The notes under the pieces: model-generated
The model's database searches: none
The model's input: the letters and a program-made list of their open reading frames with translations, nothing else
Told to the model about the DNA's origin: nothing
Part shown: positions 1 through 60,662 of the stretch, in pieces
Layout: each line of letters starts with the position of its first letter
How positions within the stretch are numbered: position 1 is the first letter of the stretch
Program-made: the position numbers and the translations under genes
Virus record (IMG/VR): IMGVR_UViG_3300046714_000360
Coordinates: 64,001-124,662 of that record
Source: a virus
Direction: 5' to 3' (one strand)
Length of the DNA stretch: 60,662 bases

Positions 1-732
1 AACGGAGACGCTCGCGCCGAGCTGGTCAATCTTGCAAAGCGCGGCCGCAAGCGCGGTATCATGAACATCTGGTCATCACAGCGGCTTTCGAGTGTAGACA
101 AGTCTGCAGTCGCCGAGTTGCAGAACTACCTGGTGGGTCGTACCGTGCTGCATACAGATCAAGAACGCACTGCTAAGGTTCTCGGTGTTGTGCGCCGCGA
201 ACGTGACGACTTCTTTGCACAGATGAACAAGCTGCCCCTTGGCTCATTCTTTTCACAAGGTGCTGCACTCGTCAGCGACAAGCGCCGCGTACTGCAGACG
301 GTCAACAAGGCCCAGACCACTCACCTAGGCCCCGGCAAGCTGAAAGCGATCGAGTTCCCAAGCCAGGAAACAGTTGCCAACATTCTCGAAGAGATCTCAT
401 CGGTTGAGATCAAAGAAGCTGGCCCAGTCAATCAGGTTAACTTCACTACGAAAGGCAAAGTGGCCGACCTGTACCAGGCAGGCTCTGCGATGGCGACCTT
501 GTACGAGCACATGGCCGCGAACAACAATGCGTGGCTCTTGCAGACACAGCTACAGACGCTGATCGAAGCCGATGTAGTCGGGCGCCTCAAGGCACTGCAA
601 GCCCACGGCGTGCAGTATGGACGCTGGGCCATCGAGAAGGAAGGCAACCGTTGGAGAATGCTCCTGCCTATCGCCTTTGTACCAGCAACTGAGCAGGCTG
701 CAGAAGTATCCTCTCCTGAAGTGGAGGGCTAA
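1..732 (+). CDS. HerA/FtsK-like ATPase, C-terminal part (5' partial)
   Basis: The reading frame is open from the first base of the window (about 20 codons before the ATG at 61), so the gene starts outside. The stretch RGRKRGIMNIWSSQR followed by LQNYLVGRT resembles the late part of the HerA/DUF87 RecA-like ATPase core, where a basic segment leads to a strand ending in SQR/TQR and then the subunit-interface region. HerA-type ATPases are hexameric DNA pumps or translocases. Walker A and B would lie upstream, so activity cannot be judged here. It may act in DNA processing or packaging support; it is not a recognisable terminase. The call is by family resemblance only. Confidence 0.5.
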   Translation, partial: NGDARAELVNLAKRGRKRGIMNIWSSQRLSSVDKSAVAELQNYLVGRTVLHTDQERTAKVLGVVRRERDDFFAQMNKLPLGSFFSQGAALVSDKRRVLQTVNKAQTTHLGPGKLKAIEFPSQETVANILEEISSVEIKEAGPVNQVNFTTKGKVADLYQAGSAMATLYEHMAANNNAWLLQTQLQTLIEADVVGRLKALQAHGVQYGRWAIEKEGNRWRMLLPIAFVPATEQAAEVSSPEVEG

Positions 733-734
733 AA

Positions 735-947
735 ATGATCAGGCTAACCAAGAAAGAGAAGCAAGCGAGGGCTGCTGGCATCAAGCTAGCCGCAGCCCTC
801 TGCGCTATTGAACAATACGACGGCGACCCTGCTGAGGTTCTTGAAGAGGCTCGCCATATGCTCACCGTGTTGCCAGTGCCCGCAGGTAAGGGCGCTCTCG
901 ACACTCTCGCAGCACTCTGGAAACACTTTGACGGCGAGGAACTATGA
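735..947 (+). CDS. Small hypothetical protein, 70 aa
   Basis: The gene starts 2 bases after the HerA-like gene stops, with GTGGAGG as ribosome binding site. It is a short, mostly helical, charged protein with a lysine-rich N-terminus (RLTKKEKQ) and no recognisable domain. Its stop codon overlaps the next start (ATGA), so it is probably translationally coupled to the next small gene. Function unknown. Confidence 0.6.
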   Translation: MIRLTKKEKQARAAGIKLAAALCAIEQYDGDPAEVLEEARHMLTVLPVPAGKGALDTLAALWKHFDGEEL

Positions 948-1087
948 ACCCATTCCAGTACAGAGTCACTTGCAGTTGTTGCTATCACACTGTCACTCGT
1001 GGAGAGGCCCTGGACGTTCATGTCCAGTGGCTTCTCGACCAAGGCTTTAAACTAGAAGACATCAAAATCACATTGGAGGCTGCATAA
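944..1087 (+). CDS. Very small Cys-containing protein, 47 aa
   Basis: A 48-codon frame starts in an ATGA overlap with the previous gene and ends in a TAATG overlap with the next, so it fits exactly between two genes of the operon. The N-terminal half contains CSCCYH, a possible metal-binding or disulfide cluster; the rest (LDVHVQWLLDQGF) looks like one helix. The tight coupling on both sides is the main evidence that it is real. No family recognised. Confidence 0.5.
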   Translation: MNPFQYRVTCSCCYHTVTRGEALDVHVQWLLDQGFKLEDIKITLEAA

Positions 1088-1503
1088 TGAAACGCAAAAA
1101 GAAAGTGGCGCGTCCCGAGTACTCAGAGTACGATGCCTGCATGTTCACCAAGATTGGGCTCGCTGATCATCGCAAGCTGGATACACCAGTGATGGAAATT
1201 GACGACGACTCCAAACGGCCGTCCAGGCAAATGCTGTTTGTGAAGTTCATGTCTGATGCCGGCAAGCGAGACTTCGAGCAAGGCAATGCTTTTGCTGCGT
1301 ATCTCACGAAGCATCGCATCAAACATGAGCGGCTAGTATCTCCAGCCGCCTGCAAGAAGAACAAAGAAGAGTACATGCAGTGTGATGACCGGAAGTTCTA
1401 TCTGAGGTTGGCAGACTTCATCAGCCACTTTGGAGATCCCTTTGAGGAGAAGCTGCCAGGCCACATGTCACATACTCTCGACGAGATCAATAGTCTTCCC
1501 TAG
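1087..1503 (+). CDS. Hypothetical protein, 138 aa
   Basis: The start shares a base with the preceding stop (TAATG). The product has a basic N-terminus (KRKKK) and a mixed alpha/beta body with three cysteines, without a domain I can name. It is the last gene before the long C/T-rich non-coding tract, and a GC-rich hairpin follows about 18 bases after its stop, so it probably ends a transcription unit. Confidence 0.6.
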   Translation: MKRKKKVARPEYSEYDACMFTKIGLADHRKLDTPVMEIDDDSKRPSRQMLFVKFMSDAGKRDFEQGNAFAAYLTKHRIKHERLVSPAACKKNKEEYMQCDDRKFYLRLADFISHFGDPFEEKLPGHMSHTLDEINSLP

Positions 1504-1520
1504 TCCTCTCCCAGGCCCAT

Positions 1521-1550
1521 GGGCTGAGTTCCCCGCTCAGCCCTTCCATT
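1521..1550 (+). terminator. Probable intrinsic terminator after the first small operon
   Basis: An 8-bp perfect stem (GGGCTGAG at 1521-1528 with CTCAGCCC at 1536-1543) closes a 7-base loop and is followed by a pyrimidine stretch rather than a pure T-run. It lies 18 bases after the stop of the 138-aa gene. Termination strength is uncertain because the tail is not U-rich. Confidence 0.45.
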
Positions 1551-1676
1551 CTCCGGCCCTTTATTCCTTCCCAGTTCCCCTCTGAGCCCTTCCCAGCCTC
1601 CCAGGTACCCTATTCCACCTAAGCCCCCGTTCCCCTCTCCTGAGACCCCCAAAAACTCGGTTTTAGCCCCCTCTGA

Positions 1677-1788
1677 GGGCCCGGTACCCCTAATTCCCCT
1701 ATTCCGGGCCCGAGAACCCCTTAAAGCCCCTCCCAGGGCCCTTTTTACCCCTAAATAAGCCCTAGGTCAGACCCCCTATTTCGGGCCA
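1677..1788. repeat. Spaced GGGCCC motifs, roughly 30-bp period
   Basis: GGGCCC occurs at 1677, 1706 and 1736, and GGGCCA at 1783. The first three are each followed a few bases later by ACCCCT, so they form imperfect direct repeats about 29-30 bases apart. Each GGGCCC is itself palindromic. Such iteron-like spacing suits repeated protein-binding sites, but no binding protein can be assigned. Confidence 0.45.
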
Positions 1789-1852
1789 ATTTCCCTGCCC
1801 CTCTTCCCCTCTCCTGCGGGCTTGCTTTCCTTTTAGGTAAACCCTAGCGGAT

Positions 1853-1879
1853 TTGTGACGATGCCTTCAGAATTGTGAC
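1853..1879 (+). promoter_or_regulatory. Direct repeat TTGTGAC, two copies 20 bp apart, at the portal start
   Basis: TTGTGAC lies at 1853-1859 and again at 1873-1879, directly against the portal ATG at 1880. The 20-base step is close to two helical turns, as expected for an operator. The usual Shine-Dalgarno is missing before this ATG, so the repeat may matter for transcription or translation of the structural operon. Confidence 0.25.
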
Positions 1880-4105
1880 ATGATCAGGAGCTACTTCAAG
1901 CAGTTGCACAGCGACCTCAGAGCACGGATGGCCCGCGATATTCGTACGCGGGAGGCTATCCGTGTGATGGCGGTGATGCATGCACAAGAGCTTGGGAGTA
2001 CCCCTGGAGAGCAATGGGCGCTAGTCAAGCAAAAACACGCAAATGAAATCCGCGCAGTACGCGACGGGAAGTTTGATATTGTTGATCGCCGTTCCTGGCC
2101 GCTCCCTTATTTACCCGAATCCCTACACAGGCTGAACCAGCCTCTCATCAAAAACACGCCCTACAATCTCCGTCGGTTCGCGGAGACACCGATCGTTCGC
2201 CGCGCAATGAACTTGATCAAGAACGCTATCCTGGCGTTGTCATGGGATATAGTACCAGTTGAAGACTCTGACAATGAGGACCCAGGACGGGAGCTACGTA
2301 TTCGTACTGCGAAGGAGTGTCTCAAACATCCAAGCAATGACGAGAGCTGGCGGACTCTTTTAGAAGCTGTACTCGATGATCTATTATCCATTGGTGTTGG
2401 AGTCATTGAGCCTCAAATGACTCCATCTCCTCGCCGCCCAGTTAAAATGTGGGCTGTAGATGGCAATACCATCCGCAAGTTTCTTGATTGGACTGAGTCC
2501 GCACCTGAGAAACCAAAGTATGCGCAGATGACTGGCCTTAAGGGTGAACGTGGCCTTGTTGCTTTCCGGGCTGAAGAGCTGATGTACATCATGGAGAACG
2601 TTCGGACGTCATCTCCATTTGGTTTAGGCAAGCTTGAAGTTGCATTCAATGCTGTGAATGCATTTCTCGGTGCACAAGATGCTGCTTCACGGGCCGCTGC
2701 TGATCAAGTTCACAAGACGTGGTTGTTCTGGGAGCAGATGCAAAGTCCTGCACATCTTAATACAGTGCGTAGGCATATTACTAATGAGCTTGAAGGCCAA
2801 TCTAAGATCAGTTTAATGATGGGTATGAAGAAGCCTGAGGTAATCGATGTGCAGGCTGTGAAGCCAGATGATCTACTGATCCCTTGGCAAGAGCTGTTGA
2901 TCAGAATCATCGCCGCTGCATTCGATTTGAGTCCCATGGCTCTAGGTCTCGAACGCGATGTCAATAGGAACACAGCCACCGTGATGGCGATGTCAGACTT
3001 TCGGTCTGCTGTGCTGCCTACTGCGCGTAGGATTGAGGAAGCCTTCACTCGCAAGCTGTTGCATCAATATCTAGGTTGGCGCGATCTCAAGTTCAGTTTC
3101 TTGAATCTTGAAGATCCCGACATGCAGACGTTGATCATGCTCATGCAGCGAACGTATGCCATGAACGCAATCACTCCTAACCAAGTAAATGAAAAGCTTG
3201 GATTACCGCCAATACCAGGTGGATGGGGAGACATGACACAGTTGCAGTCGATGGTCTTCGCAGAGGTCGCATCGACAATGATCCAGTCAGCAGCTGCTAA
3301 AGATCAAGCTGCCAATGCACCGCAGCCATTTCCACCAGCACCAGGTCAGCAATATCCCGGTATGCCCCCACAACATGGGCAACCACAAATACCAGGCGCA
3401 CCAGGAGCCGCCAGACCAGGTAGCCCGCAACAGCAGCCAGGTCAAGGCCCACAAGCCTCGCCATCTGTTAGCAAGATGACAGGCTTGAAACCAATCAAGG
3501 CACCCAAGTTGGCAGGGTTGCCAGGTACGATGTCCAATCCTACTGCCCCGAGTGGTACGAGCAAAGGCTCTAGTGGCGGTATGGGTAGGATGAGAATGGC
3601 TGCCGATGAAGAACAGAAACCAGTTCCGTTTAGGAAAAAGAAACCAGGCAAGTTCGGTTCAGCTGGCAAAGGTACAGTCCCAGGCGGCAAGTTCTCGTCG
3701 GATGATATTGCCAAGATGGACCCTGAAGAAATCGAGCAGCATCAGAAGACAGGTATGTTGCCACAAAACAAGAATGACATTTCTGATGGCATGGAAGAGC
3801 AGATGCCCGGTATCATGCAGCAGCTGACTGAGGCATTGCAAGACTTCTTTAAGGAGCTCAGGGATGAAGGCGAGGACGAGAATGAAGTCGAGGTAGATGA
3901 CATTACTCCTGAGATGGAGAAGAAGCAAAGAAAGAAGTTTGAGGAGAGTCAACACTCAGATACTGAGATGGAGAAGATTTTGAATAGGAGAGGCCGCACA
4001 CAGTCAGTTGCAGGACCTGGTAGTCGAACAGCACAGAGATCTAAACAGGGGATGAAATATGCCGCATCTGGCAAAGTTAGAACGGGCTTGCGATTTAGGA
4101 GATAG
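1880..4105 (+). CDS. Portal protein
   Basis: The portal forms the dodecameric ring at the capsid vertex through which DNA enters and leaves. Supporting evidence: it lies directly upstream of a protease/scaffold gene and the major capsid gene, and it has the portal-like mixture of an N-terminal alpha/beta wing (residues 70-250) and a long helical stem region near 290-420 (SPMALGLERDVN). At 741 aa it is longer than the usual 400-550. The extra length is a Pro/Gly/Gln-rich stretch (about residues 465-560) and a charged Lys/Glu-rich C-terminus, probably a flexible extension inside the head. The ATG at 1880 has no clear ribosome binding site. The last 47 bases overlap the next gene. Confidence 0.75.
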   Translation: MIRSYFKQLHSDLRARMARDIRTREAIRVMAVMHAQELGSTPGEQWALVKQKHANEIRAVRDGKFDIVDRRSWPLPYLPESLHRLNQPLIKNTPYNLRRFAETPIVRRAMNLIKNAILALSWDIVPVEDSDNEDPGRELRIRTAKECLKHPSNDESWRTLLEAVLDDLLSIGVGVIEPQMTPSPRRPVKMWAVDGNTIRKFLDWTESAPEKPKYAQMTGLKGERGLVAFRAEELMYIMENVRTSSPFGLGKLEVAFNAVNAFLGAQDAASRAAADQVHKTWLFWEQMQSPAHLNTVRRHITNELEGQSKISLMMGMKKPEVIDVQAVKPDDLLIPWQELLIRIIAAAFDLSPMALGLERDVNRNTATVMAMSDFRSAVLPTARRIEEAFTRKLLHQYLGWRDLKFSFLNLEDPDMQTLIMLMQRTYAMNAITPNQVNEKLGLPPIPGGWGDMTQLQSMVFAEVASTMIQSAAAKDQAANAPQPFPPAPGQQYPGMPPQHGQPQIPGAPGAARPGSPQQQPGQGPQASPSVSKMTGLKPIKAPKLAGLPGTMSNPTAPSGTSKGSSGGMGRMRMAADEEQKPVPFRKKKPGKFGSAGKGTVPGGKFSSDDIAKMDPEEIEQHQKTGMLPQNKNDISDGMEEQMPGIMQQLTEALQDFFKELRDEGEDENEVEVDDITPEMEKKQRKKFEESQHSDTEMEKILNRRGRTQSVAGPGSRTAQRSKQGMKYAASGKVRTGLRFRR

Positions 4106-5570
4106 GCATGCCTGCCAGGTGCTTTTGAAGTTGAGGGCACTCACTGGCAAAATTTATGGCGCAGCAGATGACCATCCGAACAAGATGCCTTTCAAAGGGA
4201 CACTTGTTCTGCTTGGTGTCCCGTCTACTAAGCCACCGCACGGCGCACGAGGGCACAGGATACAGTTAAGTAAAGAGGTCACAAAGCGCCGGCTGAAAGA
4301 CTTGATTGGGATGGGATTAAACTACTCTCCTAGTCTTGAAGAGCACGCACCCAGGAGAAAGGTTGGAGTTATCACTGGTGCATGGATCGACGGTAATGCT
4401 GTAAAAGTAAAAGGCATTATCTACAAAAAGGATTTTCCTGAAGCCGTTAAAGATCTAAAGACCTCTGGCCTAGGGATGTCCATGGAGTTGGCAGATGTGT
4501 ACGTGTCTGATGAAGACGCTACCATATGGCAGCTGGAGGATTTTAGGTTCACAGGGGCGACAGTCTTGTATAAGAAAGCTGCAGCGTACTACCAAACCGC
4601 ACTCGCTGCCCAGCATGGCCGCGATCGCGAACAACATGGAGGAATAGTAATGAAGACGGACAAAGCGAAAAAGAAGACAGTTACCAATCAGAGAGGGAAT
4701 GAAGTGTTGGTGACTATTATCGCATCTGCCGTTAAGCAAGGTGTGACCACCGCGGTTCAGCCGTTGGTAGAGCAGAACGTTAAGCTGGGCAAGCGGTTGG
4801 CACGTATTGCCGCATCACAGGAAGCACTTTCCACCAGACTCGATGAGGCGTTGCTTACACAGGACGAAGACATCGATGATGTGGATACTGCAATTGATGC
4901 TGATGCAGATGAAGATGACGACGAAGATGTCGATGCCAGCGCCGATGAGGACGAGGATGAGGATGAAGAGCCTATTCGCGCTGCTAAGAAGAAAGATAAC
5001 TCCGCTGATGACGACGATGACGCGGACGGCTATGCTGATGATGAGGATGATGTTGAAGCCACCAACGATGATCCAGACATGACTGACTTGAACGACAACG
5101 ATGTCGATGACAAGACCAAGAAGACCACATCCACAGGAAAGACTGGGAAGAAGGCTCCGAAGCCTGGCTTGGCTGCAAGAGGCCGTATGACTGCCTCTGC
5201 TGTAAAGCTGGACAAGCAGAACCGGAAGCTACGTGAGCAGTTGCAGGCAGTCGCTGCAGCTAGCACTAAGAAAGACGCCAAGCTTAGGAAGCTCGCAACG
5301 CAAGTGGAAACTGTCCAAGCCCAGGTAGATCGTTATGCGGAGATGGTTGACCGCCGTACGATTTCTCCTGAAGTGAGGACGTTGCTAGCGAAAGCCGGCC
5401 ACGACATCGGTGATTTGCTTGCTTCCGGTAGTAAGCTGGACACAGATGCTGTTGACAAGGCGTTCCGTGACTCAGGCTTGAATCTTGACGTCGTTGCCAG
5501 GATTGCACTGAAGAACCAATTGGTGCAGAATGGATTAATGGGCCAAGGTGAAATCAAGCGGATGAACTAG
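4059..5570 (+). CDS. Prohead protease-scaffold fusion
   Basis: The N-terminal ~190 residues look like a capsid maturation serine protease: His96 in NYSPSLEEHAP, a beta segment (VGVITGAWIDGNAVKVKG), and Ser141 in GLGMSMEL, matching the His...Ser layout of prohead proteases. From about residue 198 the protein becomes a scaffold: a helical part, a very acidic region (about 267-350), then a coiled coil (RKLREQLQAV onward). The ATG at 4059 overlaps the portal by 47 bases and has AGGGG upstream. Position between portal and capsid fits. The third catalytic residue was not identified, and the acidic part offers little homology. Confidence 0.6.
   Translation: MPHLAKLERACDLGDRHACQVLLKLRALTGKIYGAADDHPNKMPFKGTLVLLGVPSTKPPHGARGHRIQLSKEVTKRRLKDLIGMGLNYSPSLEEHAPRRKVGVITGAWIDGNAVKVKGIIYKKDFPEAVKDLKTSGLGMSMELADVYVSDEDATIWQLEDFRFTGATVLYKKAAAYYQTALAAQHGRDREQHGGIVMKTDKAKKKTVTNQRGNEVLVTIIASAVKQGVTTAVQPLVEQNVKLGKRLARIAASQEALSTRLDEALLTQDEDIDDVDTAIDADADEDDDEDVDASADEDEDEDEEPIRAAKKKDNSADDDDDADGYADDEDDVEATNDDPDMTDLNDNDVDDKTKKTTSTGKTGKKAPKPGLAARGRMTASAVKLDKQNRKLREQLQAVAAASTKKDAKLRKLATQVETVQAQVDRYAEMVDRRTISPEVRTLLAKAGHDIGDLLASGSKLDTDAVDKAFRDSGLNLDVVARIALKNQLVQNGLMGQGEIKRMN
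4650..5570 (+). CDS. Nested scaffold protein (in-frame internal start)
   Basis: Met198 of the protease-scaffold gene (4650) is preceded by GGAGGAATAGTA, one of the better ribosome binding sites in the head region. Initiation there gives a 306-aa protein lacking the protease and keeping the acidic region and coiled coil. This arrangement, a free scaffold made from inside a protease-scaffold gene in the same frame, is established for lambda C/Nu3. That both proteins are made here is inferred from the site alone. Confidence 0.6.
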   Translation: MKTDKAKKKTVTNQRGNEVLVTIIASAVKQGVTTAVQPLVEQNVKLGKRLARIAASQEALSTRLDEALLTQDEDIDDVDTAIDADADEDDDEDVDASADEDEDEDEEPIRAAKKKDNSADDDDDADGYADDEDDVEATNDDPDMTDLNDNDVDDKTKKTTSTGKTGKKAPKPGLAARGRMTASAVKLDKQNRKLREQLQAVAAASTKKDAKLRKLATQVETVQAQVDRYAEMVDRRTISPEVRTLLAKAGHDIGDLLASGSKLDTDAVDKAFRDSGLNLDVVARIALKNQLVQNGLMGQGEIKRMN

Positions 5571-5583
5571 ACGCGTTCGCGTC
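5570..5583 (+). other. Small hairpin before the capsid gene
   Basis: GACGC and GCGTC pair around a GTTC loop (5570-5583) immediately after the protease-scaffold stop. There is no T-run after it. It could slow transcripts or protect the 5' end of the capsid message. Confidence 0.3.
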
Positions 5584-5616
5584 AAGTACGAAAATCTTAG
5601 ATAAAGGAGTACGCAT

Positions 5617-6597
5617 ATGTCCGTTGGTCGCCCAATGTTCGTAGGTAATGTGAGTGCAGCCGCTGACTATATGGCTCCGGGCGCGATCGAGATCAACAGG
5701 TACCAACAAGAAATATTTGATCTCATTCGTCGCCGCGGTGTCTTTGGTCAGCGTATCCCGCACACTCCTGCAACAGGACAGCCCAGCCGTTGGTTTGAAC
5801 AGACGGCTATTCCTAGTGCTGCTTTCACCGACCCTCGCCAGCTTTCAGCTACAGCGAGCCAGCCGACTAGAGCAGAACGTGTAGTCACCCTGAAAGCCCT
5901 CATCTCGCAGATCAACTACGGTATTTTTGACGTAGAAATTAATGCGCAGCAGGGTGCTTTTGCATATCTCGAAGCCAAAGACCTGTCTGATACAGTTGAC
6001 GGTGTCCTGAAGGTACACGATCAGGCATTGTGGACAGGTACTGATACCGATCTGACCGTGCCAACCACGACCCAGTACTTCGGCGTGTCTGGTCAGATTG
6101 CAAAAGCAACGCAAGTGGGTTCTGTCAGCCAGTTGGCTCAGATCTCGTCAACAGGTTCTTTGGTGGACGGCATCAAGACGCAGGTCGCCCAGATGATCTC
6201 CCGCACTGACTTCGAGGTGCGGCCAGACACCATCTACACGAATCCGTTGTTCGGTGATCTGCTCGATCAAGAAGCGAAGACAGTCCAGTTGTACTTCGAT
6301 AAAGTCGAAGTGATGCCTGGCGTGATCGTTAAGGCATTGCCGACGCAGGCCGGTATTCTGCCATTGGTTCCTGAGCCCTTTATTACGAACTTGGCCTCTG
6401 GTGCCCTGAAGCAGTATGCCGCGTTTGTGCTCTCCGAGAGCTGCATCGAGTACCACTGGTTGACATCACCCATGCCGCGTGTGTTCCAGCTCGGTTTGCT
6501 AGGCAACCTAGCTTCACAGTACGTGGTCGTGAAGTTCGGAGGCGTTGTTGTTAAAGGCGCCGCCTACGCACACTCGTTGGTATTCACTGTTAGGTAG
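5617..6597 (+). CDS. Major capsid protein
   Basis: This is the shell-forming protein, expected to adopt the HK97 fold. At 326 aa it has the usual size. It follows the protease-scaffold gene, has an excellent ribosome binding site (AAAGGAG, 8 bases before ATG), and is followed by a strong terminator hairpin, all typical of a highly expressed capsid gene. Segments such as DFEVRPDTIYTNPL and a C-terminal run of beta strands fit capsid proteins that self-assemble on a portal. No long cleavable N-terminal delta domain is obvious, in keeping with a separate scaffold. Confidence 0.85.
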   Translation: MSVGRPMFVGNVSAAADYMAPGAIEINRYQQEIFDLIRRRGVFGQRIPHTPATGQPSRWFEQTAIPSAAFTDPRQLSATASQPTRAERVVTLKALISQINYGIFDVEINAQQGAFAYLEAKDLSDTVDGVLKVHDQALWTGTDTDLTVPTTTQYFGVSGQIAKATQVGSVSQLAQISSTGSLVDGIKTQVAQMISRTDFEVRPDTIYTNPLFGDLLDQEAKTVQLYFDKVEVMPGVIVKALPTQAGILPLVPEPFITNLASGALKQYAAFVLSESCIEYHWLTSPMPRVFQLGLLGNLASQYVVVKFGGVVVKGAAYAHSLVFTVR

Positions 6598-6627
6598 TTG
6601 TTAGTTGCCGTTGCTCGTGGAGGGTGA

Positions 6628-6665
6628 GGGGACAGCAATTACTGTCCCCTTGCTTCTTTTATTGT
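6628..6665 (+). terminator. Intrinsic terminator after the capsid gene
   Basis: GGGGACAG (6628-6635) and CTGTCCCC (6642-6649) form a perfect 8-bp stem around a 6-base loop, followed by TTGCTTCTTTTATT. It lies about 30 bases after the capsid stop. Partial termination here would give capsid message in excess over the neck and tail genes. Confidence 0.8.
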
Positions 6666-6681
6666 ATCAAGGAGCTGTACT

Positions 6682-7479
6682 GTGGACGGTTTTCAGCCTC
6701 GTTACATTTCGCAAGGTGAGTTACCCTCGTATGGCTTACCATCGCCTGCTGACATGCCTGCAATTTTAAGTCTTGTAGATGCAGCTAGTAAGTTGATTGA
6801 TGAGCATTGTGGGAGGACAGATGGAGATGGCAATGGGTCACTTGTTTATACAACGTACACAGAACGTGTATCGCTACAGTCTCCAGGAAGAAACTTAGTT
6901 AGGATCTCCTTTCGGCCTATGAAGGCGTTAGACAGCACTGTACAAGCTGCACTCGTCGCTGTTGAAGGTGCGTCAGGAAAGTTCTACTATAGTGGTTTTG
7001 TACCTAATACGATTGTGCAGACTAGTACAGCTGCACTATCTCCATTGTTGTCAGTGAGTGGACGTTATGCTTATGGTAGACGCGACTCTGCTAAAGCAGT
7101 TCCTGATTTTGGCCTTGGTATAAACCCGTTGCAAATTGCTGGGATTATGGGTGCACCACCGCCATGGACAGGTATCGACGTAGCCACTATTGACTTTGAT
7201 ACACAGACAGGTGAGCTGTGGATACCGGTTGGGATTTTCGGTTATCAGTATCAAGAAGTAATCGTCAAGTATAATTCAGGTTTCGATCCAACGAATATGC
7301 CACGGTCTATTAAGTTGGCTTGTGCTATGGCTGTTAAGAACTTTATAGCACAGGCAGGAGGCATAACAAATTTGAAAAGTTTGAATGCATCACGGGTACA
7401 TGCAACTTTTGGTGATTACATTATTGATCAGACCATTGCGCGTATGTTGCAGAACTATGTAGCTGTAGTTGCCTTCTAA
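6682..7479 (+). CDS. Head-tail connector (adaptor) protein, probable
   Basis: First gene after the capsid, where siphoviruses place the adaptor that docks under the portal. The N-terminal region (residues 20-45, SPADMPAILSLVDAASKLIDEHC) is helical and the middle is beta-rich, as in gp6/gp15-type adaptors, although the 265-aa length is above the usual 100-200. The start is GTG at 6682 behind AAGGAG. Assignment rests on position and overall character; no motif proves it. Confidence 0.5.
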   Translation: MDGFQPRYISQGELPSYGLPSPADMPAILSLVDAASKLIDEHCGRTDGDGNGSLVYTTYTERVSLQSPGRNLVRISFRPMKALDSTVQAALVAVEGASGKFYYSGFVPNTIVQTSTAALSPLLSVSGRYAYGRRDSAKAVPDFGLGINPLQIAGIMGAPPPWTGIDVATIDFDTQTGELWIPVGIFGYQYQEVIVKYNSGFDPTNMPRSIKLACAMAVKNFIAQAGGITNLKSLNASRVHATFGDYIIDQTIARMLQNYVAVVAF

Positions 7480-7494
7480 ACAAGAAAGTATAAA

Positions 7495-7968
7495 ATGAAT
7501 CCTGACTTTTCTTTCGGTTTGCGCTTCATGCAAGATGCTCAGCAGCGTTTTGTGCGTGCTGGGTTAGCTGTATATTTACGCGTTAAAAATTTCGATGCTG
7601 CTAATGTTGCAGGAGCTCGCTTAGGTTTTGCATGGACACCTACTGGTAGCAATGTAGGTACGACTGACATTCTTATAGACCCACCGCCTGAAGAGTTTGA
7701 TGTTAAGTCAGAAGATGACGGGCTGCCCTTAGAGAATGAATATAAAATCAAAAAGAAGTTCGTCATTTCTCACACATGGGTGTTAGCCAGGGCTGCGCAA
7801 ATGAACTATACAGACCCTTATCAAGTATTCAGGAGTAACAACGTAGTAGGGTTAGTTTATAGTAATCGGCTTTATGCAATTGATTCTTTGCTGGCTGATG
7901 ACTCATCGGGTTCCACTATTCGATGGTACGTAATTGCCAATGCTGTTGAAGGAGGAGTTACAACATGA
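7495..7968 (+). CDS. Neck protein, probable head-closure or minor structural
   Basis: A 157-aa mostly beta protein between the adaptor and the tail genes. The order capsid-adaptor-closure-completion-tube suggests a stopper/head-closure role. There is no distinctive motif apart from the acidic loop EFDVKSEDDGLP. It ends in an ATGA overlap with the next gene, whose ribosome binding site (GGAGGAG) lies within it. Confidence 0.4.
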   Translation: MNPDFSFGLRFMQDAQQRFVRAGLAVYLRVKNFDAANVAGARLGFAWTPTGSNVGTTDILIDPPPEEFDVKSEDDGLPLENEYKIKKKFVISHTWVLARAAQMNYTDPYQVFRSNNVVGLVYSNRLYAIDSLLADDSSGSTIRWYVIANAVEGGVTT

Positions 7969-8204
7969 ATGATACTAGTTCCATCAAGGCTGGAGATGAA
8001 GTCCAGTACAAAAAACCTGGCATCAAGTTTGCTACTGTGCTGGACGGGAAAGTACTTTCCCTCGATGCAAATGGCGTTGCTACCACTGCTCTTGAAGACA
8101 ACTCTGTTGCTAAGATACCAGTAGCACAGTTGTCTTTAAAACGCGCGTCTGTGGTTCGTGCACTTGCGCCACACGGGTCGTTCGCAAGCAAGTTCGGGTT
8201 CTAG
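7965..8204 (+). CDS. Small hypothetical protein, 79 aa (SH3-like barrel?)
   Basis: It starts in an ATGA overlap with the previous gene, behind GGAGGAG. The sequence runs as short beta strands with turns (AGDEVQYKKPG, ATVLDGKVLSLD, AKIPVAQLSL), the look of a small SH3-like barrel. It lies in the neck gene cluster, so it is probably structural or an assembly helper. Family not recognised. Confidence 0.5.
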   Translation: MNDTSSIKAGDEVQYKKPGIKFATVLDGKVLSLDANGVATTALEDNSVAKIPVAQLSLKRASVVRALAPHGSFASKFGF

Positions 8205-8234
8205 GAATTAAATCTTCTCGAAAGGAGTTAATCA

Positions 8235-8477
8235 ATGTCCGCGAGTACACAGTTGCTTACCGATATGGCCACGTCTGTTGCAGCAGGTCAAACTGCAACA
8301 ACTGCAACCAACGCACAGAATCCTGCAAACAAGATCCAGGATGTTTTAGGCAACCTGGTTGTGGCCCAGCTGAAGTTGCAAGAAGCAAAACGTTTGCTTA
8401 CCGAGACGCTGACTGTTATTGACGGTGGTGATCCTAACAATGCCCGCGTCACCAACATCCTGCTGTCTCTGACATAG
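8235..8477 (+). CDS. Small helical hypothetical protein, 80 aa
   Basis: Clear ribosome binding site (AAAGGAG) before ATG 8235. The first third is Thr/Ala/Gln-rich, then one long helix (VVAQLKLQEAKRLLTETL). It lies between neck and tail-completion genes. Possible assembly chaperone or small structural protein; no family recognised. Confidence 0.5.
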   Translation: MSASTQLLTDMATSVAAGQTATTATNAQNPANKIQDVLGNLVVAQLKLQEAKRLLTETLTVIDGGDPNNARVTNILLSLT

Positions 8478-8479
8478 CC

Positions 8480-9013
8480 ATGCTAGTGCTAGCTCCGCCA
8501 GTTGGTGCGATTGAAATCATCTTTGAGAAGCTTGATGAGGTGCTGTTAGAGCTAGAGAGCCACGATAAGCTTTTTGCAGCTGGTGTAGCATCAATTGGCG
8601 AAGCAGCAGGCTATGCTTTGATTTGGGAATGGGGCAATGCTAGACAAGTGCAAGCAGGTGAAGAAACGTGTCAAGGTACTAATCCAGATGGCAGTACTGT
8701 ATGGTTGTCTGTGCAAGCACCATTTGGTTACATTTCAATCAACGAACCTTTATACTGGGCTATTGTTCAAGAAGTGCTAAGCGAAGTAAAGTTCGCCCAG
8801 ACAGATCCTGCAGCTATGACAGCAGAATTTGAAAAGGCGATGTTCAAGATAGCTAAGTTAATTGCACCTATTATCAGAGACGCAGCACCATTTGCGTCTG
8901 GTGCACTTCGTGATAGCATTACAGCTTTAGCACCAGGTGACTCGTTGTTAGACGATTCAACTGCAGAAGATGGGGCACTCGTTGCTTCAACGGAGGGAAG
9001 ATGGCAACCGTAG
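8480..9013 (+). CDS. Tail-completion / neck protein, probable
   Basis: A 177-aa protein that starts two bases after the previous stop without its own clear ribosome binding site, suggesting coupled translation. The segment after residue 125 (IAKLIAPIIRDAAPFASGALRDSI) resembles the HK97 gp10-like neck family, in which a helix is followed by a conserved small-residue turn and SGALRDSI-like motif. Position before the tail tube fits. The last 13 bases overlap the pentapeptide gene. Confidence 0.5.
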   Translation: MLVLAPPVGAIEIIFEKLDEVLLELESHDKLFAAGVASIGEAAGYALIWEWGNARQVQAGEETCQGTNPDGSTVWLSVQAPFGYISINEPLYWAIVQEVLSEVKFAQTDPAAMTAEFEKAMFKIAKLIAPIIRDAAPFASGALRDSITALAPGDSLLDDSTAEDGALVASTEGRWQP

Positions 9014-9477
9014 TGATCGATCCTGTTGTAGTAAAAACGAAAGATTTTTCTGGCAAGCGTTTTAATAATGTAGATTTCTCTGGTCAGGATCTAAGAGGCG
9101 CCAAGTTCAGAGGTGCAGATTGCACTGACTGCTCGTTTGTTGATGCTGACCTATCAAATGCAGATTTTGAAGGTGCGAATTGTTTCGGATCAGATTTTAC
9201 AAACGCTAAATGTAATCGCACAAATTTTAAAGACGCTGTGCTCGCAGGTACAGCATTTTTCCCAGCTGATGTGTTTGGTATGACCCTTTCACTACGTTGT
9301 GAGACGTTTGATGGCATGAAGACCACAAGAATGTGGTGGTGGTGTTGGCTTTACTTCGCGTTGTTGATGGTGCCCAAAGATAATGAAAAGGAAGGCCTCC
9401 ATGAAATATTAATCAAAGCAATGGGTACTGAGCGCTATCTTAGATTGCGAAGACTGTTTCCGGAGCGTGCACTTTGA
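9001..9477 (+). CDS. Pentapeptide-repeat protein
   Basis: Residues about 15-85 carry pentapeptide repeats of the A(D/N)LxX/xFxxA type (DFSGQDLRGAKFRGAD, ADLSNADFEGAN), which fold into a right-handed quadrilateral beta helix. The C-terminal half is different: a Trp-rich hydrophobic stretch (MWWWCWLYFALLM, around 104-120) and a basic helical end. The ATG overlaps the previous gene by 13 bases and has GGAGGG before it. Some pentapeptide proteins mimic DNA and act on gyrase; here the place within neck genes suggests a structural or membrane-related role. The role is open. Confidence 0.75.
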   Translation: MATVVIDPVVVKTKDFSGKRFNNVDFSGQDLRGAKFRGADCTDCSFVDADLSNADFEGANCFGSDFTNAKCNRTNFKDAVLAGTAFFPADVFGMTLSLRCETFDGMKTTRMWWWCWLYFALLMVPKDNEKEGLHEILIKAMGTERYLRLRRLFPERAL

Positions 9478-9986
9478 TTGAGACTATTGATTCGTTCTCC
9501 GAAGCAATAAGGAGTCGTATCATTGCTGTGAATGCAGCTAGGAAGGTTCATGGGATTATTGATGCTGCTGAATGGCCTCCTGATAAAGTTGATATGGAGG
9601 CATTCTATTGTTTGTTCCTAAGTGCTACACCAGGAAAAGGAACACCTGCCTCTCCGTTGTACACGTACAAGATGCAATGGGTTTGGTTGATCACAGGGAC
9701 TGATATTCAGGCAAGTCAGCAACAAGCAAATCGTGGTGATAGATATCGTACGCACCTTGTTATGTGTGAAGAGCTGCGTCAAGGTTTGTATCCTAATTTC
9801 GGGGAGAAGTTAGTTTTCTCTGTGGATATAGATACAGGTAGTTTGAAAAGTCAATCGTTGGACCCGCAAGAGTATCTTTGGTGGTCACCAGGGATATTTA
9901 GACATCGAGTTGACGATAAGTCAGGACTATTGTATGGTTTTGTCGATGTGTCAATGAACAGTTGGACAGGATTGATCACAGCTTAA
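9474..9986 (+). CDS. Tail terminator protein, probable
   Basis: Likely starts at TTG 9474, which overlaps the preceding stop and has GGAG at a good distance. It encodes a 170-aa alpha/beta protein just before the tail tube gene, where tail-terminator (gpU-like) proteins usually lie. The pattern of an N-terminal helix (DSFSEAIRSRIIAVN), strands with WVWLITG, and a C-terminal sheet fits but is not proof. Confidence 0.45.
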   Translation: MIETIDSFSEAIRSRIIAVNAARKVHGIIDAAEWPPDKVDMEAFYCLFLSATPGKGTPASPLYTYKMQWVWLITGTDIQASQQQANRGDRYRTHLVMCEELRQGLYPNFGEKLVFSVDIDTGSLKSQSLDPQEYLWWSPGIFRHRVDDKSGLLYGFVDVSMNSWTGLITA

Positions 9987-10000
9987 GGAGGAACTTTTGA

Positions 10001-11095
10001 ATGCCAACTTCTAGATCATTAGCGCAACCGATTCGTCGGAATGTAATTCCAGTCGGCGGCGGTTGGAGGGCATTCTTCGCACCGTTCAATACAGCTTTGG
10101 CGGTGTCTTCGAACTCGACGAGCGCGGGCCCAAAGATTTTAGATCTTGAGCAAGGCCCGTTTAATACAAACTCCCCGCCATCAGGTTTCTTCGACTGTGG
10201 TTGGATCAAGAATTTGAAAATCGCTCCCGGTTCCAAGATCGGAATGATCCGTACTGGCGTGCATGGCGCCATTCGGGCCCAGTTCCGCGGAGAAGTGGGT
10301 GAGACAGTTGATTTCGCCTTCCGTGAACATACTCGCATGAATTACAAAATTGCTACTGGTGTGGCACCTATGAACTTGCTCGCCAATGCAGTCGCTTCTA
10401 CCGCTGGCCCACTTAGTGGGTCTGGCGCTCAAGCTGTTCCATTAGGAGCATCTGGTTATCAGGTAGCAGGTCTCGGGTCTCAGACTGCTCCTGTGCTTTG
10501 TGTTCCTGCAGGCTCCGGGTCGTTGTTTGCAGCAGGTAATTATGTTGTTGCTGACCAAGACTATGATGGTGTTTCTATTGGTCTTGTTGGCGACGCTGGT
10601 GTGCCAATCTTCCAAGGAACAGTTACTGATGTTGACTACATCAGGAAGACATCTGACTATGTTGCACGTGTTGTTGCCGTTGTTGCCAATATAGTTGCTG
10701 GTCAGGATGGTCTTGTATTGAATGCACCATTTGTAGGTGGTGGGAACGCCATCGTTGGCACGCCGAATACAGGGCCTACTGCAGGTGCAAAGATTCAAAA
10801 GATCAGAGGCTTTGCTGCGAGAGAAGGCGGAACATACATCACAGACTGGTCAGGTTTGTTTATTTGTGACACTCTAGACGTCGCCCAGTTGGTGTTGTAC
10901 TATCCACGGTTATCCATCAATCAGTTCAAAGACCTTGCACCCTGGACGTTAGAGAATGCAGGAACAACAGATATGGTCGGCTACGAGCTGCAGGCCAATT
11001 TGAATGCACTTGCATATGATGATGTACTTGATGGTGAGACTGTGGTGCGCTACAGCACTTGGTACCCGCCCAAGAATGCAGACATTCAGATCTAG
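10001..11095 (+). CDS. Major tail tube protein
   Basis: Strong ribosome binding site (AAGGAGGAA) and a terminator after the stop indicate high expression. It directly precedes the frameshifted tail-assembly chaperone, the usual site of the tube protein. The 364-aa product is rich in beta strands, Gly and Ala. Residues about 125-260 form a Gly/Val/Ala-rich insertion that could be an extra surface domain. Tube proteins stack as hexameric rings along the tape measure. Confidence 0.7.
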   Translation: MPTSRSLAQPIRRNVIPVGGGWRAFFAPFNTALAVSSNSTSAGPKILDLEQGPFNTNSPPSGFFDCGWIKNLKIAPGSKIGMIRTGVHGAIRAQFRGEVGETVDFAFREHTRMNYKIATGVAPMNLLANAVASTAGPLSGSGAQAVPLGASGYQVAGLGSQTAPVLCVPAGSGSLFAAGNYVVADQDYDGVSIGLVGDAGVPIFQGTVTDVDYIRKTSDYVARVVAVVANIVAGQDGLVLNAPFVGGGNAIVGTPNTGPTAGAKIQKIRGFAAREGGTYITDWSGLFICDTLDVAQLVLYYPRLSINQFKDLAPWTLENAGTTDMVGYELQANLNALAYDDVLDGETVVRYSTWYPPKNADIQI

Positions 11096-11123
11096 TCTGT
11101 CAGGTTGTTGCTTAGTTACTTAA

Positions 11124-11165
11124 GGGAGTAGGTCTCTTTACTTTAGGAGACCTCTCCCGCTTTTT
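11124..11165 (+). terminator. Intrinsic terminator after the tail tube gene
   Basis: GGGAG-T-AGGTCTC (11124-11136) pairs with GAGACCT-CTCCC (ending 11158), giving a 12-bp stem with one bulge, followed by GCTTTTT (T-run 11161-11165). Together with the hairpin after the capsid gene it probably reduces expression of the downstream chaperone and tape measure. Confidence 0.8.
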
Positions 11166-11221
11166 GCTGTTTACGTGGGTACGTTGTTAATGTTTTGTTT
11201 TCCATTCAAGGAGATTATTTT

Positions 11222-11929
11222 ATGAGTACTGCCCCTGCCTCTACGCCAGTAGAAACCAAGCCAATCCAAATAGATATTCCACCAGCACCAGAAGGAGCAA
11301 CTGCAGCAGAAATTGCTTTACGTCAGAAAGTAATCGATGAAGTCGTGTCTAGTGTATTTTCACAGGTTCAGTCTTCTCTAGAAGTTGACTATGCTTTAAG
11401 ACTAGCAACTACTATAGAATCTTTAGAAGTTAAGTATGGAGACTTACTCGCTAAAGAGATGGAGAAGTTTAAGAAGTCTCTGACGCCTCCTACCACGGAG
11501 GAAGTTAGAACGTTGTTGACGCAGGAGTACATTACTTTTCAAGTTACTGTACGTGCAAAGGCAGGAGAACGGCAGTTTACTATTGTAGAAGTTCCGCAGG
11601 AGACAGAACTCCAGTTTACCAGGAAGTTAGAGGCTGCTATTGTTCCTAAGTTGCAAGAAATGCAAAATCTTCAAATGGTTATGACAGACGATACCAGTGT
11701 TGAAGATAAGATCAAACATGTTGTTGATCTCTTAGGTAGGAGTCTTGATGCAATGGCCGAGATCACAGTCGTCGTGCTAAATCCTTTTGGCGATGAGCAA
11801 GATATCGATGTCACCTGGGTGAAAAGTAATCTCAGCTCCTATAGGATGTTACAGATTATTCAAGCACAAGTTCATTGTAATAGGATACGAGATTTTTTCT
11901 TGCAGCTCTTCCAGCTAACGAGCAGATAG
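11222..11929 (+). CDS. Tail assembly chaperone, short form (gpG-like)
   Basis: Non-frameshifted product, 235 aa, from ATG 11222 behind AAGGAG. An upstream in-frame ATG at 11195 lacks a ribosome binding site and was not chosen. It is helical and acidic, as expected for the protein that coats the tape measure before the tube assembles. Location between tube and tape-measure genes is the standard place. It shares its first 226 codons with the frameshifted form. Confidence 0.75.
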   Translation: MSTAPASTPVETKPIQIDIPPAPEGATAAEIALRQKVIDEVVSSVFSQVQSSLEVDYALRLATTIESLEVKYGDLLAKEMEKFKKSLTPPTTEEVRTLLTQEYITFQVTVRAKAGERQFTIVEVPQETELQFTRKLEAAIVPKLQEMQNLQMVMTDDTSVEDKIKHVVDLLGRSLDAMAEITVVVLNPFGDEQDIDVTWVKSNLSSYRMLQIIQAQVHCNRIRDFFLQLFQLTSR

Positions 11930-12279
11930 AAGACTCATCAGTCGGGAAGAGCAAACTACCAATGGTTGCTGCAGCTGCAAGTTACATTGACATGTTTAAA
12001 TTGTCTTTGCGAGAGATTAGGAAGCGCTTTACTAAGTCAGAGATGGCAATTTCTGCATGGCGTGCAGAAGAGCAGTATGTCGATATGCATAAACGGTTGA
12101 AAAAGAATGATGTTCCATCTCCGCCATTGAAGTTGCAAGTTGATATTGCACAAGCAGCTAGTAATTCACAAGAGGCAATTGCCCATCCTTCTAGTCTAGA
12201 TGAGTTGGGTAGTATGAATAGCAAGGAAGCCGTTGCTTATATGGCACAAGCAGGGTTGATGCCTGGTATAGAATTCTAA
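11222..12279 (+). CDS. Tail assembly chaperone, -1 frameshifted long form (gpGT-like)
   Basis: A second frame runs open from 11884 to the stop at 12279 in the -1 register and has no ribosome binding site of its own. Slippage at 11893-11899 joins 226 codons of the first frame to it; base 11899 is read twice. The join reads ...RDFF-LAALPANEQ... and gives 352 aa. G and GT forms are known to assemble around the tape measure in lambda; the extra C-terminal T domain contacts tail subunits. Expression as a fusion is predicted from the slippery site. Confidence 0.75.
11893..11899 (+). promoter_or_regulatory. Programmed -1 ribosomal frameshift site TTTTTTC
   Basis: In the zero frame the codons are gaT TTT TTC, a classical X XXY YYZ slippery heptamer. 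It lies in the short stretch (11884-11929) where both frames are open. Slippage efficiency cannot be read from the sequence. Confidence 0.8.
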
Positions 12280-12289
12280 AGGATCTGTT

Positions 12290-15200
12290 ATGGCCGATGA
12301 GTTCAAAAAGATGTTAGTCAAGATTGGTTTGTCAGCGTCAGAGTATACCACTCTCATTAGACAAATCAAAAAGGACACACAGGACGTACAAGACCAGACT
12401 AGACAGACTGCTAAAGAAGCAATGGATGCCTCTAAAGCAGCTATCGCTGCCACCAAAGAACAGATAGTTCAAGAGCAATTACTTCAGCAGCAAGCTAAGA
12501 CTATGGCTGCTTTAGATCAAGCTAAACTTGCATGGCAGCGTCAGCTTGCTGCTGGAGAAGCTACACGTTCTGCTACAGCGAGAGCAGAGACTGCAGAAAT
12601 CCAGAAACAAATCGCGTTGCTTCGTCAGAAAGCAGCTGAAGCCAAAACAGCTGCTAAAGCTAGTAGTGAGGGTGGAGAAGGAGGAGGTGGCCTTCTTGGT
12701 GGTGTAATGGAAGGCTTAAAAGGTTTGATGGGTGGTGGTGTGTTAGGCGCTGCCTTTTCTGGTGCGTTAGCCGGCGGTGGATTGTTTATGCTTGTCTCCA
12801 AAGCTACAGAGGCTGTTGGTGAGCTTGTCAAGAAAATGGCAGAGATTCCTTTCGAGGCAGGCGAGATCGCTGAGAAGTTCGAAAACATGGCAGCACGTAC
12901 TGGTACCTCTGTTGAAGAGCTAGAGAAGTTGCGCTTGACAGGTGCATCTGTTGGTTTGGGTATGGAGCAAATGTCCACGTTGCTCACTCGCATGGCTTTC
13001 CAGTTCACAAAGAATTTAGGGGATGGTGCCAGTAAAGCTGAGAAGACTCTGCATCGCTTTGGTGTTGAAGTACGTGATGTTCATACAGGTGCTGTACGCC
13101 CATTGACTGAGATCCTCGCAGACCTTGCTGGTGTGTTTGAGAAGCTACCAGATGGGTGGACCAAGAACAGAATCATGATCGAAGCCTTTGGCCGGCAAGG
13201 CGCCCAGCTCATTCCTGTTTTGAATCAAGGCAAAGAAAAGATGCATGAGTTATACGGAGAGGCCAGTCAGCTCAGTATCGTTTTCAGCAAGGAGCTGATC
13301 GAAGCCCAGCATCGTTACAATGTTGAGGCTGAGAAATGGAACATGGAATGGGAGCAGTTCAAAGTTACAATGGGAGAGGGTATACTTCCCATTCTGGCTG
13401 AGGCGTTCGGTTGGATCAATAAGATTGTGCAAGCCATGAATATCGATGCAGATGTTCCTCGTGAGTTTGCGAATGACATCGGGAATTGGGCTACTTCTCA
13501 GGCAGCGTTGAAGCAAGGCAAAGGTAAGTATGCGCGTATGGCTCTGTCTGAAAAAGGACAAGCTCATATGAAAGAGATGATCCCTGAAAGTGTAATGAAG
13601 CAGCAAGATATGTTTAATCCTCAGACATGGCAAGACTGGTATGCGCATGTAAGAGACTCTGGAGGAGACACTAGTAAAGTAATCAAGGCATTCGGCGAAC
13701 AGTTCCCCGACGCTATCGAGAAGGCGAAAAGTTCTCTTGGCAAGATTGATCCACGTTTAACTGATCTCGAAGCCAAGATGAAGAAGCTTGATGCAGCTAC
13801 ACAGAAGTTTCTTGAGACACAAGCCAAAGCCAATGAGGAGTCTGAGCAAGCAGGTATTTCTCAAGTCAAAGATGAAGTCGCTGACAAGTACAAACAAGGT
13901 CAGCTGTCGTACGCCGATTATGCTGCCAAGACTGCTCGGCTCGATCAAAGTATGTATGATAGCCGCGTCAACTACATTGAGAAATGGGCAACCGACGAAA
14001 AGAAAAGGTTGACAGATTCTGAGAAGGACAAAGCTGTTCTAGCAGTCAGAGAAAAGACTCTAGAGATAGAGAAGAATCAAAAGCTTGGGAAAGCGTGGGA
14101 ACAGTTTCAGCATGATAAGCACAAACTCACTCTGCAAGGTGAGCAAGATGACATTGCAGCGCAGATGGCCACTGTCAAGAGCAATGAAGCTCTTGCGAAG
14201 GCCTCGCTTGCCAATATCACCAAGTTGACTGAGGATGCATTTAAAGAACGCCAGATCACAGCTGATCAGTATATCCAATTACGGCAGGAACAGTTTCGGG
14301 CAGAGTTAGACGATGAGATCGAAGGTATTAAAGGCAAGTATTCACTTGAGGCTGACAACGCAAAACGTAGTGCACTTGTCGCTGCAGATGTAGCTAAAGC
14401 CGAGATGGCTTACAATGCGAAAGTTACAGAGTTTGCTGAGCAGCAGGCTTCCATTCGTGATAAGTTTGCCAAACAAGGTTTTGATAATGTAAAGCAAGAG
14501 CTACAAGGCGTGTTGAGTATTACGAATGCACAAGGAGCAGGCAATAGTGTTTTTGGAGGTACGTCTGTTGCTCAGTTGCAGCAGCTACGTGATGTATCTG
14601 TTGACTATCTTCGTAATAGGATGGCAGCGTTGAGTCTTGAGGATGCAGGTACTGAAGCTTGGCACAAGACAAAGATGGAAGTGATAGACGCTGTTAAAGA
14701 CGTACAGCAGTACAATCAAGAGTTGATGACTGCTAAAGATATATTGGTACCAATTTCCGCTGCGTTTGCTGCTATCAGTAAAGACCTTGGACAATTTGGA
14801 GGTAACACTGCTAAGGAGTTGACCAATGCATTTAAGCTAGGTGCCTCTTCTATGCAGCAGTTTTCAAAATTGCATGATGTGATGAATAAAGGTTCCAAGC
14901 AAGATCCCATACAGCAGTTGAAAAGTAATCTACAAGATTTATTTGCTAAAGTGAAGAGTACGAGTGACTCAGCAGGTCAACGGTTTTCTGATCTTACTAG
15001 TAAGACAAGTGATGCTACTAGTCGATTGTCCAATTTTGCAGATGTGTTGACAGCAGGCAATCAAAAGGTAGTTGACTCTGTAGATACACTTGTAGCTGCC
15101 TTTGATCAGTTGACAGGTAGATTTACAGGGAAAGCACAAGGAGGAGATTTTACTACAGGAGATCTAGCTGGACTTGCAGGACCTGCAGGTGGGCCAGATG

Positions 15201-16462
15201 CCAATTCAGCATTTGGTTCATCAGTAGAAGGTTCCCAGAATAGCATTACGGAAGCTACACAAGCGCAAGCAGATGCAACAAATGATTCTGCATCAAAGCT
15301 CTCTGACTTTAGTGAAAAGCTTCAAGCAGGTGTCGGTGCTGTTACAGGACTCATCGCTGCATTTAGTAATGCACAAGGCGCACTTGGAGGTGCCGTGGGT
15401 GGAGGAAGTGCTGTCTTTGGCGCTGTGAGCTCCATGACAAGTAATCCGTACGCAATGGCAGCAGGTGCTATCGGTGGCGCTGTTCTCGGTGGTATTTTAG
15501 GAAGTAAGCGTGCAAGTGCAAAGAAGATGGCCGACGATTTTAAAAAGCAGACCTCTGATATCATGTCGAATGTACAAGACGGTACTACTAAACTCAAAGA
15601 TGGGCTTGCAGATCTTGCTAAGGAACGGCAAGATGCTATCAGTAGTCTCGGTAATAGTAAAAAAGGCAAGAAGGAATTGCAAGGTGTTCTCGATCAGATA
15701 GATGCTGCTACCAAACAGTTGATGCAGCAGCAACAGAAGCTCATGAAAGATTTGACTAGTCAGTTACAGATTTTGAGTGCACCTACTGAGTATCAGCAGT
15801 GGTTAGGTAACATCCAAAGTATTCTTGACAAGTACCAGCAGTTTGCTGATGCTGCTATGACTACTCAAGAATTAGCTCAAGCACAAAAGTTCCTAAACCT
15901 GTCTTTGCAACAGTACTCAGATACGTTGACACAAGATGTCGTTTCTGCTCAGCAGGATGCTATTACAAATGCTATACAGCTTATGGATCTCCAGCAACAA
16001 GCTGCAGATCTTATGGCTCAGGAAGCTCAGCAGGAATGGACTATCTTAACGCAAGGCAATGTAACACGGCAGCAGACTAGTGCACAATCCAAAGGTGCTC
16101 AGATCGAAGCTTCTAGAAAGAACAGGGACGAACAGTTAGATGTTATTAATCAGCAAATCGCTCTTGCACAGTTTAAGTATAGTCAAGAAAAACAGATTTT
16201 TAATTTAGCTACTACCAGGATTGGCCTTGAAGCTGAGTTGCTAGGTCTTCAGAAAGACCAGACTGTACGAGACATTTCACGAATCAATGCCTTGCAAGCT
16301 CTTGTGTCTGCGTTAGCGGGTGGAAACATCAGCAGTCTATCTCAGTTGCTACAAACCTTAGGTATCAATTCTGGGGGAAATTTAGGTGATCAGTTGTTGG
16401 ATGTAGCACAAAGGCGAGGCGGAGCGGGCGGGAATGCTGGCTTAGTGTTTAAACTTTTGTAG
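12290..16462 (+). CDS. Tail tape measure protein
   Basis: This 1390-aa protein sets tail length and passes through the tail at infection. It follows the frameshifted chaperone, as expected. Long coiled coils occupy residues 1-125 and much of 510-1000; two glycine-rich hydrophobic segments (about 125-185, and about 1020-1070) could insert in membrane. By the known rule of about 0.15 nm per residue, the tail would be roughly 200 nm. No lysozyme or peptidase motif was seen. ATG 12290 has AAAGGA upstream. Confidence 0.85.
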   Translation: MADEFKKMLVKIGLSASEYTTLIRQIKKDTQDVQDQTRQTAKEAMDASKAAIAATKEQIVQEQLLQQQAKTMAALDQAKLAWQRQLAAGEATRSATARAETAEIQKQIALLRQKAAEAKTAAKASSEGGEGGGGLLGGVMEGLKGLMGGGVLGAAFSGALAGGGLFMLVSKATEAVGELVKKMAEIPFEAGEIAEKFENMAARTGTSVEELEKLRLTGASVGLGMEQMSTLLTRMAFQFTKNLGDGASKAEKTLHRFGVEVRDVHTGAVRPLTEILADLAGVFEKLPDGWTKNRIMIEAFGRQGAQLIPVLNQGKEKMHELYGEASQLSIVFSKELIEAQHRYNVEAEKWNMEWEQFKVTMGEGILPILAEAFGWINKIVQAMNIDADVPREFANDIGNWATSQAALKQGKGKYARMALSEKGQAHMKEMIPESVMKQQDMFNPQTWQDWYAHVRDSGGDTSKVIKAFGEQFPDAIEKAKSSLGKIDPRLTDLEAKMKKLDAATQKFLETQAKANEESEQAGISQVKDEVADKYKQGQLSYADYAAKTARLDQSMYDSRVNYIEKWATDEKKRLTDSEKDKAVLAVREKTLEIEKNQKLGKAWEQFQHDKHKLTLQGEQDDIAAQMATVKSNEALAKASLANITKLTEDAFKERQITADQYIQLRQEQFRAELDDEIEGIKGKYSLEADNAKRSALVAADVAKAEMAYNAKVTEFAEQQASIRDKFAKQGFDNVKQELQGVLSITNAQGAGNSVFGGTSVAQLQQLRDVSVDYLRNRMAALSLEDAGTEAWHKTKMEVIDAVKDVQQYNQELMTAKDILVPISAAFAAISKDLGQFGGNTAKELTNAFKLGASSMQQFSKLHDVMNKGSKQDPIQQLKSNLQDLFAKVKSTSDSAGQRFSDLTSKTSDATSRLSNFADVLTAGNQKVVDSVDTLVAAFDQLTGRFTGKAQGGDFTTGDLAGLAGPAGGPDANSAFGSSVEGSQNSITEATQAQADATNDSASKLSDFSEKLQAGVGAVTGLIAAFSNAQGALGGAVGGGSAVFGAVSSMTSNPYAMAAGAIGGAVLGGILGSKRASAKKMADDFKKQTSDIMSNVQDGTTKLKDGLADLAKERQDAISSLGNSKKGKKELQGVLDQIDAATKQLMQQQQKLMKDLTSQLQILSAPTEYQQWLGNIQSILDKYQQFADAAMTTQELAQAQKFLNLSLQQYSDTLTQDVVSAQQDAITNAIQLMDLQQQAADLMAQEAQQEWTILTQGNVTRQQTSAQSKGAQIEASRKNRDEQLDVINQQIALAQFKYSQEKQIFNLATTRIGLEAELLGLQKDQTVRDISRINALQALVSALAGGNISSLSQLLQTLGINSGGNLGDQLLDVAQRRGGAGGNAGLVFKLL

Positions 16463-16477
16463 TGGGGTCTTTTTTGT

Positions 16478-19400
16478 ATGCCAATTAAGCTATTGATCAA
16501 TAATGGAGCAGGTGATGTTGATTACACGAATTATGTTGTGCCTAATAGCTTAGTAATTGGAGACAGCATTAATCAGCCCACGCGGTTGCAGTGTACACTA
16601 GTTAACATTAATTCTGCATTTGTGGTTCCGAAGATTGGCGCCTATTTCAAAGTTTTCAGTTCCAAGTATCAGAAGTTCCTTGCGACAGGGTTTATTACTG
16701 CAGAACCTGTTCGCAAGCTCCAAGGGCCGTCTAGGCATGCTCCCACTACCAAGTTTCAGCTGTACTTATACGATATTATAGGCGCTTCCGACGAATGGCT
16801 CGCCAATGTGAAAAGTAATCCTATCATTCCTGCCTATGTGAACCAAGGCAAGGGCCAGATCCTTGCGAATCTGTTGAATGCACTAGTCCCCAGTTTTTAC
16901 AATACTACGTCGTTTGTTGCTTCTGGTGATCTTGTTCCCGCTTTTCAGTATGATCCTTCCAAGACTTGGTCAGATATTGCTAAAGAGTTTGCTGATGCAT
17001 CGAGATATCGTTATAAGGTAATAAACAAAACGTTTTATTTTCAGCCACTAGGTGACGCAGCGCTCGGAATTTCCTATGATGAAGATAGTCAGCCAGAAGA
17101 AAAGTTTGATCCTTATGCTTTGCAGACTGATGTGCTTATTGTGCCACCAGTTAATGATGCTATCGTTCTTGGTGATGTAGAGCCTCAAGATTATAGAGAA
17201 GATCATTTTATTGGCGATGGGTTGACTGGTAATTTTGCATTGCATCATGAGGCTTTTCGGGCGTCCACTGCGCTACTGTTACAGGAAGATTGGGCAGGCA
17301 ATACACTTGCTGCAGACCTTTGGACGAAGGTAGATCCTTTCACAAATTTCAGTCTTGCTGGTGGCTCTCTTAATGTTGTAAGCCCTCCTAACTTGCTGTC
17401 CTCTATGAACGAGTTTGGAGATGCTACTTGGCTAAGGGATGGTGGTGCTGTTGTGCTATCTGATGTGGCTACTGATCCGATAGGAGATAGTACCGCCGAT
17501 GTACTTGTAAAAGGAGCAGGTACAATAACCAATTTCAGTGAGCTGTATGAAAAAGTGACTAATCCGTCTGTAGGCGCCCATGTAACATTTGCTGTATGGC
17601 TTCGGGTTGCGTCAGGTGCTAATGCGTCTGTAACAATTAAGGCAGGTGACTTTGCAGGCAGTCCTACGAGTTTAGGAGTCACAGTCACTACTGCTTGGCA
17701 GCGCTTCTCTGTAACATCAGGTGTAACAAGTACAGGTTTAGTTGCTGCAGGTATCACAGACACTCGGGGTGCAGGAGCTCAGTTACAAGTATGGGGTGCT
17801 CAACTTGTGTTAGGTTCTTCTGCACCGTCTGTTGCAGAGTTAAATCAGACGTATATACAGGCAAAGAATGGTGTAGAGCTCGGTGGCGTTGTATATTTAC
17901 AGCACGGGGAGTTTACTTTTACAGACTCCGGTGTAGGTATTCTTGGAGGTGTCTACAATAACGGCTCTGTCTTTGCAAGCAGGACTTGTGAGTTCGGTTT
18001 TGACGTACGTCCAAGTACGAATGTTACGACATCTGTTTCTGGTGCGTCCGGCGTGTTGATTCAGCCTATCAGATTAGGTGTACGTGTTGGTCCTCAGATC
18101 ATCACGCAACTGAATCATAATTATGTATTATCGAACTATGTTAATTGTCAGCGCTGGGCGCGTGCTAATTCAGTCTTTAGGAGTCTAGTCGGTTCTCCAT
18201 TTGGGGGCAACATCCTCTCTGCTAGTGGCGCAATTACATGGACGGTGTTAGATTATGATATAAACAATCCTAGCGCCTCACCTGTAGCTACTGTTTTTTC
18301 ACAAGATGCAAGTTCTTTGCCTGCTTTTGGTACATACCTTCCAGTAAACTCTGCCAATTTAAATTTGTTTTTTAATTTCACATTGATCTCTCAGCCACCA
18401 CAAGCTACATTAGAAGTCCGCTCACTGTATGGGCCTACAGGACTACTCCTTCCAGTAGGAAGGCCTGTTGCTGTGCCTGGTTCTGTTGCCGCACCTACTG
18501 TTGTTGTAGGAAGTAGTGTAACTGGTGCTTCAGTTTCTTTGCCACTTACTGCGTTGAATGCATTGACATTTTCCGAACAGTTCGATGATGCTATTTGGAG
18601 TAAAACGAATACTGCAGTAACCCCGAATGCCGTTGTCGATCCGAATGGTAATTTGACAGCTGATGCATTAGTGTTTTCTGGGGGCGTTCCCTCCAGTGCT
18701 TTTATTTACCAAAGAATATTTCCACCAATAGTAGCTGGTAATAGTTGGGTGTTTAGTGTTTGGTTAAGAGCTTCTGCAGGTACGCCAACGATTGATCTAG
18801 GCATAGAAGATATTTTTTCTATACACTTTGCCGGAGGCCCGACGACATTTGGATTAACTACTGCTTGGCAGCGCTTCTCTGTTGCAGGTACGTTGAATGG
18901 TTCATCTGTAGACCTTTCATGTTTTCTTACAAGTGCATCAGATCAGACAAAGACCTACTATGCGTGGGGAGCTCAGTTAGAAAAAGGTAGTACACCTTCT
19001 AATTATGTAGGCACTCCGTTTGTGAACGTGAACCGTGCAGGTGCTTTTGAAGATACTACAATGTATGCAAAGCCCGGTGGTCTCGATTTAAATACCACTG
19101 ATAGCAACGTTATGTCTTCTGCATTGTTAGGAAAGACATTGAGTTTTCAAGGCGCCTTGTATGCGTTCGGAGATACTGCTACAGGGAGGATAGTAAATAC
19201 AGCTACTGAAGGACAAGGTCAAGAATATTTTCTTGCTGACGCTAATTTGCCACAGCAGCCGTATTTTTCTTTAAGGGTAGCTGCAGTAGCCACAAATGGT
19301 GATAAACTCACTCAGCCGATTATTGTGCGGTACACAGATGGTTCTGCGGATGTGTTTACTCAAAGTTTCAGTGATTGGAAAACAGGTGCAGGGACTTATC

Positions 19401-22400
19401 CGAATGAGAGTGTTGGAAAGTCTATGGCATATAGTAATCTGAGTTCTGGTGTTAAGGACAATACGACTACTAAGTTGTTCTCCTATGCCTACAATTTGAA
19501 TCTAGCCAAGTCAGTAAAGAGCATCAATATTCCGTCATGCTCAGATCTTGTTTTCTTTGCAATTTCATTGATACCGGTTACTGTTATAGCTACCACGAGT
19601 ACTGCTGGTGCAGTAGCTAGTGGGATGATTATATCAGGCGCACTAGATATAGAACAGAAATACCTTTTAGGTTTTGGTTTTCAGCAGCAAGTAGCAACAC
19701 TTCAGGAGCAGAATGATACCACCGCATTGAGTTTTTATCCAGATACATTACCTGGTGTTGGTGCTAGGATTCGTTTACGTTCTCGCACTGCTGGAGCTTC
19801 TATTGGGCGCGTACGAGATACTAGTTCCATTGCTGCAACAGCAGTTACAGCAGGAGACGATGGTGTAAGGGCGGGTATCTTTACAGGTTTATCACCATTA
19901 CCTAGGACATCAGAAGAAGCAGAGTTCGCTGCATCAGCATTGATAACAGATCGTGTGCACACACAGTTCAAAGGTACATATTCTTTCACTGATGATTTAT
20001 TAACGCCTTATATTCCAGGAGGAGGTGCCAATTTATTAGCAGATGCTCAAAATCTCGTTTCCACAGCATGGGTAGCCAATGCTGTTTCAGGCCAAGTCGT
20101 AGCAGATCAGTTTTTAGCACCTGATAGGTCGTTGACAGCTGATGCGCTTGTTGATTTGTCTACTACTGGTGTATTTAGTGTTACACAATTTTTAACTTCT
20201 AATGATAGTGTTAGGCGATTTTTTAATATCTATATAAAAGCAGGCTCCGCAGGTGTGTGTGCTGTGTTTCTTGATGTCGGTACTGATGATTTGTTTGATG
20301 TAACGTGGGCGTTTGCTTTTGACGCACGTACAGGGCATTGTTCCGCATCAGATTTAGGAGACCCTCCAGACGTTGTAAACATTCAACGGATTCCGAATGG
20401 TTGGTGGCTTGTGTCTGTTAGATTTCCAGTAACACTAGCTACCATCTCGTATAGTGTGACATTGATGCCAGCTGTTGCGAGTGCACTTGCAGGGACAGGT
20501 TTAGGTGTTGTTACTCCGACTGTCAACGCAACGTTAGGCAGCACTCTGTTTTGGGGCGCCCAGTTGTCAGTAGGAACATTTAACACCCCGTATCAGCCTG
20601 TGCTAGCTGACTATCCGTTGAGTGGACGTTTTTTGCCATGTAACTCTCCTAGGAGGGGTATTGTTTCTCAGAATTTGCTTGTGAGCGATGTGTCTATGAC
20701 TGTCCTAGAATCTAGAACAGAAAAGCTAGCATTTCAAGTTACCTTCGGGCCTGATCTCTATTTAGAAAAATTGCTAGCGTTGTTTGTACAGTCTAAGCCA
20801 GTTGGCGTGCTTTTGCCACAAGATAAGACTACTAGGCCTACACCACAGGCACTTGCTAGTGTTGGCACCACGTTTTTGCCTGATTTGGTTGATGCTAAAA
20901 TCACAAATCTAGCAGTCACTCCAGTTAACTTGTTAACCTTTAGTGAACAGTTTGATAATGCTATTTGGAGTAAAACAACAGGTGTAACTGTCACGCCGAA
21001 TGTAATTACAGATCCGTTAGGTGGGCAAACTGCTGATCGTATTGTCTATGATGGCAGTGGTACATCAGGTAATTTTAGGATATTTCAGGCATTGGTCGGT
21101 GCTTCTACAGTAGGGGCGCGTAGGACATTTAGTATTTGGTTGCGTTGCGAGTCAGGTACGGTGTCTGTGAGGATTGCGAGTAATTCTGGTTTTGCATTCT
21201 TGACTTGTAATTTGACTACTGCTTGGCAGCGTTTCCAGCTCACTACAGTTGCTGATGGCTCAGTAGATCAAGTGTTTATTTACTCGCCTGCTGCTACGAA
21301 TACTGCATTCACGATAGATGCGTGGGGTGCCCAGCTTGAGGAAAACATCAATGCTACAGATTATGTGAGGACGAGTGCATTCACAAAAATCTCAGCTAAT
21401 TCGTTTATTGTTGACTCTGGTGTTGATCCAGCTACCATAGGTGTTCCTATTGAGGTCAGGAGAATAGATTCGGGTTGGGGCACAAACGATCAGAACCTCG
21501 TAGGTGTGTTCACACAGCGTGTGTTTAGTTTGCAGCGGCAAGTTCTCGATCAGACTTGGTACTTGCGACTAGCCACTGCTACAAAGGCGTCACGTTTCTC
21601 GAAAGTAATACGTGTAAACTATCCGATGCCCCCAGCAGCACCGAGTATCATTTCATCAGATTCACGCTTTGTACAGTTGGACTTTTCAGGCGATATTAGG
21701 AATATTTACGGTATCGAGTTACGTGCTGGAGATAATGCTACAATTCTTGCACAGCGTCCTGTTTTTGCTAAACAGGATATGTACTTCGATTTGCAAAGTT
21801 TACCAAATTATAAAACAGTGCTTGCGTTTGGTAGGGTAATCTATGCTTATTTCTTTAATCTTCAGTGGGAGTATTCAGATTTCACGCAGGTGCCATTGTC
21901 TGCACCTCCTGGCCCCATTCTGGTTCTTGGAAATAAGTTTGGCTCCCTTGTAGAGGCGCGTTTCGATCAGCTGAGTAGAACAGATATTAATTACACTACA
22001 TACCAAGTTGCACAGGACGCAAATTTCACAGTAAGTGTCATCTCAGTAACAGGTAGTCAACAGCCTGCTGTGATGAGTGTAAATGTACCGAACTCGACAG
22101 GTTCCCAGTTCTTTGCCAGAGCTAGGAGAACAGATTACTTCGGTGATGGTCCATTTGGTCCGACGTTAAACATTCCTTATGGTACGTTGATTGCTTCATC
22201 TTGGTCTGTCGGTCAAGGTAGTATACCGCCTACGCTCGATAATCAAGTGTCATCATTATTTACATATACAGGTACTGCATTGGCTGCTGGAGGAGCAAAT
22301 ACTGGTCGTATTGTAATTACATGGCCAGCTTTTTTGATTATTTTTGCTGATAACACACAACAGTCTGTACTTGCAGGCTCTCTTGATACTCAGTATATGC

Positions 22401-23095
22401 TCTCGTCTTCTACTAGTACGACTACTCCGTATATTTTTTACCCAAGATTGCCAGCGTTTCTTCCAGGTGTGCAGCCACAATTTGTAGGCCTTGTCCCTGC
22501 ACATGTTTCTAAAAGTGTTGCAGATGCACAAGCATGTGTAGCAGATGGGTTTATTCCATTAGGAGGCGCTGCTATAGGATTCACGTTCAATGTACCAGTC
22601 GCACCTGCTACTCCAGGAGATCCTCCGAGTTCAGGTGGAGGTGGAGATGGCGGAACTGGCTGTGTCTCTGTAAATATGTTTGTTGTCACTCCAGCAGGTA
22701 AAGTAAAAGTTACATCTGTAAAGCTCGGTCACATGCTGAGGGGTGTGAATACAAAGACTGGTAAGATGTATTGGAATCTTGTTCATGCTCTTTCATTTAC
22801 CGAAGAACGTTGTGTTAAAATAGTGTTGCAGGATGGCAGCAGTTGTATTTGTTCTAGGTCTACTCCGTTACCAGTATGGCGAGGCAGTAAGGGGCGTTAT
22901 ACAGGTTGTATTCTCGCTAAGGAGCTAACCAGTGAGCACTATCTTTTGAATGACAAGTTTAAGAGAGTCCAGATTGCTAAGCTGACTGATGTAGGATTTA
23001 GAAAAGTTGCTAGGATTACTTTGAAGCCTCGCCACACGTTTTTTGCTGATAGTATTTTGACACACAATGATTTGTTGGAGAAGAATGTTACGTAG
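16478..23095 (+). CDS. Giant tail-tip / hub protein with carbohydrate-binding-like repeats and C-terminal Hint domain
   Basis: A 2205-aa protein directly after the tape measure, where the tail tip hub and host-recognition proteins lie. The N-terminal ~260 residues look hub-like (beta-rich, DYTNYVVPNSL, FQLYLYDIIGASDEW). The middle contains four related beta-sandwich modules ending in WGAQL, and other fibronectin-like segments near 1640-1840. The C-terminus (2062-2197) is an intein-like Hint domain behind a Gly-rich linker (GGGGDGG). It probably forms the tail tip or side fibre, and it may be cut by its own Hint domain. The ribosome binding site is weak (GTGGGG, about 11 bases before ATG). Confidence 0.75.
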   Translation: MPIKLLINNGAGDVDYTNYVVPNSLVIGDSINQPTRLQCTLVNINSAFVVPKIGAYFKVFSSKYQKFLATGFITAEPVRKLQGPSRHAPTTKFQLYLYDIIGASDEWLANVKSNPIIPAYVNQGKGQILANLLNALVPSFYNTTSFVASGDLVPAFQYDPSKTWSDIAKEFADASRYRYKVINKTFYFQPLGDAALGISYDEDSQPEEKFDPYALQTDVLIVPPVNDAIVLGDVEPQDYREDHFIGDGLTGNFALHHEAFRASTALLLQEDWAGNTLAADLWTKVDPFTNFSLAGGSLNVVSPPNLLSSMNEFGDATWLRDGGAVVLSDVATDPIGDSTADVLVKGAGTITNFSELYEKVTNPSVGAHVTFAVWLRVASGANASVTIKAGDFAGSPTSLGVTVTTAWQRFSVTSGVTSTGLVAAGITDTRGAGAQLQVWGAQLVLGSSAPSVAELNQTYIQAKNGVELGGVVYLQHGEFTFTDSGVGILGGVYNNGSVFASRTCEFGFDVRPSTNVTTSVSGASGVLIQPIRLGVRVGPQIITQLNHNYVLSNYVNCQRWARANSVFRSLVGSPFGGNILSASGAITWTVLDYDINNPSASPVATVFSQDASSLPAFGTYLPVNSANLNLFFNFTLISQPPQATLEVRSLYGPTGLLLPVGRPVAVPGSVAAPTVVVGSSVTGASVSLPLTALNALTFSEQFDDAIWSKTNTAVTPNAVVDPNGNLTADALVFSGGVPSSAFIYQRIFPPIVAGNSWVFSVWLRASAGTPTIDLGIEDIFSIHFAGGPTTFGLTTAWQRFSVAGTLNGSSVDLSCFLTSASDQTKTYYAWGAQLEKGSTPSNYVGTPFVNVNRAGAFEDTTMYAKPGGLDLNTTDSNVMSSALLGKTLSFQGALYAFGDTATGRIVNTATEGQGQEYFLADANLPQQPYFSLRVAAVATNGDKLTQPIIVRYTDGSADVFTQSFSDWKTGAGTYPNESVGKSMAYSNLSSGVKDNTTTKLFSYAYNLNLAKSVKSINIPSCSDLVFFAISLIPVTVIATTSTAGAVASGMIISGALDIEQKYLLGFGFQQQVATLQEQNDTTALSFYPDTLPGVGARIRLRSRTAGASIGRVRDTSSIAATAVTAGDDGVRAGIFTGLSPLPRTSEEAEFAASALITDRVHTQFKGTYSFTDDLLTPYIPGGGANLLADAQNLVSTAWVANAVSGQVVADQFLAPDRSLTADALVDLSTTGVFSVTQFLTSNDSVRRFFNIYIKAGSAGVCAVFLDVGTDDLFDVTWAFAFDARTGHCSASDLGDPPDVVNIQRIPNGWWLVSVRFPVTLATISYSVTLMPAVASALAGTGLGVVTPTVNATLGSTLFWGAQLSVGTFNTPYQPVLADYPLSGRFLPCNSPRRGIVSQNLLVSDVSMTVLESRTEKLAFQVTFGPDLYLEKLLALFVQSKPVGVLLPQDKTTRPTPQALASVGTTFLPDLVDAKITNLAVTPVNLLTFSEQFDNAIWSKTTGVTVTPNVITDPLGGQTADRIVYDGSGTSGNFRIFQALVGASTVGARRTFSIWLRCESGTVSVRIASNSGFAFLTCNLTTAWQRFQLTTVADGSVDQVFIYSPAATNTAFTIDAWGAQLEENINATDYVRTSAFTKISANSFIVDSGVDPATIGVPIEVRRIDSGWGTNDQNLVGVFTQRVFSLQRQVLDQTWYLRLATATKASRFSKVIRVNYPMPPAAPSIISSDSRFVQLDFSGDIRNIYGIELRAGDNATILAQRPVFAKQDMYFDLQSLPNYKTVLAFGRVIYAYFFNLQWEYSDFTQVPLSAPPGPILVLGNKFGSLVEARFDQLSRTDINYTTYQVAQDANFTVSVISVTGSQQPAVMSVNVPNSTGSQFFARARRTDYFGDGPFGPTLNIPYGTLIASSWSVGQGSIPPTLDNQVSSLFTYTGTALAAGGANTGRIVITWPAFLIIFADNTQQSVLAGSLDTQYMLSSSTSTTTPYIFYPRLPAFLPGVQPQFVGLVPAHVSKSVADAQACVADGFIPLGGAAIGFTFNVPVAPATPGDPPSSGGGGDGGTGCVSVNMFVVTPAGKVKVTSVKLGHMLRGVNTKTGKMYWNLVHALSFTEERCVKIVLQDGSSCICSRSTPLPVWRGSKGRYTGCILAKELTSEHYLLNDKFKRVQIAKLTDVGFRKVARITLKPRHTFFADSILTHNDLLEKNVT
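17392..21390 (+). repeat. Four diverged WGAQL sugar-binding-like modules inside the tail-tip gene
   Basis: Modules lie at about 17392-17850, 18553-19020, 20020-20600 and 20920-21390. Each shows NLL/LTFSEQFDxAxW, then a TADxLV strand, then TTAWQRF or an equivalent (the third has WWLVSVRF), ending with WGAQL. Modules 2 and 4 also match at DNA level (CTATTTGGAGTAAAAC near 18590 and 20960), and modules 1 and 2 share TACTGCTTGGCAGCGC. This pattern implies internal duplication. Confidence 0.65.
22661..23068 (+). other. Hint (intein-like) domain at the end of the tail-tip protein
   Basis: It starts with Cys2062 (GTGCVSVNMFVVT), contains SRSTPLPVW in the position of the inner block, and ends ILTHN, with His2196-Asn2197 followed by Asp2198 and only eight residues. 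Length is 136 aa with no homing endonuclease. This matches bacterial intein-like domains, which splice or cleave themselves. The residue after Asn is Asp, not Cys/Ser/Thr, so C-terminal cleavage or N-terminal thioester reactions seem likelier than normal splicing. Confidence 0.7.
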
Positions 23096-23104
23096 AGGTG
23101 TTTT

Positions 23105-23485
23105 GTGAAAAGACTGAGGTACTATACAGAAGAGTTAGCAGCTCATGTTAATCCACATGATGTTAGCCAGGTGTCTGCTATAGCTGTACATTGTAGGACG
23201 TATCATTGGGTGAGGATACACACTCAGTTAATTTTAGGTTATGCCGAGTTGCCAGCTGCTGCCTTTCATCTGTTAGTACAAGGGCATGACAGTATAATGT
23301 TGCATCCTTCTTTGCATGATAAGACACCTGTTAAGGTACATGCAAATAAACATAATAACGGCAAGCATGCTGTCCATTTTGAGTATCTAGTGTCTGCTAT
23401 ACAGGCGTCTCCAACAGATACGACAGCTGATCTTGTTGCTAAGCTAGTTGCTGCGGGCCACATATTCCTTAGTCCAGACTTCTAA
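23105..23485 (+). CDS. Hypothetical protein after the Hint-bearing tail gene, 126 aa
   Basis: The start is GTG 23105 behind GAGGTG, ten bases after the tail-tip stop. The protein is His-rich and alpha/beta, with AVHCRTYHWVRIHTQL and HLLVQGHDSIML. No domain recognised. Being the last gene before the replication/accessory part, it may be a tail-related protein. Confidence 0.55.
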   Translation: MKRLRYYTEELAAHVNPHDVSQVSAIAVHCRTYHWVRIHTQLILGYAELPAAAFHLLVQGHDSIMLHPSLHDKTPVKVHANKHNNGKHAVHFEYLVSAIQASPTDTTADLVAKLVAAGHIFLSPDF

Positions 23486-23530
23486 GGTAGATTACTTGTA
23501 GGCAATCCCGTAAAATAATACATCAAGAAC

Positions 23531-25045
23531 ATGGCCAGAAAAACCGAGGTCGTGCTCCGCAATCGTACCGCTCATTTCCAGCGGCCCTATAACTACGACA
23601 TTATTATTAAGCATTTCAGCTACTCGTCACCTGGTGCTAAATTTGCGCCGATGTTCAATACCTTTGTCTTGGATGCAGAAGGAGATGTAGTCACAGATGA
23701 GAATGGCAAGCCGCAGCGTGTGTGGGATGGTAGGATCAAGATGCTCAAAAGAGACATCTGTTCCTCAGGACTGTTTAGAGCGCTCAAGAAAGAGTTGAAA
23801 GAAAAGCACGGTATCCGATTCAAGGTCTCTTATGAGAGGGAGACAGTTAAGCTCAAAAAGAAAGGACTCACTTCTGACCGCGACTTCCAGAACGCTTGTG
23901 TAAGAAAAATGCTTCGCGCTACACCACGTGGTGGTGGTCTAGTCATCAATGCAACAGGCACAGGCAAGACGTACGTGATAGCTCTTTATTGTAGCTATGT
24001 TGTTGGTAAGGTGCTCTTCGTTGTTAACACGCTTGATCTTCTATATCAGGCACAAAAAGAAATCGCTGCAGGCTTAGGAGAGGATGTAGGCTTCGTTGGT
24101 GAGTCTACCTTTTCTCCTAAGCGTGTGACTGTCGCCACTGTTCAGACGTTATCCGCTCACATAGAAGACCCTCGCTTCCAACATTGGCTCAGTGATCTGC
24201 AGGTAATGGTGATCGATGAAGTACATGAGATGGTGAACAAACAGAATGAGGAGATCGTGAAGCTCATTCAGCCACTCGCTGTGTTCGGTCTCACCGCTAC
24301 TCTTCAGTTGAAAAAGAAACCGATTAGGATGCATGCCTATGCACTCTGTGGCCCAGTCATCTTTACTTATCCTATTAGTCAATCAGTTCAAGAAGGCTAT
24401 ACTTCCCCAGGCATTGTGTTGCAACTCGCCCTTGACCGTCCTATCTTCAAAGACTTGCGGTATAATGAGGACTATGACCGCCTTGTTATTGACGATCCTC
24501 ACAAGAACAAGCTCATTTATAGGTTAGTGAAGCGGGGATACGTCAAAGGCAAGTATATGGTTGTGCTTGTTGCCAGGAAGAGACATCTCAAGCAGTTGTC
24601 GAAAATGCTCAAAGATATTCCACATGCCACAGCTTGGGGAGAGATCGCAGTAGTCAATAGGAAGGCCGCCGTTGCGAATTTAGAGATAGGCAAGATCAGG
24701 TTGATCATCGCGAACCAGGTGTTTAAGAAGGGCATCAATATAAAGCGGCTTGACTTCGGCATCGATGCCGCAGAGAACCAGTCACCGAACGATACTATTC
24801 AGAAGTATGGTCGCCTCACGAGATTGCATCCCAGTAAGCACGGCTTCATCTATATAGACATCGGTTCTCTGCGCAACAGGTTCGAGAAAGCAACGAACCG
24901 TAGGAAGCGTGCGTTCCGGGCAGAGAAGATTCCGTTGGAGCGGATGATTCTGACAGATGATGAGTATTGGGAGACAACAGCCAAACAGATTTTCGCAGTA
25001 GCCGACAAAGCATTACAGAAGGAGCTCAAGAAGCATGGCAAGTAA
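23531..25045 (+). CDS. Superfamily 2 helicase, UvsW/RecG-like
   Basis: A 504-aa DNA helicase. Visible motifs: Walker A ATGTGKT (141-147), DEVH (229-232), GLTATL (253-258), and a motif VI-like QKYGRLTRLH near residue 430. The N-terminal 120 residues form an extra domain, as in T4 UvsW, which unwinds branched DNA and R-loops during recombination. It is the first gene of the replication and accessory half. The ATG has only a weak upstream site. The last 11 bases overlap the next gene. Confidence 0.8.
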   Translation: MARKTEVVLRNRTAHFQRPYNYDIIIKHFSYSSPGAKFAPMFNTFVLDAEGDVVTDENGKPQRVWDGRIKMLKRDICSSGLFRALKKELKEKHGIRFKVSYERETVKLKKKGLTSDRDFQNACVRKMLRATPRGGGLVINATGTGKTYVIALYCSYVVGKVLFVVNTLDLLYQAQKEIAAGLGEDVGFVGESTFSPKRVTVATVQTLSAHIEDPRFQHWLSDLQVMVIDEVHEMVNKQNEEIVKLIQPLAVFGLTATLQLKKKPIRMHAYALCGPVIFTYPISQSVQEGYTSPGIVLQLALDRPIFKDLRYNEDYDRLVIDDPHKNKLIYRLVKRGYVKGKYMVVLVARKRHLKQLSKMLKDIPHATAWGEIAVVNRKAAVANLEIGKIRLIIANQVFKKGINIKRLDFGIDAAENQSPNDTIQKYGRLTRLHPSKHGFIYIDIGSLRNRFEKATNRRKRAFRAEKIPLERMILTDDEYWETTAKQIFAVADKALQKELKKHGK

Positions 25046-25268
25046 TCGTTTGAAGTTCGAACCTGTACCAGGTACGATGACGAAGTTTAATGTGTCAGCA
25101 CCAGGTGATGTCTATGTAGGTTTGGTGCGACTAGATGTAGAAGGTTTCTCCGGGAAAGAGCAGTATGGATTCGTTGCTGCAGATGATAACGGTCACGGGC
25201 AAACGAATTGGATTCCTGTTACGTACATGAAGCAGATCATGGAATTCTGTAAACGTAAGTCAAGGTAG
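25035..25268 (+). CDS. Small hypothetical protein, 77 aa
   Basis: It starts inside the helicase gene (11-base overlap), with GGAG in AAGGAGCTC upstream. Mostly beta (YVGLVRLDVEGFSG, QYGFVAADDNG), ending in a basic helix. No family recognised. Confidence 0.5.
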   Translation: MASNRLKFEPVPGTMTKFNVSAPGDVYVGLVRLDVEGFSGKEQYGFVAADDNGHGQTNWIPVTYMKQIMEFCKRKSR

Positions 25269-25276
25269 GAGGTTCT

Positions 25277-25669
25277 ATGGAACAGTTTTTGAAGTTGTGT
25301 GAAGCACATTTGCCAATAGTTATAGTGCTAGGAGTGTTCATCGTGTTGTGCCTAGCTATTGTCTCAGACATGTTTATCAGTATAGCCCAGGCGTTCTCAG
25401 GTTACATTGATGAGCCTGAGTTCAGTGAATTGCCAGTGAAGCAAACAAGTCAGGATGACGATAAGTTCTCTAGTCCTAAAAAGATCCTAACTGCTAGACA
25501 TCGTCATATGCTGCGTTGCTATCAGTGCAGATGCGTTGATAAGGAGCTATGCTCAATATATACACGGATGACAGCGTTGTATGATGCAGCAGTTGCTAGT
25601 CTTCCAAAGAACGAACGACTAGCAGAGCTTGCACCAGCAGCGCCTAAGAAAAAGAAAGAAGAGGGGTAG
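25277..25669 (+). CDS. Membrane-anchored protein with Cys motif, 130 aa
   Basis: One N-terminal membrane span (residues about 12-34, LPIVIVLGVFIVLCLAIV), then a linker and a cytoplasmic part with RCYQCRCVDKELC, a four-cysteine cluster that may bind zinc, and a lysine-rich end. A good ribosome binding site (GGAGG) precedes ATG 25277. Might anchor a DNA-associated complex at the membrane; that is a guess. Confidence 0.55.
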   Translation: MEQFLKLCEAHLPIVIVLGVFIVLCLAIVSDMFISIAQAFSGYIDEPEFSELPVKQTSQDDDKFSSPKKILTARHRHMLRCYQCRCVDKELCSIYTRMTALYDAAVASLPKNERLAELAPAAPKKKKEEG

Positions 25670-25671
25670 CC

Positions 25672-26010
25672 ATGAACACGTTAAAGAAAACGCAGATGCT
25701 GCGATTGGTGACTGCGTTGAGCAAGCTTTCACTGAAGCAACTGGATAAAGCGCTCACCGCGTCCGGCTTCTATGAAGCAGACTGTGATGAAGTTGTCACC
25801 AAGCCTAGGTTCATTGGCTTCACCAATGAATCGTTCGAGACTGCCATCACCGCAGTTTATGAACTGAAGGTGTCTCACAGAAAGCTGGTGTCATATCTTT
25901 ATGTTGGTTGGTGGCGCGGCGCTTATGTTGCCACCTGGGTTCGTAGCGATCTTGAAAGACTGCGAGAGCGTAGCGATAGGCGTCGAACCGAGCGCAGCGA
26001 TTGGAGGTGA
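25672..26010 (+). CDS. Hypothetical protein with Arg-Ser-Asp repeat tail, 112 aa
   Basis: The first ~90 residues are helical with basic patches. The last ~20 residues repeat Arg-Ser-Asp (RSDLERLRERSD, then RRRTERSDW), encoded by three GCGATAGC-like DNA repeats. The ATG is close to the previous stop. The short repeat tail may be a recent insertion. Function unknown. Confidence 0.5.
   Translation: MNTLKKTQMLRLVTALSKLSLKQLDKALTASGFYEADCDEVVTKPRFIGFTNESFETAITAVYELKVSHRKLVSYLYVGWWRGAYVATWVRSDLERLRERSDRRRTERSDWR
25941..26001. repeat. Three short repeats with core AGCGAT
   Basis: TCGTAGCGAT (25941-25950), GAGCGTAGCGAT (25966-25977) and GAGCGCAGCGAT (25990-26001) lie 24-25 bases apart at the end of the 112-aa gene and encode the repeated Arg-Ser-Asp. 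Confidence 0.5.
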
Positions 26011-26019
26011 AGACGCCTT

Positions 26020-26042
26020 ATCTATCCTCGAAGAGGATAGAT
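26020..26042 (+). terminator. Hairpin in the 26-kb gap, possible terminator
   Basis: A perfect 10-bp stem (ATCTATCCTC with GAGGATAGAT) around loop GAA follows the 112-aa gene by 10 bases. No T-run follows, so it could equally be a transcript-stabilising hairpin or an operator. Confidence 0.4.
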
Positions 26043-26055
26043 TATCACAGACAAC

Positions 26056-26083
26056 TTGTCTATATACTATTACTATATATAAG
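26056..26083 (+). promoter_or_regulatory. Possible sigma70-type promoter
   Basis: TTGTCT (26056-26061) and TATAAG (26078-26083) are spaced by 16 bases in a very AT-rich stretch directly after a hairpin and before the next run of small genes. Reasonable but not consensus. Confidence 0.35.
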
Positions 26084-26135
26084 ATAGACATGTTATCGTA
26101 TCATCTTAATGACCAAAGGACATGAGGAGATAGAC

Positions 26136-26375
26136 ATGGATGTAAGAGGAAAAGTAATCTTGGAGATCGATGGCATCGAGTATGAGTTCTCGTTGACCCA
26201 AGGGTCTCACATGCTTGAGCGGCTGACAGAGCTCGCCACCGCAGTCGAGGTAGGTCCAGACAATGGTCGCGCATTGTTGCAGCTACTGCGCCACGCCGAG
26301 CAGGTGCGCGGTCTCATTAAGCACAGAGTGAAGACTCCGAACCACGCTGCCATCAAAAAACTATTGCACGATTGA
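26136..26375 (+). CDS. Small hypothetical protein, 79 aa
   Basis: ATG 26136 is chosen over an ATG nine codons upstream because GAGGAG sits just before it. The protein begins with a beta hairpin (GKVILEIDGIEYEFSL) followed by helices. First gene of the small-gene run after the AT-rich gap. Family not recognised. Confidence 0.55.
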   Translation: MDVRGKVILEIDGIEYEFSLTQGSHMLERLTELATAVEVGPDNGRALLQLLRHAEQVRGLIKHRVKTPNHAAIKKLLHD

Positions 26376-26389
26376 AAAGGACTTCGGTA

Positions 26390-26575
26390 ATGGCAAAGAA
26401 GATAGAATTCGCATTCACTACATTAGAAGGCGCCGAGGCATTCAAGCTCTGGCAGGCTTCACATCTCGACGCAGGCCCAGAAGAAGTATTCACACAGGCC
26501 AGGCTCAACGGTGCAGTCCGTGCCACGCTAGGAGACGGCACGACTTGGGAAGCTACTAAGGAGACAATACAATGA
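26390..26575 (+). CDS. Small hypothetical protein, 61 aa
   Basis: Start at ATG 26390 behind AAAAGG. Helix-strand content, for example GAEAFKLWQASHLDAG. Its last bases overlap the start of the next gene (ATGA). Unknown function. Confidence 0.5.
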   Translation: MAKKIEFAFTTLEGAEAFKLWQASHLDAGPEEVFTQARLNGAVRATLGDGTTWEATKETIQ

Positions 26576-26832
26576 GTTGGACAGATGCTTACGGAAACAG
26601 GCGCGGTGATGACGAGGAGTACAATCCCGAACGTGACACCAGAGATGCTCTTGATCGGCAAAGGCACATAGGCCACATAAGAAACACCAACAAGGCAGCC
26701 AGCGCATGCCCGGTGAAGTGTCCTAAGTGCCACGCGATTCCTGATGTTGCCTGCCATACACCATCAGGCAGGTTCCTCGACCGCTTCCACAAGAGCAGGC
26801 GGACTGCCTTCATCCAAAGCAGACTTCGGTAA
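26572..26832 (+). CDS. Phage-type zinc-finger protein, 86 aa
   Basis: Cys46, Cys50, Cys53, Cys61 and His73 lie in a pattern CPKCHAIPDVACHTPSG, a motif of phage and actinobacterial zinc-finger proteins of the type CPxC..P...C.TPSGR..H. Zinc binding is likely; nucleic-acid binding is inferred from the basic end (HKSRRTAFIQSRLR). Starts in an ATGA overlap. Confidence 0.65.
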   Translation: MSWTDAYGNRRGDDEEYNPERDTRDALDRQRHIGHIRNTNKAASACPVKCPKCHAIPDVACHTPSGRFLDRFHKSRRTAFIQSRLR

Positions 26833-26849
26833 CAAGAAAGGACACCAGT

Positions 26850-27092
26850 ATGTCTAGACCTAGCATCAAGCTACAGCAGTTACCCTTAAACCAAGAGCAG
26901 GCGAGTCTGAAGCTACACTGCAATGTCCTGCTGCGCTTGTATCACGTTGACGATGACGGCAAGCAGATACAAGTTGATGTACCGCAAGCTCTTTATGAAA
27001 GGCTGAGAGACAAGATCCTCAGACACATCGACACAGTACAGCCAGAAGTAATCTTCCGCAGAGCTCCTGACGGAACTTGGCGTTTAGGTTAA
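26850..27092 (+). CDS. Small hypothetical protein, 80 aa
   Basis: AAAGGAC before ATG 26850. Beta strand core (LHCNVLLRLYHVDDDGKQIQV), then a helix and a C-terminal strand. No domain recognised; part of the accessory gene run. Confidence 0.5.
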   Translation: MSRPSIKLQQLPLNQEQASLKLHCNVLLRLYHVDDDGKQIQVDVPQALYERLRDKILRHIDTVQPEVIFRRAPDGTWRLG

Positions 27093-27101
27093 GGAGACAA
27101 C

Positions 27102-27335
27102 ATGATCGTAGTGACTTGGGGCATTCGCAAAGAGGTTGCTAACTCTGGTTTCGATTGGTACATCGCCGAAGAAGTACGTTGCGGTCAAGATGGTATAGGT
27201 TGCCGCGTCGACGAGTTGACTGGGCAGTCAGTCACAGGGCCATTGATAGGTTTGCGGAATGTGTTGAGAGAAAACGGTTGGCATAAGACCTCTATCGTGA
27301 CGGCGAAGTATTTCGAGATCTGGGATAAAGTGTAA
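27102..27335 (+). CDS. Small hypothetical protein, 77 aa
   Basis: AAGGAGACAAC precedes ATG 27102. Alternating strands and turns, two cysteines (RCGQDGIGCRV). Function unknown. Confidence 0.5.
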   Translation: MIVVTWGIRKEVANSGFDWYIAEEVRCGQDGIGCRVDELTGQSVTGPLIGLRNVLRENGWHKTSIVTAKYFEIWDKV

Positions 27336-27345
27336 GGAGACAGCC

Positions 27346-27687
27346 ATGCGTTTAGTCTTAGCTAGAATGAAATCCCAAGCGGAGTTCCCTCCCGATCTGT
27401 TGTGCTGCGCGCCTGCCAGAGAATTTTACATACGGCAATTCGGGAAGACCGTGGTTGTTGTAGACCTTGACGAGGTGGTGCATACAAATTCCCGTTGCAA
27501 GAGTTGCCATACGCCTTTCGAACATACTCCGTGTATTCTAGTGAGAGCACCTAAGGAAGCGCACGGATATGGGTATGTCAAGCTACTAGATTTTGATGAG
27601 GGTCATGTTTTCCCGTCGCTCGATTTAGCTGAAGCCGCATTGCTCTCGCTTCAGACAGAAGGCCAAGGAGTCATATGTCAGAGCTAG
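27346..27687 (+). CDS. Hypothetical protein with Cys-rich middle, 113 aa
   Basis: AAGGAGACAGCC precedes ATG 27346. The middle segment contains SRCKSCHTPFEHTPC, a possible zinc site. The end overlaps the next gene by 13 bases. Function unknown. Confidence 0.5.
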   Translation: MRLVLARMKSQAEFPPDLLCCAPAREFYIRQFGKTVVVVDLDEVVHTNSRCKSCHTPFEHTPCILVRAPKEAHGYGYVKLLDFDEGHVFPSLDLAEAALLSLQTEGQGVICQS

Positions 27688-27872
27688 ACAGCATCATTGA
27701 GAAAGCCACAGCGGTGAAAGATAAGCTCGACCGCAGAACGCATTGGGTAGGCATCACCGCTTCAGATGCAGCCGCACAGCTATCCTTAGACCTTGCCGAG
27801 ATCGCAGAGCTGATCATCCGGTCTGCGAAAGAAAATCAGCGCATTGCCCGCGAGTTGCAGGAGAAGTGCTAG
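27675..27872 (+). CDS. Small helical protein, 65 aa
   Basis: AAGGAG precedes ATG 27675, inside the preceding gene. Almost entirely helical (DAAAQLSLDLAEIAELIIRSA). Function unknown. Confidence 0.5.
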   Translation: MSELDSIIEKATAVKDKLDRRTHWVGITASDAAAQLSLDLAEIAELIIRSAKENQRIARELQEKC

Positions 27873-27874
27873 CA

Positions 27875-28033
27875 ATGGATCTAGGGAAAGTAGGCCGCAT
27901 TATCGTCGTCTCACTCCTGACACCAGGATTGTTGCTTCTCGATATTGGAAAGATCATGTTCAACAACGATCCACAGGAGTTGTATCTGCCTCGGCTTTGG
28001 TATTGGGCCATGACAGGAGAACAGAAGCTATGA
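27875..28033 (+). CDS. Very small membrane protein, 52 aa
   Basis: ATG 27875 two bases after the previous stop; GAG of GGAGAAG lies at a suitable distance. The product has one hydrophobic segment (IIVVSLLTPGLLLLDIG, about 9-25), likely a membrane span. It ends with an ATGA overlap. Confidence 0.5.
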   Translation: MDLGKVGRIIVVSLLTPGLLLLDIGKIMFNNDPQELYLPRLWYWAMTGEQKL

Positions 28034-28080
28034 GCATACTGCTCGCCATCGCCACATCAAATTGCCAAAGAAGAGGTAAC

Positions 28081-28554
28081 ATGCCTGATCTTGGTATCTG
28101 TGTTGAGTGTCTTCACAATGGTCGTAAAGATACACCCGCTACAAAGAAGTTTATGAATGATCCAGTATGTGACTGGTGCTTTATACAGCTTACCAAGCAA
28201 ACCAAGTTAGCACCTGACGAGTTGCATGGTACTACAGTTGCAAAGAAATCAGAAGGTGATATTATGTCTAAGACACATTCACGATATAGGGGGTGCTCTC
28301 ACAGAGATGGCGAGAAGATTTGTGGTAGAGCATTAAACAGGAACAATACGACTGGTAAGTGTACAGAGCACGCCTCTTACTATGTGCCTGTTGTCTCCAG
28401 AGAAAGTAAGCCTGAAGAGTCAGATCCTTATCAGGATCTGTTAGTCAGAGCTGAGACCGTGTTGAATGCAGCGCAAGAAGAGCTTGCTCAGATCCAACAC
28501 CGTGTAGAACATCTCTTGAAAGTAATCCAAAGCATCAAAGAGCTCACTGCTTAA
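28081..28554 (+). CDS. Zinc-ribbon protein, 157 aa
   Basis: Starts at ATG 28081 behind AAGAGGT; an ATG at 28030, overlapping the previous stop, is a possible alternative adding 17 residues. Cysteine pairs CVEC (N-terminal) and CDWC form a zinc ribbon; a second cluster CSHRDGEKICG with KCTEH follows. The last 50 residues form a coiled coil. Possibly nucleic-acid-binding. Not assigned to a family. Confidence 0.5.
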   Translation: MPDLGICVECLHNGRKDTPATKKFMNDPVCDWCFIQLTKQTKLAPDELHGTTVAKKSEGDIMSKTHSRYRGCSHRDGEKICGRALNRNNTTGKCTEHASYYVPVVSRESKPEESDPYQDLLVRAETVLNAAQEELAQIQHRVEHLLKVIQSIKELTA

Positions 28555-28563
28555 GGAGGTCTC

Positions 28564-28980
28564 ATGTTTCCGAAGACTAAGAAAGGTACGCTTATCGTCT
28601 CGTTCTACTTGACCATGACTATTGTGTCTTGGTTCCTAATCTCAGGTTGGGAGTTCGCCCAGGTTACTTCTGATCCGTTGTTTAAAACAAGTGCACTGCG
28701 GAAGACGTCTGGCAACATATCCGTTATTAGTATTATTGGTGCATTCTTGTGGCCTTTGGCTTTGCCCGCTGAGTATGGAGAAACAGGTTATGCTGAACAC
28801 GGCTGGCGGGCGCTCTGGGATTTCTCGTCGCCAAAGCCAGTAGATTTATCTGGCACCGTCAAAGGGCAGTTGCCAGTATACGACGTCAGTGGTAGACGTT
28901 GCGTCGGCCTGGATGGTACAGACTGTATTGTGTCTATCATAAACAGAAAGGAGCCTCCATGCCCGACCAGTCAGAAGTAA
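28564..28980 (+). CDS. Membrane protein, 138 aa
   Basis: Two hydrophobic segments (about residues 9-28, TLIVSFYLTMTIVSWFLISG; and about 51-67, NISVISIIGAFLWPLAL), so probably two spans, with a soluble Cys-containing C-terminus. AAGGAGGTC precedes ATG 28564. The end overlaps the next gene by 22 bases. Role unknown. Confidence 0.55.
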   Translation: MFPKTKKGTLIVSFYLTMTIVSWFLISGWEFAQVTSDPLFKTSALRKTSGNISVISIIGAFLWPLALPAEYGETGYAEHGWRALWDFSSPKPVDLSGTVKGQLPVYDVSGRRCVGLDGTDCIVSIINRKEPPCPTSQK

Positions 28981-29369
28981 TCAAAGAGTTACTTGCTCAC
29001 GGCAAGATTGTGTATGCCAAAGCTAGAACTGGCAAAACTTTAGCCATTGTAAAGTTGATGCTTGACCATCCTGACGAGTACGTTGTTTGTGTAGCAACAT
29101 ACAGAGAAGCCAGAATAATGCAACATATGTATAGGAGTGTTGCAGAACAGCTGGGTGTTCTGCACTATGGTAGCGTGCCTAAGCTGCCTGTGATTTTTGT
29201 CAGTACGCGAGAAGCCGAGAATGCTATTCGTGGAACTAGTAAAAAGCTCCTTGTCGATAATTTGTCTCACTGCTTCAGTCTACTCCATGCTCAGTTTACT
29301 TCTGAGTCAGTGTTCGCTGCTACTGAAGGCTTGGGCCTTGATTCTCGTATTGTCGTGTTAGGAGACTAA
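28959..29369 (+). CDS. Small P-loop NTPase-like protein, 136 aa
   Basis: ATG 28959 follows AAGGAGCCTCC. Near the N-terminus YAKARTGKTLAIVK matches Walker A ([AG]xxxxGK[ST], AKARTGKT). Strand-helix alternation continues (EYVVCVATYREAR, PVIFVSTREAEN), but only the first half of an NTPase core is seen; no clear Walker B. It may be a minimal or degraded ATPase. Confidence 0.5.
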   Translation: MPDQSEVIKELLAHGKIVYAKARTGKTLAIVKLMLDHPDEYVVCVATYREARIMQHMYRSVAEQLGVLHYGSVPKLPVIFVSTREAENAIRGTSKKLLVDNLSHCFSLLHAQFTSESVFAATEGLGLDSRIVVLGD

Positions 29370-29370
29370 T

Positions 29371-29613
29371 ATGCCACGTAGCACCAACCGCAGTCATCTA
29401 GGATATCAATCGAGGTTGCATAGGGATATTACCACTGATATTGCCACTAGGGAGCATTTTCATGCTACTTCTACTTACATCAGTGCCTCATTGATCGACT
29501 CTCCCAAAGAATGTGTTTGTAAGAGTGGTTTACCTGTGTTGTCTATGTTGCCACTTGGCGGTGGCAAGATGCAAGGATTTTGTAAGCTATGTAAGCCACA
29601 AAGGAGAAAGTAA
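29371..29613 (+). CDS. Small Cys-pair protein, 80 aa
   Basis: Basic, with two cysteine pairs near the end (ECVCKSG and FCKLCK), about 24 residues apart, forming a likely zinc ribbon. Starts one base after the previous stop and ends with TAATG overlap. AGGAG in TTAGGAGAC precedes the ATG. Confidence 0.5.
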   Translation: MPRSTNRSHLGYQSRLHRDITTDIATREHFHATSTYISASLIDSPKECVCKSGLPVLSMLPLGGGKMQGFCKLCKPQRRK

Positions 29614-29975
29614 TGTTCGTTCATATGTTGTTGCTGCTGCTTATCGCCCATTGTGTTTGTGACTTCCCATTGCAAGGCCAGTTCCTCTCTGATGCCAAAA
29701 ACCACAAGACATCAGTTTTCAAGGACCATGGCATTCCGCCTTGGTACATACTACTGGTGCACAGTTTCATTCATGCAGGCGCTGTTTACTTGATCACAGG
29801 CAGTCTGGTTCTAGGTAGCCTTGAGCTATATTTGCATTTTATGTTGGACTATACTCGCTGCGAAGGCAAGGTGACCTTTATGCAGGATCAAGCAATCCAC
29901 ATAGGTGCCAAGGTGCTGTGGGCATTCTTGTTCTACATCCACAGTATCAGTCCTGCCGACTTCTGGTTTTTCTAG
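29613..29975 (+). CDS. DUF3307-like membrane protein, 120 aa
   Basis: Hydrophobic spans and the pattern HCVCDFPLQGQFLSDAKNH, LVHSFIHAGAVYL and FMQDQAIHIGAK match the DUF3307 family, small integral membrane proteins with conserved His, Asp and Gln common in phages. Function unknown. AAAGGAGAAAGT precedes the start. Confidence 0.7.
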   Translation: MFVHMLLLLLIAHCVCDFPLQGQFLSDAKNHKTSVFKDHGIPPWYILLVHSFIHAGAVYLITGSLVLGSLELYLHFMLDYTRCEGKVTFMQDQAIHIGAKVLWAFLFYIHSISPADFWFF

Positions 29976-29994
29976 TAACAAGAAAGGAATGATT

Positions 29995-30402
29995 ATGTCA
30001 CCACTTAAGAAAGCTGTGTTTGCATTTCTTACTGTTTGGAGGAAGACGTACGCTTGGAAGCACGTCTCTGATGGAGATGGAGAGTGGAGCGCGTATAGAG
30101 ATCACGATGTAGCCAAGCTTAAAGAGCTTGTGAGCGCACTTGCTTCTGCTGCCGTTACGCGTGCATCTATTCCAGAAGGGCTTGTGCAGCAACTTACAGA
30201 ACTGGATGCAACCGCTACGCCAGCTCCCTGGTATAACGATGGTTACAGGGTTTATGGACCTACCACCGCTACAGACAAACGGGAAGGTGAGCTGCTGTAT
30301 GAGTTCAAGCATGTAGAAGGTCTCAATCATAACGACCCTCGCTTGGTGGTTCTGTTAAGGAATGCGTTGCCACTTATTCTCCAGCACTTGAAAGTAGAGT
30401 AG
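29995..30402 (+). CDS. Hypothetical protein, 135 aa
   Basis: ATG 29995 is favoured over the ATG two codons upstream because AAAGGA is spaced for it. A basic amphipathic N-terminus is followed by a helical body. Its stop abuts the next ATG. No family recognised. Confidence 0.5.
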   Translation: MSPLKKAVFAFLTVWRKTYAWKHVSDGDGEWSAYRDHDVAKLKELVSALASAAVTRASIPEGLVQQLTELDATATPAPWYNDGYRVYGPTTATDKREGELLYEFKHVEGLNHNDPRLVVLLRNALPLILQHLKVE

Positions 30403-30705
30403 ATGGTCTACATCGATCCGCCACAAGAGAATATCTGGAGAGATGTAGGCCCACGTTTCAAGAAGGGCCAAATGTTTGCCCATCTCTCAGCAGACACCGA
30501 GAAAGAGCTCAGAGCGTTTGCTAAGAAGGTGGGCATGCCGATGTGGTGGATACAGCATTCAGGTACTCCAGCAGTGCACTTCGATGTTACCGGAGGCTGG
30601 TTAGACCGTCTTCGGGCTCATCCAGATGTACGCGCTGTTTCTCATGTCATGTTCATTGCTAAGTTGAGAGCTAAGAGGGAAGTCTTCAAAAGGAGGAAGC
30701 CATGA
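30403..30705 (+). CDS. DUF4031-like protein, 100 aa
   Basis: The ATG follows the previous stop directly. Order of VYIDPP, FAHLSADTEKELRAFAKKVG, WWIQHSG, and HFDVT matches DUF4031, small proteins found next to nucleotide or DNA genes in phages and bacteria. The biochemical role is not known. Confidence 0.55.
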   Translation: MVYIDPPQENIWRDVGPRFKKGQMFAHLSADTEKELRAFAKKVGMPMWWIQHSGTPAVHFDVTGGWLDRLRAHPDVRAVSHVMFIAKLRAKREVFKRRKP

Positions 30706-31163
30706 AAGTAAAAGAGAAGGGCCACGTCTACGAGCTTGATGCGATTGGTAACTCTTCGACTCATAAGTATGAGCCAGAGACGTTGACCTTTGTCAATAAA
30801 GAACCAGGCACCGAGCACGGCGGCACAACCACTCAGGAAGTAATTAGGGCGCTGATAGACCGTACTATGCACTGCGACTTGTGTCTGGGCGATACACTTG
30901 ATGAGGAGATCATCTATCATCTACGCCATGCGCTTGTGTTGCATGAAGCGCGTGCGCTGATCAGGAAGGTTGTCAAAGGAGAGTTGTCTCCCGAGTTAGT
31001 AAACGTGAGTCCAGTTGATCAGCACTTTGCTATTTTGCGAGATGGTACGCGTTCATCAGATGCAGTGGAGTGGGAAAAGACACATGAACCAAAAGATCGC
31101 AGTCCGAAGAGAAGAGAAGGCACTTCGCCAGCGCTTGTTCCAGCTAAAGTCGCTAGTCGATGA
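30702..31163 (+). CDS. Hypothetical protein, faint Acb2-like hairpin
   Basis: 153 aa; start in an ATGA overlap behind AGGAGGAAGCC. The middle (TTTQEVIRALIDRT, then DEEIIYHLRHALVLHEAR) forms two helices in the arrangement seen in Acb2/Tad1-type phage proteins that sequester cyclic nucleotides. The likeness is weak. The C-terminus is Lys/Arg/Pro-rich and overlaps the next gene by 80 bases, so this end may not be strongly conserved. Confidence 0.4.
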   Translation: MKVKEKGHVYELDAIGNSSTHKYEPETLTFVNKEPGTEHGGTTTQEVIRALIDRTMHCDLCLGDTLDEEIIYHLRHALVLHEARALIRKVVKGELSPELVNVSPVDQHFAILRDGTRSSDAVEWEKTHEPKDRSPKRREGTSPALVPAKVASR

Positions 31164-31659
31164 AATTCTTCAGGAGGATCTAGATCGGAAGCTGTATAGA
31201 CTCTCACCGACTGATGAGCTCAGACTGTTCAAGTTGATCACTTGGAGAGATCGTTATCAGGTACCGATTCGTTTCATCCTGAGGACACTCGTGCCTTACT
31301 ACGCGGAGAAGTTTAAACGCTTTGCGAATCGCAAGGATGGCCTTGGGTGTAAACTTGCTACGCTGCTTGGAAAGAAATCCGAGGTGATGCTTAAAGATGC
31401 CATTGTCAGAGAGTTCCCCAATGATGAGCATCTCACCCTTTGGAATCAAGAGCAGCAGGAAAGCATCATGGCCGCTGAAGAGGATGAGGACGCTGATGAG
31501 TTCACGTCGAAGCCAAAGACATTACTGCAGTTCGATACCCCTGAACAGTATGTGAAGTACTATCGTCGCCGCGTCACTAGCAAGCGCAGAGATCTCCAGA
31601 AGCTCTGGGAGGATCCGAAACGCAAATTGCGTCAGTGGCGCGGCAATCCATTTATCTAA
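31084..31659 (+). CDS. Basic helical hypothetical protein, 191 aa
   Basis: ATG 31084 lies inside the previous gene, an unusual 80-base overlap; an internal TTG/GTG could be the real start. The product is helical, basic at the start and end (DLQKLWEDPKRKLRQW), with an acidic stretch at ~140. Function unknown. It lies two genes before the replicative helicase, so a helicase-loader role is possible but unproven. Confidence 0.5.
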   Translation: MNQKIAVRREEKALRQRLFQLKSLVDEILQEDLDRKLYRLSPTDELRLFKLITWRDRYQVPIRFILRTLVPYYAEKFKRFANRKDGLGCKLATLLGKKSEVMLKDAIVREFPNDEHLTLWNQEQQESIMAAEEDEDADEFTSKPKTLLQFDTPEQYVKYYRRRVTSKRRDLQKLWEDPKRKLRQWRGNPFI

Positions 31660-31670
31660 GAAGGACTTTT

Positions 31671-31928
31671 ATGCCACTCGCCAAATCCGTTACAGACCAA
31701 GGTGCTCATAATTGCTTGATTCGCTTGCTAGGCAAGTGTAGGTCAACGAAACTCAGGAATGAACGCTTGAGCCAGGTCGGTAGAAATTTCTATGAATGGT
31801 GGGAATCCATTGATCATAGAGACCGTCCAATCGTTGCCAAGCTGATCGCGCGAAACATTGGTCAGATAGAAGAGAATCTGGTAATCCTTAAGCAGTTAGT
31901 TGAACTCGTAGCCAAGGCAGGCAGATGA
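31671..31928 (+). CDS. Small helical basic protein, 85 aa
   Basis: ATG 31671 behind AAGGAC. The segment NFYEWWESIDHRDRP and a long helix follow. Ends in an ATGA overlap with the DnaB-like helicase, so probably coupled to it. Possible helicase partner; family not recognised. Confidence 0.5.
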   Translation: MPLAKSVTDQGAHNCLIRLLGKCRSTKLRNERLSQVGRNFYEWWESIDHRDRPIVAKLIARNIGQIEENLVILKQLVELVAKAGR

Positions 31929-33289
31929 GTAAAGGCTATTTCCATGACGGGGATTTCCAGACTCACATCCTGAAGTTCCTCTGTCGCGATCGGCAGTTTC
32001 TGAAAGAATGCGCGCCGATACTCGATCATAACGACTTCAAGCCAAAGAAAGGCGAAGGTACTGAGATTTGGCAGGTGGCAACTGCCGCTCTCGACTTCTG
32101 GCACAAGTACCGTGAGCCAATTGGAGGGTTGCTCAGATCGGAGATGCTAGACTTCGCCCGTAGGAACAAATGGGGCGAGAAACAAAAAGCCAAGCTCACC
32201 GATCTCGTCTACGAGGTCTCCAAAGGTCAGAACCTTGTTGCTGTAGATGCTCTCGTAGATAAGATCCTCGATTACAAGCGCAGCCAGGCAATGAAGCGCT
32301 CTGTGAACGAGATCATCGAGATGCAGGAGAAAGGAGAACTTACTCAAGAGAAGTTTTCTGAGCTGTGCCGCAAAGGCATAGAGGCGTTCTCTAAGTTAGG
32401 CTACTCCATTGTTGATTACTTCGAGTCACTTGAGAAACGAGAGCTTAGGAGACAGCTCGCTAGTCACCATCGCTTCCCTTATTTAATGATCGATCCGCTT
32501 GATGAGGCCATTCGCGCGATAGGCCGCAAGCATCTCGGTCTCTTGCTCGCTCCGTACAAGAAAGGAAAGTCTCTCGGGCTCCGCCACATCGCTGTTGCCT
32601 ATCTTCAGCAAGGCTATAATGTAATCTTCGTCACTCTCGAAGATCCGCTAGAGCAGGTTGAGGATGGCTTCGACTCCATGCTCTCAGCTTTGCCTATCAA
32701 ACGGCTGCATGAGCTCCCGAGGAAGCTGCGGAAGAAGTTTAGTCGCTTCAAACGGATGTGGAAGGCCCGTCTGAAGATCATCGATGGAACTGAAGGTGGC
32801 ATGTCCATCGACAAGCTGGAAGAGATCTGGGAGAACGAAAGGAATAGAGGCTTCACAGCAGACGTAGTCATCGTTGACTATGATGACGAGATTGCCCCGC
32901 CTCGTAAGTACCCAGGTGAGAACGCGCGGCGGATGGAGTTCGCAGACATCTATCGTTCATTCCGTCGCTTTGTCGCTAAGCGTGACATCATCGGATGGAC
33001 AGCAGCGCAGACGCGGCGTGTCAAGGAGAATAAGAAGATCATTGCTGGTGAAGACACTGCCGAGGACATTTCTAAGATCAGGAAGGTTACGCTTGCCATC
33101 GGTATCGGTCAAGGAGATTGGGGCGAGAATTCGTACTACATATTCATTGCCGCACACAAATTTGATAAGGGTCACATCGGTTGGAATATAATGAGTGATC
33201 GAGACCGCGGCATGTTTTACGATCCAGATGCAACACGGCGAGCCCGTGCCAAAGAACTTAGACTTGCTAAGAAGGAAAAGAAGGTATGA
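31925..33289 (+). CDS. Replicative DNA helicase, DnaB-like
   Basis: 454 aa. The N-terminal ~165 residues match the helical N-domain and linker of DnaB. The C-domain has Walker A APYKKGKS (209-216), Walker B VVIVDYDDE (Asp318), and the H4-like TAAQTRR near residue 360. It is expected to act as a hexamer at the fork, with the primase encoded three genes downstream. Starts in an ATGA overlap. Confidence 0.8.
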   Translation: MSKGYFHDGDFQTHILKFLCRDRQFLKECAPILDHNDFKPKKGEGTEIWQVATAALDFWHKYREPIGGLLRSEMLDFARRNKWGEKQKAKLTDLVYEVSKGQNLVAVDALVDKILDYKRSQAMKRSVNEIIEMQEKGELTQEKFSELCRKGIEAFSKLGYSIVDYFESLEKRELRRQLASHHRFPYLMIDPLDEAIRAIGRKHLGLLLAPYKKGKSLGLRHIAVAYLQQGYNVIFVTLEDPLEQVEDGFDSMLSALPIKRLHELPRKLRKKFSRFKRMWKARLKIIDGTEGGMSIDKLEEIWENERNRGFTADVVIVDYDDEIAPPRKYPGENARRMEFADIYRSFRRFVAKRDIIGWTAAQTRRVKENKKIIAGEDTAEDISKIRKVTLAIGIGQGDWGENSYYIFIAAHKFDKGHIGWNIMSDRDRGMFYDPDATRRARAKELRLAKKEKKV

Positions 33290-33516
33290 GTCCTCTAAGA
33301 GGCGAATTGAAGCCTATGTCTCCTGAACAGCGTCTCAAGGCTCTTAAGCTTTTGCAGGCAAAGGCAGACGGTGTCGATGCCAAAGAAGCTGCGATTGAGC
33401 AAGGTATCAATGTTAACACGTCTAAGAATATCTTGAAAAGGTTCTATGACGAGATTGGTGCAGACGGCTGTAGTCATGCTATCGCTATTTTGCTGAGGAG
33501 AGGTGAAATTAAATGA
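33286..33516 (+). CDS. Small HTH-like protein, 76 aa
   Basis: Helical throughout, with the pattern AAIEQGINVNTSKNILKRF resembling a helix-turn-helix. It starts in an ATGA overlap with the helicase and ends the same way with the next gene. A small DNA-binding regulator or helicase-associated protein. Confidence 0.5.
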   Translation: MSPLRGELKPMSPEQRLKALKLLQAKADGVDAKEAAIEQGINVNTSKNILKRFYDEIGADGCSHAIAILLRRGEIK

Positions 33517-34124
33517 TTGCTGTGGCCGCTGTCAGGAAGTTAATCCATGAGGCTTACGCGGCAGGTAGGCGTCCCCGCGTACATCCAAACGGGTTCATTC
33601 AGTTAGATCTCACCGCAGATGGTTGGATGCATCTGCATGTCTGGCCAGATCCTCCGATAAACAGTGCTGTCTTGCAGAAGACTAGGCATACCATCCATGA
33701 CCACAAGTTCGACATGGAGAGTACTGTTCTCCGCGGAGTACTTAGGAATGTCACTTATGAAGCTGTTCCGTTCATGGCAGGCAGTAGCGGGCCAGCAGCC
33801 TACATGTTGCACAGAGCCTACAGCAATCATGTAGTGGGTGGCACTGATACCATCCTCAAGCCCGATCCTGGCATCTATCGTTTGCGAGAGCTTGCCTGTG
33901 AGCAAGTAAATGAGGGAGCCACCTATAGGATTCCTGCATACATTTTTCATGACTCAATTGTCTTTGGTTGTGTTGTTACTCTTATGACCAAGACAGCCGT
34001 TCATCCTGACTACCTTCCGAGGATTGCTGTACCTCTCGGCGTCGTACCCGACAACACGTTCAGTCGGCACACGATGTCTCACGAGAAGCTGCACGAGATC
34101 ATTCTGAGGTCTTTATATGTATAG
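33513..34124 (+). CDS. Cupin-like protein, 203 aa
   Basis: The region with HTIHDHKFDMESTVLRGVL shows the His-x-His...(Glu)...Gly-x-Leu order of a cupin metal site, with a second histidine (IFHDSIVFGCV) near residue 146. Cupins bind metals and act as dioxygenases, isomerases or binders. A chemical role is inferred; substrate unknown. Lies between helicase and primase genes. Confidence 0.5.
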   Translation: MIAVAAVRKLIHEAYAAGRRPRVHPNGFIQLDLTADGWMHLHVWPDPPINSAVLQKTRHTIHDHKFDMESTVLRGVLRNVTYEAVPFMAGSSGPAAYMLHRAYSNHVVGGTDTILKPDPGIYRLRELACEQVNEGATYRIPAYIFHDSIVFGCVVTLMTKTAVHPDYLPRIAVPLGVVPDNTFSRHTMSHEKLHEIILRSLYV

Positions 34125-34362
34125 CGACACAGTTCGTACGTACACGAATGACATCAGTAAAGAAAAGTACATAGGTGTCGTTTGGGCAACGACTGATAAA
34201 GAACGTTGCACGGAGTATGTGATGCGTTTGAAGATTGAGTTCCAGCCTAAGTTCGATGCCAGTCATCCTTTAGCAGGTTCTCAGTATGAGGAAGTACGCT
34301 GTCGTCGTAAGCGCAATCACAAAGGTGCATGCTTAAACAATCGACCATACTCCGAGGACTAG
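34117..34362 (+). CDS. Small hypothetical protein, 81 aa
   Basis: Starts inside the cupin-like gene (8-base overlap), ends directly before the primase ATG. Basic, with two cysteines near the end (EEVRCRRKRNHKGACLN). Might bind nucleic acid. Confidence 0.5.
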   Translation: MYSDTVRTYTNDISKEKYIGVVWATTDKERCTEYVMRLKIEFQPKFDASHPLAGSQYEEVRCRRKRNHKGACLNNRPYSED

Positions 34363-35307
34363 ATGAACATTCTTGATGCACTGCAGGTGAAAGGTCTAGA
34401 GGCTAGACAGTCATCTACAGACAAAGACGAATATGTAATGTGCTGTGTGTTCTGCCCTGACAAGGTAGGTGAAGAGGACTTCAAGTTCAAGCTTGGCTTC
34501 AACATCAAGTCAGGCGATGCCCATTGCTTTCGGTGCAGTTGGGGCGTGAGGCGCTTTGGTGTCAAGGTGCTTGCTCAGAAGATAGACATGGTCGAGGTCA
34601 TTGACGACTTCGGGGAGATAGAACAAAAGGAAGAAGAAAAAGCTCCCGACACTGTTGACCTGCCTGAGGACTTTGAGTTACTGTACCCCAAGCCCGATGA
34701 TGAATGGGGACTGCGTGCGTATCGCTACCTGCGAAAACGCGATGTCAAGAAGTGGCAGATCAAGAAGCATAAGATAGGGTACTCGATTACAGGGCGCTAT
34801 GCATTCAGGATCGTGCTTCCCGTTTACTGGGGCAAGAAACTCAAAGGTCTTGTCGGTAGATCTTTCGCAGACCAAGATCCTAGATACCTCAATACGCCAG
34901 GCATGAAATGTATCTACGGCATTCCAAGAGCCAAGGAACATAAGGTCGCCGTGCTGGTGGAAGGTTCCTTTGATCGTTTCTCAATAGAGCGAGCACTAGG
35001 TCCGTATAATCATGCAGACATAGGAGCACTCTTGGGACATAGCTTAACCGACTTCCAGCTCAAGCAATTAAAGGGCTACGAAGAGCTGATCCTTTGGCCG
35101 GATGGAGATACTGCTGGCATCAAAGGCGCTATCAAAGTCGCTGACCAAGTGAAGGGAGATTTTACAGTCAGGATGGTCACTCCAGTTATGGAGTATGATC
35201 CCGGTGAGCTTTCAGACAAGCAGCTGTTAGCAGGGATTGCCGCAGCGCAGCTGTATACTGAAGCAGTGAAGATGCGGCTATTGACAATGGCCGCGTTTGA
35301 AGAATAG
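34363..35307 (+). CDS. DNA primase (zinc finger + TOPRIM)
   Basis: 314 aa. N-terminal zinc finger: Cys28, Cys31 (CVFCPD) with Cys55, Cys58 (HCFRCSW). The TOPRIM part shows VLVEGSFDRFS near 197-207 and LWPDGDTAGIKGA near 245-257. This is the DnaG/T7 gp4 primase type, making RNA primers for lagging strand. It acts with the DnaB-like helicase encoded 1 kb upstream; here helicase and primase are separate, unlike T7 gp4. The ATG directly follows the previous stop, giving tight coupling. Confidence 0.85.
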   Translation: MNILDALQVKGLEARQSSTDKDEYVMCCVFCPDKVGEEDFKFKLGFNIKSGDAHCFRCSWGVRRFGVKVLAQKIDMVEVIDDFGEIEQKEEEKAPDTVDLPEDFELLYPKPDDEWGLRAYRYLRKRDVKKWQIKKHKIGYSITGRYAFRIVLPVYWGKKLKGLVGRSFADQDPRYLNTPGMKCIYGIPRAKEHKVAVLVEGSFDRFSIERALGPYNHADIGALLGHSLTDFQLKQLKGYEELILWPDGDTAGIKGAIKVADQVKGDFTVRMVTPVMEYDPGELSDKQLLAGIAAAQLYTEAVKMRLLTMAAFEE

Positions 35308-35318
35308 GAGAATGCACA

Positions 35319-35789
35319 ATGGCAGATGAGAAAGTGTTCCACCCAACAGCGGAGCTAGTCACCACTAGTAATGTAGGGCACATCACGTCAGTCGAAGACA
35401 TGCAACGTGCACTGCAACGTGCTTTACAGGACAAGGAGCACCTGCAAGTTCTCGTTAACAATTTGTGGAATGAGCGTGCAGCAGGCTTCCGCAGAAACAA
35501 TCCAGCACCACCGCCAGGCACACCATCTCATGATTCGTTGGTAGCCGAGCTGCGTGTCATTGATGCCGCCTTCAAGATTGCTAAAGAAGTTGAGTTCAGA
35601 CGCCGCGAAGATCCGAATGATCCCTGCGTAGAGTTCCATCTCGCACTCAGGCGCCTCATCGAGGCGCGTACAGGTACAACGCTTTTGTTCACGAAACAAG
35701 ACGCCCTCGACGCACAGCTAACCAGTTCTGATTCGTACGAGGCGAAGTACACTCAGCCAGACTTCAAAGCACCACCAGTTGTATTGTAA
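35319..35789 (+). CDS. Hypothetical protein, 156 aa
   Basis: AGGAGAATGCAC before ATG 35319. Begins with a helical region (VEDMQRALQRALQDKEHLQVL), then a Pro-rich turn and more helices. No domain recognised. Lies between primase and the SLOG gene. Confidence 0.55.
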   Translation: MADEKVFHPTAELVTTSNVGHITSVEDMQRALQRALQDKEHLQVLVNNLWNERAAGFRRNNPAPPPGTPSHDSLVAELRVIDAAFKIAKEVEFRRREDPNDPCVEFHLALRRLIEARTGTTLLFTKQDALDAQLTSSDSYEAKYTQPDFKAPPVVL

Positions 35790-35804
35790 GAAGAAAGGAT
35801 TCCC

Positions 35805-36308
35805 ATGGCTAAGCATCAGTTGTGCCACTATCCACTCTGTCAGAACTATGACAAGTGTTGCAAATCATATTGTGATACGGCTTGTGAAGACGATCACGAT
35901 ACACTCAAGGCCTTGAAACGGCGCGCCGCAAAGAAAGACCCACGTGTCCGTAGATTGCGTGTACTTGTCTGTGGTTCTCGCCACTGGACATACAGGAAGG
36001 CGATCCTTCGCGAACTCTCAGCGATCAAAGATCAGATCGACGTTGTCATCGAAGGTGGTGCCGCCGGTGCCGATACGATGGGACGTGAAGAGGCGTGGCG
36101 TCTACATTTGCCGGCTATGACGTTGTTCGCCAACTGGCCGTATCTACACAAGGCAGCTGGACCAATCAGGAACAGGTGGATGCTCAAGTATGGTAGGCCT
36201 GATCTCGTGCTTGCTTTCCACATGGATATCGAAAACAGTAGCGGCACAAAAGACATGATCAAGGCCGCGCGCCATGCAGGTGTAAAAGTAAAGTTAGTGG
36301 AGGGGTAA
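35805..36308 (+). CDS. SLOG-domain (YspA/DUF2493-like) protein with Cys-rich N-terminus
   Basis: 167 aa. Residues 52-165 match the YspA/DUF2493 SLOG family: RVLVCGSRH (52-60), VVIEGGAAGADTMG (80-93), then PIRNRWML and PDLVLAF. SLOG domains bind nucleotide-type ligands such as ADP-ribose or cyclic ADP-ribose. The first 30 residues carry six cysteines (C7, C12, C18, C19, C23, C27), likely a zinc module. Neighbouring NAD-salvage genes suggest a role in NAD-derived signals; that is inference. Confidence 0.7.
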   Translation: MAKHQLCHYPLCQNYDKCCKSYCDTACEDDHDTLKALKRRAAKKDPRVRRLRVLVCGSRHWTYRKAILRELSAIKDQIDVVIEGGAAGADTMGREEAWRLHLPAMTLFANWPYLHKAAGPIRNRWMLKYGRPDLVLAFHMDIENSSGTKDMIKAARHAGVKVKLVEG

Positions 36309-36311
36309 TTT

Positions 36312-36752
36312 ATGAAAGAACTCGTTAAGCCAGGTTCTTTGATGGATCTGGTGCACTCGAATAAAACTGACTTTATGTTGCAAACTGCGGTTGAAGTTGC
36401 TCTTGCGAGGATCGAGGCGCGAGAAGTAATTCCGCTCATGACAGATCCGCTTGGGAAGTATTGGGATCAGCCGGCACGCTCAGAGATCGAGCTCGATGAT
36501 ACACATGCATTGATGACGATAGGCACGTTCCGTAAGTTGAAGTGCTATTCAGGAAGTAGGCCGACAGGCTGTTATCCAGGTAAAATGTGGAAACGTCACG
36601 ACGGAGCCTGTGATTGGAATTACATCGCTGCAGGTGGCAAGCCAGTCTGGTTGTTGTGTTGGTATGGCCTTTCAGAAAAAGGACCAGACTGGTGTTCGAA
36701 TAATTCAAGAATCATATTACTGAGCAACGGTGTGTTGCCAGAGAAAGAATAG
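36312..36752 (+). CDS. Hypothetical protein, 146 aa
   Basis: AGGGGTAATTT precedes ATG 36312. The N-terminal half is helical; the C-terminal half is rich in Trp, Gly and Cys (GCYPGKMWKRHDGACDWNY). Lies between the SLOG and NadM genes, in the same operon. No family recognised. Confidence 0.5.
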   Translation: MKELVKPGSLMDLVHSNKTDFMLQTAVEVALARIEAREVIPLMTDPLGKYWDQPARSEIELDDTHALMTIGTFRKLKCYSGSRPTGCYPGKMWKRHDGACDWNYIAAGGKPVWLLCWYGLSEKGPDWCSNNSRIILLSNGVLPEKE

Positions 36753-36760
36753 GAGACCAA

Positions 36761-37702
36761 ATGTACGAAGAAAGAAAACCCAGCTACGGTATCATCATAG
36801 GGCGCTTTCAAGTCGACACTCTGCATGATGGTCACAAAGAATTGTTTCGCCAAGTGAAGTCACTGCACCATCGTGTGTTCGTGTTCCTTGGCGTTTCTGC
36901 ATTCAGCTTCACTCAGAGGAATCCGCTCGACTTTTTGTCCCGCAAACAGATGATCGAGAATGCGTTTCCTGATGTCACATGCCTCGCTCTTCCAGACATG
37001 CGCACCGACGAAGCCTGGAGCAAAGAGCTAGATACCCGCATCGACGAGGTCTGTAAGTTTGGCCACCGTGTCTTGTATGGCTCTCGCGATGCGTTCATTA
37101 ATCGCTACAGTGGGAAGAATGCGTGCGTACCGCTTGTACTCAATTGTTCACCAGACGTTTCAAGCACGCACGTCCGTCAGGTGATTAGTGATACTGTTCG
37201 TGATAGTGCAGACTTTCGCGCCGGAATGATTCACGCTGTCACGAACAGGTTCCCTCAGGTAATGTCCACTGTTGATATTGCCATCATGAATAGCACTCTT
37301 GAGAATACCTGCCTTGTTCACAAGACTGTAGATGTTACTCCTGCAGGACAAGTGCTCTGGAGGTTCCCTGGCGGCTTTGTTGATCCTCGCAAAGATAAGT
37401 CTAGGAAACGCGCTGCTGTTCGAGAAGCGTTTGAAGAGACAGGGCTCGAGGTGCACAGCCCCGAGTACATCAACAGCTTTCCAGTTCCCGATTGGCGCCT
37501 TATAGGCGAGGACGACGAGATCATTACAGATTTCTTTATCGGGCAGAATGACTCAGGTGTATGTCACAGCCGCGATGATGTCAGCATTGCTAAGTGGTTC
37601 CCTGTTGCAGGTGTTGCTTCATCTATGATCGTCCATGAACACCATATGCTGCTCGATGCGTTGGTAACCTATATCCAAGATATTAACAATCAAGGAGAGT
37701 AG
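36761..37702 (+). CDS. nadM: Bifunctional NMN adenylyltransferase-Nudix protein
   Basis: 313 aa in two domains. Residues 1-155: nucleotidyltransferase, with GRFQ (14-17), LHDGH (21-25) in place of the HxGH box, and SSTHVR (134-139); it joins ATP and NMN into NAD+. Residues 175-310: Nudix domain with REAFEETGL (221-229); the usual first Glu of the box is not in place, so its activity is less certain. With the adjacent NAMPT it forms a two-step route from nicotinamide to NAD+. AGGAGACCAA precedes the start. Confidence 0.75.
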   Translation: MYEERKPSYGIIIGRFQVDTLHDGHKELFRQVKSLHHRVFVFLGVSAFSFTQRNPLDFLSRKQMIENAFPDVTCLALPDMRTDEAWSKELDTRIDEVCKFGHRVLYGSRDAFINRYSGKNACVPLVLNCSPDVSSTHVRQVISDTVRDSADFRAGMIHAVTNRFPQVMSTVDIAIMNSTLENTCLVHKTVDVTPAGQVLWRFPGGFVDPRKDKSRKRAAVREAFEETGLEVHSPEYINSFPVPDWRLIGEDDEIITDFFIGQNDSGVCHSRDDVSIAKWFPVAGVASSMIVHEHHMLLDALVTYIQDINNQGE

Positions 37703-37705
37703 CTC

Positions 37706-39097
37706 ATGTTGCATAAAGAAAAACTCAATTTCATTTTGCGTACCGATTCGTACAAGGTCACGCACTGGAAACAAAATCCACCAGGAACGGAATTCGTTCA
37801 CAGTTATCTGTGCTCTCGCGGAGGCATGTTTCCTTCGACTGTGTTCTTTGGCTTGCAGTACTACTTGCAGGAGTACCTCAAAGGCACAGTGCTTGATGAG
37901 CAAGATGTAAATGAGGCCAAGATGTTCTACAAGCAGCACTTCGGCCGCGACTTGTTCAACTGGCAAGGATGGATGAACGTTGCAAGGCTGCTGGATGGTA
38001 GGCTACCTGTCGAGATCCGGGCAGTTAGAGAAGGCTCGTTGGTCACGAACGGTAATGCACTCATGACCATTGAGAACACCGACGCACGTTTCCCATGGAT
38101 GACACAGTATATCGAGTCGTTGCTGCTTAAGGTTTGGTATCCAATTACTGTGGCAACGTTGTCACATAACATGCGACAGATGTTCTTGTCTGCTTTGCAC
38201 AGGACCGGCACTCCCAGCTTGCTCGACTTCAAAGTACACGACTTTGGATACCGCGGCGTCTCTAGTGAAGAGACAGCTGCGATTGGTGGCGCCTCTCACA
38301 TGTTGAACTTCAGAGGCACAGACAACGTGCCAGCTCTCGCGTTCCTGAGAAAGTTTTATCAAGGAAGTATGGAAGGCTTTAGCGTCCCGGCTGCTGAGCA
38401 TTCTACCATCACGTCATGGGGAGGACCTGAGCATGAGGTAGAGGCATTCGAGAACATGCTTACCCAGTTTCCCGAAGGCATCGTTGCTGTTGTCAGTGAC
38501 TCCTATGACATCTACAAAGCCTGTAGGGAGAAGTGGGGCGAGGTGCTCAAGCAGAAGGTGTTAGAGCGCGATGGCGTGCTCGTTGTTCGCCCCGACTCCG
38601 GCGACCCTAAAGCTGTAGTGCTACAGGTGCTCGACATTCTCGGTGAGAAGTTTGGCTGGGAGACAAATCGTAAAGGCTATCGTGTTCTCTGTCCTAAGGT
38701 GAGAGTCATACAAGGCGACGGGGTCAATTATTGGACGATGCAGGACACGTTAACTGCCATGTCGAAGGCAGGCTGGTCTGCTGACAATTTGACATTCGGC
38801 ATCGGTGGCGCGCTCTTGCAGCAGCTCAACAGAGACACCCAACAAATGGCCATCAAAGTTTCCAACGTTACAGTCAATGGCGTTGACCGCGATGTGTACA
38901 AGAACCCAGTCGGTGACAGTGGTAAGGCATCTCGCGCCGGCAGGCTAGCATTACATAACTGTGGTGGCATCTGGACGACCGCCAAGAAGACAGCGAACAT
39001 CGGCGACCCTGACGATCTGCTTGTGCCAGTATTTCGCAACGGTACAATACTACAGACTCAGTCGATTGATGATGTGAGGGCAACACTCAATGGATAA
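37706..39097 (+). CDS. nampt: Nicotinamide phosphoribosyltransferase (NAMPT)
   Basis: 463 aa, usual family length. NAMPT converts nicotinamide and PRPP to NMN. Recognisable: N-terminal TDSYKVTHW, HDFGYRGVSS near 173, VSDSYDIYK near 260, and RPDSGDP (near 293) at the nucleotide-binding site. Starts three bases after the NadM stop (AAGGAGAGT). NAMPT and NadM together are the pair known as NARP2, which rebuilds NAD+ removed by host defences. The last 8 bases overlap the exonuclease gene. Confidence 0.85.
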   Translation: MLHKEKLNFILRTDSYKVTHWKQNPPGTEFVHSYLCSRGGMFPSTVFFGLQYYLQEYLKGTVLDEQDVNEAKMFYKQHFGRDLFNWQGWMNVARLLDGRLPVEIRAVREGSLVTNGNALMTIENTDARFPWMTQYIESLLLKVWYPITVATLSHNMRQMFLSALHRTGTPSLLDFKVHDFGYRGVSSEETAAIGGASHMLNFRGTDNVPALAFLRKFYQGSMEGFSVPAAEHSTITSWGGPEHEVEAFENMLTQFPEGIVAVVSDSYDIYKACREKWGEVLKQKVLERDGVLVVRPDSGDPKAVVLQVLDILGEKFGWETNRKGYRVLCPKVRVIQGDGVNYWTMQDTLTAMSKAGWSADNLTFGIGGALLQQLNRDTQQMAIKVSNVTVNGVDRDVYKNPVGDSGKASRAGRLALHNCGGIWTTAKKTANIGDPDDLLVPVFRNGTILQTQSIDDVRATLNG

Positions 39098-40064
39098 TCT
39101 AGATCGGGTCGTTCTCATCGACGGGAAGAACTTTGCGTATAGACATCATCATACGCATCGCTTGTTGTCTAGCAAAGGACGACCGACTAGTATCCTCTAC
39201 GGTGTGCTCTCTGGACTTGTCTCTTTATCGAGGCGGTTCAGAGGCGCACCGATAGTATTTGTGTGGGATGGTGCAGGCAAGACCTGGCGCCACCAGTTCT
39301 CTGAGGTGTACAAGGCCAACAGGCAAGGGCCAAAGAATCCAGAAGTAGAGAAGATGCACAGGCAGTTGCCTATCCTTTATAAGCTGCTGACCAGCATCGG
39401 TGTTAGGCAGTACGTTGTCGATCAGCTTGAGTGTGATGACCTGATAGGCATTCTCAGCAAGTTCATCATTCGGGAGAACCTGTTTGATGAGGTGGTTATT
39501 TACAGCAATGACAAAGACTTCTATCAGCTTCACTCAAAACGCATTCGCATAGCAGGAGGCAATTTCATGGCGTCTTCTCGCGATGCGCCAAGGTTCATAG
39601 ATGATGTTTATGTGCTGCGCAAGTTCGGAGTGAGGTTGAAAAACTGGCTGACATATCGAGCTATTACAGGTGACCCTTCAGACAACATTCCAGGTGCCAA
39701 GCGTGGTGTAGGTCCTGTAGGTGCCAAGAAACTTATCGCTCAAGGACTCGATGCAGGTGTTCCCAGTTTCGACCAGCTAGACAAAGCCAGCAGGAAAACT
39801 TTTGCAGATTGGCAAACAGCCTGGCCTGCTTTGCATCGTAACTTTATTCTCAGCAACATTGCGCGTACTCCTATGCACGGGATGCTACCGCCTGAGATCA
39901 GCAGGGAACTATTATTGTTGCTCACAGATCTCGGTCGGTCTTCATTTCTCCGGGACACTTCTAGGCGGTCCGAGAAATCCTTCAGACAATTTACTGATTT
40001 CTTGGTAGACTATGATATGCTCGATATTTTGGCGAAAAGGCGAGCAATCTGGAGTCTCAGATAA
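39090..40064 (+). CDS. 5'-3' exonuclease (FEN-like)
   Basis: 324 aa. The FEN/PIN core shows acidic metal-site residues: LIDGKNF (Asp11), FVWDG, ECDDLIG (about 113-119), YSNDKDFYQL and GDPSDNIPG (about 190), followed by the helix-hairpin-helix region KRGVGPVGAKK. Removes RNA primers and flaps, as T4 RNase H or T5 D15. PolA of this phage lacks the 5'-3' domain, so this enzyme supplies it. ATG overlaps NAMPT by 8 bases. Confidence 0.8.
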   Translation: MDNLDRVVLIDGKNFAYRHHHTHRLLSSKGRPTSILYGVLSGLVSLSRRFRGAPIVFVWDGAGKTWRHQFSEVYKANRQGPKNPEVEKMHRQLPILYKLLTSIGVRQYVVDQLECDDLIGILSKFIIRENLFDEVVIYSNDKDFYQLHSKRIRIAGGNFMASSRDAPRFIDDVYVLRKFGVRLKNWLTYRAITGDPSDNIPGAKRGVGPVGAKKLIAQGLDAGVPSFDQLDKASRKTFADWQTAWPALHRNFILSNIARTPMHGMLPPEISRELLLLLTDLGRSSFLRDTSRRSEKSFRQFTDFLVDYDMLDILAKRRAIWSLR

Positions 40065-40096
40065 GTCCAGACGAGGATTTTCCATGATCTTTTCTA

Positions 40097-40125
40097 TTGA
40101 CTCTAGGCTGGGCGTCTTTTATAAT
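40097..40125 (+). promoter_or_regulatory. Strong sigma70-type promoter upstream of the sigma-like gene
   Basis: TTGACT (40097-40102), then 17 bases, then TATAAT (40120-40125): near-consensus -35 and -10 boxes with optimal spacing. It lies in a 199-base gap and points toward the sigma-like gene at 40264. It should be used by the unmodified host polymerase. Confidence 0.75.
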
Positions 40126-40168
40126 TCTTGTAAGCTAATCGCTTTAATCAGAACTGCTTCATAGGTCC

Positions 40169-40192
40169 AGCGGACTTCTAACCAGGTCCGCT
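40169..40192 (+). other. Hairpin between the promoter and the sigma-like gene
   Basis: AGCGGAC (40169-40175) pairs with GTCCGCT (40186-40192) around a 10-base loop. It lies in the leader of the transcript started near 40132, so it may be an attenuator or end upstream transcripts. ATTCTTAT follows, not a pure T-run. Confidence 0.4.
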
Positions 40193-40263
40193 ATTCTTAT
40201 GTTGCGAACTCTCATCGAGAGTGGCTAGCCTTTTGTTTACGTTTGAAGAAATAGGAGTGGCCA

Positions 40264-40998
40264 ATGAAACGTTGTCCCCCAAAGGTCAGTAAGAAGATGG
40301 CCAAGCAAGTAGTCGCGAACGTTGGAATGGTAGTTCAGAAAGCGAAAGAGGCGTATGCACGACTCCCGCAACATACAAAGAACTGGTTGCAGTTGGAAGA
40401 CTTCATTCAAGAAGGTTTGCTTGAAGGCATGACAGTTGTGGCCAGGCGATACAATCCGAACAAAGGTGCGAAGTTCTCGACATTCCTTTATACAGGTCTT
40501 GAGTTGTTCTTCAAGAACCTGTTAGAGCCACACTATGCAGACATGCGGTACGAAGGCAGGACGTCTGCAATCGAGGATCTAGCTCCGAATTGGGAACGCA
40601 AAATCTCAGCAGATCAGCATTACGAAGGTACATGTGAATTGTTCGCTTCAGGAGAATGGAATCGAAAGTTTTCGACTGAAGAGAGCTTCGCCGGTACACA
40701 CTTCAAGGCTGAGGTTAGTCTCGACATCCAGGTCACCACGAACCACTCAGCAGAACGCACACTCATTGCCGTGTTGCGGGAAGCGTCTCCGCAGTTGCGG
40801 AATATGATGGTGAAGTGGTTTATCCAGCCTAAGGAGACCAAATACCATGTCACGGGACAACGTTTTCAGTCTGCTCAGGAGGAATTTCTCAGCCTCTGCC
40901 AGAAGCACAATGTCACTAAAGATGCGTGCTTTGCTGCAATGCAGAGCGCTAAGATCAAATCAGAACTCGCACGCAGCTTGCAACAGCTAAGCAGGTAA
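40264..40998 (+). CDS. Phage sigma factor-like protein
   Basis: 244 aa. Residues 44-88 match sigma70 region 2: LEDFIQEGLLEGMTVVARRY followed by NKGAKFSTFLYTGLELFFKN, corresponding to the core-binding helix and -10 recognition/melting parts. Region 4 is not clear; the C-terminal 40 residues are helical and may replace it. It may redirect host RNA polymerase to a set of phage promoters. It has its own strong promoter and AGGAGTGGCCA before the ATG. Confidence 0.6.
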   Translation: MKRCPPKVSKKMAKQVVANVGMVVQKAKEAYARLPQHTKNWLQLEDFIQEGLLEGMTVVARRYNPNKGAKFSTFLYTGLELFFKNLLEPHYADMRYEGRTSAIEDLAPNWERKISADQHYEGTCELFASGEWNRKFSTEESFAGTHFKAEVSLDIQVTTNHSAERTLIAVLREASPQLRNMMVKWFIQPKETKYHVTGQRFQSAQEEFLSLCQKHNVTKDACFAAMQSAKIKSELARSLQQLSR

Positions 40999-41002
40999 GT
41001 GT

Positions 41003-41299
41003 ATGGCTGAAGCAGCAGGGCTTGCGAAGGTGTTAGAGTGTACGCTGTGTAAGCGCGGGTATTCGGCCCAGGATGTCAGCAAAGGATTGTTCTATCCTTC
41101 TACTGGTATCTGTACAGAGTGCTACGTGCAAGGTCAGAAGAGCAGTAGGAAAGTTTGGTGCTTTGGGAAGTTAGACTTTAAGCGAGGTCGCAAAACCGTG
41201 CTTGCAGCTTTCAATCCTACAGCCACCGAGTGTAAGTTGCACTGTCCTGATAGGGTAGTGTGTAAAGAATTCATTGACAAGAAAAGGAGAATCACCTGA
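41003..41299 (+). CDS. Zinc-ribbon protein, 98 aa
   Basis: Four bases after the sigma-like stop. CTLCKRGY and ICTECYVQ form a C-x2-C...C-x2-C zinc ribbon (residues about 13-40), like a small DNA- or polymerase-binding finger. More cysteines follow (ECKLHCPDRVVCKEF). Coupled to the sigma gene, so it may be a transcription partner; that is inference. Confidence 0.55.
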   Translation: MAEAAGLAKVLECTLCKRGYSAQDVSKGLFYPSTGICTECYVQGQKSSRKVWCFGKLDFKRGRKTVLAAFNPTATECKLHCPDRVVCKEFIDKKRRIT

Positions 41300-41301
41300 T
41301 T

Positions 41302-42012
41302 ATGAAAGACAAGAAAAAGAAACGGCATGACGACGATGACGACGAGGAAACGACGACCGAGCAAGATGACGACGTTCTTGACCCTTCGGATGTAGATCCC
41401 TCTGACGACGAAGAAGAGGATGACGACGAAGACGAGAAACCCAAGAAGAAAAAGTCCTCTGACAAGGACGACGACGAAGAGGAAGAAGAGGAAGAGGAAG
41501 AGGACGACGAACCAAAGAAGAAAAAGAAAAAGAAGAAAGATGAAGACGACGACGAAGAGGAAGAGGACGACGAACCAAAGAAGAAAAAGAAAAAGGTCCG
41601 GGACGACGAAGATGAAGAGGAAGATGAGCCTGCGGACGACGAAGATGAAGACGAGAAACCCAAGAAGAAAAAGCATAAGGAGGGCAAGGTGAAGAAAGGC
41701 AAGAAGAAACACGACGAAGAAGAGGACGAGACGCCCAAAAAGAAAAAGAAGGGCAAGAAGGACAAGGGCGAGAAGAGCGAAAAGAAAAAGGCGCCAAAGA
41801 GCAATACGCCATTTCAGGCCGGCTCCGTAATGAACACCGCTTTCGAGATGGCGATGAAGGGCGACAAGATCTCCAACATCGAGAAGGTCGTGAAGAAGGC
41901 CAGTGGTGATCCGCGCCGTGTGATCAGACTGCTGCGCGCCGGCAAGGTCCGGGACGTGAAGTGGAAGACTGACGAGAACAAAGGCAAGATCCGCGTTATC
42001 TATCGCGGATAG
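41302..42012 (+). CDS. Charged low-complexity protein with small C-terminal domain
   Basis: 236 aa. Residues about 5-165 alternate Asp/Glu blocks and Lys blocks (DEDEKPKKKK repeated). The last ~70 residues (FQAGSVMNTAFEMAMKG onward) are a compact, less biased domain. The low-complexity part resembles that of the SSB tail at 52817-53437. AGGAGAATC precedes the ATG. May bind nucleic acid through the basic blocks or compete through the acidic ones. Confidence 0.65.
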   Translation: MKDKKKKRHDDDDDEETTTEQDDDVLDPSDVDPSDDEEEDDDEDEKPKKKKSSDKDDDEEEEEEEEEDDEPKKKKKKKKDEDDDEEEEDDEPKKKKKKVRDDEDEEEDEPADDEDEDEKPKKKKHKEGKVKKGKKKHDEEEDETPKKKKKGKKDKGEKSEKKKAPKSNTPFQAGSVMNTAFEMAMKGDKISNIEKVVKKASGDPRRVIRLLRAGKVRDVKWKTDENKGKIRVIYRG

Positions 42013-42041
42013 TCAAGGTCCATCCACAGCAGTTGTAAGTT

Positions 42042-42085
42042 CGGGGCATAGCTCAGCCTGGCAGAGCAAACGCTTTGGGAGCGTG
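42042..42085 (+). pseudogene. 5' half of a tRNA-Pro(UGG)-like gene
   Basis: Bases 42042-42085 match the first 44 positions of a tRNA: acceptor 5' strand CGGGGCA, TA, D arm (GCTC...GAGC), and an anticodon arm with loop TTTGGGA, that is anticodon TGG (42076-42078). The variable loop, T arm and acceptor 3' strand are missing; the following bases run into the ribosome binding site of an HNH gene. No second half was found through 43194. Confidence 0.6.
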
Positions 42086-42107
42086 GTAAAGAGAGCGAAA
42101 GGTAAAG

Positions 42108-42578
42108 ATGGTAGCCGAATGCAAGTACTGTTCTTTTCAGAGTAGCTCTCGTTATCATATATCTCGTCATTTGCGATTGTGTAGAGCTGCACCACAGAAT
42201 AAAAAGTGGTGGAAGCTGTGTCCCGTTTGTTCAAAGAAGTTTTGGGCAAAGAATAAAAGTAAGCCTAAGACTACTTGCTCTCATGCTTGCTCGAATGTGT
42301 ATTTTAGAAAGGGTATTGTTAGAAAGAATCAAAGTTTTCATTACGCTAGGATTTGTTGGCGTTATCATAAGAAGCAGTGTATAATTTGTAAAGAGGTTAG
42401 GATTGTTGCTGCCCATCATTATGATAAGAACAAAAAGAACAACAAGCCTTGGAATTTTGTTCCTTTGTGCCCTACACATCATGCATATTGTCACAGCAGA
42501 TTTTACGATTTGATTGTTTACAAAGTGCATGACTATGTGCGTCGAAGTAAGCTTAGGATTTTGAAACTGCTTACATAA
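42108..42578 (+). CDS. HNH homing endonuclease, zinc-finger type
   Basis: 156 aa, AT-rich compared with neighbours. Three Cys-pair or Cys-His clusters: CKYC, CPVC and CIIC, then the HNH core AAHHYDKNKKNNKPWNFVPL followed by CPTHHAYCH. Free-standing phage HNH enzymes are selfish elements. It begins 23 bases after the half tRNA, inside what would have been the rest of the tRNA. AAAGG precedes the ATG. Confidence 0.8.
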   Translation: MVAECKYCSFQSSSRYHISRHLRLCRAAPQNKKWWKLCPVCSKKFWAKNKSKPKTTCSHACSNVYFRKGIVRKNQSFHYARICWRYHKKQCIICKEVRIVAAHHYDKNKKNNKPWNFVPLCPTHHAYCHSRFYDLIVYKVHDYVRRSKLRILKLLT

Positions 42579-42594
42579 AAGAAAGGAAACTTAG

Positions 42595-42915
42595 ATGGTA
42601 GTGAAACGTGCATTACTCTGCGTTTTGTTGGTTGCTTGCCTGATGTTGTTTGTACCGCAATGCGTAGCTACACCAGTCGATCAGCCTCTGCACTTAGTGT
42701 TCGTCGACAAGCTCAATGTTGGGCAACCTGCTCACTCGCTTCAAGATGCAGGCGGACCAAAATGTGGGAACAAGCCGGAAGGCTGCCCTGCATGCTTCAT
42801 ATGTAATTTCAGCACCGGTGCCTGCGTCGCAGACGAGAACTGCAAAGGCCCAGTACCTAACCAGGATGCCAAGCATCCCTTGCCACCTTTAGTTCCTCAT
42901 CGCCTGTTTTGGTGA
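42595..42915 (+). CDS. Secreted or lipid-anchored Cys-rich protein, 106 aa
   Basis: Basic N-terminus plus hydrophobic core (ALLCVLLVACLMLFVP, residues 6-21) looks like a signal peptide; LVAC could be a lipobox. The mature part holds a cluster with six cysteines (CGNKPEGCPACFICN and CVADENC), typical of disulfide-stabilised exported proteins. AAAGGAAAC precedes the ATG. A cell-surface role such as superinfection exclusion is possible but unproven. Confidence 0.55.
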   Translation: MVVKRALLCVLLVACLMLFVPQCVATPVDQPLHLVFVDKLNVGQPAHSLQDAGGPKCGNKPEGCPACFICNFSTGACVADENCKGPVPNQDAKHPLPPLVPHRLFW

Positions 42916-42944
42916 TTGTGCTCCGTCGTTTAAATAAAGACATT

Positions 42945-43188
42945 GGGCTGAAGCCCCAGGGATGATGCTCTGTATACCACGTATACAACATCCGGAGCAT
43001 AGTATCAAATAGGATGCGCTAGTTAGGCATGTCGCTGATCACTTCATGCCTCATTAGCTTGTGCCTTTGTTCTTCCATGCAGGTGAAGTTGCACTAGCAA
43101 CACGAATAGACACCGTGTATAGAGATTTACTCCGAAACTTGCACAAGAGGTGCTAGGCGTCTTGTACTACAAAGGCACAAGCTAATGA
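42945..43188 (+). ncRNA. Probable structured non-coding RNA
   Basis: No gene fits between 42916 and 43212. The region has: a tetraloop hairpin (GGGC-TGAA-GCCC, 42945-42956); a hairpin TGTATAC-CAC-GTATACA (42971-42987) inside ATGCTC/GAGCAT (42965-43000), with GGATG/CATCC giving a possible pseudoknot; AGGCATG/CATGCCT (43025-43051); and a 20-bp perfect helix (43051-43070 with 43169-43188) enclosing hairpins at 43088-43101, 43100-43118 and 43143-43165. Such dense pairing suggests a functional RNA. Neither start nor promoter is evident. Confidence 0.45.
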
Positions 43189-43212
43189 AATTAGTTGGAA
43201 GGAGAAGTTAAC

Positions 43213-43422
43213 GTGTTAGATTCTGCTATCGTTTTTATGGTTTGTTGGACAGTTATAGGTGCTATATGCACTTTTTCAGTTCCTATGCGCTGGTGGTTTT
43301 TGAAGAAGGTGGTGTTTTTTGTTTGGATGTTTGGAGTAGGTCCCGTAGGTTGGGGTGTAGCTCTTGCCTTCATTTCTGCCGCACATGATGATTCCTCGTT
43401 GTATGATCGAGATATGCCTTAA
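43213..43422 (+). CDS. Small membrane protein, 69 aa
   Basis: GTG 43213 has AAGGAG upstream; a TTG six codons earlier has none. Two hydrophobic segments (about 4-22, SAIVFMVCWTVIG; about 35-53, VFFVWMFGVGPVG), so a small membrane protein. The ATG of the DpdA-like gene follows directly. Confidence 0.5.
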   Translation: MLDSAIVFMVCWTVIGAICTFSVPMRWWFLKKVVFFVWMFGVGPVGWGVALAFISAAHDDSSLYDRDMP

Positions 43423-44463
43423 ATGAAATTCCATCCGAAGTCAGAACAGCCCATTATATATTTGTCAGGATATAGGCCTATTGTGAGCAGTAAGAAACCC
43501 ATAGTTTACCTTTCAGGTCGCCACGGCTCAGATGCAGTCATCGAGCGTGAATGGCTCCGTCGTACAGGTTGCAAGTACAGGTGCTTCAGCTTCGCCTACA
43601 TCTGCCCAGGTGCTTTCTACTATAGTGAGAGAATGCGGCAGGCTATGGACGCCAGCATGAAGCGCGGTGTCCATGTCATGATGGACTCAGGTGCTCACAG
43701 CTTCCACAGGTTCATCTTGAACGCTACAGGCCAGCGTTCCGCCCGCAAAAAGAAATCCTTCACAGACGTAGACGAGCTAAAAATCCAGACGCGTGATCTG
43801 TATGCCGAGTTCTGCCGGCGTGAAGGTAAGAACTGGGACTTCTATGTCAATCTCGACTTTGTTAAGAACTCTCCCGACATTTACAAGATGCAGCGATTCT
43901 TTGAGAAGCAAGGGCTGAACCCAGTTCCTGTCTACCATGGAGACAGTGATCTCTCCTACTTCGAGCGTTATATCGACCAAGGTCATAAGATCATCGGCAT
44001 CGGCAACGACGACAAGTCTAGGCGTAGCTGGAAAGACAAGCGGAGGTACTATGACGAGCTGTTCAATATTGCCGAAAAGAAAAACATCAAGCTCCATGGC
44101 TTCGCTGTTACGTCTCTCAGCTATATGTCTATGTATCCTTGGTACAGTGTTGATTCATCGACCTGGGTTAAGGTCGCCAGCTTTGGCCAAATCATTGTGG
44201 TCGATCCAGTGCGCAATGTTATCAGTAGCCTTCACGTGTCTAATCAAGAGTGTAAAGGCAATAAGAATTCGTACAATCTTATGCCGAAGAGTATTCGGAA
44301 AGTAATCCGCGAGCAAGTCGAAGCCAGAGGTTACGACATCGACAGGCTTCGTACAGATCTTTTGGAACGGTGCACGTACAACGGAGAAATTTTTTCGCAT
44401 TACCATGAACTAAAAGTCAAAGGTGCAGACGAGGAGAGAACCAGTTGGGAGCGTCTTCTGTAA
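43423..44463 (+). CDS. dpdA: DpdA-like 7-deazaguanine DNA transglycosylase
   Basis: 346 aa with tRNA-guanine transglycosylase (TIM-barrel) features: DSGAHSF (88-94) at the position of the TGT DSGGFQ motif, YVNLDFV, VPVYHGDSD (near 167), GIGN, KLHGFAVTS and YSVDSSTW. In phages such proteins swap guanine in DNA for a 7-deazaguanine base. The neighbour FolE makes the pathway's first intermediate, which supports a DNA- rather than tRNA-directed role. Its end overlaps an HNH gene that begins at TTG 44445. Confidence 0.7.
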   Translation: MKFHPKSEQPIIYLSGYRPIVSSKKPIVYLSGRHGSDAVIEREWLRRTGCKYRCFSFAYICPGAFYYSERMRQAMDASMKRGVHVMMDSGAHSFHRFILNATGQRSARKKKSFTDVDELKIQTRDLYAEFCRREGKNWDFYVNLDFVKNSPDIYKMQRFFEKQGLNPVPVYHGDSDLSYFERYIDQGHKIIGIGNDDKSRRSWKDKRRYYDELFNIAEKKNIKLHGFAVTSLSYMSMYPWYSVDSSTWVKVASFGQIIVVDPVRNVISSLHVSNQECKGNKNSYNLMPKSIRKVIREQVEARGYDIDRLRTDLLERCTYNGEIFSHYHELKVKGADEERTSWERLL

Positions 44464-44870
44464 GAAAGCGTGGTGTTGTAAAGTTCTTTGTTGATAGAAA
44501 AACTGGTTGTTGGCTGTGGCAAGGTGTCACTGACAATGATGGTTACGGGAGATTTGCTAATACTGCTGCTCATCGTTATATGTATGAGTTGATAATAGGA
44601 CCTATTCCTAAAGGCAAAGAGCTAGATCATTTTGAGTGTGATCGAGAAGGCTGTGTCAATCCGTTTCATTGTAAGCCTGTTACTCATAAACAGAACTGCC
44701 AGCGCCAGTGTTCGGGGCATGTCGTTACTAAGAAACGTGCGCATCAGATCAGGCGAGATTGGTTTCGTGAAGCGCGCAGACCACGTGGTAGTAAGCTCGT
44801 ATTTGCGAAGAAGTATAACATCAGTAGACAGGTATTATACAATATAATTGATGGGGTGAATTGGAATTGA
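44445..44870 (+). CDS. HNH homing endonuclease (HNH_3-like) between dpdA and folE
   Basis: 141 aa, likely from TTG 44445 with GAGGAGAG upstream, overlapping DpdA by 19 bases; ends inside the FolE start region. GKELDHFECDREGCVNPFHC with VTHKQN is the HNH_3 core; the C-terminal KKYNISRQVLYNI is a small HTH. AT-richer than its neighbours. It looks inserted between two pathway genes. Confidence 0.8.
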   Translation: MGASSVRKRGVVKFFVDRKTGCWLWQGVTDNDGYGRFANTAAHRYMYELIIGPIPKGKELDHFECDREGCVNPFHCKPVTHKQNCQRQCSGHVVTKKRAHQIRRDWFREARRPRGSKLVFAKKYNISRQVLYNIIDGVNWN

Positions 44871-45469
44871 CAGCGACTACTCTAGACCAGACATACTTCC
44901 ACATGTTAGGCGAGGCAGTCAAACAAGTCATGGGTAACCCGCAAATTGCGAAGACCCTAACAGACGAACATGTAAGTAGAACTCCTGAACGTGTTGTTGC
45001 TGCATTTCAAGAATACTTTGAGGGTTGTTTCCTAGACCCTGCTGACGAGCTCAAGGTAGGTTGGGAAGAAAAGAAATATGATCAGATGATCCGGACGAAT
45101 AGGATCAGCTTCTTTTCGACTTGTATGCACCATTGGGCGCCGTTCTTTGGTAAGGTGCATTTTGCCTATGTGCCCGATGGCAGGATCGTCGGTCTCTCCA
45201 AGGTACCTCGCTATATCGACATCCTCGCACGACGGCCTCAGATTCAGGAGAAATTGTCTGAGGAGATTGTCAGTGTTTTCGAGGATACAGTCAAGCCTCT
45301 TGGCTGCGGCGTAGTCATCGAAGCTTATCATCTATGTGTTGCCGCTCGCGGTGTTCGTTGCGAGCAGGCATACACTACGACCACCGCTTTGCGTGGGTGC
45401 TTCAAGGAAGAGACCACCAAGATGGAGTTCCTTAGTCTCGTCCCCCGCGGGGAGGTAATATGGCCATAG
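44861..45469 (+). CDS. folE: GTP cyclohydrolase I
   Basis: 202 aa. Converts GTP to dihydroneopterin triphosphate, first step to preQ0 (and folate). Motifs: FFSTCMHHWAPFFGKVHFAY (Cys88, His90/91, zinc), GLSKVPR, and EAYHLCVAARGVR (His157, Cys159). Start TTG 44861 behind GGGGTGAA. With the DpdA-like and the following QueD-like gene it points to 7-deazaguanine synthesis; QueE and QueC were not seen. Confidence 0.85.
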   Translation: MELTATTLDQTYFHMLGEAVKQVMGNPQIAKTLTDEHVSRTPERVVAAFQEYFEGCFLDPADELKVGWEEKKYDQMIRTNRISFFSTCMHHWAPFFGKVHFAYVPDGRIVGLSKVPRYIDILARRPQIQEKLSEEIVSVFEDTVKPLGCGVVIEAYHLCVAARGVRCEQAYTTTTALRGCFKEETTKMEFLSLVPRGEVIWP

Positions 45470-45888
45470 TTCCAAAGATTCTGGTGTTCTGCCGCACGCA
45501 GTTCATTGGCTTCCATTTTTGGAAAGACGCACCAGACGCTGTAGGCTTCTTGCGTGAGCCTCATCGGCACGTGTTCCATGTAGAGGCTGCCGTCAATGTT
45601 GTCCACGACAATCGTGCCATAGAGTTCATTACTCTACGCCGCGAGCTTGATATCTATATTCACAACAGAAAAGTTGTGATACAGGTAGGCGAGGACGAAG
45701 AAATCGTCAGCTGCCTTGCTAACAGCTTCGAGACAGCTTATCCGTTTTCTTGTGAGATGATCGCCACAGCCATTATGAATTGGCTCGAGAAGACGACCTA
45801 CAATCTGCCAGTGTACGTTGAAGTATCCGAAGATGGTGAGAATGGAGCGCGCGTTTACTATGAGCACATCCCTGTGGAAGACCAGTAA
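45460..45888 (+). CDS. QueD-like (6-pyruvoyl-tetrahydropterin synthase fold) protein
   Basis: 142 aa, right after FolE with a strong GGGGAGGTAAT site. His19, His35 and His37 (GFHFW, PHRHVFHVE) match the three zinc histidines of the QueD/PTPS fold, and RAIEFITLRRELD resembles the following DF-x-LK segment; the end SEDGENGARVYYE fits its last strand. The usual catalytic Cys before HGH is missing, so the chemistry may differ. QueD performs the second step of preQ0 synthesis. Confidence 0.5.
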   Translation: MAIVPKILVFCRTQFIGFHFWKDAPDAVGFLREPHRHVFHVEAAVNVVHDNRAIEFITLRRELDIYIHNRKVVIQVGEDEEIVSCLANSFETAYPFSCEMIATAIMNWLEKTTYNLPVYVEVSEDGENGARVYYEHIPVEDQ

Positions 45889-46999
45889 AGAAGCATTGTT
45901 CAGTGCCCTGAGTACACTTGAGCTCGTTCCTACACGCCCAGGTATTCCAGCCTCTGAGTACATCAAAGCTGAACGTGGCAAGAACGGCTTTGTCAACTTA
46001 CAGATAGCCTCGGAGATCTCCGGCTTTGCCCCGTTGAAGGGTGAGGGTGAATGGCCAGCCAAGGTTTGGTTTATCGACAGGCGCCTGCTGATGCCATTCA
46101 TCACGGCCGGTAAGACGCTGTCCAAGTCAGACTTCGAGTTCTCACTTCGCAATGACGAGTTGTGTATTCGTCACGGCTTACGGAAAGTCTCATTCACAAA
46201 ATCACCCGATGTGCCAGGATATGGTGACTTGCCCGCTTCATTTGGTGGTGCAGTCACCTTATCCCGTTCGTCTCTCGCACTCATCGCCTGCGCACGCGAG
46301 TTCGCCAGTGGCGACCCGACTACCCCTGAGCTGAATTGCGTGTTTATAGAACCGTCTCCTAGCAGGGGAGACCTTCGTATATACGCTGCTACCAAGAGCG
46401 TTATCTACTCTGCGAAGTCCGGCGAGAAGGTGAAGATGCCACATTCCTTGCCAATGCCTCCGTTCATCGTATCGCTGTTGACCAATGAGCATCTTAAGAA
46501 GATCTATTGGACGAAGCGTGAGATCGTTCTAGAGTTCACTGCAGGTCGGGTATGGCAGTCCACGTCAGTCAAGGCTGCCAAGTTCCCAGTTAAAGCAGTG
46601 CAGGGCTACTTCAAGGACGCGCTGACGTATAAAGAAATCTTCCATGTAGACAGTAGGGTGTTCGCGGCTGCTATCAGTCGCCTTGGTGTCTACCTCACTG
46701 CTGTGCGCAGAGAGGACTGGCTTCTCGTTATCAAAGGAGAGAAAGGTTCCGGGAAGCTACGGCTAACATCGACAGTGCCTCAGGCTGGCTTCAACGAAGT
46801 AATCAAAGGATGCAGTCTCTCAGAGGATGTTGAGTTGCTATGGCCTCTCAGTCAACTGCTGCCGATGTATACATTCCTCTCCAGCCGCAAGAAAGAAGGA
46901 GACCTCTCAGTTTGCCTCGATCCTGATGGCAGAGCCTTTGTTAAGACCAAGCACATCCAGGTCATCGTGCCTAAGAAGGCGAAAGGGAAAAAGAAATGA
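45860..46999 (+). CDS. Sliding clamp (DnaN-like)
   Basis: About 379 aa, mixed alpha/beta repeats with helices followed by strands, typical of three-domain beta clamps (KVWFIDRRLLMPFITAGKTLSK, then LNCVFIEPSP, then RIYAATKSVIYSA). An alternative start at 45842 (GGTGAG) adds six residues. It overlaps the QueD-like gene by 29 bases. With the clamp loader (54720) and PolA (47242) it completes a phage processivity system. Identity is a fold-level call. Confidence 0.6.
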   Translation: MSTSLWKTSKEALFSALSTLELVPTRPGIPASEYIKAERGKNGFVNLQIASEISGFAPLKGEGEWPAKVWFIDRRLLMPFITAGKTLSKSDFEFSLRNDELCIRHGLRKVSFTKSPDVPGYGDLPASFGGAVTLSRSSLALIACAREFASGDPTTPELNCVFIEPSPSRGDLRIYAATKSVIYSAKSGEKVKMPHSLPMPPFIVSLLTNEHLKKIYWTKREIVLEFTAGRVWQSTSVKAAKFPVKAVQGYFKDALTYKEIFHVDSRVFAAAISRLGVYLTAVRREDWLLVIKGEKGSGKLRLTSTVPQAGFNEVIKGCSLSEDVELLWPLSQLLPMYTFLSSRKKEGDLSVCLDPDGRAFVKTKHIQVIVPKKAKGKKK

Positions 47000-47241
47000 A
47001 TACTGCTGTTGAGTTACTCACGCAAAGAATGCAGACACTTGAGAACGATATAGTAACGTCGTTCGATAGAACTATGGCCGCGAATCAAAAGATCGCGTTA
47101 GACTTGAAACGTCTTCCGAAAGGGTTATCTGCTTCTGAACAAAAAGAAGTAGGTCGTATAGTCGCCCGCATGGCGAACTTGACCACCTACTTAGCAGTTT
47201 GCCAACATGTTTTTGAAATGGCACAGAAACTTAAAGGCTAA
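46996..47241 (+). CDS. Small helical protein, 81 aa
   Basis: ATGA overlap with the clamp gene; the DNA polymerase ATG follows its stop directly. Helical throughout (VELLTQRMQTLENDIV, VGRIVARMANLTTYLA). May be a small replication partner. No family recognised. Confidence 0.5.
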   Translation: MNTAVELLTQRMQTLENDIVTSFDRTMAANQKIALDLKRLPKGLSASEQKEVGRIVARMANLTTYLAVCQHVFEMAQKLKG

Positions 47242-50200
47242 ATGGCAAACTTTGAACAGCTGTTGTTTGAAGATCGTGCTCCTGTCAACGATCTAAAGGC
47301 ATCTAAGGATGGTGTCTTTAAGATCCTGAAGACGAGTTCTCATGGTCGTGGTTGCGACAACTGCCCTTCCAAGAAGAATTGGAAGAGAGGTGTAGAGCCT
47401 GTCATGGGCCGTGTCCGTGGTAAGGACATTTTCATCTTCGCCCAGTCCCCAGGCGCCACCGAGAATCAAAAAGGTAAAGAGCTCATCGGTCGAGCAGGTG
47501 AGTGGTTCTGGAAAGAGATGGCGCGTGTAGGTCTAGAAAGATCGGACTGCGATATCCAGAACGTTGTGAGGTGCTACCCAGTCACGTGGGACACTGATAC
47601 AGACTCTCTTGTGATGCGAGAGCCTTCCAAGGAAGAGTTGCACTGTTGCTCAGTCTATACAGACAAAGCCTTAGAGAAAAGCCAAGCCAAGGTGTATCTT
47701 GTCTTAGGCAAGGTTGCAGGGAAAGAGCTATTAGGCAAAGAGTTCCGCAAAGACCGCCGCATCTTCTGGTCTAACAAGCTCAATGCTAAGGTGTACTGTC
47801 TCGACCATCCTGCCTACTTTATTCGTGGCCATGCTCCGTCATGGAAGCTGAAGGAGTTCCGTGCTACGTTGGAGCAAGCTGCACTTGCCGCAGTCTCTGA
47901 TGGCTCTCAGTACTCGTTCCTTGCTGAGCAGGATTATAAGGGTGTCACCAAAGCTGCCTCTGCAAAGAAGGCTTTCAAGATCATCAAAAAGTATGCACAG
48001 CGTGGAAGGATCACTGTTGATATTGAAGCTGGTTGGCTTGAGAAGCGAGATGATGAAGGGAAAGTAATCAGTAAGAAGTGGGTAGTGTCTTGTGTAGGCT
48101 TTTGTTGGAAGCCTGGCCACTCTCGTACATTCTGTGTCGATCATCCACGCCGAGATGGATGGACACCGATTGTCAAAGACCCAGCCATCAGAGCAATAAT
48201 CGTAAGCTACATCTGTCAGCTGATCGAGGATGCAGAGATCAGAAAGGCTCTACATCACGGCAGCTATGATGATCCTGAGATGCGTGAGTTCCTTGAAGCT
48301 AGGTTACGTGGATATGATTACGACACAAACTACGCCGAGTATCTTGTCACACCAGGCAAGAAGTCGTATGGCTTAGAAGAAATCGCGTTCAGGAAGTATC
48401 CTCAGTTCTCCGGCTACAAGATGATCCGCTATCCTGAAGGGTTCAAGACAGATGAGATCAACTTCGGTAAGGTTAAGAATCCATCGCCTGAGCAGGTAGT
48501 CAAGCTTGGGATGAAACAAGGTAAGATGAACCTCTGTCGCATGCCTTGGAAAAAGATGGTGATGTACAATGGTGCCGACTGCGATGTCACTAAACGCATC
48601 GAGATGGATACCAAGAAACATGTAGTCATGCCGCTGATGCGCGTGTACAAAGATGCAGCGTACACAGTTGACTACATGGAGAAGCACGGCCCGCGGTTAG
48701 ACTTCGAGCATCTAGCTGCACTCGATACAATCTTCCCGCCTCGCCGCGAGGACTTGCTCAGAAAGATTCGCCAGATCGTTGGCGATCCTGAGTTCAATCC
48801 AAATTCCAATCCACAGCTGTTGAAGTTCCTGTACAAGAAGCTCAAGCTTCCCATCGTTAACGCCGAAGAAGATCCAGCAACAGGTGAGCTCAAACCAAAT
48901 ACCAGGAAAGAAACGTTACAGATCCTCGCACAGAAGCACGAGTTCCCTCAACTCATTCTTGACTTCCGCCGCGTGAGTAAGATCTGTTCTACCTATCTGA
49001 AAGGCTTTAGGATCTCTGCGGAGTTACACAAAGGACATCTGCAAACCAAATGGTGGTTGACTGGCACACGCACAGGGCGCATGAGCTCGGGTGGCGGAGG
49101 ACAAAAGGGTGGTGCGGAAGATGGTATCGTTAATCTGCAGAACGTCCACGGTGACCAGCAGCTGCAGAATCTTATCATCTCCAGTAAGAATTGGCGCAAG
49201 GTTTATAAGGCTTGGCGCAAAGCCCACAAGGTCAAAGTTACCTATGCCAAGGACGGTACAGTAGCTAAAGATGAAAAAGGCAAGCCACTCATCGCAGTCA
49301 AGTTGCGTGCCGGCTATGCAGACTGGTGGAAGGCGTTTCTTAACACTCGTATTTTCCTGGCCTTTGATCAGGCGCAAGTTGAGATCAGGGTACTCGCCCA
49401 AGCGTCAGGCGATCAACGGCTTATTGCGGATATTAAGAAGGGAGACATCCATTCGCGAGTAGGGCATCGCATTACAGGTTGGGCCATCGAGAAGATTAAG
49501 CATGATAAGAAAACCAGGACGTTGACCAAGAACGTTCACTTCGGTATGGTATTTGGTCTGCGTGAGAATGGTTTGTACGATTTCATCAAGGCGAAAGACC
49601 CGACAATTGATAAACGGTATGGTGGCGAGAAGAGAGCTAGGAAAGAAATCGCTAAGTTGCAGCGCGCCTACTTCGAGTACTACTACAAGGTCAAGGAGTA
49701 CCAAGTTCATCAGCAGGAGTTCGCAGCCGAACATGGCTATGTTGAGACGCTACTAGGTTACAGGCGTCCGCTAGATACACGTGATCGCGACGACATTGAG
49801 GAAGGTGATGAGAGCGATCTCGGTACAGCATATTGGGGTAATGTAGCGATCAATTGCCTTGACTTTGCCACTGAAGGTCTCACACAACGTGGTTGGGTGA
49901 AAGGGTACGAGCTAAAGCCAGGTGATGTGTTGCTTACGAAGAATCAAACTACAGGTAAGCTTGAATGGCAGTCTGCTACCGATGTTAAAGTGTATCCAGA
50001 GTACACACAGCCACTTGTTCAGTTCAAGTCCCGTTCTTTTAATGCAGCATCTACTTTAGATCATAGATGGTTGGTTACACGGCATGGCACATCTCGTTGT
50101 ATAGAAACGAAAGACATTTCAGGCTGGGGAGATGACAAAATACACAGGACTGGTTTTTATGAAGGTCCTAGTGTGTCTCCATATCCTGATGACATTGTTA

Positions 50201-51282
50201 GGTTAGTCGGCTGGTTCTTGACAGATGGTCATATAAATCGTGGTAAAGGCTATGGTAGTTCAGGTGTCACTATCTGTCAAAGCCAAGCAGGCAATCCAGA
50301 TAAAGTGCGTAAAATTGATTCACTCTTTCGTAGGCTCGAGACGTCTTGTGGACTCTCTTATAGCACCAAAGAGCCAGAAAATAGAAAAGACGAGGAGGTT
50401 TTTTGGCATTTTAGTGCTCGGTGGGGGAATTGGATGCGTGCTTATTTTCCTGACCGCCTACTTACACCGAAGTTTCTTGCAGAGCTGCCGCGTCACCAGC
50501 TTGAGGTGTTATTGGATACGATGCTACTAGGTGACGGTTGTGGGCAGGATTTAGATGGATTCTTAAAGAAAGAAAAAGACAAGGTCAGTTTTTGTGCAAA
50601 GACCAAGAAGCAGATAGATGCATTTCAGATGCTCTGTATGCTTTGTGGTAAAGCATGCAATGTGACGTATCGTGACATGAGTATGTATAAGCCTCAGTCT
50701 CTCAAAATGAAGAATATACCTAAGATGACTGGTGTGTGGGTTGCCAACGTGCTCAGTAGGAAGTATGCACAAGTCACAAAAGCTCAGAAGAGTATTGTCC
50801 CAAATAAAGGTGTGTGGTGCCCTGTCGTGCCAAACACATTCTTTGTTGCTCGGCGCCATGGGCAGCCGTTCATAACCGGGAATACTCCTATTCAAGGGAC
50901 AGCCCATCAGTTGATGATCATTGTGATGGCCTTGATGAAGCGCTTTCCGAAGAGATACAAGCTGCTTAAGGATCTCGTTATGGAAATCCATGATGCGATG
51001 GTCTTCTCAGTCAAGCTGAAGGATATGTTTACTGCAGCTACCTTAGGTGATACGCTTATGACTAAGCATGTGCTCAAGGTAGTGAAGAAGGAGTTCAAGA
51101 TTCCTTGGGAAGTCCCCTTAGAGGTAGAACCGAAAGCTGGATATCGTTTAGGGACTACTGTTCCGTTCAACAAAGACACAACGATACCTGAGTTCTTAAC
51201 TGAATGGGGGCTGCATTGCCATGCAGCTGAGATGAACCTCAGAAACGAGCTTAGTAAAGTAGTCCCTGTATCCGTACAATGA
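47242..51282 (+). CDS. polA: UDG-like/DNA polymerase I (family A) with intein
   Basis: 1346 aa including a 343-aa intein. Residues 1-215: uracil-DNA glycosylase-like, with FAQSPGATENQKGKELIGRAG-type motif, NVVRCYP and LDHPAYF. From about 250: 3'-5' exonuclease (VDIEA near 260; ADCDVTKR near 446). Polymerase: motif A FDQAQVEIR near 707, motif B KNVHFGMVFG near 765, motif C MEIHDAM near 1247 (catalytic Asp kept, following Glu replaced by Ala). The intein (872-1214) splits motif NTPIQGTA. Without the intein the protein is 1003 aa. No 5'-3' domain. Confidence 0.9.
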   Translation: MANFEQLLFEDRAPVNDLKASKDGVFKILKTSSHGRGCDNCPSKKNWKRGVEPVMGRVRGKDIFIFAQSPGATENQKGKELIGRAGEWFWKEMARVGLERSDCDIQNVVRCYPVTWDTDTDSLVMREPSKEELHCCSVYTDKALEKSQAKVYLVLGKVAGKELLGKEFRKDRRIFWSNKLNAKVYCLDHPAYFIRGHAPSWKLKEFRATLEQAALAAVSDGSQYSFLAEQDYKGVTKAASAKKAFKIIKKYAQRGRITVDIEAGWLEKRDDEGKVISKKWVVSCVGFCWKPGHSRTFCVDHPRRDGWTPIVKDPAIRAIIVSYICQLIEDAEIRKALHHGSYDDPEMREFLEARLRGYDYDTNYAEYLVTPGKKSYGLEEIAFRKYPQFSGYKMIRYPEGFKTDEINFGKVKNPSPEQVVKLGMKQGKMNLCRMPWKKMVMYNGADCDVTKRIEMDTKKHVVMPLMRVYKDAAYTVDYMEKHGPRLDFEHLAALDTIFPPRREDLLRKIRQIVGDPEFNPNSNPQLLKFLYKKLKLPIVNAEEDPATGELKPNTRKETLQILAQKHEFPQLILDFRRVSKICSTYLKGFRISAELHKGHLQTKWWLTGTRTGRMSSGGGGQKGGAEDGIVNLQNVHGDQQLQNLIISSKNWRKVYKAWRKAHKVKVTYAKDGTVAKDEKGKPLIAVKLRAGYADWWKAFLNTRIFLAFDQAQVEIRVLAQASGDQRLIADIKKGDIHSRVGHRITGWAIEKIKHDKKTRTLTKNVHFGMVFGLRENGLYDFIKAKDPTIDKRYGGEKRARKEIAKLQRAYFEYYYKVKEYQVHQQEFAAEHGYVETLLGYRRPLDTRDRDDIEEGDESDLGTAYWGNVAINCLDFATEGLTQRGWVKGYELKPGDVLLTKNQTTGKLEWQSATDVKVYPEYTQPLVQFKSRSFNAASTLDHRWLVTRHGTSRCIETKDISGWGDDKIHRTGFYEGPSVSPYPDDIVRLVGWFLTDGHINRGKGYGSSGVTICQSQAGNPDKVRKIDSLFRRLETSCGLSYSTKEPENRKDEEVFWHFSARWGNWMRAYFPDRLLTPKFLAELPRHQLEVLLDTMLLGDGCGQDLDGFLKKEKDKVSFCAKTKKQIDAFQMLCMLCGKACNVTYRDMSMYKPQSLKMKNIPKMTGVWVANVLSRKYAQVTKAQKSIVPNKGVWCPVVPNTFFVARRHGQPFITGNTPIQGTAHQLMIIVMALMKRFPKRYKLLKDLVMEIHDAMVFSVKLKDMFTAATLGDTLMTKHVLKVVKKEFKIPWEVPLEVEPKAGYRLGTTVPFNKDTTIPEFLTEWGLHCHAAEMNLRNELSKVVPVSVQ
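49855..50883 (+). mobile_element. Intein with LAGLIDADG-type homing endonuclease in PolA
   Basis: Begins at Cys (49855, residue 872; CLDFATEGLTQRGW) and ends at Asn (50881-50883; FITGN), followed by Thr+1. Contains TLDHRWLV (inner Hint block) and two DOD motifs, VGWFLTDGH and LLDTMLLGDGC. The penultimate residue is Gly, not the usual His. Sits inside a highly conserved polymerase motif, a typical intein site. Confidence 0.9.
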
Positions 51283-51296
51283 GATAGGAAGAGTTT

Positions 51297-51833
51297 ATGG
51301 ACAATGTGTTGAGAGATTTTCTGAACGCTCCTGTGCAGCTGAAGCAGCTGTTGCGCAAGTTAGATTTTGCAGATGAGGATGTAGCGAGGGCAGCCAGTGA
51401 GAATCCTTCGCTCTACTTGTCTGCTGGTCGCTTCCGTGTGAAGAAGATGCGTGAACGCATGACAGCGCTTCACAGACTAGAGATTGCTCAAGCAGAAGCA
51501 GGGCTTAGCTTGCGCAAGGTACGTGATGCGCAAGGCAAGAAGAAGTATACCGAGTCTCAGATTAAAGAAAGGATCGTGCTAGACGAGGCCGTTAGGTTAA
51601 AACGGCGTCGCCTTGATCGCGGTTATGAGGAAGAAGAGCTTGCAAAGATTTTGCTCGACTCATATCGCTACAGGAAAGACGCATTGCGCATTATCGTTGA
51701 TGGTAACTATTCCGAAGGCGTGAGTGAGTTACGAGGCGCCAAGGAAGATATGGTGCGCGCTGACATGAAGAAAATGGGAGATCGCGTCCGCAATAAGTTC
51801 AAGCGGCGGCGGTATAGGGAGGATGAAGAATGA
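51297..51833 (+). CDS. Basic helical protein, 178 aa, next to PolA
   Basis: ATAGGAAGAG before ATG 51297. Long helices rich in Lys, Arg and Glu (RRRLDRGYEEEELAKILLDSYRYRK). Located between PolA and SSB, where recombination mediators such as UvsY lie in T4-like phages; no UvsY motif is visible. Its last bases overlap the next gene. Confidence 0.5.
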   Translation: MDNVLRDFLNAPVQLKQLLRKLDFADEDVARAASENPSLYLSAGRFRVKKMRERMTALHRLEIAQAEAGLSLRKVRDAQGKKKYTESQIKERIVLDEAVRLKRRRLDRGYEEEELAKILLDSYRYRKDALRIIVDGNYSEGVSELRGAKEDMVRADMKKMGDRVRNKFKRRRYREDEE

Positions 51834-52126
51834 CTCCTATTCTAGAGCTAGCGGTTGTTGGTGCTCTTAAGTTGTTAGGCTTTCTTGTCTTTTCTTTGCT
51901 GGTTGTATCTGCTATTAGGACTGTGGTAGCAGATTGGTTTAAACAACGGTCAATCTGTTCTGTGTGTCAGTACAAACAGATAGAGGAGGCAAGATTAGCA
52001 TTTGTTGAACGTGATAATGAGTTAGTACGTGTTCGCCATGAAATCAATACTGCTGCTATGTTAGAACAGCAGTTGATAGCACTTGGAAAGCATCCCAAGT
52101 TACTACCAAACTCGCAAGTCAATTGA
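51830..52126 (+). CDS. Membrane-anchored protein with Cys pair, 98 aa
   Basis: ATGA overlap with the previous gene. N-terminal span (about 9-31, VVGALKLLGFLVFSLLVV), then ICSVC and a helical cytoplasmic part (VERDNELVRVRHEINT). Role unknown; similar in design to the protein at 25277. Confidence 0.5.
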   Translation: MTPILELAVVGALKLLGFLVFSLLVVSAIRTVVADWFKQRSICSVCQYKQIEEARLAFVERDNELVRVRHEINTAAMLEQQLIALGKHPKLLPNSQVN

Positions 52127-52150
52127 ACAAAGGAGAAACTACCACGTACG

Positions 52151-53440
52151 ATGGCAAAAGACCTCAAAGAGCGTCTGAAGAAACGGATGAAAGAAAAGAA
52201 ACAGAAGAACTACTTCAAGCTGGCAGAAGGCGACAACCTATTTAGGATTCTGCCGACACCCGAGTCAGAGAGCACCGGCTCCGTCTATCATGAGTTCCTG
52301 CAGCACGTTGAAGTTGGTTCGAACAAACGGTTCGTCACTTGCGGCAAGAAGATGACTGGTAAAGGCAAGTGCTGGATCTGCGACGTGCTCATTCCCAAGC
52401 TCCAAAAGAAAGGCAAAGACAAAGCAGCCGGCGCGCTCAAACCCAGGGAGCAGTTTGCTATCCAGGTTGCCATTATCGACGAAGATGGCGAATGGACAGG
52501 CCCGAAGCCGTGGTTTGTGCCTACAGGCAAGGAGAAGTCTCTTAGCTACCGCATCATGCAATTGCTCAGTAGCAAGAAGAGGGACTACGCCGATGCCAAA
52601 GCTGGGTACAATATCACCATCTCGCGCACTGGCACCGGTCGCAACGACACGAAGTATGGCGCACCAGAACCAGATGATGAGCCAACCAAGGTACCAAAGG
52701 CCATTATGGCCAAGCTCGTCGCCTTCAGTGAGATCTTGAACCCTTATTCGGAGGCAGCTCAACAGGCTGCCTGGCTTGGTAAGGATGTTGAGGAACTCGA
52801 GAAAGAGAAAGACGTTGAAGACGATGATGACGATGAGGACGAGAAACCCAAGAAGAAAAAGCGCGGCCGCGACGACGACGAAGAAGACGACGACGAGGAC
52901 GACGACGAGGACGAAAAGCCCAAGAAAAAGAAAAAGAAGAAAGACGACGACGAGGACGACGACGAAGAGGTAGACGAAGACGACGACGAGGACGAAGAAA
53001 AGCCCAAAAAGAAAAAGAAGAAGTCCTCTGACGACGATGACGAAGAAGAAGAGGACGACGACGAACCAAAGAAGAAGAAAGGCAAGAAATCCTCTGACGA
53101 CGACGAAGACGACGAAGAAGAAGAAGAGGAAGAAGACGACGAAGAGGATGACGATGACGAGCCCAAAAAGAAAAAGAAGGGCAAGAAAGTGAGTGACGAC
53201 GACGAGGACGACGAAGAAGAGGAAGACGAAGAAGAGGATGACGATGACGATGACGATCCTCCTAAGAAAAAGAAAGGTAAGAAATCCTCTGACGACGATG
53301 ACGACGACGAAGAAGACGACGACGAGGACGACGACGAGGACGAAAAGCCCAAGAAAAAGAAAAAGAAGAAAGACGAAGACGACGAAGAAGAGGAAGAGGA
53401 TGACGATGACGAGCCCAAAAAGAAAAAGAAAAAGAAGTAG
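52151..53440 (+). CDS. ssDNA-binding protein (gp32-like) with very long charged tail
   Basis: 429 aa. The first ~215 residues resemble T4 gp32: basic N-terminus (KERLKKRMKEKKQKNYF), OB-fold core, and a Cys zinc site (Cys64, Cys74, Cys77). Then residues 222-429 alternate Asp/Glu blocks with PKKKKK blocks. Gp32-type proteins protect single strands and recruit polymerase, helicase and recombinase by an acidic tail; here the tail is much longer. The nearest AAGGAG is 15 bases from the ATG, further than usual. A terminator follows the stop. Confidence 0.75.
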   Translation: MAKDLKERLKKRMKEKKQKNYFKLAEGDNLFRILPTPESESTGSVYHEFLQHVEVGSNKRFVTCGKKMTGKGKCWICDVLIPKLQKKGKDKAAGALKPREQFAIQVAIIDEDGEWTGPKPWFVPTGKEKSLSYRIMQLLSSKKRDYADAKAGYNITISRTGTGRNDTKYGAPEPDDEPTKVPKAIMAKLVAFSEILNPYSEAAQQAAWLGKDVEELEKEKDVEDDDDDEDEKPKKKKRGRDDDEEDDDEDDDEDEKPKKKKKKKDDDEDDDEEVDEDDDEDEEKPKKKKKKSSDDDDEEEEDDDEPKKKKGKKSSDDDEDDEEEEEEEDDEEDDDDEPKKKKKGKKVSDDDEDDEEEEDEEEDDDDDDDPPKKKKGKKSSDDDDDDEEDDDEDDDEDEKPKKKKKKKDEDDEEEEEDDDDEPKKKKKKK

Positions 53441-53461
53441 TCCTCGCTTCTTGTAGTCCCG

Positions 53462-53495
53462 TAGGGTGGCTTTAGTGAGCCACCCTATATCCTTT
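53462..53495 (+). terminator. Intrinsic terminator between SSB and RecA genes
   Basis: TAGGGTGGCT (53462-53471) pairs perfectly with AGCCACCCTA (53478-53487), 10 bp around a 6-base loop, followed by TATCCTTTC. A T-rich, not pure, tail. It may raise SSB message relative to RecA. Confidence 0.65.
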
Positions 53496-53510
53496 CGTCG
53501 AGGTGTTGTT

Positions 53511-54434
53511 ATGGTTGCTAAACGTATGTTGTCCCGTGAGACGTTATCATCCTTGATCAAGAAGAAACTCAAGTACCAAACGTTCGAACACAAAGCCACG
53601 TATTGGTTAGATACAGGCTCGCCTAGAGCAAATAGGACATTCGGTTCTGAGAGTAAAGGTATCGCCTATGGAAAGATCGTAGAAATTTCAGGACCTAATC
53701 ATGGAGGTAAGACTTTGATAGCAGAAATGCTTACAGGTCTTGCTCAAGAGGATGGTGCCTCTGCTTGTAAGATAGATCTTGAAGGCAGTCACGATGATGC
53801 GTGGTCTAAGCTCCAAGGGGTGAACACAGATGGGTTGTTTGTTATCCAGCCCAAGCTTGGAAAATTCCATAAAAATGACAAGCACATTCGTCTTCAAGGC
53901 GCCGAGGAAATGTTTGATGAGGCAGAAGCCTGGATGGAGATTCAGCATACGCGTAATCCTACTGGCCGCATGATTGTGGTAGTAGACTCCATTGGTATGC
54001 TCAAGACGCGTTTGCAGAATCAGGCAGGCGCGACGGGACAGAATATGCGTACTAGCACCGATGGCGCTATCTTCTTTGCAACACACTTACCTAGATGGGT
54101 AGGCCTCGCATTGAATTACAATGCGTTGATTATCTTCATTAATCAGATTAGGCACAACCCCGCACAACGGTTTGGCGATCCAGAGTATTCGCCAGGAGGC
54201 AATCAGAAAGACCATGCATGCTCAGTGCGTGTCAAGGTACGTCGTATCAAAAAAGGTCAGATCAAGCAGATGGGCAAGGTCATCGGCATTATCGGTATCA
54301 TCCGCAATATCAAGAACAAAGCTGGTGGTGGCTCTCGTGAGGGTGCTGAATGCGGATTTCGGTATAGGTTTGGAAAGACCTGGACATTCATGTCCAGAGC
54401 AAAGGCAGAGAGACTAATCAAAGGAGGCGATTAA
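53511..54434 (+). CDS. RecA/UvsX-like recombinase
   Basis: 307 aa from ATG 53511 with GAGGTG upstream. Walker A GPNHGGKT (61-68), Walker B VVVDSIG near 155-163, LNYNALIIFINQIR (sensor) and a loop NPAQRFGDPEYSPGG before VRVKVRR. It forms filaments on SSB-coated DNA for strand exchange. SSB and RecA are consecutive, as in T4 recombination gene sets. The next gene starts 6 bases later. Confidence 0.85.
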   Translation: MVAKRMLSRETLSSLIKKKLKYQTFEHKATYWLDTGSPRANRTFGSESKGIAYGKIVEISGPNHGGKTLIAEMLTGLAQEDGASACKIDLEGSHDDAWSKLQGVNTDGLFVIQPKLGKFHKNDKHIRLQGAEEMFDEAEAWMEIQHTRNPTGRMIVVVDSIGMLKTRLQNQAGATGQNMRTSTDGAIFFATHLPRWVGLALNYNALIIFINQIRHNPAQRFGDPEYSPGGNQKDHACSVRVKVRRIKKGQIKQMGKVIGIIGIIRNIKNKAGGGSREGAECGFRYRFGKTWTFMSRAKAERLIKGGD

Positions 54435-54440
54435 AACGCC

Positions 54441-54716
54441 ATGGCAGATGAGAAAGCACCAGAGAGAAAAGTTGAGAAAGAGAAGAGACAGAATGCCCAT
54501 GAGTTTGCTGTGCAAGTACTTGGACAAGTTATGCGGAATGAAATTGACATGTCTGATGCTCGTAAGCTCATGCACGAATGGTGGCGTCTCCGTCGCGGAC
54601 TTGGTGGAGATCCCCGCGAGCAAGCTATTGAGTTCCGCAAACAGCTTGAGAGGATAACTCTCATTGCTGGCGAGTTGCACACAGAGTTCCAAGTCGCATC
54701 ACAGACAGACAGGTAG
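54441..54716 (+). CDS. Small helical protein, 91 aa
   Basis: Charged N-terminus (ADEKAPERKVEKEKR), then helices (QVLGQVMRNEIDMSDARKL). Lies between RecA and clamp loader genes. AGGAGGCG overlaps the RecA stop and serves this gene. May be an accessory recombination or replication factor; no family recognised. Confidence 0.5.
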   Translation: MADEKAPERKVEKEKRQNAHEFAVQVLGQVMRNEIDMSDARKLMHEWWRLRRGLGGDPREQAIEFRKQLERITLIAGELHTEFQVASQTDR

Positions 54717-54719
54717 GTT

Positions 54720-55724
54720 ATGAGCACCCAAGTATTGAGCTTGTCATTGCGTCCGAAGACCTTTGCGACTGTCATCGGCCAAGACAAGCTCATTGCAAGA
54801 ATACGAAAGCATGTTGCCAACCGCAATCCCAATGTCTGGTTGTTCATCGGTCAAAAAGGATCAGGCAAAACTACACTCGCTAGGATTATGGCGATTTCCT
54901 ATCAGTGCACACATCAGAAAAAGTTTGGCTTGCCTTGCAAAGCGTGTAGGAAAGACCGTTCATCATTCAACATTGACGAGATCAACGCTGCCAAGTACAA
55001 CAAGAAAGAAGACTTCGAGAATCTGTGTGAGAGTCTGTATCTTCATCCACAGCCAGGTAGTCAGAAGCGCGTGCTCATACTGAATGAGATACAGCGTGTA
55101 ACAGGTGCAGCACAAGATCTGTTTCTCGAGTACACTGAGGACCTGCCATCTACCACAGTCATCATTATGACAACTACAGAGCCACAGAAAATCTTAGGGC
55201 CTCTGCAGTCGCGATGCACAACCTACCAGTTGCAAGGACTTCAGATACCAGATATCAAAGTCCTTGTAGCTTACGCACTCGAACACGTCGGCAGCGATCT
55301 ATCTGCTATGCAGCTTGCTGATGCACTAGCAGAGAAGAGCATTACTAGCCCACGGCTCATTTTGAATGCCGTAGAAAAGTACTTAGCTGGTGCCGATCCT
55401 GAAGATGCTGTACAGGTTGATGTTTCTTCTGAAGCAGATACATATAAGATATGTCGCAATCTAGTCAAAGGTGATTGGAACGCAATTAGGCTCCAGTTAG
55501 CAGAGACTGCACCAGAAGACGCACGTGGTATCAGGTTGTCTGTTGCAGGCTATCTTAAAGCTATCCTTCTTGATGAAGGTGAGTTCAATGACCGTGGTAA
55601 AGCTGTTGCCAATGCTATTACCGATTTAACGACATTGCCGTCTATGGAAGACAGTCATCAGCTTTCAGCAACGATTGCAGTCTTGTACAGATTGAGTTCG
55701 TTGTTCAGTAAGTACAAGCACTAA
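54720..55724 (+). CDS. AAA+ clamp loader (gamma/tau-like)
   Basis: 334 aa. Walker A GQKGSGKT (44-51), zinc-type cysteines (CKAC, 73-76), a variant Walker B VLILNEIQ (118-125, Asn in place of Asp) and the SRC motif (LQSRC, near 160). Loads the sliding clamp by ATP hydrolysis. A lone gene, so it may form a homo-pentamer or work with host subunits. Ribosome binding site AGGTT is weak; ATG follows the previous stop closely. Confidence 0.8.
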   Translation: MSTQVLSLSLRPKTFATVIGQDKLIARIRKHVANRNPNVWLFIGQKGSGKTTLARIMAISYQCTHQKKFGLPCKACRKDRSSFNIDEINAAKYNKKEDFENLCESLYLHPQPGSQKRVLILNEIQRVTGAAQDLFLEYTEDLPSTTVIIMTTTEPQKILGPLQSRCTTYQLQGLQIPDIKVLVAYALEHVGSDLSAMQLADALAEKSITSPRLILNAVEKYLAGADPEDAVQVDVSSEADTYKICRNLVKGDWNAIRLQLAETAPEDARGIRLSVAGYLKAILLDEGEFNDRGKAVANAITDLTTLPSMEDSHQLSATIAVLYRLSSLFSKYKH

Positions 55725-55725
55725 T

Positions 55726-58578
55726 ATGAAAATCCTAGCTACTGCAGATTGGCAGTGTGACTTCTCAAATCTCGACAACTGCTACGCAGCAAAAGCTGAG
55801 GTGTTCTCGCTTGCTGCAAGTAATAATGTCTCCCATCTTGTCATCGCAGGAGATGCTAAGCAACAGTACAATCCTGTTGATACTAGAGTCACTCGCTTTT
55901 GGGTGCAGTTTATTCGCGATGCAATCTCTCGTGGCCTCGTCATCGATTTCCTATTAGGGAATCATGATAGGAATGGGCAATACGCAGACGCTCAGAACTG
56001 GTTGCCCATCTTTGCAGCAGCAGGCGCGAAGACTTATGCTTCTCCAACAGTAGTCAACATCGGTAAGATGCATCTTTGCTTCTTACCGTACATGTCCAGT
56101 GTAGAAGATCTGAAGAGAAGTGCACGTACACTCGCCAGACAAGTGAAGCACATCGACAGCCCCAAGCTGTTGTTCTTTCACTGTGATGTCAAAGACTCCA
56201 AGTACAGCTATGTTACTCCAGTCAAGTCAGAAGCCAAGCTCACAGTTGCTGACTTGTTCCCCCAACGATATGACTTTTGTCTAGGAGGCCACATACACCT
56301 GCCGCAGGCGTTAGCTGGTGCAGACAATGCCATGTTCATAGGCAATCCATTTGCCACAGACTGGGGAGAAGCCAATCAGGTAAAGCAGTATGTGTTGTTC
56401 GATTCTGACACTCGCGAGTTGACCATCGAGCATACTAAGATACCAGGTTGGTACGACAAGACAGTCAAAGGCTATGAGCCTCCACATTCTTGGAAAGGCG
56501 TACGCCTTAGAATTCATGTGCCTGTAGCTTCCACTGACAATTACGTTAAGGTTGTAGAGAAGGCTCGCAAGAAGGCAGAAGCCAATCATAAAGGTGCCCT
56601 CGTATTTACTGTAGCCGAGTTTGAAGATGCGTCCAAGGAACACAACATCACTCTCAGCACCACAGATCCAGATCATGTTAAGGTGCGTGCCTATGTTGAG
56701 GAGACAGTACCTGTTGAGTTGCGCAAGCAGACAGAAAAGATAATCAGTTATCTGTCTTTCAAGCTAGCACGTGTAGGCGGCTCAGTGCGGGCAACAGATG
56801 GTCTTACATTCTTATGGGCTCGCGCTAGGAACATGCTCTCGTTCAAGGAGTTGAAGGTAGACTTTAGAAAACAAGGGCTGGTGGTAGTACAAGGGCAACA
56901 TTTGAATTGGCCGCGTAGGTCGAATGGCGCAGGTAAGACGAATTTCCTTCAGCCTATTCCCATTGCTTTGTTTGGAAAGACGTTCAAAGGTCAGAAGCTA
57001 GATAAGTGGGCTAGGGAGAAGACCAAGGACGCAGCAGAAGTAACGTTAGCTTTCAGAGATCGAAAAGGTCATAAGATCAAGATCACTAGAGGAAGGCGTC
57101 CAGGGAAGCTGCAGATGCTTGTAGATGGTGAAGACCAATCTTCTGGTATGAAGTCCACTCAGAAGAACGGTACACAGATGTTGATCGAGCAGCTGTCAGG
57201 ATTCACCTGGGATACACTAGCCAATGCAGTATATATTGATTCTGCTGTTGTGAATGCATTCCTAGCAGGTACCACCAAAGCCAGAGCTGATGTGCTAGCC
57301 AAGATTCAGAATCTAGAGCGCTTCGATGTTGCTCGTAAGTTGGTCAACAAGGAGTATAGCAAACTAGCTAGTGAGATCAAAGAAACTGCTGAGCAGTACG
57401 ATACTGCTGAAGCCAATCTTGCAGAGTTCCGCGAGCTGCTTGTAGACATTAAAGCAGATGCCCAGTTTTTGTACGATACAAACAAGATCAAGTTGAAAGG
57501 TTTGCAGACAGTATATGCCAAAGCGGAAGCCGAACATAAGCTGTTCGAGAAGCGCTGCGAAAAGAAACGTAAGCGCCTTACTGAGGAAGTAGAAGCGTTT
57601 AACAAGACAATTGTCTCTATTGACCAGCAGTGGATTAAGCTCAGAGATAGGATCACTGTTCTTACTTCTCGCTTGGCGTTGAGGACAAAAGCTGCTGAAG
57701 CTTTCTTAGCAGGGAAGCGTACCACATGCGACGCATGCCACCAGCCTATCAATAGAGATACGTTGGCTGATGGTATTGAGTCGCTTGCCAAAATCGTGCG
57801 CCTCAAAGAAAAGAAGTTCGCTGTTCTAGATAAGATGCGTCGTGTTCTCTTAGATCAGGCAGCATTGTGGGAAGGCGAGCATGATAAGCTTGCAATGGAT
57901 ATAGCAGCCTCGGAGCGTTCTCTGTTTCCTCTCAGTACTAAGATCGACGAAATCTATGACCGTGGTGAGGAGTTACAAAAGACACTTACCACTGACAACA
58001 GTAGCTCGCGCAAGCTCAAGAAAAAGATCAAGCGTGAGAAGGCTAGACTGCATATTCTCAAGAAGCTTGCCAAGCCTCTTCAGCTTGAACGTGCATTCTA
58101 TGAGTATTGCCTAGGTGCATTGTCGCGTGACGGTATCCCATTGTTCCTTAATACGCAGCTGTGTCCTGTACTGAACAAGGCAGCTATGCACTACTCAGAG
58201 ATATTCTCAGAAAACGAAATCCAGGTACGCTTCAATGTTGTGGATGGAGAGTTCATCCCGCAGATTGTCAACATGCATGGCAGCGATCAGACTAATGGAC
58301 AATCAGTCGGTGAGCGCGCACTTGCTGGAGTGATTACCAGTTTCGCTCTGCGCGGTGTAACGCCTCTTTGTAATATTCTAGTGCTAGATGAGCCAGGAGG
58401 AGGACTCGATTCAGAAAACGCCAAATGCTTTGCTCTTGGCTTGCGCAAGCTTGCCTCACAATTCGACACAATCTTTGTAGTCACTCATAACCCTATAATC
58501 CTTGGCGAACTAGCAGGAGAAAATCGCATTACAATCACTAAGAAGCAAGGGATCAGCTCAGTCGAGTATGACGATTGA
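55726..58578 (+). CDS. SbcD-SbcC fused nuclease-ATPase
   Basis: 950 aa. Residues 1-370: Mre11/SbcD metallophosphoesterase with AGDAKQ, LLGNHDRN (about 74-81), FFHCD and GGHIHLP; the first metal motif reads ADWQ (Asp8, Gln10) rather than DxH. From ~385: Rad50/SbcC, with Walker A SNGAGKT (near 399), coiled coils, zinc hook CDACH (near 668), coiled coils, signature QSVGER and Walker B VLDEPGG (near 887). The coils are short. Acts on DNA ends and hairpins; phage homologues gp46/gp47 are normally two chains. ATG 55726 has no clear ribosome binding site. Confidence 0.85.
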   Translation: MKILATADWQCDFSNLDNCYAAKAEVFSLAASNNVSHLVIAGDAKQQYNPVDTRVTRFWVQFIRDAISRGLVIDFLLGNHDRNGQYADAQNWLPIFAAAGAKTYASPTVVNIGKMHLCFLPYMSSVEDLKRSARTLARQVKHIDSPKLLFFHCDVKDSKYSYVTPVKSEAKLTVADLFPQRYDFCLGGHIHLPQALAGADNAMFIGNPFATDWGEANQVKQYVLFDSDTRELTIEHTKIPGWYDKTVKGYEPPHSWKGVRLRIHVPVASTDNYVKVVEKARKKAEANHKGALVFTVAEFEDASKEHNITLSTTDPDHVKVRAYVEETVPVELRKQTEKIISYLSFKLARVGGSVRATDGLTFLWARARNMLSFKELKVDFRKQGLVVVQGQHLNWPRRSNGAGKTNFLQPIPIALFGKTFKGQKLDKWAREKTKDAAEVTLAFRDRKGHKIKITRGRRPGKLQMLVDGEDQSSGMKSTQKNGTQMLIEQLSGFTWDTLANAVYIDSAVVNAFLAGTTKARADVLAKIQNLERFDVARKLVNKEYSKLASEIKETAEQYDTAEANLAEFRELLVDIKADAQFLYDTNKIKLKGLQTVYAKAEAEHKLFEKRCEKKRKRLTEEVEAFNKTIVSIDQQWIKLRDRITVLTSRLALRTKAAEAFLAGKRTTCDACHQPINRDTLADGIESLAKIVRLKEKKFAVLDKMRRVLLDQAALWEGEHDKLAMDIAASERSLFPLSTKIDEIYDRGEELQKTLTTDNSSSRKLKKKIKREKARLHILKKLAKPLQLERAFYEYCLGALSRDGIPLFLNTQLCPVLNKAAMHYSEIFSENEIQVRFNVVDGEFIPQIVNMHGSDQTNGQSVGERALAGVITSFALRGVTPLCNILVLDEPGGGLDSENAKCFALGLRKLASQFDTIFVVTHNPIILGELAGENRITITKKQGISSVEYDD

Positions 58579-58662
58579 GATCCGTACAATATCCTGGGTA
58601 ATATTGAGGCGTTGTAAAGCACTTCAGAAAATTCAAATTTTGGAATTAGGAGATATACCGAC
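58579..58662 (+). promoter_or_regulatory. Leader with hairpins before the cold-shock gene
   Basis: AATAT...ATATT around 58588-58605 and AAAATT-CA-AATTTT (58627-58640) form small stems in this 84-base gap; AGGAG follows before GTG 58663. Leaders of cold-shock genes are often structured; no clear promoter was found. Confidence 0.3.
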
Positions 58663-58932
58663 GTGGAACGTGGAACAATAAAGTGGTTCGACAATCAGAA
58701 AGGTTATGGCTTTATTGGTCGTGCAGATGAAGCCGATGTATTTGTTCATTACTCTGCTGTCCAAGCAGAAGGATATAAGAGTTTGAACGAAGGCGATGTT
58801 GTCGAGTTTGACATTGTGCAAGGGGATAAAGGTCCTCAAGCCGCCAATGTGTATGTCAGGGAGAGGGCGAAGTCCACAGCTTCTCCGAAGCACAAAGACG
58901 TGAGGGAGAGAGCAGACTCAGACGAAGAGTAA
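58663..58932 (+). CDS. Cold-shock domain protein
   Basis: 89 aa. GTG start 58663. Residues 1-66 are a cold-shock domain: [16 protein letters not shown] (RNP1-like KGYGFIG) and DVFVHYSAV (RNP2-like). Binds single-stranded RNA or DNA. The tail (67-89) is charged and ends DSDEE. Probably RNA chaperone; its place after SbcDC gives no further hint. Confidence 0.85.
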
Positions 58933-58933
58933 T

Positions 58934-59344
58934 ATGATAGCTAAGCTCAAAGCCACAGGTGACGAGCATGCTCCGTACAAGCTCTTGCTGAAAGGACAGA
59001 CAGCTACCGAGAAGAAAGTTTTACAATCTTGGTTAGATAGAAATCCTTTAGGCGAGAGCGTTGGTACGGGATTAGGTTGGTTGCGCTTGAAGGTCATCGG
59101 CGCTGATCCACCGAAAGAGTTAATAGATGATTATTTGCCTGAGTTGACTAAGCCTCAGCGAATAGAAGCATTACAGATCAGGGCTGAACTTCAATCGCGA
59201 CGAGCCAAAAAGCTAGATCATGATCAACGGTTTGAGCGCGCAGTGATGACAGCTAAGCCACGCATCTCAGACTGGATAGACCAGTACAAGGAAGAGCGCA
59301 AACTGCGCCGAGCACGTAAGAAGAAAAGGAGCAGCAAGAAATGA
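58934..59344 (+). CDS. Helical, Lys/Arg-rich protein, 136 aa
   Basis: Starts one base after the cold-shock stop, with GACGAAGAG before it. Helical, ending in a basic run (LRRARKKKRSSKK). Possibly DNA- or RNA-associated. No family recognised; ends in an ATGA overlap with the glycosyltransferase gene. Confidence 0.5.
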   Translation: MIAKLKATGDEHAPYKLLLKGQTATEKKVLQSWLDRNPLGESVGTGLGWLRLKVIGADPPKELIDDYLPELTKPQRIEALQIRAELQSRRAKKLDHDQRFERAVMTAKPRISDWIDQYKEERKLRRARKKKRSSKK

Positions 59345-60555
59345 CCATGAAGAAACGCCTCATCTACCTTCCACTTGAGCGCTATCGAGAGCGCTACACA
59401 GAATACCTCTCAGGCCCTAGAGGCATATTCGAGACGCAATGCCGCGAGCTGGGTGTTGAAGTTCTTGCTCTTCGTCCCAATGATCTCATTTACAGGGTGT
59501 CTCAAGGCCAGGTGCTCGATCCACATTTGCGATGCCTGTGGGCGTTCGACCAGACAGAGAGGCTTGTCGAGATGATTGCCAAGAAAGAAATTGATCCACA
59601 AACTGATGTGATCTACATCGAGGATTTTTGGCACCCTGGCTTCGAGATGATACCATACACAGCTCATGTGTGTCTGAACAGGCGTCTCAATATCTACGCG
59701 TTCTGCCACGCCCAGTCGGTTGATCCCAACGACTTTACCTATCCGATGCGTTGGTGGATGCGCAGCATGGAGCGTGGGTGGGCGAGCTACCTCTCAGGTA
59801 TCTTTGTCGCTGCCGGAGAACTCAAAGACATGTTGCATGAAGGCGCAGTCGCCGACAATGTGTTTCCAACTGGTACTGTGTTCTCTGCTGACACTCTCCG
59901 GGAGTACTATCCCGGTTACGTAGACGACAGAGAGAAGCACTTGAAGATCAAAGACGCTCAAAAGAACGTTGTGTTCTCGTCGAGGTGGGACACAGAAAAG
60001 AACCCGTTGTTCTTTTTGACTCTAGCTAAGTCAGTCTTGAAGGAAAGAAAAGATGTGCACTTCACTATCTGCACAGGCGCCTCAGAGTTGAAGAGCAATG
60101 ATCCAGCACTGGTTGCGCGCGCCCATGCAGTGCGCGATATGTACCCCGAGAACGTTCAGCTCCTGACAGGTCTGACTAAGGCGTCGTACTACTTCGAGCT
60201 CGCATGCGCTAAGGTACAGTTCAACTGTGCCAAGCAAGACTTCGTCAGCTACACGTTGCTCGAAGCTGCTACCTTCGATGCCGCACCACTGTATCCAGCT
60301 TATCTCACTTTCCCGGATGCCTTGCACCACAAAGGCGCTCATCTATATGAGCCAGGCAGCATAGCCGATGCAAAGGCTACGCTGTATCCGTTGCTCGACT
60401 CACCGACAAAAGACTACAGCTGGGTGTATGGGAAGTACCAGCTCAGTGTTCAACGTATGTTATCAACTATGGGGTTTGCCGTGCCTGTGGTGCCCTCTCT
60501 TGAAGACTGTATCAAAGACGGCGCAGCAGCCGCAGCTGAAGACCTAGGAGGTTAG
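59341..60555 (+). CDS. GT-B glycosyltransferase-like protein
   Basis: 404 aa with two Rossmann-like halves. The first has GIFETQCRELGVEV and VIYIEDFWHPGFE; the second shows VVFSSRWDTEKNP (the strand before the sugar-nucleotide site), then FTICTG and QLLTGLTKASYYFELAC and LLEAATFDAAPLYP, typical of GT-B folds. Could glycosylate DNA bases or virion proteins. Nucleotide sugar and target unknown. An ATGA overlap couples it to the previous gene. Confidence 0.7.
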   Translation: MTMKKRLIYLPLERYRERYTEYLSGPRGIFETQCRELGVEVLALRPNDLIYRVSQGQVLDPHLRCLWAFDQTERLVEMIAKKEIDPQTDVIYIEDFWHPGFEMIPYTAHVCLNRRLNIYAFCHAQSVDPNDFTYPMRWWMRSMERGWASYLSGIFVAAGELKDMLHEGAVADNVFPTGTVFSADTLREYYPGYVDDREKHLKIKDAQKNVVFSSRWDTEKNPLFFLTLAKSVLKERKDVHFTICTGASELKSNDPALVARAHAVRDMYPENVQLLTGLTKASYYFELACAKVQFNCAKQDFVSYTLLEAATFDAAPLYPAYLTFPDALHHKGAHLYEPGSIADAKATLYPLLDSPTKDYSWVYGKYQLSVQRMLSTMGFAVPVVPSLEDCIKDGAAAAAEDLGG

Positions 60556-60562
60556 CCAGGTA

Positions 60563-60662
60563 ATGATCAGACCGCGTGCTCTTACACAGCGAGAAAATAG
60601 AATGGTCAACATGTATGTTGCTGGAAGTTTTAGTGCAACGCAGTTGAAAGATTCTTTAGGGT
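60563..60662 (+). CDS. Partial gene, HTH-like start (3' truncated by window end)
   Basis: ATG 60563 is followed by 33 codons without stop to the end of the window. Upstream CCAGG and AGGAGG are available. The pattern LTQREN...MYVAGSFSATQLKDSLG suggests a small helix-turn-helix of a regulator, sigma-like or recombinase protein. The rest is outside. Confidence 0.4.
   Translation, partial: MIRPRALTQRENRMVNMYVAGSFSATQLKDSLG

Follow-up and report, generated by a model that had tools for sequence, protein, structure and literature searches.

The locus examined here raises the question of why a giant phage tail protein ends in a Hint domain followed by only a few residues, and what chemistry this domain might perform there. 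The window, i.e., the whole 60,662-nucleotide stretch of DNA that was analysed, covers bases 64001-124662 of a virus record that is 124,662 bases long. Its gene series runs through portal, head-tail adaptor, tape-measure and tail genes, in that order, and the features relevant to the question are as follows.

12290..16462 (+): tape-measure protein, 1390 aa; the adjoining upstream gene, giving the tail context
16478..23095 (+): tail protein, 2205 aa; ORF directly downstream of the tape-measure gene
22616..22660 (+): Gly-rich linker GDPPSSGGGGDGGTG, residues 2047-2061, with Gly at -1 (sequence)
22661..23068 (+): Hint domain, 136 residues, Cys2062 to Asn2197 (phmmer, AF2 model, relatives' profile)
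22661..22663 (+): Cys2062, block A nucleophile (Cys1), TGT codon; kept in 40/40 family members
22850..22867 (+): block B, C-S2126-R-S-T2129-P, with S-x-x-T replacing T-x-x-H (family alignment; tandem Hint of locus L084)
23063..23068 (+): His2196-Asn2197, block G, predicted Asn cyclisation site; kept in 40/40
23069..23092 (+): C-terminal tail DLLEKNVT, with the Lys2202 codon at 23081-23083; tail Lys family-wide
23105..23485 (+): ORF of 126 aa, role unassigned, starting 10 bases past the tail-gene stop

The tail protein and its C-terminal domain

Residues 1-1810 of the tail protein were colinear with gp15 of Tunturiibacter phage Tunturi_4, whose gene order also matches, and four spike/fibre-type domain matches (NCBIfam) fell within the 2205 aa. 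Since neither gp15 nor gp16 of Tunturi_4 contains a Hint domain when compared with the window protein, the domain represents an added cap and not an insertion into the shared protein. The original prediction had described a 2205-aa tail protein with an intein-like domain from Cys2062 to His-Asn 2196-2197 (22661-23068) behind a Gly-rich linker, with Asp at +1, only eight residues remaining and another gene ten bases later. The ORF and its translation reproduced this exactly to the base, with the linker at residues 2047-2061, Asp and seven more residues (DLLEKNVT) and then TAG past Asn2197, and the next ORF at 23105-23485. For this downstream ORF, Pfam returned nothing and PHROGs nothing significant. 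Many relatives lack such a gene at this place, in several prophage relatives the operon ends at the Hint gene, and the 126-aa gene is probably unrelated to the Hint system; its candidacy as a partner of the domain was dropped because the gene after the Hint gene varies among relatives.

According to the structural model, the C-terminal domain is a horseshoe-shaped, all-beta Hint fold. phmmer matched the gp41-1 intein over the entire domain, from Gly2061 to Asn2197 (E 8e-7), and this intein (6qaz) was also the closest PDB sequence match (25% identity, TM 0.9 by target). Structure prediction, originally proposed as the check on the fold, agreed: the AF2 model, built on an alignment of 18 sequences, reached a pLDDT of 84.6 and a pTM of 0.78, and in Foldseek it matched gp41-1 (E 3e-10) and further Tetrahymena BIL2, DnaB inteins, a Clostridium BIL and Hedgehog. 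VIA gave Z values of 19-20 to inteins and Hedgehog (20.0 to 1mi8 over 133 residues at 1.6 Å; 19.6 to Hedgehog 1at0). A profile of the relatives, with the window sequence left out, gave the window domain 47.6 bits and gp41-1 25.2 bits. Compared pairwise, gp41-1 was slightly nearer (31 bits) than the best single relative (28 bits), and the window domain is therefore a divergent member of its family.

gp41-1 keeps the block-B His (CSEEH) and splices, whereas the window domain has Ser2126-Arg-Ser-Thr2129 at this position, lacking the catalytic His, and has no real C-extein. Class 1 inteins interrupt a protein with a known uninterrupted form and are followed by a C-extein with Cys, Ser or Thr at +1; the window domain lies at the C-terminus with Asp at +1 and eight residues after it. 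Class 3 inteins are without Cys1/Ser1 and carry a W-C-T motif with Cys at F:4, whereas here Cys1 is present and the block F position is Arg. The arrangement found, a C-terminal His-Asn without a +1 nucleophile (HN then D), is that of type A BIL domains, which cleave and occasionally ligate. Behind the window domain there was neither the variable toxin domain of PT-HINT proteins nor the sterol-recognition region of Hog domains, just eight residues. Toxin delivery and a Hedgehog-type sterol domain were rejected on this architecture, as was classical splicing, for which both the +1 nucleophile and a real C-extein are missing. The initial judgement that classical splicing is unlikely is thus upheld by the C-terminal position and the non-nucleophilic +1 residue.

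Family members and their carriers

Direct searches with the window domain recovered almost no relatives, and Pfam, NCBIfam and PHROGs held no model for the family, with isolated weak matches only across 18 members. The family was opened only by a degenerate DNA pattern for block B, which identified 78 stretches in IMG/VR, the majority of them encoding a long protein that terminates in the same Hint domain. With two pattern-found members as queries, tblastn detected a pair of copies in each of the Xanthomonas phages PhiXhv-12/15/16 and in Erwinia phage Ep032, more copies in Stenotrophomonas phage DLP6, one of which closes the DLP6 VrlC protein, and one copy each in Xanthomonas phages LucasX and XacN1. 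The family set comprised about 73 full-length sequences, reduced to 40 at 70% identity, and a prophage set was added afterwards. At the start of DLP6 (L090 1-1655), an open frame with a Hint domain at its end is absent from the gene annotation.

Cellular genomes rarely carried the family (1/399 in one order and 3/398 in one phylum). It was present in 14/144 genomes of one family that includes Microbulbifer-like genomes, where it closes proteins of 1278-2054 aa. In the three regions that were read (L148, L149 and L151), the Hint-ending gene belongs to a lambda-like tail cluster and comes after the tape-measure gene, the closest layout match to the window. No sequence homology was detected between the module just before the window Hint and the conserved 'YYVYCDDP..GG' module of prophage relatives. 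A Burkholderiales MAG (L096, 4623 to locus end) carries the same Hint type ahead of a long repeat region, RHS-like by eye, and the position of the domain in cells is therefore not always C-terminal. Other carriers were VrlC-like proteins (phrog_358) and two tail-fibre families. Across the family, the domain caps unrelated virion proteins, namely siphophage tail tips, tail fibres and VrlC-like baseplate proteins, and is therefore a portable end cap. Phage inteins have mainly been described as insertions into genes for replication, metabolism and packaging, and no description of a C-terminal Hint domain in phage tail proteins was found in the open-access literature. A Hint family without the block-B His, unmodelled in the three domain collections, here end-caps proteins that touch the host.

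The nature of these carriers bears on two possible roles. Capping the C-terminus of several tail proteins that are unrelated and probably oligomeric, the domain could act as an intramolecular chaperone or timer of tail-tip folding and subsequently release itself by hydrolysis at Cys1; C-terminal cleaved chaperones are known from tail fibres. We consider this role quite unlikely, as no folding-chaperone function is known for Hint domains, the Gly/Pro linker sets the domain apart from the folded part, and the lysine described below would be unexplained unless it replaces His. The carriers are also distal-tail, adhesin-type proteins, and the domain might serve as a covalent harpoon, its Cys1 thioester staying loaded in the virion and being passed to a host-surface amine or hydroxyl at adsorption. 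Thioester adhesins such as SfbI exist (PMC4450167), and loss of the fast His would slow premature reaction. However, the tip position is itself a deduction, an exposed Hint thioester would hydrolyse, and a universal Lys in the protein's own tail suggests an internal partner, which together make a harpoon very improbable.

Catalytic residues and the lysine of the C-terminal tail

Among the 40 members below 70% identity, some as little as 20-30% identical, both Cys1 and His-Asn were invariant (40/40 each). At +1, Cys occurred in none and Ser or Thr in 2/40, while Gly stood at -1 in 27/40, mostly following a Gly run that is itself sometimes preceded by a Pro run. The block-B His was absent from all 40 (Ala in 29, Thr in 11) and block-B Ser replaced Thr in 40/40; some loci had been preselected on this motif by the DNA pattern, and those members that were identified through tblastn or the profile instead (L087-L107, L123-L147) concur. 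A 497-aa ORF of locus L084 (2996-4489, -) ends in two tandem Hint domains, CSTTH in the first and CSTTA in the last, which fixes the aligned position of the block-B His. The T-x-x-H motif is highly conserved among Hint domains but not a strict requirement; some splicing inteins also lack this His (PMC7664689), and its absence therefore leaves membership in the Hint superfamily intact. Intein block-B His mutants often lose the N-terminal reaction (PMC7765530); with the His missing, the N-terminal step needs compensation.

A universal lack of this His could indicate a dead Hint domain retained purely as a structural fold. We regard this as improbable, given that Cys1 and His-Asn are strictly kept and that they disappeared jointly with the tail Lys in the sole clearly degenerate copy, a paralogous Hint-like gene of PhiXhv-12 (XYR92700; L088 6423-6842) directly behind a Hint-ending gene.

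The phage members have only 3-32 residues after His-Asn, and all 37 of these short tails contained Lys. It was the second-last residue in 23 of the 37, a place that Lys occupies in 9.9% of 455 other proteins encoded at these loci. Overall, the Lys lay at +1 to about +31 after the Asn. Arg was at or below expectation. With one member per 50% cluster, Lys was present in 17/17 tails versus 7.1 expected, a value reached in 0 of 20,000 draws; the counts were 12/12 at 40% clustering and 8/8 at 35% (p about 2.5e-4), although such p-values overstate independence, the tails being homologous within subgroups. The feature had been noticed on the 37-tail set and was then checked on the prophage set fetched later, in which Lys occurred in 23/23 tails and Arg in 2/23, with HN-xxxKP-stop as the usual ending. 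As these tails (17 distinct) are interrelated, the result is a confirmation and not 23 independent events. The ribosome-binding site of the next gene was rejected as the source of the Lys excess, because where visible in the prophage set it is located past the stop, and Arg was not enriched. The original prediction was accordingly sound on the fold, the C-terminal position and the +1 residue, and had missed the absent block-B His, the widespread family and the universal tail Lys, the last of which narrows a vague guess to one testable residue.

The invariant His-Asn could also mean that C-terminal cleavage is the only reaction, with Asn2197 cyclising, the short tail being shed, and Cys1 retained for a structural role or a slow side reaction. 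Loss of the block-B His, which chiefly affects the N-terminal step (PMC7765530), would suit this. However, Cys1 is equally invariant, Gly is common at -1, and a Lys in every lineage is unexpected for a tail that is merely discarded; we consider cleavage at this end alone unlikely.

Candidate processing chemistry of the tail tip

Cleavage at the Cys or capture of its thioester, as originally suggested, would be consistent with how strictly Cys1 and His-Asn are conserved and, by analogy, with the precedent of BIL2. The explanation we tentatively prefer, at a little less than an even chance, is a self-processing C-terminal Hint domain, Gly-linked to the tail tip, whose thioester is resolved by an amine, with Lys2202 as the best candidate acceptor or as a stand-in for the His. 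The module would be Hedgehog-like in layout and type-A-BIL-like at its ends, joined to the tail-tip protein by the flexible Gly-rich linker. Cys2062 would attack the Gly2061-Cys2062 bond and form a thioester with the 2061-aa tail protein. Because there is no Cys, Ser or Thr at +1, splicing would not follow and the thioester would be resolved by an amine, for which Lys2202 of the short tail, in the same or a neighbouring subunit, is the best candidate. Its attack would yield an isopeptide-capped or cross-linked tail tip, and the Hint domain would be freed by Asn2197 cyclisation. Alternatively, Lys2202 might substitute for the lost block-B His, leading to plain N-terminal release. Under both roles of Lys2202, the tail protein in the virion would end near residue 2061 and might additionally bear a short branched peptide.

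Each step has some precedent. Type A BIL domains form a Cys1 thioester, undergo Asn cyclisation and have the thioester resolved by an amine (PMC4031507). They share the fold, Cys1, C-terminal His-Asn and lack of a +1 nucleophile with the window domain (Z 17.4 to the Clostridium thermocellum BIL, 2lwy); unlike them, the phage family sits at the extreme C-terminus, has the block-B His in 0/40 and bears a short Lys-containing tail. Tetrahymena BUBL BIL2, among the best structural matches (6tmm, 6y75; Z 17.6-17.9), forms an isopeptide bond to Lys (PMC8616854). It keeps the catalytic His69 and lies between ubiquitin-like domains, whereas the window domain is carried by a virion protein without a ubiquitin-like domain. 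The Hedgehog autoprocessing domain (1at0, Z 19.6) is likewise C-terminal and processes the part upstream, and the Gly-Cys junction is common to both. In contrast to this eukaryotic signalling protein, the window protein has no sterol-recognition region, and Asn is the last residue of its domain. For a catalytic role of Lys, the Tko CDC21-1 intein, which also lacks the block-B His, uses Lys in that role in its N-terminal step, according to a citation within PMC7765530; it differs in being a true splicing intein within a cellular gene.

A family without the His and always with the tail Lys fits Lys as either acceptor or catalyst. The acceptor role is preferred because the Asn-Lys spacing varies while the distance from the C-terminus is steadier, and the spread from +1 to about +31 is wider than a fixed catalytic position would suggest. 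Further points against the explanation as a whole are the frequent loss of the N-terminal reaction in block-B His mutants of inteins, the Gly at -1, which is not one of the bulky -1 residues able to compensate for a missing block-B His (PMC6333167), and the divergence of the window member. A more specific form, possible but rather doubtful, is an ATP-free, ubiquitin-like conjugation in which the Hint thioester hands the Gly-rich C-terminus of the tail protein to the Hint-tail Lys (its own or a neighbour's) or to another partner, giving isopeptide-capped or welded tips. Phages may thus complete their tail tips, or weld them, through self-driven protein chemistry. The cap predicts an unseen processing or cross-linking step during tail assembly, and the C-termini and annotated lengths of many tail proteins may be wrong. 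The family also supplies natural mini-Hint domains that may function without the catalytic His.

Elsewhere in the window, a 1346-aa protein (47242-51282, +) carries an N-terminal uracil-DNA-glycosylase-superfamily domain (61-210) followed by a family A DNA polymerase, the match to which is split in three pieces. A single 950-aa ORF (55726-58578, +) has PHROG matches to SbcD-like (23-301) and SbcC-like (333-949) proteins, and on these matches the two subunits appear to be fused. A nicotinamide phosphoribosyltransferase gene (37706-39097, +; NAMPT_N plus NAPRTase) likely serves phage NAD+ salvage.
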